Shown here: piece after piece, positions 1-31,060 of the stretch
Layout of the letters: every line of letters starts with the position of its first letter
Position numbering within the stretch: position 1 is the first letter of the stretch
DNA from: an uncultured Pelagibacteraceae bacterium
Lineage (GTDB): Bacteria; Pseudomonadota; Alphaproteobacteria; Pelagibacterales; Pelagibacteraceae
Length of the DNA stretch: 31,060 nucleotides
Reading direction: 5' to 3'
Assembly: GCA_902565325.1 (NCBI GenBank)
Contig: CACFEM010000005.1
Coordinates: 1-31,060 of the forward strand
The notes under the pieces: model-generated
What the model saw: only the letters and a program-made list of their open reading frames with translations
What the model was told of the DNA's origin: nothing
Databases searched by the model: none
Translations under genes and position numbers: made by a program

Positions 1-1
1 T

Positions 2-565
2 TTTTTATTAAAAAATAAATGTCTATTTATTGAAAAAAATAATTTAAGTAAACTTAATTTTAATGAACCAAATAATATTGCAGTAATGAATGTTGAGTGC
101 GGAAATGTAATTATTGAACTTTATCCAGATATTTCTCCTAAAGCAGTAGAAAGATTTAAAATTTTAATTAAACAAAAAATGTATGATGGTTCTGCTTTTT
201 ATAAAGTTTCAGAAAATACTTTCGTACAAGCTGGAGATATTGAGTATGGAAATATAAATAATTTAGATTATTCCAAAATTGGTAGTGGAAAATCTGGATT
301 AGGATTGTTAAAATCGGAACTGAGCAACGATTTTAAATTTACAGAGGGTAGTGTTGGTTTTGCTAGAGCAACAGAATTTGATACTGAGGATAGTGAATTC
401 TTTATTACATTAAAAGAGATTCCAATTTATCAAGGTGAATATACTCCAATTGGTAAAGTAGTTTATGGTTTAGATATATTAACTAAAATTAAAACAGGTA
501 ATAAGGCAATTTATGTTTTAAGACCTGATTATATTAAAACCTTTAGAATGTTTAATTCTAATTAA
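2..565 (+). CDS. Cyclophilin-type peptidyl-prolyl cis-trans isomerase, 5'-partial
   Basis: This cyclophilin-fold protein would catalyse cis-trans isomerisation of peptidyl-proline bonds, probably in the envelope or cytoplasm. The first internal ATG is at 86, but the frame is open to the window edge. Residues encoded before 86 (EPNNIAV) complete the first beta strand that runs into NVIIELYPDISPKAV, so the true start lies left of the window and a signal peptide may be missing. Core signatures are ERFKILI, the QAGD loop and the GSVGFARA and SEFFITL strands. The motif that normally reads FHR, with the catalytic Arg, reads FYK here, and the usual QFF reads EFF, so activity may be weak or altered. 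The gene overlaps the converging fatty-acid gene by 8 bp at its 3' end. The family call is safe; the exact paralogue (PpiA or PpiB type) is not. Confidence 0.85.
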   Translation, partial: FLLKNKCLFIEKNNLSKLNFNEPNNIAVMNVECGNVIIELYPDISPKAVERFKILIKQKMYDGSAFYKVSENTFVQAGDIEYGNINNLDYSKIGSGKSGLGLLKSELSNDFKFTEGSVGFARATEFDTEDSEFFITLKEIPIYQGEYTPIGKVVYGLDILTKIKTGNKAIYVLRPDYIKTFRMFNSN

Positions 566-2780
566 CTAAAGGTTTGCCAGTCGACAATGTGTGTTTAATT
601 CTTTTTTGAGTTTGTTTTGTTTCTATCAATCTCATAAAAGAGTCTAGTTCTAATTTATACAGATCATCCTCTGACAATACTTTTTCAATAGTAGTTTCTC
701 CACCACTTAAAACGTTTGCAAGTTCAGTTCCAACATGCATACCATGATCTAAAATTACCTTTTCGTTATATAATTTTTCTAAAACCTTAACCATTTTATC
801 TTTCAATGGCTTTCCAGAAAGTTTGAATTTGCACTCTTCTGGAGGAACAAAATCATTATTTTGATCAATTAAATTTTTTGATTCCTCAAAAAGACTGTTT
901 CTATTCATTATTTTTTTGTCTTCTGGTCTTAAATACTTTAATGGCTCAGCCTCGATTGGAGATGTAGCTGTTTTAGCATAACCAATAATATCAAAAACTT
1001 TTAATGGGGCATAATCTGGGTCTGATTTTGCTTCTTCTGTTTGTGACCATCTCCACAACATTTCTTTACATCCCCCGCCTGCTGGAACTAATCCAACAAT
1101 AGTTTCAACTAATCCAATAACTAAATTTGTGTGTGAGGCAACAAAATTACTTTGAACTAAAACCTCAAAGCCTCCTCCAAGTGTAAGTCCAGAGGGAGCT
1201 GATACAACTGGGTACTTAGAGTATTTTAAAGTTTTGCATGTATCTTGAAAATACTTAATGAATTTTTCAATTGATTTAAAATCTCCTTTGTCAGCAAAAT
1301 TCATAGTATAACTTAAATTTACACCTGCTGAAAATTGCATGCTTTCATTAATTATTATTAAAGGTTTGTCAGTTGCATTTTTCAGTGCATCCATTGAGTC
1401 ATAATCTAATGCACAAGCTTTTGTTGTAAACTCAACAATATTAAAATCTTTAAATCGATGAATTTCAGCTGAATTATTTTTATCCAGTTTAATTGCTGAT
1501 GGTCTTATTTTTCCTAAAGTTTGAATGTCTGTATAAATTTGTCTTTCCCCATAGAAATTTTCATCTTTTGATTTTGATAAATTTTCTAAAAATTTATTAT
1601 TTTCAAAGTCATCGATTCTTTCAAAGAAATTCTTTATCCCTATAGATTTCAACATTTCAAAAGGACCCATTGCCCAATTAAAACCAAGTCTCATAGCTTC
1701 ATCAATATCATTAAACTTATCGGTAATTCCTGGAACCAGTGAAGATGCATATTTAATTATTTTTGAAATTACAATCCAAGCATACTCACCATACTTATCT
1801 TTTCGATTAATTAAATTATTGATGTCAATAGTCTCAATTCCTAAATCTATTTTTTTTGTTGCAGAATACTCCCCTGTTTCTAAATTAATTGCTTCTAAAA
1901 TTTTTTGATCTCCACTTTTATTCATTCTATAAAAGCCACCTTTTCCTTTACGACCGGTGTAGCCTGTCTCAATTAATTTTTTTACTAATGGAATTTCTTT
2001 TGCAACAATTTGAAATTCATCTTTATCTGAAAGTTCCTTTATAAAGCTTTTTAATACATCAGCCATCAAATCAATTCCAATTAGATCATACAATCCAAAT
2101 ACTCCTGTTTTAGGTATGCCCATGGGTCTACCAAAAACTGCATCCGCTTCTTCTATTGAAAGTTTCATTTTGAATGCTTCTGTCATAGCAACTTGCATAG
2201 CATAAACACCAATTCTATTACCTAAAAACCCTGGGGTATCGTTGCAAACTATAGCTCCCTTACCAAGCTCAACTTCACAAAATTTCTTTAAAGAATTAAT
2301 TTTATTTAAGTCGTTATTTTCGTTTTTAACAATTTCTAACAATCCCATGTATCTGACAGGATTAAAAAAGTGAGTGATACAAAAATCTTTTTTTTCTTCG
2401 TCATTTAGTTTTTCTGATAGAACTTTAATTGGAATTGACGATGTATTTGATGAAACTATTGCACCTTTTTTTCTATTCTTAAATATCTTTTCATAAATAT
2501 TATGTTTAATATCAATTCTTTCTACTACTGCCTCTACCACCCAATCTGCATCTTTTACTACGTCAAAATTTTCTTCAATATTTCCAACATTAATATTGTT
2601 AATTTTACTCTTATCTATTAGCAAAGGAGGTCTAGATTTATGAATCCTTTCTCTAGCTTTTTCGCTGATTTCAGTTGTTAGATCTAAAAGAGTAACTGGT
2701 ACGTCTGCATTACATAAGTGGGCAGCTATCCCGCTACCCATTGTACCAGAACCAATAACTACAACTTTTTTAATTTCCAT
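558..2780 (-). CDS. Bifunctional 3-hydroxyacyl-CoA dehydrogenase / enoyl-CoA hydratase, FadN-like domain order
   Basis: Two-domain beta-oxidation enzyme of 740 aa. The N-terminal NAD-binding 3-hydroxyacyl-CoA dehydrogenase domain (about 1-190) starts with the Rossmann motif GSGTMGSGIAAHL at residues 10-22. It carries the catalytic His137 (THFFNPV), Glu149 and the DTPGFLGNR segment near 181-189. Dehydrogenase C-terminal domains follow (about 190-390). The crotonase domain comes last (about 440-640), with GGGFE and LVETIVGLVPAGGG, which keep both catalytic Glu positions. This dehydrogenase-then-hydratase order is the reverse of E. coli FadB/FadJ and matches the Bacillus FadN type. It is the last gene of the minus-strand Pot-like operon, 36 bp after the PotC-like permease. 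This suggests it processes a CoA-linked product of the imported compound, though it could simply be co-transcribed fatty-acid oxidation. No thiolase gene lies beside it. Confidence 0.9.
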   Translation of the reverse strand: MEIKKVVVIGSGTMGSGIAAHLCNADVPVTLLDLTTEISEKARERIHKSRPPLLIDKSKINNINVGNIEENFDVVKDADWVVEAVVERIDIKHNIYEKIFKNRKKGAIVSSNTSSIPIKVLSEKLNDEEKKDFCITHFFNPVRYMGLLEIVKNENNDLNKINSLKKFCEVELGKGAIVCNDTPGFLGNRIGVYAMQVAMTEAFKMKLSIEEADAVFGRPMGIPKTGVFGLYDLIGIDLMADVLKSFIKELSDKDEFQIVAKEIPLVKKLIETGYTGRKGKGGFYRMNKSGDQKILEAINLETGEYSATKKIDLGIETIDINNLINRKDKYGEYAWIVISKIIKYASSLVPGITDKFNDIDEAMRLGFNWAMGPFEMLKSIGIKNFFERIDDFENNKFLENLSKSKDENFYGERQIYTDIQTLGKIRPSAIKLDKNNSAEIHRFKDFNIVEFTTKACALDYDSMDALKNATDKPLIIINESMQFSAGVNLSYTMNFADKGDFKSIEKFIKYFQDTCKTLKYSKYPVVSAPSGLTLGGGFEVLVQSNFVASHTNLVIGLVETIVGLVPAGGGCKEMLWRWSQTEEAKSDPDYAPLKVFDIIGYAKTATSPIEAEPLKYLRPEDKKIMNRNSLFEESKNLIDQNNDFVPPEECKFKLSGKPLKDKMVKVLEKLYNEKVILDHGMHVGTELANVLSGGETTIEKVLSEDDLYKLELDSFMRLIETKQTQKRIKHTLSTGKPLVN

Positions 2781-2816
2781 GAGAAACTCTATATATGAAT
2801 AAATTATTTGGGTAAA

Positions 2817-3671
2817 TTATCTATTTATTCCTCTTAATCTTTCAGATCTTCTTCTTAATAACTCGGCACTTATTAGTATTAAAGTAGATAAAATAATTAA
2901 ACATGTTGCAACAGCAAGAATTGTCGGACTCAATTGCTCTCTTAAACCTGTCCACATTTGTATCGGAATAGTTGTGTTTTCTAAACCTGCTAAAAACAAC
3001 ACCACAACAACTTCATCAAAAGATGTAACGAATGCAAACAATCCACCAGAAATCACTCCTGGTAATATTAAAGGCAAGGTAACTTTCATAAATGTATTTA
3101 CTGGGTTACTACCTAAACTTGCTGCAGCTCTTGTTACACTGTGATCAAAACCAGAAAGTGTAGCAGTTACTGTAATCACAACAAATGGTGTTCCTAATAT
3201 TATATGAGCCAATACTATTCCTGTGTGTGTTGCAGCCAAACCAACTTTTGCCATAAAAAAGAAAATTGCAACTCCAGAAATAATTAAAGGTACAATCATT
3301 GGAGAGATTAAAGTAGCCATTATAATTCCTTTGTATGGCATATGTCTGCTACTTAACCCTAATGCAGCCAAAGTTCCTAAAATAATTGAGCCAATCGTTG
3401 CAAATATAGCAATTATAAAACTATTTTTTGCTGCTAATCCCCAAGGGTTTTTAGTTCCATAAATCATATCTTTATACCATCTTAAAGAAAATGCATCTGG
3501 ATCAAGATTTTTCATTCCCTCTGAAAAAACTAAAAACTCTTCTGCGTTAAATGATAATGGAAAAATTACAAACAAAGGTGCAATCAAAAAGAAAAATACA
3601 AAAGTACAAATTGCAATATAAACATAATGCCAAATTCTGTATCTTGTTTCCGTATAACTTGGTAATGCCAT
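2817..3671 (-). CDS. ABC transporter permease, PotC-like (spermidine/putrescine family)
   Basis: Inner-membrane permease of 284 aa, with six predicted membrane segments beginning near residues 15-38 (YIAICTFVFFFLIAPLFVI). The BPD_transp_1 coupling-loop signature reads AAASLGSNPVNTFMKVTLPLILPG (given here in two parts: AAASLGSNP, then FMKVTLPLILPG), near residues 182-205. Family knowledge says PotC pairs with PotB to form the translocation pore for polyamines or related cations, driven by PotA. The start lies 2 bp downstream of the PotB-like stop, so the two are translationally coupled. The substrate cannot be read from the permease; related transporters also carry opines, 2-aminoethylphosphonate or Fe(III). 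Confidence 0.9.
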   Translation of the reverse strand: MALPSYTETRYRIWHYVYIAICTFVFFFLIAPLFVIFPLSFNAEEFLVFSEGMKNLDPDAFSLRWYKDMIYGTKNPWGLAAKNSFIIAIFATIGSIILGTLAALGLSSRHMPYKGIIMATLISPMIVPLIISGVAIFFFMAKVGLAATHTGIVLAHIILGTPFVVITVTATLSGFDHSVTRAAASLGSNPVNTFMKVTLPLILPGVISGGLFAFVTSFDEVVVVLFLAGLENTTIPIQMWTGLREQLSPTILAVATCLIILSTLILISAELLRRRSERLRGINR

Positions 3672-3673
3672 AA

Positions 3674-4936
3674 TTATCCTAATTTAATATTATCAACTCC
3701 AACCAATTTATTATAAATCCAGTAAATAACTAAAACTCCACTAAGCAACATTAATCCCATGGCTGATGCAAAACTCCAATCTAAAGTTTGTTTCATATGA
3801 AATGCAATTTGATTACTAATTAAAGTTCCCGAGGCGCCACCAACTAGTGCTGGGGTAATGTAGTAACCAATTGCTAAAATAAATACTAATAAACACCCTG
3901 CTCCAATTCCTGGAATGGTTAATGGAAAGTAAACTTTCCAAAAAGCAACAAAAGGAGTTCCTCCTAGAGATTTCCCAGCTCTCATTAAGCTAGGTGAGAT
4001 AGTTTTCATAACACTGTAAAGCGGGAGAACCATGAAGGGTAATAATATTTGTGTCATGGCGACATAAGTCCCTACTTTATTATACATCATCTCAGGCCTA
4101 TTATCGTCTGCAACAAGACCTATCATAACAAAGAAGTCATTAACGACTCCTTGTTGCTGTAATAAAATCATCCAACTAGCAGTTCTTACTAATAAGGATG
4201 TCCAAAAAGGTAAAAGTACACAAATCATTAAAAGATTTGAATATTTCATAGGCAAAGTTGCAAGCAAATGTGCTATTGGATAGCCCATTAAGAAGCAAAA
4301 TAGTGTAACGAAGAAAGCTATTTCAAGTGTTCTCAACCAAAGAATTCTATGGATTCTCCTATCTTCTTCTACTTGAGCAATGCTACCATCTGCTGCGTAG
4401 TACATATCCATTCCTTTTAAATATTTTGCCATTGTGTAAGGAGGTGCAGTTCTTTTTATTGCTTGCCAATACTCTACATTTCTCCAACGTTTGTGAACTT
4501 TCATAATCTGTTCTTTAATGCTTATGCTTTCATCAATTTTTTTTCTTTTCACTTGTCTGAAGAGTTTTTTGGTTATGGAGTTAAAACCATTTTTTTCTTT
4601 ATTTAGTCTTTGACCAAGTTTTCCGTGCTCTTGTTTTTCAACAAGAACTTTAAAATCATAGTAAAAAGCAGAAAAAACTTCTTCTGGAGGCAATTCCTGC
4701 CCATCCCATTTTTCCATTTCTTTAAAAGTTTTAGGAAGCATATTTGTTATCATTTTATCGTCTATACTTCTGCTAAACATCTCTCCTATAGGAAAGACAT
4801 AGGTGATTATTAAAAATAAAAGTAATGGTGCTACAAGAAGAAAGGCTTTGATTTTATTTTTCTTCTCAGCTTTTTTTAAACTGACCTCTAATGGAATACC
4901 GTCAGTTGTTAATATTTGTTTTGTTTCAGAGCTCAT
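3674..4936 (-). CDS. ABC transporter permease, PotB-like, with long periplasmic insertion
   Basis: Inner-membrane permease of 420 aa, against about 275-310 aa for typical PotB. A first membrane segment at about residues 30-50 (AFLLVAPLLLFLIITYVFP) is followed by some 150 hydrophilic, Lys/Glu-rich residues before the second segment near 205 (EIAFFVTLFCFLMGYPIAH). The extra length therefore sits in one insertion, predicted to face the periplasm, between TM1 and TM2. The coupling loop (SLGGTPFVAFWKVYFPLTIPG) lies near residues 325-345, followed by further membrane helices. The upstream U-tract of a terminator hairpin ends at the base before the ATG, and no ribosome binding site is visible. Expression is probably low relative to the binding protein. 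Confidence 0.88.
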   Translation of the reverse strand: MSSETKQILTTDGIPLEVSLKKAEKKNKIKAFLLVAPLLLFLIITYVFPIGEMFSRSIDDKMITNMLPKTFKEMEKWDGQELPPEEVFSAFYYDFKVLVEKQEHGKLGQRLNKEKNGFNSITKKLFRQVKRKKIDESISIKEQIMKVHKRWRNVEYWQAIKRTAPPYTMAKYLKGMDMYYAADGSIAQVEEDRRIHRILWLRTLEIAFFVTLFCFLMGYPIAHLLATLPMKYSNLLMICVLLPFWTSLLVRTASWMILLQQQGVVNDFFVMIGLVADDNRPEMMYNKVGTYVAMTQILLPFMVLPLYSVMKTISPSLMRAGKSLGGTPFVAFWKVYFPLTIPGIGAGCLLVFILAIGYYITPALVGGASGTLISNQIAFHMKQTLDWSFASAMGLMLLSGVLVIYWIYNKLVGVDNIKLG

Positions 4937-4969
4937 AAAAAAATAGGGCGGTTAGTTATAACCGCCCTA
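4937..4969 (-). terminator. Intrinsic terminator/attenuator between binding-protein and permease genes
   Basis: A perfect 11-bp stem (arms 4944-4954 and 4959-4969, GC-rich core AGGGCGG/CCGCCCT, 4-base loop) is followed on the minus strand by seven U residues (4937-4943). The last U is immediately before the ATG of the PotB-like gene at 4936. This is a textbook rho-independent terminator read from the binding-protein gene. Because the permeases follow at once, it probably acts as a partial terminator and mRNA stabiliser that yields more binding protein than permease. Confidence 0.88.
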
Positions 4970-5004
4970 AATATATTATATAAATTCAGTGTTTAAAACT
5001 GAAA

Positions 5005-6123
5005 TTATAGGCCTGCTTTCATTGCTTCCCACTTTTCACCGATCTCTGTTCCATTATCTGCCCAGAAGAAAGGGTCAACTAAGAAATAGTTCTTAGTGTT
5101 TGCAGGAGCTGTTGGCATTTGAGGCATCATTTCTGTTTTACCATCTTTGTACCATGGCTCACCAGCTTTGATTACATCAAGAGAAGATTTTCTCCATGGA
5201 GCATATGCAATGTACTTCGCACTACCAGCTAACATTTCAGTGTTAGTCATCATAGCTAAAGCTTTTTTAGCATTTGCTTCATCTGGACCACCTTTAACAA
5301 GTGCGAAATACTCATAGTCTAAACCTTGACCATCCCATACTTGTTTAATTGGAGCACCTTCACCTATTTCAGCGTTAAAGAATCTTCCATTCCAACCTGT
5401 TGCCATTACAACTTCACCTGCAACTAATAATTCAGGCGGTTGAGCACCAGCAGACCAGAATACACATCCACCATTAGGGTCTGTGCAAAGTTTCTTAATT
5501 TTGTTCATTGCTCTATCAAGACCACCTTCGGCTTCAAGTTTTCTGTAGATTAATTCTCCACCTTTACCCATTTTTACACCGTCAGCAGCTAAAGCGATTT
5601 CCAAGTTAGTTAAAGCGCTTTTGTAGATTGCTCTTTTTCCAGGAAATCTTTTTGTGTTAAAGAAGTCCTTAATTGTTTTAGGTTCTTTACCACCAAATGC
5701 TCTTGTATCAAAAGCATAGTTCCAAGAATATAAAATGTTACCTACAGCACATTCACTTGGCATTCCTGTGAAGAAGTCTTCACTTGCAGGAGTTCCATCT
5801 GGTGCAGCTGGGAAGTCTTTGTCAAAATCAAATTTAACAAATAAACCTTCATCACATCCGTTAATAGTATCGAATGCAAATAAGTCTATAATATCCCAAG
5901 TTATAGCACCTGCTTCTTTTTGTGCTTTGATTTCTGATAAACCACCAGAATAGTCAACCCAGTTGATTTCTATTCCAAGCGCTTTAGCAGTAGGATCACC
6001 GTACCCAAGCTTTTGAGACTCTGTGTAAGCTCCACCCCATGATGCTACTGTAACAGCAAAGGCTGAAGAAGTTAGAGATACAACAAAAGAAAGAGCAAGT
6101 AATAATTTACTTAGTTTTTTCAT
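5005..6123 (-). CDS. Periplasmic solute-binding protein, PotD-like
   Basis: Extracellular substrate-binding protein of the polyamine-type ABC system, 372 aa. It has a clear Sec signal peptide with probable cleavage after residue 23 (SSAFA), giving a mature start VTVASWGG. The beta-strand/Gly motif WGGAYTESQ, WDIIDL near 76-81 and the late PWRKSS are typical of the SBP_bac_8/PotD group. Four cysteines (90, 125, 213, 220) could form disulfides; C213 and C220 flank a short TDPNGG loop. A strong GGAGGA ribosome site lies just upstream, and a promoter-like element lies in the preceding 127 bp. A terminator follows, so this gene can be expressed on its own at high level, as expected for an abundant SAR11 binding protein. 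Ligand unknown; the operon's hydrolase suggests a cyclic or amide osmolyte as an alternative to putrescine or spermidine. Confidence 0.9.
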   Translation of the reverse strand: MKKLSKLLLALSFVVSLTSSAFAVTVASWGGAYTESQKLGYGDPTAKALGIEINWVDYSGGLSEIKAQKEAGAITWDIIDLFAFDTINGCDEGLFVKFDFDKDFPAAPDGTPASEDFFTGMPSECAVGNILYSWNYAFDTRAFGGKEPKTIKDFFNTKRFPGKRAIYKSALTNLEIALAADGVKMGKGGELIYRKLEAEGGLDRAMNKIKKLCTDPNGGCVFWSAGAQPPELLVAGEVVMATGWNGRFFNAEIGEGAPIKQVWDGQGLDYEYFALVKGGPDEANAKKALAMMTNTEMLAGSAKYIAYAPWRKSSLDVIKAGEPWYKDGKTEMMPQMPTAPANTKNYFLVDPFFWADNGTEIGEKWEAMKAGL

Positions 6124-6126
6124 TAT

Positions 6127-6132
6127 TCCTCC
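6127..6132 (-). promoter_or_regulatory. Strong Shine-Dalgarno of the binding-protein gene
   Basis: On the minus strand GGAGGA sits 3 bases before the ATG at 6123. Most genes in this window lack a recognisable Shine-Dalgarno, so this one stands out and fits high translation of the binding protein. Confidence 0.75.
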
Positions 6133-6144
6133 GTTTAAACGTTG

Positions 6145-6162
6145 ATATAAATTAATTTATAT
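6145..6162. promoter_or_regulatory. 18-bp perfect palindrome in the leader of the binding-protein gene
   Basis: ATATAAATT followed directly by its reverse complement AATTTATAT. It lies between the candidate -10 element and the ribosome site. It may be an operator or simply AT-rich chance, since several such palindromes are expected in 31 kb at this base composition. Confidence 0.35.
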
Positions 6163-6169
6163 AAGCAAA

Positions 6170-6198
6170 AGTACAACAAATAGCTAATGTGAAGTCAA
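6170..6198 (-). promoter_or_regulatory. Candidate sigma-70 promoter for the binding-protein gene
   Basis: On the minus strand TTGACT (6198-6193) is separated by exactly 17 bp from TGTACT (6175-6170). The -35 matches the consensus at 5 of 6 positions and the -10 at 4 of 6. It would start transcription near 6163, about 40 bases ahead of the coding start, inside the 127-bp gap after the PotA-like gene. Confidence 0.5.
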
Positions 6199-6217
6199 CA
6201 GCTGATTTTGTCTTTAA

Positions 6218-6236
6218 ATGTATATTAGATATACAT
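6218..6236. repeat. Short inverted repeat downstream of the PotA-like gene
   Basis: ATGTATAT and ATATACAT flank a 3-base centre. It sits 15 bp after the PotA-like stop and 20 bp upstream of the candidate -35 element. No U-tract follows on the minus strand, so it is a poor terminator. It could be an operator or an mRNA 3'-end hairpin. Confidence 0.35.
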
Positions 6237-6250
6237 ATTTTTAATTGAAA

Positions 6251-7336
6251 TTATTTTGGGTCTAATGCCCGAGCATCAGCACTATTCCAGCCAATATTTA
6301 TATCTTGACTAACTTTTAATTCTAAATTGGAAGTGCTGTTAGGAACTTTAAGAATAAACTCAGAACTTCCTAATAAATTTAATCTAACTCTCGTATGATC
6401 ACCATGATAGATTACTTCCTCGATCTTTCCAGTAAACATGTTATCCATCTTGTCAGTTGGATTTATTAGAGCTCTTTCGGGTCTTAGTGAGACTGTTGTT
6501 TTTTCACCTTTAGACTTAACTGAAATTGGATTGGCTAGTATTTCTGAATTTGCCAACTTAACTTTGCATTTGTCTTTAGCAATATCAACCACCTCTCCAT
6601 TAAAAGTATTATTTTCACCAATAAACTCAGCAACAAAAGAATTTACTGGTTTCTCATAAAGTTCTGCAGGATTTGAAAGTTGTTGAACTTTTCCATCATT
6701 AAATACTGCAATCCTATTTGACATGGTTAATGCCTCACTTTGATCATGAGTTACGTATACAACTGTTACCCCAATACTTTCATGAATATGTTTAATTTCA
6801 TATTGCATACTTTCTCTTAAATTTTTATCCAATGCTCCCAAAGGTTCATCCATCAATACAACTGCCGGATCAAACACTAAGGCTCTTGCAACTGCAACCC
6901 TTTGTTGCTGACCGCCTGAAAGTTGAGCTGGCATTCTAGTTTCAAATCCACTTAATGAAACCATCGATAATGCTTTATCAACTTTTTTATCTATTTCATC
7001 TTTTTCAACTTTTCTTACTCTTAATGGAAAAGCTAAGTTTTCATAAACTGTCATATGTGGAAACAATGCATAGTTTTGAAAAACCATTCCGATACCTCTT
7101 TTGTGTGGAGGAATATTCGAAATTATGTTTCCATCTAATAATATTTCACCGTGAGTTGGTGTTTCAAAACCAGCTAACATCATTAAACAAGTTGTCTTAC
7201 CTGAACCAGATGGACCAAGCATTGTTATGAATTCGCCTTCTGCAATATCTAATTGAAGATCTTTGACGACAAGAACTTTACCGTCATAACTTTTATCTAC
7301 TTTATCAAATTTTACAAATTCTGGATTTTTAGACAT
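6251..7336 (-). CDS. ABC transporter ATP-binding protein, PotA-like
   Basis: Cytoplasmic ATPase of the Pot-type importer, 361 aa, the normal PotA length. Walker A is GPSGSGKTT at residues 41-49. The Q-loop is VFQNYALFPHMTV, the ABC signature LSGGQQQRVAVARAL, Walker B VVLMDEPLGALD, and the switch His lies in YVTHDQSEA. The C-terminal part (about 240-361) fits the TOBE regulatory domain of the polyamine/spermidine class. It is the third gene of the minus-strand unit, 45 bp after the M24 hydrolase, and a 127-bp promoter-bearing gap separates it from the binding protein. All four transporter parts (ATPase, binding protein, two permeases) are present, so the importer is complete. The substrate is not fixed by the ATPase. 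Confidence 0.93.
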   Translation of the reverse strand: MSKNPEFVKFDKVDKSYDGKVLVVKDLQLDIAEGEFITMLGPSGSGKTTCLMMLAGFETPTHGEILLDGNIISNIPPHKRGIGMVFQNYALFPHMTVYENLAFPLRVRKVEKDEIDKKVDKALSMVSLSGFETRMPAQLSGGQQQRVAVARALVFDPAVVLMDEPLGALDKNLRESMQYEIKHIHESIGVTVVYVTHDQSEALTMSNRIAVFNDGKVQQLSNPAELYEKPVNSFVAEFIGENNTFNGEVVDIAKDKCKVKLANSEILANPISVKSKGEKTTVSLRPERALINPTDKMDNMFTGKIEEVIYHGDHTRVRLNLLGSSEFILKVPNSTSNLELKVSQDINIGWNSADARALDPK

Positions 7337-7381
7337 AAAAGTGCATATAAAACATTTGTATAAATATATTTCAATAGCTAA

Positions 7382-8551
7382 TTAACTCTTTATATGAAGC
7401 TCTTTTGGAAAATTACAAAACAATTCTGATCCATTCTCTGTAACTCTAATAGCCTCTGAAGCTTCAACCCCCCAATCTCCAAACTGCATTACAGCTATCA
7501 TATGAAAACAAACGTTGGGCTCAAGCACTGTCATATCCCCTTTATATATATTAAGAGTATGTTCTCCCCAATCAGGTGGATAACCAATTCCAATCGAATA
7601 ACCTGTTCTAGATTTTTTTTCTATTCCATATTTATCTAAAATTTTCCAAAAAGACTGAGCAACATCATCTGCTGTATTACCTGGTTTGATTGCACTAATT
7701 CCAGCATTCAATGCTTCTATTGTTTTGTTCATTGTATCAATCTTTAATTGATTGGGTTTTCCAAGCAGAACTGTTCTAGCCATTGGAGCATGATATCGCT
7801 TATAAACTCCAGATAATTCAATAATTGTAGCCTCTCCTTCTACAAACTTGTCTTGTGTTGCTGTTAAATGTGATGCTGAAGTTCCTTTTCCAGTTGGAAG
7901 TAAAGTTGCAATACTAGAATATTCTCCTCCAAATTCCTCTGTACCATAAAATAAAGTCTTTTGAATTTCCCCCACTGCATCACACTGTCTAACTCCTGGT
8001 TTAATAACTTCCATAGCAGTTTTCATTCCTTTTTCTGAGATTTTGGCTGCAGATTTCATGAAACTTATCTCTGCATCTGATTTAACTAATCTTGCCCAAT
8101 TAACCAGACGATCGCTATCTTTGATTTTTGCATTAGGTAATCCTTGTATTATTTTTTCATAACAGAATGCAGTAAAATAATGTGCATCCATTTCAACACC
8201 TATATTAAGCTTGTCCCACTTTCTCTCTTTAATTATTTCAACTAAATAATCATAAGGATGTTTTGGCCATGTATGAATGTAGTTTTCATCATAAACAATT
8301 ACATTTTCGTTTTTTAAGTAAGTTTTTATGTATGCTCCACCTGCATCTTGTGCTCTTACAAAGCACAAAGGTTCATCTGCATTAATATGTACAATAGCAC
8401 ACTGAGCATAGTAAAAAGACCAAGCATCGTAGCCTGTTAAGTAATTCATATTGTTAGTGTCATGTGATATTAAAAGTTCGATGCCTTTTTCTTGCATCAT
8501 TTTTTTAACTTTTGTTAATCTCTGTTTATATTCTTCTTTAGTGAATAACAT
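7382..8551 (-). CDS. M24-family hydrolase resembling ectoine hydrolase DoeA/EutD
   Basis: Pita-bread-fold (creatinase/aminopeptidase P) hydrolase of 389 aa. The frame also opens at a TTG at 8554, but the ATG at 8551 shares one base with the upstream stop and is preferred. The N-terminal domain has NYLTGYDAWSFYYAQC; the C-terminal domain has LLPTGKGTSASHLT, GYPPDWGEHTL and WGVEASEAI. The aspartates that bind metal in M24 peptidases are not evident: the usual Asp-containing strand reads IIELSGVYKRYHAPMART. This fits non-metallo members such as creatinase and the DoeA/EutD ectoine hydrolases, to which the motifs and length correspond well. It is translationally coupled to an EutA-like gene and followed by a Pot-type importer. 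The other ectoine genes (EutB, EutC, EutE/DoeB) are not in the window, so another cyclic amide or N-acyl substrate is possible. Confidence 0.75.
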   Translation of the reverse strand: MLFTKEEYKQRLTKVKKMMQEKGIELLISHDTNNMNYLTGYDAWSFYYAQCAIVHINADEPLCFVRAQDAGGAYIKTYLKNENVIVYDENYIHTWPKHPYDYLVEIIKERKWDKLNIGVEMDAHYFTAFCYEKIIQGLPNAKIKDSDRLVNWARLVKSDAEISFMKSAAKISEKGMKTAMEVIKPGVRQCDAVGEIQKTLFYGTEEFGGEYSSIATLLPTGKGTSASHLTATQDKFVEGEATIIELSGVYKRYHAPMARTVLLGKPNQLKIDTMNKTIEALNAGISAIKPGNTADDVAQSFWKILDKYGIEKKSRTGYSIGIGYPPDWGEHTLNIYKGDMTVLEPNVCFHMIAVMQFGDWGVEASEAIRVTENGSELFCNFPKELHIKS

Positions 8552-9297
8552 CAATTTACCTGGAATAATTTTCCAAACCCCTCTACTGAATTATTTTTTT
8601 TTATTTTTACAAGGGTATCCCAAATTAATGCCTGATTACTAGATAAGACTATTGTATTTAATTTTTTTTCTAATTTATCAATTATTGGCAACACTGGTAA
8701 AGCGGTACAAGAAACAAAGAGTGCTTCTGCCCCATTTAAATCTATTCCAGATAGAACATTATATAAATAATTCTGATCAACTTTTCCGATATCGTAATCT
8801 GCTTCTATATCAAAGTAAGAATTTGAAGTAACTTCAAATCCTTCGTTTTTAAAATATTCTAAAACTTCATCGTTAAGTTTTTTGCTATAAGGTGTAAATA
8901 GACTTATTTTATTTATATTTAATTTCTTTAAAGCTTTGATTGCAGCGGTACTTGGAGTTGTCACTTCTGCCATAGGTTTTGCAGCTTTTACTTTTTTTTC
9001 AATAGACTCGTAGCCTGCTGCTATTGTTCCAGATGTGCAGCCATAAACAACACAATCAATATCCTGATCAGGTAATATATCTTTTGTTACCTCGGTTACT
9101 TTGTTTGACATTTTGATCAAATTTTCTTTTGTTAGTGGGTTATAGCATTCGATACGATTTACAAAGAAATCAACTTCTCTGTCTTTAATTACGTTTATAA
9201 AATCTCTTTCAATCATAAAATCGCTTGCAAGCGCAATAAGTCCAATTCTTGGATTTGATTTAGTAACATATTTAGGATCTATTTTTGTTGAATTCAT
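8551..9297 (-). CDS. Asp/Glu racemase-superfamily protein, EutA/maleate isomerase/AMDase-like
   Basis: Protein of 248 aa from the aspartate racemase, maleate isomerase and arylmalonate decarboxylase superfamily. Both catalytic cysteines are visible, Cys87 in VVYGCTSGT and Cys197 in FVSCTALP, in the spacing typical of maleate isomerase and EutA. The protein opens with PRIGLIALASDF and has the hinge TTPSTAAIKALKKL in the middle. EutA is a gene of the ectoine-utilisation operons of rhizobia, where it accompanies the EutD hydrolase, and here it directly precedes an EutD/DoeA-like hydrolase. It is the first gene of the minus-strand unit and lies 58 bp from the divergent EamA gene. The reaction is uncertain; racemisation, isomerisation or decarboxylation of the hydrolysis product are all possible. 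Confidence 0.75.
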   Translation of the reverse strand: MNSTKIDPKYVTKSNPRIGLIALASDFMIERDFINVIKDREVDFFVNRIECYNPLTKENLIKMSNKVTEVTKDILPDQDIDCVVYGCTSGTIAAGYESIEKKVKAAKPMAEVTTPSTAAIKALKKLNINKISLFTPYSKKLNDEVLEYFKNEGFEVTSNSYFDIEADYDIGKVDQNYLYNVLSGIDLNGAEALFVSCTALPVLPIIDKLEKKLNTIVLSSNQALIWDTLVKIKKNNSVEGFGKLFQVN

Positions 9298-9355
9298 ATT
9301 TTAAAAGGTGAATATATCAGAAGTTCTTTAATAATCATTAATATAAAAAATAGGT

Positions 9356-10228
9356 ATGAATATAAAAGATACTTTCGTAGCGTCCTTGGTGCCTATTTTT
9401 TTAGGCTTTGGTTTTGTAATAGCTAAACCAGCATTTGAATCTTTTCCTCCTGTTCTTTTAATGGGTATCAGATTTACATTTGCTGCTTCATTATTAATTT
9501 GGTGGTTTCCAATTCCAAAAGGATATTTAAAAAGAATTTTTGCTGCATCATTAGTCGCTAATACATTGCAATATAGTATTACATATACTGGATTAGATTT
9601 AATTGATGCATCTGCAGCAGTTCTTTTGGTTCAAACAGAAGTTCCATTTGGAGTTATTTTTGCTTACTTCATGCTTAAAGAAAAACCAACTATTAGAGCT
9701 TTGATTGGTATAGCTATCGCTTTTGTTGGTGTTTATATTTTAACCGGATCTCCTAACTTGGATGGAAAATTTATTGGAATTGGTCTTACAATATTAGGAT
9801 CAGCTGTATGGGCTCTTGGGCAAGTTATGGTTAAACCTTTAAGTAAAGAAATAAATCCTTTAGCGTTAGTTGCTTGGTTAGCATTATTCTCTGTACCAAT
9901 ATTAGTGATGCTATCTGCAATAATTGATGGAAACACAATTAATTATCTAACAAATGCAAAATTTGATCATTGGATTATTGCAATTTATATAGGTTTCATC
10001 ATGCAACCAATTACTTATGGTTGTTTCTATTATGTTTTGAAAAATAACCCACTTTATAAAGTGCTACCTATTGTAACTATGGGGATACCGCCAACTGGTT
10101 TATTAGCTGCTATTTTTCTTTTAGGTGAAAAACCAACTCCAGAATTATTTATAGGTGGTGCAATAATCATAGTTGGTGTGATTTTAATTGTATTTACAAA
10201 AAACAAAAAAGAAGAGGAAATGAAATGA
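9356..10228 (+). CDS. EamA/DMT-superfamily transporter (RhaT/YdcZ type)
   Basis: Membrane protein of 290 aa with about ten predicted helices and the internal duplication typical of EamA transporters. The first repeat begins FVASLVPIFLGFGFVIAKP and the second begins near residue 145 (IGIGLTILGSAVWALGQVM). A cytoplasmic Lys/Glu-rich tail (KNKKEEEMK) ends the protein. EamA carriers usually export amino acids or small metabolites, but some import. It starts a plus-strand unit divergent from the EutA-like gene across 58 bp, and its stop overlaps the next gene's ATG by 4 bp. No substrate can be assigned from sequence. Confidence 0.9.
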   Translation: MNIKDTFVASLVPIFLGFGFVIAKPAFESFPPVLLMGIRFTFAASLLIWWFPIPKGYLKRIFAASLVANTLQYSITYTGLDLIDASAAVLLVQTEVPFGVIFAYFMLKEKPTIRALIGIAIAFVGVYILTGSPNLDGKFIGIGLTILGSAVWALGQVMVKPLSKEINPLALVAWLALFSVPILVMLSAIIDGNTINYLTNAKFDHWIIAIYIGFIMQPITYGCFYYVLKNNPLYKVLPIVTMGIPPTGLLAAIFLLGEKPTPELFIGGAIIIVGVILIVFTKNKKEEEMK

Positions 10229-11166
10229 AAATTGGATTTATTGGTTTAGGTAACGTTGGAGGAAAACTTGCAGGAAGTTTATTAAGAAATAACTTTGATC
10301 TTACAGTAAGAGATTTAGATGAAAATTTAACAAATTCTTTGAAAGACTTGGGTGCTAAAGTTGCACAGTCTCCAAAAGAATTAGCTGAAAAATCTGATTT
10401 AATCATTACCTCTCTTCCTTCTCCTGAAGTTTCTGCAGAAGTTATGGAAAGTGAAGATGGAATTCTAAATGGTTTATCAGAGAATAAAATTTGGCTAGAA
10501 ATGAGCACTACAGATGAAAATGAAGTTAAAAGACTTGGAAAAAAAGTAATAGAAAAAAAAGCAATCCCTTTAGATGGACCTGTGAGTGGTGGATGTCATA
10601 GAGCAGCAACAGGTAATATTGCTATATTTGTAGGTGGAGAAAGAAAAGCATTTGAAAAAATTTTACCTGCATTAACTATTATGGGAAGAAAAATATTACA
10701 CACTGGTGAGCTTGGTACAGCAAGTGTATTAAAAGTAATTACAAATTATCTAGCATCTGCACATTTGGTTGCATTAGGTGAGGCTTGGACTGTAGCAAAA
10801 AAATCTAATTTAGATTTAGCAAAAACTTATAAAGGGATTGCTATTTCCTCTGGTAATTCATTTGTGCATGAAACTGAAAGTCAGGTTATATTAAATGGAT
10901 CTTATAATATAAATTTTACAATGGATTTGGTTTTAAAAGACACAAGTCTATTTGATAATCTTGCAAAAAAACTAAATGCTTCTTTAGAAATTTCCCCACA
11001 AATAGTCGAAATTTTTAAAGATGGTCAAAAAAAATATGGTTCTAGAGCTTGGTCATCAATGATTGTGAAAAGGATGGAGGATTTAAATAATATTAATTTT
11101 AGAGCTAATGGTTTTCCTGATGAGTTGGTTGATCATGAACCTGAGGAAAAAGGATATGAAATTTAA
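10225..11166 (+). CDS. NAD(P)-dependent beta-hydroxyacid dehydrogenase, 3-hydroxyisobutyrate dehydrogenase family
   Basis: Cytoplasmic oxidoreductase of 313 aa. The N-terminal Rossmann motif is GFIGLGNVGG (residues 4-13). The substrate-binding signature DGPVSGGCHRAATG follows at 117-130, and the catalytic Lys170 and Asn174 lie in GTASVLKVITN. The all-helical C-terminal domain covers about 165-290, and the last 20 residues are an acidic extension. Family members oxidise 3-hydroxyisobutyrate, tartronate, L-threonate and similar beta-hydroxyacids to aldehydes. The aldehyde dehydrogenase 20 bp downstream could take such an aldehyde further. The residue after the Rossmann beta-2 strand is Asp30 (VRDLDEN), which favours NAD over NADP. 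The exact substrate is unknown. Confidence 0.88.
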   Translation: MKIGFIGLGNVGGKLAGSLLRNNFDLTVRDLDENLTNSLKDLGAKVAQSPKELAEKSDLIITSLPSPEVSAEVMESEDGILNGLSENKIWLEMSTTDENEVKRLGKKVIEKKAIPLDGPVSGGCHRAATGNIAIFVGGERKAFEKILPALTIMGRKILHTGELGTASVLKVITNYLASAHLVALGEAWTVAKKSNLDLAKTYKGIAISSGNSFVHETESQVILNGSYNINFTMDLVLKDTSLFDNLAKKLNASLEISPQIVEIFKDGQKKYGSRAWSSMIVKRMEDLNNINFRANGFPDELVDHEPEEKGYEI

Positions 11167-11186
11167 TTAATGTGTTAAGATAAAAA

Positions 11187-12617
11187 ATGTTAGATAAAAG
11201 AAAATTTTATATAAATGGTCAGTGGGTTGATCCAATTAACAAAAAAGATTTTGACGTAATTAATCCATGCAATGAAGACCCATTTGCTGTTATTTCTTTA
11301 GGTTCAAAAGAGGATACAGATTTAGCTGTTAAATCAGCAAAAAATGCCTTTGGGACTTGGAAAGAAACTAGCAAGGAAGAAAGGCTCAATTTACTTGAAA
11401 AATTATCATCAGTTTATAAAAAAAGATTTAATGAAATGGCTGAGGCTATTTCTCTTGAAATGGGTGCACCAATGGATTGGGCAACAGATGTTCAAACAGC
11501 TTCAGGGAAAGATCATTTAGATGATTTCATTTTAAGATTAAAAAATTTTAAATTTGATGAACACTTTGATAATAAATCAAATAATCATATCTATTATGAG
11601 CCAATTGGAGTTTGTGGATTAATCACGCCGTGGAATTGGCCTATTAATCAAATTACTTTAAAAGTCGTTCCTGCATTTGCAACTGGATGTACAATGATTT
11701 TAAAACCATCAGAAATTGCTCCTATTTCTGGAATGCTATTTGCAGAAATGATTGATGAAGCAGGTTTTCCAAAAGGTGTATTTAATTTAGTAAATGGAGA
11801 CGGTGCAGGAGTGGGAACCCACATTTCAAGCCACCCTGATATTGATATGGTTTCTTTCACAGGTTCAACACGAGCAGGAAGGTTAATTTCAAAAAATGCT
11901 GCAGAAACAATCAAAAGAGTGTGTCTTGAATTAGGTGGTAAAGGTGGAAATATTGTTTTTGCTGACAGTTATAAAGATGCAGTAAGAGATGGTATTCGAA
12001 ATGTAATGAGCAATTCTGGTCAATCTTGTGATGCACCAACAAGAATGCTGGTTGAGAAATCAATTTATGAAAGAGCTGTTAAAGAAGCAGTAGATGAAGC
12101 AAACAAAATTAAAGTAGATCAAGCTTCAAAAAAAGGAGATCATATAGGACCCGTCATCTCTAAAGTTCAATATGATAAAATTATAAATCTTATTGAAAGT
12201 GGAATTTCTGAAGGTGCAACTCTTGCAGCAGGTGGGCCTGAGCTACCAAACGGTTTGAACAAAGGATACTTTATCAAACCGACTATATTTACAGATGTAA
12301 CTAATGAAATGAGAATTGCTAAAGAAGAAATTTTTGGACCTGTGTTATCTATAATTCCATTTGAAACTGAGGATGAGGCAGTCAATATTGTAAATGATAC
12401 TTCTTATGGTCTTGGAAATTATTTGCAAACTGAAGACAGGGAAAAAGCACACAGAGTTGCAAAAAAATTAAGATCAGGCTGTGTTTATATTAATGGAAAT
12501 GGAGCAGATGCCGGAACTCCATTTGGTGGTTACAGGCAATCGGGTAATGGTAGAGAAGGAGGTATTTGGGGCCTTGAGGAATATCTTGAAGTAAAGAATG
12601 TTACTGGTTGGAGTTAA
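11187..12617 (+). CDS. NAD(P)-dependent aldehyde dehydrogenase
   Basis: Class-I-like aldehyde dehydrogenase of 476 aa, full length. The cofactor-binding segment GLITPWNWP is at 144-152, FTGSTRAG at 224-231, the general base Glu248 in CLELGGK and the nucleophile Cys281 in SGQSCDAPTRM. FGPVLSIIPFETEDEA near 394-409 is also typical. It oxidises an aldehyde to an acid, but the aldehyde is not evident. As the neighbour of a beta-hydroxyacid dehydrogenase it may use that product. As the converging neighbour of a gamma-butyrobetaine-dioxygenase-like gene it could alternatively act on 4-trimethylaminobutyraldehyde. Its last 17 bp overlap the 3' end of the dioxygenase gene on the other strand. Confidence 0.93.
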   Translation: MLDKRKFYINGQWVDPINKKDFDVINPCNEDPFAVISLGSKEDTDLAVKSAKNAFGTWKETSKEERLNLLEKLSSVYKKRFNEMAEAISLEMGAPMDWATDVQTASGKDHLDDFILRLKNFKFDEHFDNKSNNHIYYEPIGVCGLITPWNWPINQITLKVVPAFATGCTMILKPSEIAPISGMLFAEMIDEAGFPKGVFNLVNGDGAGVGTHISSHPDIDMVSFTGSTRAGRLISKNAAETIKRVCLELGGKGGNIVFADSYKDAVRDGIRNVMSNSGQSCDAPTRMLVEKSIYERAVKEAVDEANKIKVDQASKKGDHIGPVISKVQYDKIINLIESGISEGATLAAGGPELPNGLNKGYFIKPTIFTDVTNEMRIAKEEIFGPVLSIIPFETEDEAVNIVNDTSYGLGNYLQTEDREKAHRVAKKLRSGCVYINGNGADAGTPFGGYRQSGNGREGGIWGLEEYLEVKNVTGWS

Positions 12618-13752
12618 CAGAATTTTTTAAATATCTTAGTCTTCCAATAATTTCATCTCGATCCATGTAATAACCTTGTAAATGCCTATGTCCTGAGTTT
12701 GGATCATATTCAGTTCTACCGTGTAATAATCGTCTATTGTTAAAAGAAAAAATATCACCTGGTCCTAATCTAAATTTAATCTGGAATTGATCGTCATGAA
12801 GTAAATTTCCAAATCGGTGATGAGCTTTGTAAACTTTATCCATCAAATCTGGATGACAGTCTAAAGCATCCATGGTTGCTACGCTAAACCGAATATCATG
12901 GTAATCATTATCTTTTGTTAGAGATATCGCGGGTGCGTAATAACTTCTAACAGACTCTTGTGTATAATCCATGTCTCTAAATTTTAAATGAACGTTTACT
13001 AGCGTATCAAATATTTCTTTCTCATTTTTTCTCAAATAGTCTGCTACTGCAAAGCCGTCTACGGCGGACGAGTCTCCTCCAGTTGCAGAATTTACTAAGC
13101 AATGAAGAAATTGATATCCAGGTGGTGTTTCAAACCATGGTAAATCCATATGATTTCTTAAGGCATGTGCTGTGTAAGCAGAATTATTTGGTTTAGGAAT
13201 GTTAATTACTTCAAAAGGTGTTTTAAAAAAAGTTTCTCTGGTATGGCTAATTCTATTTAAAATTTTAAAGCCAGAATTATTTTCAGTTGGAGCATTTTTT
13301 ACTATAGCAATTCCAGTATGATGTAAAAGTTCTAACCATCTGATAAGCCCTTCATCTGAACTCATAATTTCATCATGCTCAATCTCGATTGACTTCAAGT
13401 CATTTTGTAAAGAGTTATCCCAAAGTTGATAAGGAGATTTATATTTTAGATTGTTTTTTATTGTATAGCAGTTTTCTCTTAACCAATTTTGGTCGTAATA
13501 ACTAATGTGGTCACCTTCACTCCATTCAATTTCAAGCTTGCCTTCATTATTTACTGCAAATTTTTTTGGATTAATATTGTTTGATACTTTTAAAATATTA
13601 AACATTCTATGACGTGAGTCTTTATCGTGTGCAGTTGGACAATTGTCTCTTAGCCATAAATAATTAAATTTACTTTTTTTTCCATCGCTCCAGTCAACTT
13701 CTAAATTTGTAGAATTTTTAGTTATATTTTTAATTGTAAAATTTTGTTCCAT
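12601..13752 (-). CDS. Gamma-butyrobetaine dioxygenase-like 2-oxoglutarate/Fe(II) oxygenase (TauD/TfdA fold, N-terminal DUF971 domain)
   Basis: Oxygenase of 383 aa, close to the size and layout of gamma-butyrobetaine dioxygenase, which makes L-carnitine. The N-terminal DUF971-type domain (about 1-95) holds WLRDNCP and WLRENC. The double-stranded beta-helix domain has the iron ligands His201 and Asp203 (NHMD) and His344 (RRLLHGR), and Arg356 for 2-oxoglutarate. AYT at 192-194 and the C-terminal RHLQGYYMD resemble the enzyme's substrate cage and end better than trimethyllysine dioxygenase does. Of the four zinc ligands known in human BBOX1 (Cys38, Cys40, Cys43, His82), only Cys38 and His82 are kept; the others are Thr40 and Asp43, with His42 nearby. 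The ATG shares one base with the stop of the class II aldolase gene. Trimethyllysine or another betaine remains possible. Confidence 0.8.
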   Translation of the reverse strand: MEQNFTIKNITKNSTNLEVDWSDGKKSKFNYLWLRDNCPTAHDKDSRHRMFNILKVSNNINPKKFAVNNEGKLEIEWSEGDHISYYDQNWLRENCYTIKNNLKYKSPYQLWDNSLQNDLKSIEIEHDEIMSSDEGLIRWLELLHHTGIAIVKNAPTENNSGFKILNRISHTRETFFKTPFEVINIPKPNNSAYTAHALRNHMDLPWFETPPGYQFLHCLVNSATGGDSSAVDGFAVADYLRKNEKEIFDTLVNVHLKFRDMDYTQESVRSYYAPAISLTKDNDYHDIRFSVATMDALDCHPDLMDKVYKAHHRFGNLLHDDQFQIKFRLGPGDIFSFNNRRLLHGRTEYDPNSGHRHLQGYYMDRDEIIGRLRYLKNSVNSNQ

Positions 13753-14483
13753 TAATTTTTATAATTTGAATGTTCTCTCTCTAATTTTCTTAATAAAGCA
13801 GCCCACTCCGTTTTTCCATCATAATTATAATCATCAGAGTCACTCATGTTTTCCCAGAAATATGCTGCTTTCTGTTTATCTATTTCATGTTTGTTTAAGC
13901 CCATAGCAAGATTTTTTACCTGAACTGAACATGCTTGCTCCAGATAATAAGCTCTGAAAAATGCTTCTGCTGCAGTTTTTCCTACAGTGTAATATCCATG
14001 ATTTCTAGTAATCAAAATATCGTGTTTGCTAATTAGGTTTTCAAATTTGCTTCCAAATTCTTTGTCCTCAACAAATTCATAATCAATATATCCAACAAGA
14101 TGATTTAAATAAACTGCAGCCTGTGAGAGATACATTAAACCCTCTTTAGTGCCACCAACTGCCATCACATCGTTGGCATGTCCATGAACATAAAAATTTA
14201 CATCGTCTCTTTTATTAAAAATCCATTGAGCAAGGTTAATGCATCCATCATTTAACCAAGGTCCATCTGAGTCTAATTTTTTTCCGTTTCGATCAATTTT
14301 AACTAAAGATGAAGCGGTAATTTCTTCATAAAACATTCCGTATGGGTGAACAAAAGAACAATTTTTATCTTCAGCAGATCTTGCACCTGCACATTGATTT
14401 GCAAGATCAGTCATACCGTACATATGTAAAATTCTATAGAGAGCAGACAACTCTAGTCGCACATCTTTATCTGTTTGCGCCAT
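13752..14483 (-). CDS. Class II aldolase/adducin-family protein
   Basis: Protein of 243 aa with the AraD/FucA/adducin fold. The zinc-binding His100 and His102 are in FYVHGHAND and the third His162 in TRNHGYYTVG. HPYGMFYEEIT near 46-56 is the standard phosphate-loop region of the family. The Glu usually found before the HxH motif in FucA-type aldolases is not obvious; the region reads WLNDGCINLA, as in adducin-like members with a different or absent aldolase activity. It is first in a two-gene minus-strand unit with the dioxygenase. A retro-aldol or decarboxylase step on a hydroxylated product is possible. In other bacteria this family also works with beta-hydroxyacid dehydrogenases in sugar-acid catabolism. 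Confidence 0.85.
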   Translation of the reverse strand: MAQTDKDVRLELSALYRILHMYGMTDLANQCAGARSAEDKNCSFVHPYGMFYEEITASSLVKIDRNGKKLDSDGPWLNDGCINLAQWIFNKRDDVNFYVHGHANDVMAVGGTKEGLMYLSQAAVYLNHLVGYIDYEFVEDKEFGSKFENLISKHDILITRNHGYYTVGKTAAEAFFRAYYLEQACSVQVKNLAMGLNKHEIDKQKAAYFWENMSDSDDYNYDGKTEWAALLRKLEREHSNYKN

Positions 14484-14493
14484 AAATAAAATT

Positions 14494-14510
14494 CTTATTT
14501 AAAAAATAAG
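14494..14510. repeat. Inverted repeat in the divergent intergenic region
   Basis: CTTATTT and AAATAAG flank AAA, 11 bp upstream of the class II aldolase start. It may be an operator or a leader hairpin in the 125-bp gap between the divergent aldolase and ProV-type genes. It is AT-rich, so chance is possible. Confidence 0.3.
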
Positions 14511-14558
14511 TAAAAGCAAATAAATACAACCGTTATTTCTTAAAACAATTGTAAGTTG

Positions 14559-14564
14559 TATAAT
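14559..14564 (+). promoter_or_regulatory. Candidate -10 element for the ProV-type gene
   Basis: A perfect TATAAT lies 44 bp upstream of the ATG at 14609, in the only sizeable gap before this plus-strand unit. No good -35 box is present at 16-18 bp, so the call rests on the -10 alone. The 8-bp palindrome ACAATTGT (14545-14552) just upstream could be a regulator site. Confidence 0.4.
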
Positions 14565-14608
14565 ATTTGTTTTACATATGATGATTGTAACTGTTAGAAC
14601 ATTACATC

Positions 14609-15634
14609 ATGTCAAAAATTGAGATTAACAACGTATACAAAATTTTTGGAAACAACCCATCCTCAGTACTGCCAATGGTAAAAAATGGTGCAACTAAAGA
14701 TGAAATTTTAGAGCAAACAGGTCATACCGTTGGATTAGATAATGTTTCGCTTAAAATTGAGGAAGGAGAAACCTTTGTTTGTATGGGTTTATCAGGATCA
14801 GGGAAATCAACATTAATAAGACATTTAAATAGACTAATCGATCCAACTGATGGTGAAATTTTAGTTGAGGGCACGAATGTAATGTCGCTTGATAAAGATA
14901 AGCTTATTGAATTCAGAAGACATAAAATGAGCATGGTATTTCAAAGATTTGGTTTATTCCCACATAAAACAGTGATTCAAAATGTTGGTTACGGGCTTGA
15001 GATGCAAGGAAAAGTTGAAGATGAAAGAAATAAAATCTCAATGGAAAAAATCGATGCAGTTGGTCTAACTGGTTTTGAAAATCAATACCCTGCTCAATTA
15101 TCAGGAGGAATGCAGCAACGTGTTGGTCTAGCAAGAGCGTTAGCTACTGATACAGATATTATGTTAATGGATGAAGCTTTCAGCGCCCTAGATCCTCTGA
15201 TTAGAAGTGATATGCAGAAACAATTAATTGATCTTCAAGCAGAACTAAAAAAAACAATTGTATTTATTACTCACGATCTAGATGAATCATTAAGATTAGG
15301 TGATCATATCGGGATACTAAACTCTGGAAAATTAGTTCAAGTAGGAACTCCCGAGGAAATTATTATGAACCCTGCTGATGATTATGTAAAAGCTTTTGTA
15401 AAAGATGTGAATAGAGCAAAAGTTATCAAGGCAAAAATTATTATGAAAACTGCTGATCAGGCTAATGACATAGATAAATCAAACTTAATAAAAGTAAATG
15501 AAGATGAATTTATTGAAGATTTTTTACCAAAAATCGTTTGTTCTGATTCAAATTGTGAAGTGGTTGATAAAAGTGGAAATGTAAAGGGGTACATTTCAAA
15601 TCAAGAATTACAGTCTTCATTAACAAGATCATAA
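14609..15634 (+). CDS. Quaternary-amine ABC transporter ATP-binding protein, ProV/OpuAA-like
   Basis: Cytoplasmic ATPase of 341 aa. The N-terminal stretch before Walker A (VYKIFGNNP, then about 30 residues to TVGLDNVS) is the extended form specific to glycine betaine/proline betaine transporters. Walker A is GLSGSGKST (60-68), the signature LSGGMQQRVGLARAL, Walker B DIMLMDEAFSALD and the switch FITHDLDES. E. coli ProV has about 400 aa and two CBS domains; here only about 70 residues remain beyond the nucleotide-binding region, enough for one degenerate CBS repeat. The expected permease (ProW) and binding protein (ProX) genes are absent beside it and in this window. It is followed after one base by a thioesterase, so it may serve a permease encoded elsewhere. 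Confidence 0.92.
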   Translation: MSKIEINNVYKIFGNNPSSVLPMVKNGATKDEILEQTGHTVGLDNVSLKIEEGETFVCMGLSGSGKSTLIRHLNRLIDPTDGEILVEGTNVMSLDKDKLIEFRRHKMSMVFQRFGLFPHKTVIQNVGYGLEMQGKVEDERNKISMEKIDAVGLTGFENQYPAQLSGGMQQRVGLARALATDTDIMLMDEAFSALDPLIRSDMQKQLIDLQAELKKTIVFITHDLDESLRLGDHIGILNSGKLVQVGTPEEIIMNPADDYVKAFVKDVNRAKVIKAKIIMKTADQANDIDKSNLIKVNEDEFIEDFLPKIVCSDSNCEVVDKSGNVKGYISNQELQSSLTRS

Positions 15635-15635
15635 A

Positions 15636-16097
15636 GTGTTATTAAAAACTTTCGAAGTAAAACAAGAATGGGTTGATTACAACAATCATATGAACATGGC
15701 TTATTATGTTCTTGTTTTTGATCAAGCATGGGAAGTTGCACTTGAAAAATTTAAAATGGGAGGAACTGCAGCAAAAGATCTTAATAGAAGTACCATGGTT
15801 GTTGAGACAAATACTAAATACTTAAACGAAGTTAAAGAAGGTGAACAAGTAAATATTAATCTAACCTATTTTGACCACGACAAAAAAAGACTTCATTTAA
15901 AGATGGAAATGATTTCTCAAAAAACTAATAAAATTTCAGCTTCTATGGAATGGATATCGCTGTATATAGATTTAAGTAAAAGGAAAGTCACAGAATTTGA
16001 GGAAGAAAAAGTAAAATTAATGAGAGACTTTATTGAACAAAATATGTCAAAATTTTCAAACGAAGGTCTTCTATTCACCTCTAAATTGAAGAAATAA
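15636..16097 (+). CDS. Hotdog-fold acyl-CoA thioesterase, betainyl-CoA thioesterase-like
   Basis: Single hotdog-domain protein of 153 aa (4HBT superfamily). The start is a GTG one base after the ProV-type stop, giving MLLKTFEVKQEWVDYNNHMN. The EWVDYNNHMNMAYYVLVFDQAW signature (described as EWVDYNNHMN followed by AYYVLVFDQAW) is the 4HBT active-site region. It closely follows the pattern of thioesterases linked to carnitine degradation, which release glycine betaine from betainyl-CoA. The long helix KEGEQVNINLTYFDHD and the RLHLKMEMIS strand complete the fold. Co-transcription with a betaine-type ATPase and proximity to a gamma-butyrobetaine-dioxygenase-like gene support this reading. A generic acyl-CoA thioesterase of similar size cannot be excluded. 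Confidence 0.78.
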   Translation: MLLKTFEVKQEWVDYNNHMNMAYYVLVFDQAWEVALEKFKMGGTAAKDLNRSTMVVETNTKYLNEVKEGEQVNINLTYFDHDKKRLHLKMEMISQKTNKISASMEWISLYIDLSKRKVTEFEEEKVKLMRDFIEQNMSKFSNEGLLFTSKLKK

Positions 16098-16137
16098 TTA
16101 AATTTTCGAGAGATTTTTTTTTTGATATAGGTGCATA

Positions 16138-17091
16138 ATGAGCACTGATAATAACTCAAAAGGAATTCTTTTAATAATTGCAGCAATGACTTTGTTTGCA
16201 ATGCAAGACTCTTTAATTAAATTTATTTTTGAAAAAGCAGCACTTTATGAAATCTTCTTTGGAAGATATTTTGTTGCTGCAATTTTACTGTTTTGTTACA
16301 TCAAATTTAGAGGTCAAAAAGTTTCTTTAAAAACCTATTATCCTTTTTTAACGTTTGTTAGAGTAATTCTTCATTTTTTAGCCTTTTCTGCATTCTTTAT
16401 TTCTTTAACCTATATGCCTTTAGCTACAGCAAATGCTTTATTTTTCTCATGTCCATTTTTCGTCTCAATTTTTGCGAAATTTTTTTTGAAAGAATTTATT
16501 GGTATAAGAAGATGGTCTGCAATTGTGTTTGGTTTTATAGGTGTGTTTATTGTTCTTAATCCAAACTTTGATGATTTTGAATATAAAAGTCTACTACCAG
16601 TTTTGTGCGCATTTTTTTATGCAGCTTCAATGACAATAACAAAATATACGTCTGATAAAGATGACGTTAATACTCAACTTTTTTATTTCTACCTGATAGC
16701 GCTAATACTATGTGGGATTATCTTCGTATTTATGGGCAATGGTCAACTTAATAATCCTAATTTTGACCCCACTACTCAATTTATATTTAGAGAATGGTTT
16801 TCAAACTTTGATTATACTTGGAAGTTTATTTTATTTTTTGGTTTTGCTGCATCAATTGCTTTTGTATGTATTTTTTCAGCGTATATAGTTGCTTCACCAT
16901 CTGTTGTTTCATTGTTCGAATATTCTTTAATTATAATGTCGATGATCCCTGGTTATTTTCTATTTAACGAAATACCTTCGGCTAGAACCTTTATTGGAGT
17001 TGCGTGCATAATAGCAGCTGGAATATATATTTATATGAGAGAGCGAGTTAGAGATCAATATATTGCAACTGAAACTCCGGTAAGAAGATGA
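16138..17091 (+). CDS. EamA/DMT-superfamily transporter
   Basis: Membrane protein of 317 aa with ten predicted helices in two EamA repeats. The first starts ILLIIAAMTLFAMQDSLIKF and the second lies after residue 150 (SLLPVLCAFFYAASMTITKY). The AMQDSLIKF and ATANALFFSCPFF motifs resemble the alphaproteobacterial riboflavin/S-adenosylmethionine-type DMT group, but the substrate cannot be assigned. The C-terminus is charged (YMRERVRDQY). It begins 40 bp after the thioesterase, and its stop overlaps the next ATG by 4 bp. It is unlike the EamA protein at 9356 in sequence, so these are not recent duplicates. Confidence 0.9.
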   Translation: MSTDNNSKGILLIIAAMTLFAMQDSLIKFIFEKAALYEIFFGRYFVAAILLFCYIKFRGQKVSLKTYYPFLTFVRVILHFLAFSAFFISLTYMPLATANALFFSCPFFVSIFAKFFLKEFIGIRRWSAIVFGFIGVFIVLNPNFDDFEYKSLLPVLCAFFYAASMTITKYTSDKDDVNTQLFYFYLIALILCGIIFVFMGNGQLNNPNFDPTTQFIFREWFSNFDYTWKFILFFGFAASIAFVCIFSAYIVASPSVVSLFEYSLIIMSMIPGYFLFNEIPSARTFIGVACIIAAGIYIYMRERVRDQYIATETPVRR

Positions 17092-18056
17092 GTAAAAGGT
17101 ATATACCTACAATCAATATATCATCACTAATTAAAAATAATTTTGAAACTCAGAATGCATTTAAAACAATTAAAGAAATTGAAAAAGCTTGTGTCAATGT
17201 AGGTTTTTTTCAAATTACTGGTCATGGAATTAATCTTAAAGAAATTAAAAAAACTTGTGAAGTTGGAAATAAATTTTTTAATTCACCAGACAGTAATAAA
17301 AGAAAATTATCACCTAAAAAATGGAATAAAAAAAATAAAAATTTATACAGAGGATATTTCCCTAATGATGTGAACGGAAAAGAAGGATTAGATATAGGTG
17401 ATTTAAAGGTAACTAAAAAATATTCTTCAAATATAAATAATCAGTATATAGAGCATCTTAATCTGAGTTTATGTTTTAATAAAAACTCAATTAAAATTTT
17501 AAATAAATATTTTGACAATATTTATAGATTAAGTGAAACTTTATTTAAAAGTGTAATAAAACTTAATAAAAAAAATCCTGATATTTCTAGTGCAGCTTTT
17601 TCAAGATTAAAAACATTAAGTACATTAAGATTTAATTATTATCCTAATCAAACAAAACCGGTAGAAGTATCTAAACAAGATGGGGTTGCTCTTGGATGCG
17701 AAACACATGTTGATAGTGGTGTATTCACAGTTCTCTATCAAGATAGAAAAGGTGGATTGCAGGTACAAAATAGAAAAAATAAAAAATGGTATGATGTGCC
17801 ATTTAACAAAAAAGCTTTAGTAGTAAACACTGGTAGAGCTTTGGAGTTTCTAACCAAAGGAAAATTTAAAGCAACTAATCATAGAGTTTTGTGGAATAAA
17901 AGTAAGAGACTGTCTGTTCCTTTTTTCTTTGAACCTTCCTATGATTTCAAAATGAGCCAATCATTTTTAAATGGAAGTAAATTCAAAAATAATGGTGAAA
18001 TTTATGAGAAATTTCTTAACAAATCTTTAAAGAAATTTATTGAATATCAGCGTTAG
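17088..18056 (+). CDS. 2-oxoglutarate/Fe(II)-dependent oxygenase, isopenicillin N synthase family
   Basis: Protein of 322 aa with the N-terminal DIOX_N region (YIPTINISSLI, GFFQITGHGI at 39-48) and the C-terminal 2OG-FeII_Oxy domain. The iron-binding triad is His207 and Asp209 in ETHVDSG and His265 in TNHRV; the 2-oxoglutarate anchor is Arg274 with Ser276 (RLSVPFF). GGLQVQNRKNKKWYDVP is the usual strand before the distal His. Family members hydroxylate, desaturate or cyclise amino acids and many small molecules, so the reaction is unknown. The 4-bp overlap with the EamA gene suggests transporter and oxygenase act on the same compound. The protein is exceptionally Lys/Asn-rich, in line with the AT-rich genome. 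Confidence 0.9.
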   Translation: MSKRYIPTINISSLIKNNFETQNAFKTIKEIEKACVNVGFFQITGHGINLKEIKKTCEVGNKFFNSPDSNKRKLSPKKWNKKNKNLYRGYFPNDVNGKEGLDIGDLKVTKKYSSNINNQYIEHLNLSLCFNKNSIKILNKYFDNIYRLSETLFKSVIKLNKKNPDISSAAFSRLKTLSTLRFNYYPNQTKPVEVSKQDGVALGCETHVDSGVFTVLYQDRKGGLQVQNRKNKKWYDVPFNKKALVVNTGRALEFLTKGKFKATNHRVLWNKSKRLSVPFFFEPSYDFKMSQSFLNGSKFKNNGEIYEKFLNKSLKKFIEYQR

Positions 18057-18133
18057 TAATTATAAAGTTTAAATATAAAGCGATACATAACTCGTCGATA
18101 AATTCATAGATTTACGAAAGTGGGATCGGTCGT

Positions 18134-18158
18134 CTTTAAATTAATTTTTAAAGGAGGC
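18134..18158 (+). promoter_or_regulatory. Leader hairpin abutting a strong ribosome binding site
   Basis: CTTTAAA (18134-18140) and TTTAAAG (18147-18153) form a perfect 7-bp stem with a 6-base loop. The 3' arm overlaps the Shine-Dalgarno AAAGGAGG (18151-18158), 3 bases before the ATG at 18162. The stem could mask part of the ribosome site. It ends the 105-bp leader, which also holds a bulged stem CG-TAAAT/ATTTA-CG (18095-18115 region). Confidence 0.5.
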
Positions 18159-18161
18159 TTT

Positions 18162-19331
18162 ATGAAATTTGGATATTTCTGCAATACTACAAACTGGACA
18201 CACAAACCTTATCATCAGTTATTAGATGAGACTAAAGAGATCACTGAATACTGCGATCAAAATAAATGGAATTCTATTTGGTTTACTGAGCATCATTTTA
18301 ATCATGAAGGAATGGAATCTTGTACTAATCCATTGATGATGGGTGCAGATGCGGCTGCTAGAACGAAAAATATTAGAATAGGTCAGGCTGCAAATGTTAT
18401 TACTTTCCATAATCCAATAAGATTAGCAGAAGATATTGCAACATTAGACCAGCTTTCAAAAGGAAGAGTTGAGGTAGGTGTAGCAAGAGGAATCTATGGA
18501 AGAGAAGCAATAAATTTAAACAAAGAGGCTGATTTAAAAGATCAGGCTAAAAATTTCAGATTATTTGCGGAAACTTTAGAAGTATTAAAGAAAGCATGGA
18601 GTGAAAAATTTTTCAGTCACCAAGGAGAATTTTATACTTATCCGTCGCCAAATTATGTCTGGCAGCATGATATGAGTCCTCCTAGTGAAGAATTTATGAA
18701 TATGGAAGACAGTACTATGAAAAAAATTAGTGTTGTTCCACAGCCATATCAACAACCACATCCTCCAATTCATCAAGTCGTTGATGGAATTAGATCGATT
18801 GAATGGGCTGCTGAAAATAATATCAATGTTATCATGTGGATACCAACTGTGAAAGCTTTGAAGTCAAAGTTTGAAGCTTATAAAAATAAAAGATCAGAGG
18901 TAACAAAGAAAAATATACCACTTGGTGAAGGTGTTTCTCTTGTAAGAGATATGTTTGTTGCAGATACGATGGAAGAAGCAAAAGAGAAAGCCGGTGAACA
19001 TATGGTAAATTATATGAGATGGGTTTGTCATTGGAGAGGTTTAGGAAACCATATGGATCCAGGTGAAGAATTACCAGAGACAAAAGGTAAATTAGATTTA
19101 TTAAATTATGAATTTTTACATAAAAGAAACATGTTATTTGGAACACCCGAATATGTAATTGATAAAATTCATGAATTAAAATCTGAACTCAATTTACAAA
19201 ATTTACAAGTTTGGTCTAATTTTCCAGGTGTGAAGCATAAAGATTGTATGAAAAGTATAAAACTTTTCACAGAGAAAGTTATGCCTCACTTCCAAGATGA
19301 TTTTGATACTGAAGTAAAAAAAGTTTCGTGA
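18162..19331 (+). CDS. LLM-class flavin-dependent monooxygenase, trigonelline monooxygenase (TgnB)-like
   Basis: Bacterial luciferase-like TIM-barrel monooxygenase of 389 aa. An upstream GTG at 18120 is in frame, but the AAAGGAGG site and the family N-terminus (MKFGYFCNTTNW) support the ATG at 18162. Visible family motifs are WFTEHHFNHEG, RIGQAANVITFHNP, DQLSKGRVEVGVARG and YGREAINLNKEAD; LFGTPEYVIDKI comes late. Such enzymes use reduced FMN from a separate reductase and O2. The overall pattern, length and neighbours (alpha/beta hydrolase, aldehyde dehydrogenase) resemble TgnB, which opens the N-methylpyridinium ring of trigonelline. No flavin reductase (TgnA) is in the window. The isomer homarine or another N-heterocycle is equally possible. 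The stop overlaps the next GTG start by 4 bp. Confidence 0.85.
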   Translation: MKFGYFCNTTNWTHKPYHQLLDETKEITEYCDQNKWNSIWFTEHHFNHEGMESCTNPLMMGADAAARTKNIRIGQAANVITFHNPIRLAEDIATLDQLSKGRVEVGVARGIYGREAINLNKEADLKDQAKNFRLFAETLEVLKKAWSEKFFSHQGEFYTYPSPNYVWQHDMSPPSEEFMNMEDSTMKKISVVPQPYQQPHPPIHQVVDGIRSIEWAAENNINVIMWIPTVKALKSKFEAYKNKRSEVTKKNIPLGEGVSLVRDMFVADTMEEAKEKAGEHMVNYMRWVCHWRGLGNHMDPGEELPETKGKLDLLNYEFLHKRNMLFGTPEYVIDKIHELKSELNLQNLQVWSNFPGVKHKDCMKSIKLFTEKVMPHFQDDFDTEVKKVS

Positions 19332-21031
19332 ATAAAAAACGAAAAAGAATTAGCGGCGGACAAGCTGCTGTTCAATCATTAAAAAAAGAGAGAGTAAAAC
19401 ATGTTTTTGGACTTATTGGTTCAGCAACAATGGAAATGTTTGATGCTCTCTATCATGAAAAAAATATAAAATTTATTGGTGTCAGAGATGAAAGAACTGG
19501 ATCCCATATGGCTGATGGTTATGCAAGAGCCTCGAATAAACCTGGCGTAATTATTGCAGGCCAAAATGGACCTGGTGCTACTAATTTAGTTACAGGTATT
19601 GCTCAAGCAAAAGCAGCTTTTTCACCAGTAGTTGCGCTTGCAGGTTCATATTCAACTAAAGATAAAATGGAAGATGCATTTCAAGGTTTAGATCAACAGT
19701 CTTTGTTTACACCAATTACAAAAAAAACTTGGACTATAAAAAATTCAAAAAATATTCCTAATATTATGAGTAATGCCTTTAATTTAGCTATGAGTCCAAG
19801 AAGAGGACCTGTTTGTGTAAATTTACCAAGGAATATTTTAGCAGCTTCTAACTCTTACAATATAAATACCAAAAAACCTTCATTTGTTTCAGAGAGTAAA
19901 TTAAAAGGTGATAAAGAAAAAATTAAAAAAACTGCAAATTTAATTAGTTCATCGAACAAAACAGTTATTATTGTTGGTGCTGGAATAAAATATAATTCTA
20001 AATATAAAGAGATAATAAAATTAGCAGAATTTTGTAATTTACCAATAGTAACTGCAGCTGGACATGGAGATGCAATTCCATTTAATCACAAATTACATGC
20101 AGGGCAAATGGGCCCTAGAGGTAATCCAGTTGCATCAAGACTGGTTAAAGAGGCAAATGTTATTTTGGCAATTGGTACAAGACTTGGGTTTAACTCAACT
20201 TTCTACTCATATGAAAACATTAATAAAAAAGCAAAAATAGTACATATTGAATTAGAGAAAAAAATGCTTGGTAAATATTTTCCAATAAAGATTGGTATTC
20301 ATGCAGATGCTGCAACAGCAACAAAACAAATTTATGAGCAAATTAAAAAAAACAAAATCGAAATTGATGTTAAAAATTGGACAAATTTATATTTAAAAGA
20401 AAGAAGTAAATATTTAATTGATAGGGATAACAATAATCTAGGAAAAAATTTTCCTATACAGCCAAAGGGTTTATTTAAAAAACTCAGAAAAGCTTTACCT
20501 AAAAATTCTGCAATCACTCTAGATGCTGGAACGCTTTGTTTACAAGCCACAGACGCCCTTGAATATTACGATCCTCCTTCTTTATTTACACCTTTAGATT
20601 TTGGTTTAGTTGGTTTCTCTTTTGCTTGTGGTCTTGGTGTTAAAATTGCAAAACCAACAAAACATGTTGTAAGTCTTATGGGTGATGGTGGATTCGGTAT
20701 GACAATATCGGAATTAAGTACTGCTGTAGAATATGGAATAAACACAACGACTATTGTGATGAACAATCAAAGTTGGGGTGCTGAAAAAGCTTATCAAAAA
20801 GATTTTTTTGGAAAAAGATACTTGGGTGCAGATATAACAAGTCCATCTTTTGATAAAGTTGCTGAACTTTACGGAGCAAAAGGATTTAAGGTCACAAAAA
20901 TTTCACAAATTGATGAAGCAGTGAGAGCTGCTATTAAAACAAATAAGCCATCTGTTATTGATGTTGATGTGGATCCAAAAGCATTATACAGTTTTAGAAG
21001 AGATAGTTTCAAGCACAGAAAAAAAAAATGA
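19328..21031 (+). CDS. Thiamine-diphosphate-dependent enzyme, acetolactate synthase/sulfoacetaldehyde acetyltransferase-like
   Basis: Full-length three-domain ThDP enzyme of 567 aa, starting with GTG inside the previous stop. The pyrimidine-binding domain carries the catalytic Glu55 in GVRDERTGSHMADGYAR, then AGQNGPGATNLVTG. The central domain (about 190-340) has the TVIIVGAGI strand. The pyrophosphate-binding domain has the GDGGFGMTISEL motif near residue 451 and the NNQSWG end near 478, which bind Mg-ThDP. The best resemblance is to the acetolactate synthase/Xsc branch, but the expected FAD or acetyl-phosphate chemistry cannot be judged by eye. It is not an obvious branched-chain IlvB, since no small subunit follows. 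In context it probably cleaves or ligates a 2-oxoacid or aldehyde derived from ring cleavage. Such an enzyme is not part of the described trigonelline pathway. Confidence 0.88.
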   Translation: MNKKRKRISGGQAAVQSLKKERVKHVFGLIGSATMEMFDALYHEKNIKFIGVRDERTGSHMADGYARASNKPGVIIAGQNGPGATNLVTGIAQAKAAFSPVVALAGSYSTKDKMEDAFQGLDQQSLFTPITKKTWTIKNSKNIPNIMSNAFNLAMSPRRGPVCVNLPRNILAASNSYNINTKKPSFVSESKLKGDKEKIKKTANLISSSNKTVIIVGAGIKYNSKYKEIIKLAEFCNLPIVTAAGHGDAIPFNHKLHAGQMGPRGNPVASRLVKEANVILAIGTRLGFNSTFYSYENINKKAKIVHIELEKKMLGKYFPIKIGIHADAATATKQIYEQIKKNKIEIDVKNWTNLYLKERSKYLIDRDNNNLGKNFPIQPKGLFKKLRKALPKNSAITLDAGTLCLQATDALEYYDPPSLFTPLDFGLVGFSFACGLGVKIAKPTKHVVSLMGDGGFGMTISELSTAVEYGINTTTIVMNNQSWGAEKAYQKDFFGKRYLGADITSPSFDKVAELYGAKGFKVTKISQIDEAVRAAIKTNKPSVIDVDVDPKALYSFRRDSFKHRKKK

Positions 21032-21615
21032 ATTTAGAGTTAAGAAAATTTGCAAAATTTGTTGATAAAACTTTCATCGAAGGTGGTAAAGAGGCAAAAG
21101 AACCAGTCCTGCTAGTTTCTGTAGCGGCGGTATTTAAAAATCCATGGCACGGACAAGGGTTTGTTGAGAATTTAAGACCTGCAATTTTAGATTTTGCTCC
21201 AAAATTAGGAGATTTACTTGTACCGGAACTAATCAAAGAAATAGGTTCACCAGAAAAAATATTAGCTTATGGAAAGGCAGGCATTGTTGGTTTAAATGGG
21301 GAGATTGAACATGCTTCTGCTTTTATACATACATTAAGATTTGGAAATAAATTTAGAGATGCTGTTGGAGGAACTTCTTATTTGAGCTTCACTAATACAC
21401 GAGGACCAGCTGGGTCAAAAATTTCAATACCTATGATGCACAAAACAGACTCTGGTTTAAGGCCCTACTATTTAACTCACGAATTTACTATTCATGATGC
21501 TCCATTTGATGATGAAGTTGTTATTGCTATTGGAGGTGCTTCTAGTGGAAGAGCGCACGCTAGAACAGGTGATAGATATCAAGATATGAAAGAAATGGGA
21601 ATTGAGCCTAAATAA
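21028..21615 (+). CDS. PF06684 'amino acid synthesis' family protein (DUF1185)
   Basis: Protein of 195 aa that fits the AA_synth/DUF1185 family over its whole length. Its end GRAHARTGDRYQDMKEMG is characteristic of that family, as are the conserved KNPWHGQGFVENL near 37-49, GKAGIVGLNGEIEHA near 82-96, and IPMMHKTDSGLRPYY. No biochemical function is established for the family to my knowledge. The genes often sit beside oxygenases and hydrolases in catabolic clusters, and the conserved His/Asp/Arg residues suggest an enzyme. Here it is overlapped by 4 bp with the ThDP gene and followed by a hydrolase, so it probably acts on an intermediate of the same pathway. Confidence 0.82.
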   Translation: MNLELRKFAKFVDKTFIEGGKEAKEPVLLVSVAAVFKNPWHGQGFVENLRPAILDFAPKLGDLLVPELIKEIGSPEKILAYGKAGIVGLNGEIEHASAFIHTLRFGNKFRDAVGGTSYLSFTNTRGPAGSKISIPMMHKTDSGLRPYYLTHEFTIHDAPFDDEVVIAIGGASSGRAHARTGDRYQDMKEMGIEPK

Positions 21616-21621
21616 TTCTTG

Positions 21622-22404
21622 ATGACAACTGGGACTACTGAAACAGGAACATATTATTTTTTTAATAAAAAAGAGCAAGATATACCAATAGTATTTATTC
21701 ATGGAGTGGGGTTAACCTATGAAATTTGGCAACCCCAATTAGAATTTTTTAAAAATTACAGCACACTTTCATACGATATATTAGGACATGGTAAATCTTC
21801 ATTAAATAAAGACAAAATTACTTTTGATGACTTTTCAGATCAATTAATTGATCTAATTGATCATTTAAAAATAAAAAAAATACATGTTGTTGGTTTCTCG
21901 ATTGGTTCATTGATTGCAAGAAATTTTGCTACAAAATTTAGTGACCGTTTAAAATCTTTAACACTTTTATGTTCGATCTACAAAAGATCAGAGGAACAGC
22001 AAAAAATAGTAAATCAAAGATTTGAGCAAGCAAAAAAAGAATTAAAACTTTCTAAACAAGCGTTAAAGAGATGGTTTACAGATAAATATCTTGAAAATAA
22101 CCCAAGTATTTATGAAAAAATAAGTAATATTTTATCTTCTAATAACATGAAAAATTTTCTTAAAGTTTATGAACTTTTTGTCAATCACAAAAATGATGAA
22201 AATTTTGACAAAATAAATGTTAATACTTTAATTATGACTGGAGAATTTGATATTGGTTCAACAGTTGAAATGTCAAATGAATTAAACAAAATTATTACTA
22301 ACAGTCAATTAAAGATAATTAAAGATGGCAAACATCTTTGTGGTATTGAATGTGCGAATGATGTAAATTTATCAATCAAAAACTTTGTTGAACAAAATGA
22401 GTAA
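21622..22404 (+). CDS. Alpha/beta hydrolase, TgnD/RutD-like
   Basis: Alpha/beta-hydrolase-fold protein of 260 aa. A TTG at 21619 precedes the ATG at 21622, which I prefer. The oxyanion-hole motif HGVGLTYEIW starts at residue 27, the nucleophile Ser93 lies in VVGFSIGSL, the acid in GEFDIGS and the His in DGKHLCG. The LGHGKSS strand end is typical of the family. In trigonelline catabolism the corresponding hydrolase (TgnD) cleaves the ring-opened N-methylformamido-methylene succinate. The size and its position between the oxygenase and aldehyde dehydrogenase genes fit that role. A general esterase or lactonase is the alternative. It overlaps the next gene by 11 bp. Confidence 0.85.
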   Translation: MTTGTTETGTYYFFNKKEQDIPIVFIHGVGLTYEIWQPQLEFFKNYSTLSYDILGHGKSSLNKDKITFDDFSDQLIDLIDHLKIKKIHVVGFSIGSLIARNFATKFSDRLKSLTLLCSIYKRSEEQQKIVNQRFEQAKKELKLSKQALKRWFTDKYLENNPSIYEKISNILSSNNMKNFLKVYELFVNHKNDENFDKINVNTLIMTGEFDIGSTVEMSNELNKIITNSQLKIIKDGKHLCGIECANDVNLSIKNFVEQNE

Positions 22405-23878
22405 ATTAAAACATTATAAAATGTATATTGATGGAGAATGGATAGATTCCGAAAGTAAAAAAACTTTCGAAACACTAAACCCTGAAAATAATGAACCTTG
22501 GGCAACAGTACCTGAAGCTAGCGCTAAAGATGTAGATAAGGCAGTCAAAGCAGCACAAAAAGCTTTTGAGGGAGAATGGCCAAAATTACTTCCAAGAGAC
22601 AGGGCAAAATTTTTAAGAGCAATTGGAGATCAATTAAGAGCCAATGCTGAAATGCTTGGAGAAATTGAAACGATTGATACTGGAAAACTTTTTAGAGAAA
22701 CAAAAAAACAAGCAATTTATATTGCAGAATATTATGACTACTATGCTGGATTAGCTGACAAAGTCGAGGGTACTGTTCTACCAATTGATAAACCAAATAT
22801 TCAAGCCATCACTACAAGAATTCCTATTGGAGTAGTTGCAGCAATTATTCCCTGGAATTCACAAATGTTTTTAACTGCAACAAAATTAGCGCCAGCTTTA
22901 GCAATGGGAAATACTGTTGTTATTAAATCTTCAGAACTTGCTCCAGCAGTTTTATTTGAGTTTGCAAAATTAATTGAAAAAACTGGAATACCTAAAGGAG
23001 TTGTTAATGTACTAACTGGTTTTGGTGATCCATGTGGCAAAGCTTTGACTACGCATAATTTAGTTGAAAAAATTGCTTTTACTGGAGGGCCTGAAACTGC
23101 AAGACATATAATAAAAAATTCGGCTGAAAATCTTTCTGAAGTAAGTTTAGAATTAGGTGGCAAAAGCCCAGTTGCTGTATTTGATGATGCAGAACAAGAA
23201 AATGCTATTAATGGAATTACAGCAGGAATATTTGGTGCAAGCGGTCAGAGTTGTATAGCTGGTTCAAGACTTTATATTCAAAAAGGAATTTATGATGAAT
23301 TTTTAGATAAACTTTCTAAACGCGCACTAAAAATTAAAATCGGAGCTCCAATGGATGCCAAAACAGAGATGGGTCCCCTTAGTAGTTTCAAACAATTAGA
23401 AGTTATTGAAAAGAATATAAAAAATACTATTGATCAAGGTGGTAAAATCAGATGTGGAGGTAAGAGAGATTCCTTTTCAAATAAAGGATATTACTTTCCT
23501 CCAACAATTATTGAATGTGATAATCATAATCTTCCAGTAGCAGAAAACGAATTGTTTGGACCTGTGTTATCAGTGATGAAATTTGATACTGAAGAAGAGG
23601 TAATTGAAAAAATGAATGATAATCAATATGGATTATCATCAGGTGTATACACTAGCAATCTTGCACGTGGAATGAGAGTTTCTAAAGCAATCAGAGCAGG
23701 AATTACTTTTGTTAATACTTATAGATTAATTTCACCTTCAGCTCCATTTGGAGGAATTAAAGACAGTGGCTATGGCAAAGAAGCAGGTCTAGACTCTATT
23801 AAAGATTACACCAGAGTAAAAACAACTTGGTTTTACACTTCAGACGAGCCTACGCTTGATCCTTTTTCTATAAGATAA
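22394..23878 (+). CDS. Aldehyde dehydrogenase, TgnC-like
   Basis: NAD(P)-dependent aldehyde dehydrogenase of 494 aa. The frame is open from a TTG at 22385, but the ATG at 22394 gives the normal N-terminus MSKLKHYKMYIDGEW. Cofactor site IIPWNSQMF (150-158), FTGGPETARH (228-237), Glu252 in SLELGGKSP and the catalytic Cys286 in ASGQSCIAGSR are intact. The ring-aldehyde type subgroup (EYYDYYAGLADKVEG, LISPSAPFGGIKDSGYG) includes the hydroxybutyrolactone dehydrogenase TgnC of trigonelline catabolism, the role suggested here. It is the last gene of the plus-strand five-gene unit and converges on panB with only 12 bp between stops. Confidence 0.9.
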   Translation, partial: KMSKLKHYKMYIDGEWIDSESKKTFETLNPENNEPWATVPEASAKDVDKAVKAAQKAFEGEWPKLLPRDRAKFLRAIGDQLRANAEMLGEIETIDTGKLFRETKKQAIYIAEYYDYYAGLADKVEGTVLPIDKPNIQAITTRIPIGVVAAIIPWNSQMFLTATKLAPALAMGNTVVIKSSELAPAVLFEFAKLIEKTGIPKGVVNVLTGFGDPCGKALTTHNLVEKIAFTGGPETARHIIKNSAENLSEVSLELGGKSPVAVFDDAEQENAINGITAGIFGASGQSCIAGSRLYIQKGIYDEFLDKLSKRALKIKIGAPMDAKTEMGPLSSFKQLEVIEKNIKNTIDQGGKIRCGGKRDSFSNKGYYFPPTIIECDNHNLPVAENELFGPVLSVMKFDTEEEVIEKMNDNQYGLSSGVYTSNLARGMRVSKAIRAGITFVNTYRLISPSAPFGGIKDSGYGKEAGLDSIKDYTRVKTTWFYTSDEPTLDPFSIR

Positions 23879-23890
23879 CTTTTATTTTAA

Positions 23891-24661
23891 TTAATAAGAA
23901 TATTTTTTTGATGGAAATTGAGCTTTTCTAACTTCTTTTGAATAATTTGATACAGCATTTTTGATTTGTTTATGAATATTTGCATATTTTTTTACAAATC
24001 TAGCATTAATTGGATTAAGTCCTATAAGATCATCGGATACTAATATTTGTCCATCACAGTTATTTGAAGCTCCTATTCCAATAGTTGGGATATTGATTTG
24101 TTTAGTTACATATTTGGCCAATGATGTTTCAACACATTCTAATACAATAGAAAATACTCCTGCTCCTTCTAATAATTTTGCTTCTTTTAAAATATTTTCT
24201 CTTTCTGATTTTTTCTTACCTTTGAATTTGAATGTTTTATCTGACTGAGGAAGTAATCCTAAATGACCCATTACAGGAATTTTATTTTTTACTAGAGTTT
24301 GGATAGAGTTATAAATTTTTTTTCCACCTTCTAATTTTACAGCATCACATTTCGTCTTTGATATTATTTTTTTAGCATTTTTTAGTGCTTCTTTTGGATT
24401 TCTGTAAGTGTTGTGAGGCATATCGACAACCATTAAAGCTTTCTTAACCCCCATTCTTACACTCTTTGAATGTTCAATCATCACATCCAAAGTTACCTGT
24501 CGAGTAGATTTATAATTATATAAAACGGAACCAAGAGAGTCTCCAACAAGAACAATATCACAGTAGTTATCTAAGATTGATGCTATATTTTTAGAGTAAG
24601 CTGTTAAGCTAACAATTTTACTTTTGTTTTTTTTTGATAATAATTTTTTAATTTTATTCAT
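23891..24661 (-). CDS. panB: 3-methyl-2-oxobutanoate hydroxymethyltransferase
   Basis: Ketopantoate hydroxymethyltransferase of 256 aa, the first committed step of pantothenate (vitamin B5) synthesis: it adds a hydroxymethyl group from 5,10-methylenetetrahydrofolate to 2-oxoisovalerate in the cytoplasm. The metal ligands Asp41 (VGDSLG), Asp80 (VVDMP) and Glu111 (KLEGG), and the catalytic Glu175 (LECV), are all present, with GHLGLLPQS at 132-140. The ATG overlaps the end of the upstream unknown gene by 8 bp. No panC or panD lies nearby in this window, so completeness of the pathway cannot be judged here. Confidence 0.96.
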   Translation of the reverse strand: MNKIKKLLSKKNKSKIVSLTAYSKNIASILDNYCDIVLVGDSLGSVLYNYKSTRQVTLDVMIEHSKSVRMGVKKALMVVDMPHNTYRNPKEALKNAKKIISKTKCDAVKLEGGKKIYNSIQTLVKNKIPVMGHLGLLPQSDKTFKFKGKKKSERENILKEAKLLEGAGVFSIVLECVETSLAKYVTKQINIPTIGIGASNNCDGQILVSDDLIGLNPINARFVKKYANIHKQIKNAVSNYSKEVRKAQFPSKKYSY

Positions 24662-25055
24662 TTATTGATTCTTGGCTTTTATATGCTTTCAAAAGCTTTT
24701 TTGATATAGTTAGTTTTTTTGCAATAGTAGATTTCTCATCAATAATTCTCCAAAAAGGAAGTTTGGGTTTTTTTAATTTTTTTTTACTTTGCTCTTCTAA
24801 AGATGCTTCTACTGCAATTCTCAAAAAAATTCCTGTAGAAACAGGGCATGTTTTGTTAGCTTTAGCTTTTTTGGCTAGAGCTTCTCTCATTTCATTAACA
24901 GTCTTTTTTTTTCCTTTAGGAATTTTTTTAATATACTTTGCAATTGAAACTGGAGATGAAACCAACATAGTTTCCCCCTTTTTAATATCTGCAAAATTTA
25001 TAGTTAATTTTTTAATTTTCTCTTTATATTGTCTATTGAACTTCTCAGTCCACAT
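24654..25055 (-). CDS. Conserved hypothetical protein, possibly alkyltransferase-like DNA-binding
   Basis: Basic protein of 133 aa that I cannot name with certainty. Visible blocks are KKGETMLVSSPVSIAKYIKKIP, read as an N-terminal strand and helix; GKKKTVNEMREALA; TCPVSTGIFLRIAVEAS; and LPFWRIIDEKSTIAKKL. The order (G..T..EM..A, then PFWRII and a following basic turn) loosely mirrors the winged-helix layout of O6-alkylguanine alkyltransferase-like proteins (G.V.SYGE.A ... P.HRVV). The reactive Cys-His-Arg triplet is absent, so it would be a non-catalytic binder if related. Similar small proteins seem widespread in alphaproteobacteria. It is co-transcribed upstream of panB with an 8-bp overlap and follows gloA. 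Confidence 0.65.
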   Translation of the reverse strand: MWTEKFNRQYKEKIKKLTINFADIKKGETMLVSSPVSIAKYIKKIPKGKKKTVNEMREALAKKAKANKTCPVSTGIFLRIAVEASLEEQSKKKLKKPKLPFWRIIDEKSTIAKKLTISKKLLKAYKSQESINE

Positions 25056-25064
25056 TCAAAAATT

Positions 25065-25484
25065 TTACCAAATACCAGTATTTTCCATTGAGGCCCAAGG
25101 TTCTTGGGGATCTAAATATCCATCTTGAAGTAATTCAATTGAAATTTTATCTGGCGATCTAACAAAAGCCATATGCCCGTCTCTTGGAGGTCTATTAATT
25201 GTATAACCCATGTCCATAAGTTTTTGGCAAGTTTCATAAATATTATCTACTCTGTAAGCTAAATGGCCAAAATTTCTTGAACCCTCTCCTAGCTCGTCGC
25301 CATCCCAGTTGTATGTTAATTCAATTTCTGTCTTTTCATCATTTGGTGGAGCAAGAAAAATTAAAGTGTATCTTCCTTTTTCACTATCTTTCCTTCTTGT
25401 TTCTTTAAGTCCAAGACCCTCACAAAAAAATTTAAGAGATGCATCAACATCACTAATTCTAATCATTGTATGTAAATATTTCAT
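25065..25484 (-). CDS. gloA: Lactoylglutathione lyase (glyoxalase I, VOC family)
   Basis: Glyoxalase I of 139 aa, detoxifying the methylglyoxal-glutathione hemithioacetal to S-lactoylglutathione in the cytoplasm. It has two VOC beta-alpha-beta-beta-beta modules. The metal ligands His5 (LHTMIR), Glu55 (EIELTYNW), His74 (GHLAYRVDN) and Glu117 (KISIELLQ) are in the expected positions, and ELTYNW is a strong signature of this subfamily over other VOC proteins. It is preceded by guaA (21 bp) and followed by the small unknown gene (9 bp) in the minus-strand housekeeping run. It extends about 15 residues beyond the last ligand-bearing strand, as in many alphaproteobacterial GloA. Confidence 0.9.
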
Positions 25485-25505
25485 AACAATACTTATAGTT
25501 AAAAA

Positions 25506-27068
25506 TTATTCTAATTCAATAGTACTTGGTGGCTTTGATGTAACATCATATACAACTCTATTTATTCCTCTAATACTATTTACAATTTTATTAGATATGT
25601 TTTGCATAAAACTCTTATTAAATTCATAATAATCTGCTGTCATACCATCTTCAGAAGTAATTGCTCTCAACAAACATAAATATTCATAAGTACGATTATC
25701 TCCCATGACCCCAACAGTTTTAACTGGGAGCAAAGCTGCATAGGCTTGCCAAATCTTATGGTAAAGACCATGATCTTTTAAAGCTTGGATAAAATAATAA
25801 TCTGCTTCCTTTAAAATTTTAATTTTGTCATTTGTAATTATCCCTGGCATTCGAATGGCTAATCCAGGTCCAGGGAATGGATGTCTTGAAATAATCTCTT
25901 TACTTAAATTTAATGCCAATCCTAATTTTCTTACTTCATCTTTAAATAAGAATTTTAGTGGCTCTACTAATTTTAAATTCATTTTTTTAGGTAAACCACC
26001 GACATTGTGATGGGATTTTATTTTTGAAGTTTGGCTGCCAGTAACAGATTTGCTCTCAATTAAATCAGGATAAAGAGTTCCCTGAGCTAAAAATTTAACA
26101 TTTTTAATTTTCTTAGCATATCGCTCAAATATTTTAATAAATAAATTACCAATTATTTTTCTTTTTTTCTCTGGATCAGAAACATTTTTTAATTTTTTTA
26201 AAAATTCTTTTTCAGCATTTACATAAATTAAATTCATTTTTAAACGCTTCATAAAAGTTTTAACTACTTGTACTTCCTCATTTTTTCTTAAAAGACCAGT
26301 GTTTACAAAAATACAATAAAGTTTTTTACCAATGGCTTTATTCAGCAATTGAGCAACTACACTACTATCCACCCCTCCTGACAATGCACAAATAACTTTA
26401 TTATTTCCAACTAGTTTTCGAACATCTTTAATGAGCTGATTTTTTTGATCCTTAGAAGACCAATTTCGTTTAATTTTACAAATTAAAAAAATAAAATTAC
26501 TTATTAATTTTTTTCCGTTTTCTGTATGAGTCACCTCTGGATGAAATTGCACTCCATAATATTTTTTTATTTTATTTTCAACAATAGCGAATTTTGAATT
26601 CGTACTTGATGCAACAACTTTAAAATTCTTAGGAAGTTTTGAAACTTGATCAGCATGACTCATCCAAACTTGTTTGGATTTTTTATTTCCAAAAAAATTA
26701 GTTGTTAAAAGACTGTTATTTTTTTTATAAACATTAGCTAGACCAAATTCTCTATGTTTTGATTGTTTTACTCTTCCACCATTAAGTTTTGACAAAATTT
26801 GATGCCCAAAACATATTCCAAGAACAGGTACATCAAGCTGTAGAATTTTTTTATCAAATGAATATTTATTTATTTGATAAACATTTAATGGACCACCAGA
26901 TAATACTATTCCTTTAATACTGTGATTTATGTCTTTTAGTTTTATTTTTTTGTGACTAACTATTTCTGAAAACACACCTAATTCTCTTACTCTTCTTGCA
27001 ATTAATTGAGTAAATTGAGAACCAAAATCTATTATTAAGATTTTATTAAGGTTTTGATCAAGACTCAT
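25506..27068 (-). CDS. guaA: GMP synthase (glutamine-hydrolysing)
   Basis: Converts XMP to GMP with glutamine and ATP, the last step of guanine nucleotide synthesis. The frame also opens at a TTG (27083), but the ATG at 27068 gives the usual [18 protein letters not shown] start and a 520-aa protein. The amidotransferase domain has the triad Cys86 (GICFGH), His176 and Glu178 (FHPEV). The ATP pyrophosphatase domain has the SGGVDSS P-loop at 230-236. The C-terminal dimerisation domain ends PPSTIELE, as is standard. It overlaps the TPR gene by 11 bp and lies downstream of guaB in one unit, so both steps from IMP are co-transcribed. Confidence 0.97.
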
Positions 27069-27498
27069 TATTTTCAGGTTCAATATTTTTTAATGACTCT
27101 TGAATATCTTTGTTTTCATCACATAAACTTTTACAAACTTTCACAAATTTATCAGAAAGATCTTTGACTTTTTCATAATTCGATTTTTCTAATGCAATTT
27201 TCATTAACATTAATAAAGCTTCCTCATTATCTGGCTCAATTAAAAGTGTTGTTTCTAAATTGTATTCTTCTTTTCTTTGATTTTCTTCTTGGTTATAAAT
27301 TTTTGCTAAATATAAATATGACTTTGCGTCTTTTGGATTAAAAACTATATTTCTTTCAAATAAAAAACGCGCATCTTCATATTTTTCTTTTTTAAACAAC
27401 TTTAAAGCTTCATTAAAAAAATTTTCTTTACTAAAAGACGTATTGTTAAAAGAAACAGTTAAAAGTATTAATCCTATTAATTTAAAAAATTTGCTCAT
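27058..27498 (-). CDS. Secreted or membrane-anchored TPR-repeat protein
   Basis: Small protein of 146 aa. An N-terminal hydrophobic signal segment ([13 protein letters not shown] at about 5-17) ends near SFSKE. About three TPR-like helix pairs follow: [24 protein letters not shown], in two halves near 27-50; [21 protein letters not shown] near 58-78; and [23 protein letters not shown] near 92-114. The tail is acidic (EPENNES). TPRs mediate protein-protein contacts, probably in the periplasm here. It lies between guaB (1-bp overlap) and guaA (11-bp overlap), so its place in a purine operon is likely a SAR11 packing habit rather than a functional link. No more specific function is visible. Confidence 0.8.
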
Positions 27499-28574
27499 TA
27501 ATATTTGTTATCGTTTTTTACCACATCTACATTATGAACCATACTTTCATAAAATCCAGCTTTTGTAATTTTCACAAATTGTGGTTTATTTCTTAATTTA
27601 ATGATTGTTTTTGACCCAAGATAACCCATGGAAGATTTCAATCCACCAATTAATTTATAAATAATACTTCCAACATCTCCTTTATATTTTACAAAACCTT
27701 CAACGCCCTCAGGTACATATTTTGAGGAATCTTTTTGTTTTTTTTGAAAGTATCTATCAGCTGATCCTTTATTCATAGCACCTACAGAACCCATTCCTCT
27801 AAAGCTTTTGAAAAGTTGTCCATTTTTTTTAATTAATTTTCCTGGAGTTTCATTAGTACCTGCAAATAATGAACCAATCATTACAGCATCTGCACCTGCC
27901 GCAAATGCTTTTGCTAAATCACCAGAATATTTTATTCCACCATCTGAAATTATTTTAACATTTTTATTCTTTAAACCAGTTCTTACAGCTAAAATTGCGC
28001 TTAATTGAGGAACTCCTATTCCAGCAACTAATCTTGTTGTGCAAATAGAACCTGGCCCTATACCAATTTTAATTATATCTACTCCTAACTTTATTAGGAA
28101 TTTTGCAGCTTCTGGTGTTGCAATATTTCCTGCACACAACGCAATTTTTTTAGATTTATTTTTTTTAATATATTTTATTATTTCAGAAACTTTTTTTGTA
28201 TGACCGTGCGCTGTGTCTACTACGATTAAATCTACACCTTCTTTAATTATTTCTTTAGCTCTAATAAATTCACTGGCTGATGCACCTACAGCCGCTCCAA
28301 CAATTAGTTTTTCTTTTTTTACTTTTTTTATTTCTGATATTTGTTTTTTTATATCAAGGTTTCTGTGGATTACTCCAATACCACCAGCTTTAGCTATAGC
28401 TATTGCCATTCTGCTTTCTGTTACAGTATCCATTGCAGATGATAAGAGAGGAATTTTAAGTTTTAAATGCTTTGTTAAAGACACGCTTGTGTCTGCATCA
28501 GAGGGTAATATTTCTGAATACTTTGGAGCTAGTGTAACATCGTCAAAGGTAAGTGCTTCTTTTATAGGAACCAT
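27498..28574 (-). CDS. guaB: IMP dehydrogenase lacking the CBS (Bateman) module
   Basis: Oxidises IMP to XMP with NAD, the rate-limiting step towards GMP. The TIM-barrel motifs are intact: TFDDVTLAP (9-17), [15 protein letters not shown], the loop GPGSICTTR with catalytic Cys178, [10 protein letters not shown] and the flap [18 protein letters not shown] (261-277). The protein has only 358 aa against about 485-500 normally. The missing part is the CBS pair that normally sits between [12 protein letters not shown] (68-78) and the GAAVGA strand (93-98); here a short KKVKKEKL links them. The reading frame is continuous with good motifs on both sides, so this is a compact enzyme, not a pseudogene. 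It should lack adenine/guanine nucleotide control through the Bateman module. Confidence 0.96.
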
Positions 28575-28611
28575 AATCTTTTATATATGATTCCTTTTAA
28601 ATTAAAAGTCT

Positions 28612-29223
28612 CTATCGAATCTTTCTACAAATTATAAAACTTTCTTTAGAATCTTTTCTGCTAGATTTTGGTTTAAAAACCTTAACTTCTTTAAAATATT
28701 TTTTTCCCTCTGCGACGATTTCGTTAAATGTACCGCCCATAAAAATTTTTGAGATAAAATATGCATTTTCTTTCATAAGATCTTTAGCAAAGTACATCGC
28801 TTCTTTACATAGCTCTCCAGTTTGAATTGAGTCAATATTTTTAATTCCGGTTGTATCTACAGCCATATCAGACATTACAACATCTACTTTGCCACTGATG
28901 TTTTTCTTGATTTCTTCTTGAGTTTTTTCTTCAGTAAAATCTCCTTGAATTTGAATACTGTTACCTATGGGTTCCATTTTTTTAAGATCTATAGATATTA
29001 ACTTGCCACTTTTAGCTGTTTTCATAGCATATTGTGACCAGGAACCAGGAGCAGCACCAATATCAATAACTGACAAACCTCCTTTAAATATTTTAAACTT
29101 TTCATCAATTTCCAATAATTTATAAGCTGATCTTGCTCTATAACCATCAACTTTAGATTGTCTAACATAAATATCTCTGCGCTGCTTATTTACCCAGTTT
29201 TTAGAGATTTTATTTTTTTTCAA
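28612..29223 (-). CDS. rlmE: 23S rRNA 2'-O-methyltransferase RlmE (FtsJ/RrmJ)
   Basis: S-adenosylmethionine-dependent methyltransferase of 203 aa that modifies U2552 of 23S rRNA at a late step of 50S assembly. SAM motif I reads VIDIGAAPGSWSQ (52-64). The K-D-K-E catalytic tetrad is Lys35 (AYKLLEID), Asp119 (MSDMA), Lys159 (ISKIF) and Glu194 (SKESFI). The start is an in-frame TTG directly after the stop of the preceding gene; no ATG exists before the conserved core, so TTG (or the GTG at Val11) must be used. It precedes guaB by 37 bp. Confidence 0.94.
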   Translation of the reverse strand: MKKNKISKNWVNKQRRDIYVRQSKVDGYRARSAYKLLEIDEKFKIFKGGLSVIDIGAAPGSWSQYAMKTAKSGKLISIDLKKMEPIGNSIQIQGDFTEEKTQEEIKKNISGKVDVVMSDMAVDTTGIKNIDSIQTGELCKEAMYFAKDLMKENAYFISKIFMGGTFNEIVAEGKKYFKEVKVFKPKSSRKDSKESFIICRKIR

Positions 29224-30135
29224 TTAATTACTATATCTTAAACTTTTAAGTATTATTTTATCTTGTAAAGTTTTAATTTCAATTTTTATACTTTTGTCAA
29301 TTCTCATGTCTTTACCATCTTTCCAAATCCCTGCAGCTAAGTGAATAATTCCAATTTTATAATTTGGAAGAAATGGTTCAACAAAAGTATCATTGTTCTC
29401 GTCATATTTTGGTAAAAGGTTGCTTGTAATCCAATTACAATTTAATGGTAAAAACTCTGTTTCTAAATCATCAATATAAACAGACATATTAATTGCAAGT
29501 CCTTCACTCCCAAAAATATTTCCAGCTTTTAACGCTTGAGATAAATTCTTCTGCCATGAAGCCCACCCTGGAGAATTATTTTCTAATGAAAATACACCTA
29601 TGTTAATATGAGGAGCAAAAGCTAACTTCCTAGCTTTCTCATAACCAATATTTGATTTCACTGCATGTTTGAAATTTTGTGATTTGATTATTGCAAGTTT
29701 GCCAAATAACCAATTTACTCTTGAAGTAATTTTATATCCAGGTCCTATAGTTTGAGTGATGCCTAATTTTCCATTATCGCAAGCTTTAAAATAAAGCTCT
29801 ATACACTCCCAATCATTTACCCAAGCATCACAATCAATCCACAAATACTTTTCATAATCAGGAAAATATTTAGGTAGAAATGCTCTAGATACTTGACTTT
29901 TTAACCACTCTTTACCTTTAACTTTATACCCAGGAACTTCAATATCCCACTCAGCAGATTTAATTTCATCAACCTTTTTAAGTAAAATTTCTTTTTGGTC
30001 ATCTGTTAATCCTGCATCTAAAATACAAATTGCAACATTCTTGCTTTCATTAAAACTTTTTATTGAATTTACTAGTTCGTTTAATAAAGGAAAATAGTTT
30101 GCGTCAGCTAAAGATACAATGACATTTTTTTTCAT
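29224..30135 (-). CDS. Putative glycosyltransferase, GT8-like
   Basis: Protein of 303 aa with a GT-A-like start (NVIVSLADANYFPLLNELVNS, that is NVIVSLADANY then LLNELVNSI) and a DxD motif at Asp101 and Asp103 (YLWIDCDAWVND). Such a DxD normally coordinates the metal and nucleotide-sugar phosphates. GSEGLAINMSVY and GIIHLAAG near 209-221 and 273-280 resemble the late acceptor and metal-binding region of family 8 transferases (H-x-x-G type). No membrane segments are seen. It sits between pssA and rlmE with near-zero spacing (the ATG shares one base with the pssA stop). A role in cell-surface polysaccharide or lipid glycosylation is a guess. Confidence 0.68.
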   Translation of the reverse strand: MKKNVIVSLADANYFPLLNELVNSIKSFNESKNVAICILDAGLTDDQKEILLKKVDEIKSAEWDIEVPGYKVKGKEWLKSQVSRAFLPKYFPDYEKYLWIDCDAWVNDWECIELYFKACDNGKLGITQTIGPGYKITSRVNWLFGKLAIIKSQNFKHAVKSNIGYEKARKLAFAPHINIGVFSLENNSPGWASWQKNLSQALKAGNIFGSEGLAINMSVYIDDLETEFLPLNCNWITSNLLPKYDENNDTFVEPFLPNYKIGIIHLAAGIWKDGKDMRIDKSIKIEIKTLQDKIILKSLRYSN

Positions 30136-30938
30136 TAAAGTACGTCTTCAAGATCATCTTCATCTTGAATTTTGTCATTTTCATGAATTTTTTTCATTTT
30201 TTGATAGTGAAAAAAACTAATTGGTATCAAACTTAGGTAAATTATGCTGCTTATAGCAATAACATTAAATGTATAAATTAATAAAAGTCCAAAAAATAGA
30301 ACAATTGTAAATAATAAAAAAATTGTTGCTTTTCTTTGGATCACTATTTTTTTAAAAGAATAGGTTGGAAGTTTACTTATTAATAGAAATGATGTTGCTA
30401 TAAAAAAAACTGGAACGATTATTTCGTAATTAATTTTTATATAATCAAATCCACTTAAACTTATAATTAAAGGTGTTAAAACTAATATGCCACCAGCAGG
30501 TGATGGAACCCCTTCAAAGAAATTATCTTTCCAAGAAGGTTCTTGATTAGAACTAATATTAAATCTTGCAAGTCTTAAAGCAACACAAATCACATATACC
30601 AAACATAATAGCCAGCCAAATCTACCAAAAGTATTTAATTTCCAAAAATACATTATAAATGCTGGAGCAACACCAAAACTTATCATGTCAGTAAGTGAAT
30701 CTAATTCCTTACCAACCTTTGAGGTTCCTTTTATCAATCTTGCAATTCTTCCATCTAAGCCATCTATTAATGCAGCAAATATTATAGCAATGATTGCTAA
30801 ATGAAACTCTCCACTTAATGCAAATCTAATTGAAGTTAAACCTATGCAAACTCCTATTAATGTAAGGATGTTTGGAAGAAGCATTCTTGCATTCTTTTTG
30901 TCTGTAACTAATTTAAAATTATTCTTTGGCTGTTCCAT
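30135..30938 (-). CDS. pssA: CDP-diacylglycerol-serine O-phosphatidyltransferase
   Basis: Inner-membrane phosphatidylserine synthase of 267 aa, condensing CDP-diacylglycerol with serine. The CDP-alcohol phosphotransferase motif is complete: Asp59, Asp62-Gly63, Ala66-Arg67, Gly76, Asp80 and Asp84 (DGLDGRIAR ... GKELDSLTD). Several membrane helices follow (WLLCLVYVICVALRL, FLLFTIVLFFGLLLIY). The upstream gene is psd, three bases away, so the pair makes phosphatidylethanolamine from CDP-diacylglycerol. The C-terminal end (HENDKIQDEDDLEDVL) is a charged tail. This is the Gram-positive/alphaproteobacterial type of enzyme, distinct from E. coli PssA. Confidence 0.95.
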   Translation of the reverse strand: MEQPKNNFKLVTDKKNARMLLPNILTLIGVCIGLTSIRFALSGEFHLAIIAIIFAALIDGLDGRIARLIKGTSKVGKELDSLTDMISFGVAPAFIMYFWKLNTFGRFGWLLCLVYVICVALRLARFNISSNQEPSWKDNFFEGVPSPAGGILVLTPLIISLSGFDYIKINYEIIVPVFFIATSFLLISKLPTYSFKKIVIQRKATIFLLFTIVLFFGLLLIYTFNVIAISSIIYLSLIPISFFHYQKMKKIHENDKIQDEDDLEDVL

Positions 30939-30941
30939 AAA

Positions 30942-31060
30942 TTAATTTTTAGCCAGCAGTGTTTCTCCTGAAATTGCTGTTTGACCAACTTTAACTAGTG
31001 GTTCATAATTTTCATAATAAACGTCTGCTCTACTACCAAATCTAATCATACCAATTCTAT
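30942..31060 (-). CDS. psd: Phosphatidylserine decarboxylase, C-terminal fragment
   Basis: Only the last 39 codons are in the window; the gene continues past the right edge. The fragment reads [18 protein letters not shown], then [18 protein letters not shown] before the stop. FGSR holds the Gly-Ser site at which the proenzyme cleaves itself to make the pyruvoyl group, and the VGQT and GETLLA pieces are the usual small-subunit tail. The short-type (PSD-A) enzyme of alphaproteobacteria ends this way. It is immediately upstream of pssA, its metabolic partner. Confidence 0.92.

Follow-up and report, generated by a model that had tools for sequence, protein, structure and literature searches.

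A recurring SAR11 gene cassette combining Tgn-like auxiliary proteins with a monooxygenase of another clade

Five genes encoding an LLM-class flavin monooxygenase, a ThDP enzyme, a PF06684 protein, an alpha/beta hydrolase and an aldehyde dehydrogenase (ALDH) form a recurring cassette in SAR11, and a divergent importer operon, reported here for the first time, is linked to them. Both are present in the window, the stretch of 31,060 nucleotides from an uncultured Pelagibacteraceae bacterium that was analysed. By sequence comparison the cassette is Tgn-like with a different oxygenase. The best reading, to which we give an even chance, is that the two gene sets take up a methylated nitrogen compound, probably a heterocycle, and break it down oxygenolytically. 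What was observed is which genes are present, their order and conservation, the clades to which their products belong and the linkage to the importer; from these we infer all of the pathway steps. SAR11 bacteria are among the most abundant in the ocean. If the substrate of the cassette were named, a gene set that recurs in SAR11 could be linked to one compound of the dissolved organic nitrogen; this would also provide gene markers for that flux and help to assign a function to the LLM-linked half of PF06684.

Table 1. Genes of the cassette, its upstream neighbours and the divergent operon (positions in the window)
Feature	Position	Strand	Length (aa)	Evidence
EamA-type transporter, overlapping the 2-oxoglutarate/Fe(II) oxygenase gene	16138..17091	+		PF00892
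2-oxoglutarate/Fe(II) oxygenase, just upstream of the cassette	17088..18056	+		PF03171/PF14226
LLM-class flavin monooxygenase	18162..19331	+	389	PF00296 Bac_luciferase, 151.9 bits; LLM tree; alignment
ThDP enzyme, acetolactate-synthase/Xsc-like	19328..21031	+	567	TPP_enzyme N/M/C PF02776/PF00205/PF02775, 115.3/100.8/131 bits
PF06684 (DUF1185, AA_synth) protein	21028..21615	+	195	212.9 bits; tree
Alpha/beta hydrolase	21622..22404	+	260 (from ATG)	PF00561 Abhydrolase_1, 81.7 bits; TgnD-like pathway place
Aldehyde dehydrogenase, TgnC-like	22397..23878	+	493 (from ATG)	PF00171 Aldedh, 537.5 bits; ALDH tree
EutA-like protein (Asp/Glu racemase / arylmalonate decarboxylase family), first gene of divergent operon	8551..9297	-		PF17645, 76.8 bits
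M24 hydrolase, EutD/DoeA-like	7382..8554	-		PF00557
PotA-type ABC ATPase of importer	6251..7336	-		TIGR01187 potA, 383.7 bits (cut-off 355.6)
ABC substrate-binding protein	5005..6123	-		PF13416, 91.7 bits
ABC permease, PotB-like	3674..4936	-		PF00528; PotB model 162.4 bits (cut-off 348)
ABC permease	2817..3671	-		PF00528, 56.2 bits

The five open reading frames occupy positions 18162 to 23878 of the forward strand in the order LLM-ThDP-PF06684-hydrolase-ALDH. Each protein scored above the Pfam gathering score of its class, and the unit described in an earlier note on this DNA is real in both place and classes. That note had also claimed overlaps of 4-11 bp and one 6-bp gap. The LLM and ThDP genes overlap by 4 bp, as do the ThDP and PF06684 genes. 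With ATG starts the hydrolase (ATG 21622) follows the PF06684 gene after 6 bp and is overlapped by the ALDH gene (ATG 22397) by 8 bp; with TTG starts (21619 and 22385) the gap is 3 bp and the overlap is 20 bp. The unit holds no regulator gene and, by Pfam, neither a flavin reductase or TgnA-type gene nor an imine or ketimine reductase. PF01613 had no match in five of five near-complete SAR11 genomes that bear the LLM gene, and it was also missing from two of five that lack that gene. An RNA element was considered and rejected, there being no Rfam match at gathering score in the window.

One 90% cluster of the window LLM (P0001) by itself represents 4985 database sequences. The best 80 of 379 related stretches were all titled Pelagibacteraceae or Ca. 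Pelagibacter, supporting the SAR11-like origin that had been proposed, and LLM identity across these 80 was 94-100%. The whole gene order was present in 73 of the 80 loci, and in the remaining seven the contig stops before or inside the first missing gene. The order is thus not due to chance. A less selected sample was drawn from the family of the nearest genome, where the LLM gene was found in 44 of 197 genomes, counting matches that are fragments or broken copies (G294, G321, G361). From the 44 we examined 40 loci, leaving out those three and G417. The earlier note had suggested looking for the gene order in other SAR11 genomes, and LLM-(ThDP)-PF06684-hydrolase-ALDH was in order at 38 of the 40. 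One of the two incomplete loci (L204) is cut by a contig end; the other (L210) has a hydrolase ORF of only 112 aa and lacks an ALDH gene, though 4.9 kb of downstream sequence is present. Upstream neighbours were less constant. The 2-oxoglutarate/Fe(II) oxygenase was a same-strand neighbour within 3.5 kb at 17 of the 40 loci, frequent but not obligatory, and of the 80 loci titled as SAR11 (the best 80 of 379), 70 contained an EamA match.

For comparison with trigonelline degradation we used the plasmid NZ_CP094644.1 of Acinetobacter sp. PK01, in which tgnA, tgnB and tgnC are annotated; the labels TgnF and TgnD were assigned by position in a record that does not carry those names. With TgnC the window ALDH shares 52% identity, compared with 34% for the succinate-semialdehyde dehydrogenase of the same plasmid. 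In the ALDH tree it shares a 21-row clade with TgnC (SH-aLRT 88), and its nearest relative is the ALDH of locus L145. The hydrolase is 31% identical to that of the tgn operon, with the G-x-S-x-G and His motifs aligned. The PF06684 protein is 55% identical to its counterpart in the annotated tgn operon. The PF06684 tree has two deep groups, and the window and tgn-operon proteins fall together in one of them (20 rows, SH-aLRT 100), which places the window protein with the TgnF type. In this group, 17 of 19 rows (the window left out) have an LLM gene no more than 7 kb away, against 0 of 23 in the other; several of these loci had been chosen for an LLM or PF06684 match. Among seven rows of the same group that came from a genome search with PF06684 only (L159, L160, L162, L222, L228, L234, L236), five had an LLM gene at 7 kb or less. 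Surroundings were taken for part of the matched places, in two sets of 20 and seven regions.

PMC7913881 describes TgnF as a homologue of a DUF1185/PF06684 protein; that PF06684 is the family of TgnF itself was a point missed by the earlier note. The same paper places a PF06684 gene in a coumarin-degradation operon, so the presence of PF06684 does not prove an N-methyl substrate.

By BLAST the window LLM shares 23% identity with TgnB (26% when the two are aligned), and it has an insert of about 20 residues that TgnB lacks. In the LLM tree, with RutA and SsuD set as an outgroup on long branches, it lies in a clade apart from the TgnB group (12 rows, SH-aLRT 99), while TgnB and the LLM proteins of L145 and L146 are 42-46% identical to one another. 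Membership of the RutA or SsuD families was rejected on model scores far below the cut-offs (RutA, TIGR03612, 19.7 against 498.3 bits; SsuD, TIGR03565, 32.2 against 518.2 bits). The earlier note had expected the protein to group with TgnB-like enzymes and not with alkanesulfonate or pyrimidine oxygenases; only the second half of this expectation held. No characterised protein in the tree falls in the clade of the window LLM, so that its ring-opening role is extrapolated from TgnB across 23% identity.

These results bear on the proposal of a trigonelline operon like the tgn operon of Acinetobacter. A PF06684 protein of the tgn subfamily and a TgnC-like ALDH speak for it, and the auxiliary genes look to be of tgn type. 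However, the LLM lies outside the TgnB clade, the hydrolase is distant, and no TgnA-type reductase gene is present; on the LLM clade and the missing reductase, tgn membership was rejected. Moreover, tgn-type operons of other alphaproteobacteria (L143, L144, L159, L162, L228, L234) carry an LLM of the TgnB group. We therefore regard a trigonelline operon as very improbable. Context lends some support to a nitrogen compound with an N-methyl group as the substrate; trigonelline itself is disfavoured.

Ten loci from outside SAR11 with an LLM of the window clade were compared. PF06684, hydrolase and TgnC-group ALDH genes lie within 7 kb at just two of them (L150, L152); the other eight, with LLM proteins 31-46% identical, lack that helper set within the same distance. 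At L150 the order is Rieske oxygenase, flavin reductase, LLM (54%), PF06684 (61%), hydrolase and ALDH, with an AmaA-like FAD oxidase nearby, and L152 adds a Pot-type importer to the four classes. A search with the L150-type LLM at E 1e-60 returned only genome G212 itself from 299 Pseudomonadota genomes, and again G212 alone from the 14 genomes of its family. At E 1e-20 there were 2266 relatives, mostly 58-77% identical among the 120 matches listed.

The ThDP gene was found in 15 of the 40 SAR11 loci and was missing from 25; it is dispensable in the cassette, which the earlier note had missed as well. The ThDP enzyme scored below the cut-offs of both the Xsc-type model NF005713 (395.6 against 620 bits) and acetolactate synthase TIGR00118 (392.8 against 538.35 bits). 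The closest relative found outside SAR11 (L246, 57% identity) lies in an ALDH-LLM-hydrolase-ThDP-FAD/GcvT enzyme neighbourhood with an MttB-type methyltransferase gene, and a 39% relative, found in two Ruegeria records, is accompanied by a gene of the MttB family and a pair of FAD-dependent oxidoreductases. Of four ThDP relatives viewed in their genomes, two (L246, L247) are near MttB-type genes and two at 33-34% (L248, L249) had no MttB-type neighbour among the references used. Evidence from gene neighbours comes from few genomes.

A divergent operon at positions 2817-9297, missed by the earlier note, encodes EutA- and EutD-like proteins and an ABC importer. The EutA-like gene was found in 38 of the 44 LLM genomes and was divergent to the LLM gene in every one of the 31 genomes where a single contig carries the two, with a gap down to 144 bp. 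The association has a Fisher p of 4e-14, without correction for shared ancestry; the LLM and EutA-like searches covered 197 and 194 genomes, perhaps not fully nested. Because the EutA-like module is also found in 35 genomes without the LLM gene, it has another use as well. An importer related to that of the window flanks a true tgn-type operon at L234.

The resemblance of these linked genes to ectoine utilisation proteins, and the reported PF06684 gene in coumarin breakdown (PMC7913881), favour a substrate that carries no N-methyl group; a lactone, a cyclic amidine like ectoine or some other small heterocycle would be examples. Against this, the EutA-like protein reached 199.1 bits (cut-off 318, TIGR02990) and the M24 hydrolase 456.5 bits (cut-off 613, TIGR02993), and of the 30 window proteins scanned with Pfam none belonged to the EutB or EutC class; ectoine membership of the operon was rejected on the two scores. 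Some ThDP and LLM relatives also recur near demethylation-type genes. A substrate of this kind seems unlikely, though it deserves weight. A detoxifying or biosynthetic role of the LLM, in a unit that is not catabolic, is improbable: the breadth of the LLM family speaks for it, but the steady company of ALDH, hydrolase and linked importer, together with the patchy presence of the gene (44/197), fits catabolism better.

We give an even chance to the view that these genes form a catabolic cassette of SAR11 which works like the Tgn pathway on another substrate, probably a methylated N-heterocycle. In such a pathway, the PotA-type ABC importer would take up a cationic or zwitterionic, probably N-methylated heterocyclic, nitrogen compound, and the EutA/EutD-like enzymes may act on it or on its ring-opened product. 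Using O2 and FMNH2, the latter supplied by an unlinked, perhaps SsuE-type, reductase, the LLM would then open the ring to give a product with an aldehyde and with an N-acyl or N-formyl group. The TgnC-like ALDH would oxidise the aldehyde, and the alpha/beta hydrolase would cut the amide or enamide to a small amine and an acid, one step presumably being assisted by the PF06684 protein, as reported for TgnF. Where the ThDP enzyme is present, it may process a 2-oxo acid or dicarbonyl product further. More tentatively, a methylated N-heterocyclic osmolyte may be used in SAR11 by a self-contained route that has not been characterised before, in which the importer and EutA/EutD-like enzymes stand back to back with a new LLM subfamily and TgnC/D/F-like helpers. 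In one clade a ThDP enzyme with relatives in methylated-amine gene clusters would have joined the set and would process the ring-opened product further. The LLM, encoded in a streamlined genome, would do without a flavin reductase of its own.

Homarine (N-methylpicolinate) would be a special case of this preferred reading: the LLM would cleave the ring next to the nitrogen, and ALDH and hydrolase would lead to an N-methyl amino diacid towards N-methylglutamate. Ferrer-Gonzalez et al. (Nat Microbiol 2026, 11:1531) announce in their title a conserved homarine pathway in environmental bacteria, and their abstract is said to describe an operon homABCDER with SAR11 among its carriers. A homarine function is possible for the cassette and may already be published. 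Ring-opened homarine would be expected to need these enzyme classes, and no TgnB orthologue was found among 194 SAR11 genomes, yet 44 of 197 have the present LLM. According to PMC13390433, Mgd takes part in homarine catabolism. On the other hand, the cassette lacks an imine or ketimine reductase, and a second LLM-ALDH-hydrolase cassette in the SAR11 genome G322 (L216) competes for the role. PMC8269262 argues on steric grounds that the Tgn oxygenase probably does not accept homarine, though the window LLM is not TgnB. On balance we hold homarine to be a minority possibility.

Among known systems, the Rut pathway and SsuD share the LLM superfamily with the window, and RutD is also an alpha/beta hydrolase; the window LLM is unlike both RutA and SsuD in model score. 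The ectoine eutA/eutD(doeA) genes have their counterparts in the linked operon, at scores under the ectoine cut-offs and with the EutB/EutC class missing from the proteins scanned. With the homarine pathway the cassette may share a marine N-methylpyridinium substrate class and its occurrence in SAR11, which is reportedly among the carriers of that pathway. The cluster on plasmid pW43B of Parasedimentitalea marina (L145) is like the window in having LLM, ALDH, hydrolase and PF06684 genes, an ALDH that is sister to those of SAR11 (55%) and an ABC importer annotated beside the cluster. In contrast to the window, its LLM lies on the TgnB side (42% to TgnB), and CoA-transferase, carnitinyl-CoA dehydratase and 3-keto-5-aminohexanoate cleavage genes are also annotated there. 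The tgn operon differs in its order (PF06684-hydrolase-reductase-LLM-ALDH), its LLM clade, its flavin reductase gene, its adjoining GntR gene and its want of a ThDP gene, yet it shares with the window a PF06684 protein of common subfamily, a TgnC-like ALDH, an alpha/beta hydrolase, an LLM oxygenase and tight packing.

The five genes assigned to the unit in the earlier note were borne out in both position and protein class by an ORF check and Pfam profiles. Their junctions comprise two 4-bp overlaps, one gap of 3 bp or 6 bp according to which start codon is taken, and, if ATG 22397 is the start, an overlap of 8 bp. The genome had been described as SAR11-like, and 80/80 of the best related loci were titled Pelagibacteraceae or Ca. 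Pelagibacter. Across the best 80 of 379 related stretches, the LLM oxygenase was 94-100% identical and the order LLM-ThDP-PF06684-hydrolase-aldehyde dehydrogenase (ALDH) was complete in 73 loci; in the remaining seven, the contig ended before or inside the first missing gene. These 80 loci were selected by near identity, so a wider SAR11 sample weighs more. G001, the nearest genome compared (34% of sampled words common with the window), belongs to a family that we take from sequence to be Pelagibacteraceae. An LLM match was present in 44/197 genomes of this family, and 40 of the 44 loci (G001 and 39 others) formed the wider sample. Recurrence of the gene order in SAR11, a check on the earlier proposal, was found in 38 of these 40 loci as LLM-(ThDP)-PF06684-hydrolase-ALDH; one of the two exceptions, L204, is interrupted by a contig end. 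The ThDP gene was present in only 15/40 loci, always between LLM and PF06684, and its presence or absence required two changes on the LLM tree; the unit is therefore a four-gene core, with ThDP as an optional part. Decay, misassembly or sequencing error might explain three irregular loci: a ThDP gene broken into two ORFs (L177), in-frame stops within LLM (G321:C12), and a short hydrolase ORF with ALDH absent despite 4.9 kb downstream (L210).

Signs of possible exchange were found at the cassette. The window and the G001 locus, whose cassette has no ThDP gene, share 93-97% DNA identity up to the 2OG oxygenase gene, dropping sharply to 67-84% from the LLM start onward (window 18000-24000 compared). 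Locus L192 shows a similar step relative to the window (86-98% before, 69-85% after), and L181 is a mosaic, with 89-97% in the flanks, LLM and ALDH and 78-87% from ThDP to hydrolase. The simplest reading is that the cassette may have been exchanged between SAR11 genomes by recombination.

Features of the window and of compared SAR11 and other loci
Location	Strand	Feature	Match
Window 2817-9297	-	EutA-like, EutD/DoeA-like and PotA-type importer genes	profile matches
Window 12601-13752	-	gamma-butyrobetaine-dioxygenase-like protein	319 bits, cut-off 414.75; TmpA 270.6 of 400
Window 18162-23878	+	five-gene unit	
L177:6297-7997		broken ThDP gene	
L210:9766-10104		short hydrolase ORF	
L205:6609-7814		second M24-family protein	
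L216:6417-14255		second LLM cassette (SAR11 G322)	
L183:2755-6434		LLM-hydrolase set (SAR11)	
L162:5144-9073		TgnB-type operon (alphaproteobacterium G260, 1.4 Mb)	

The EutA-like gene of the divergent importer operon was present in 73/194 genomes of G001's family and in 38/44 of the LLM genomes. Where both genes lay on one contig they were divergent in 31/31 genomes, at distances within 5.9 kb in 16 (4 of them within 174 bp), 8.8-8.9 kb in 7, like the window (8,864 bp), and 16-52 kb in 8; they were on separate contigs in 7 more, and the EutA-like module also occurred in 35 genomes without LLM. The constant divergent arrangement suggests that the operon and the cassette are in shared use, but the 35 LLM-free genomes with the module weigh against this, and the counts are uncorrected for common ancestry. 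Quaternary-amine-type genes, including the one for the gamma-butyrobetaine-dioxygenase-like protein tabulated above, lie between the two operons in the window. At three SAR11 loci (L205, L201 and L250) a second, divergent M24-family protein (~24-26% to the window's) adjoins the EutA-like gene.

Related loci also lie outside SAR11. In alphaproteobacterium G212 (L150) the order is FAD oxidase, LysR, Rieske oxygenase, flavin reductase, LLM (54% to the window's), PF06684 (61%), hydrolase and ALDH; the oxidase is AmaA-like (168 of 600 bits) and the Rieske oxygenase GbcA-like (123 of 670 bits), names that denote scores under model cut-offs. Locus L152 (G227) carries LLM, PF06684, hydrolase, a TgnC-group ALDH and a Pot-type importer, and L234, a true tgn-type operon, has next to it an importer with relatedness to that of the window. 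Helper genes were not found within 7 kb at eight further non-SAR11 loci with window-clade LLM (31-46%), so the helper partnership is not general to the whole LLM clade. Relatives of the ThDP enzyme occur in L246 (G177), where ALDH, an L145-type LLM, a hydrolase, ThDP (57% to the window's) and an FAD/GcvT enzyme are accompanied by an MttB-type gene on the opposite strand, and in two Ruegeria records with an MttB-family gene, a class III aminotransferase, a pair of FAD-dependent oxidoreductases and ThDP (39%). MttB-type genes also lie near the ThDP gene of L247; none was found at L248 and L249 (33-34%) among the references used.

Other LLM loci were seen in SAR11. G322 has a second, different cassette, ALDH-LLM-hydrolase (L216), which has for neighbours an alternative oxidase and an ABC importer of glycine-betaine type (OpuAC). 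In three genomes (L183, L184, L185), at a distance of ~8 kb from the window-type cassette, another LLM and hydrolase are grouped with genes resembling those for 3-hydroxyacyl-CoA dehydrogenase and BKACE; this set is possibly part of a carnitine pathway.

In a 66-row LLM tree (quick search, no bootstrap), the window LLM shared a clade with SAR11 proteins and their relatives, outside the TgnB group (12 rows, SH-aLRT 99), contrary to the clustering with TgnB considered in the earlier note. In the alignment it has an insert of ~20 residues absent from TgnB. A TgnB search of 194 genomes in G001's family gave a match in 12, with 0 above 35% identity. RutA and SsuD were ruled out as identities of the window LLM by family-model search.

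The five-gene unit contains no reductase gene. PF01613 flavin reductase was found in 0/5 near-complete LLM-bearing SAR11 genomes (G322, G330, G350, G313, G365); it was also absent from 2/5 SAR11 genomes without LLM (G208, G304) and present in 13/14 control genomes. A PF03358 (SsuE-type) protein, present in 10/10 SAR11 genomes examined (5 with LLM, 5 without), could supply flavin to LLM; PF00175 was found in 0/10 of the same genomes.

In a Tgn-like sequence, LLM would open the ring oxygenolytically, ALDH would oxidize the product and the hydrolase would then hydrolyze it, with the PF06684 protein assisting and the ThDP enzyme optional. An N-methylated substrate is suggested mainly by the recurrent demethylation-type and importer contexts, which were drawn from a small number of genomes. 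Homarine is a reasonable candidate. A 2026 homarine-pathway study reportedly counts SAR11 among the carriers. If the published homarine operon is the SAR11 cassette, the finding is already known; among the matches listed, no paper tying the SAR11 LLM cassette to a substrate was found, most subscription papers being outside the search. PMC13390433 cites a conserved homarine pathway reported in 2026 and states that Mgd takes part in homarine catabolism.

As yardstick for tgn we used L164, an Acinetobacter plasmid annotated tgnA/tgnB/tgnC, with the order GntR, PF06684, hydrolase, tgnA, tgnB, tgnC and a succinate-semialdehyde dehydrogenase (SSADH) nearby; its PF06684 and hydrolase genes have no tgn name and are labelled TgnF-like and TgnD-like by position. 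PMC7913881 describes TgnF as homologous to a DUF1185-type protein and as stimulating TgnE. The window PF06684 protein and the tgn-operon protein share one 20-row group (SH-aLRT 100), with LLM within 7 kb in 17/19 rows (window excluded) vs 0/23 in a second group. That second group includes tandem pairs (L217, L218, L219, L220, L225, L226), and ABC ATPase matches lie near several of its loci. The window ALDH and TgnC share a 21-row clade (SH-aLRT 88), in which the nearest to the window is the ALDH of a Parasedimentitalea plasmid. Separately, L162 carries a TgnB-type operon, with LLM 56% to a Leisingera tgn-type LLM; no flavin reductase match was found beside it.

Relative to L164, the window PF06684 protein is 55% identical to the TgnF-like protein, the hydrolase 31% to the TgnD-like hydrolase, and the ALDH 52% to TgnC vs 34% to SSADH. 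These matches, with PF06684 being the TgnF family, place four of the five proteins in Tgn classes, not three as previously counted, although LLM is outside the TgnB group. A Tgn-like reading fits the helper classes (PF06684, ALDH, hydrolase) but not the oxygenase, which is of a different clade and only 23% identical to TgnB. The comparison supports the earlier interpretation in part: Tgn-like helpers would serve a different oxygenase.
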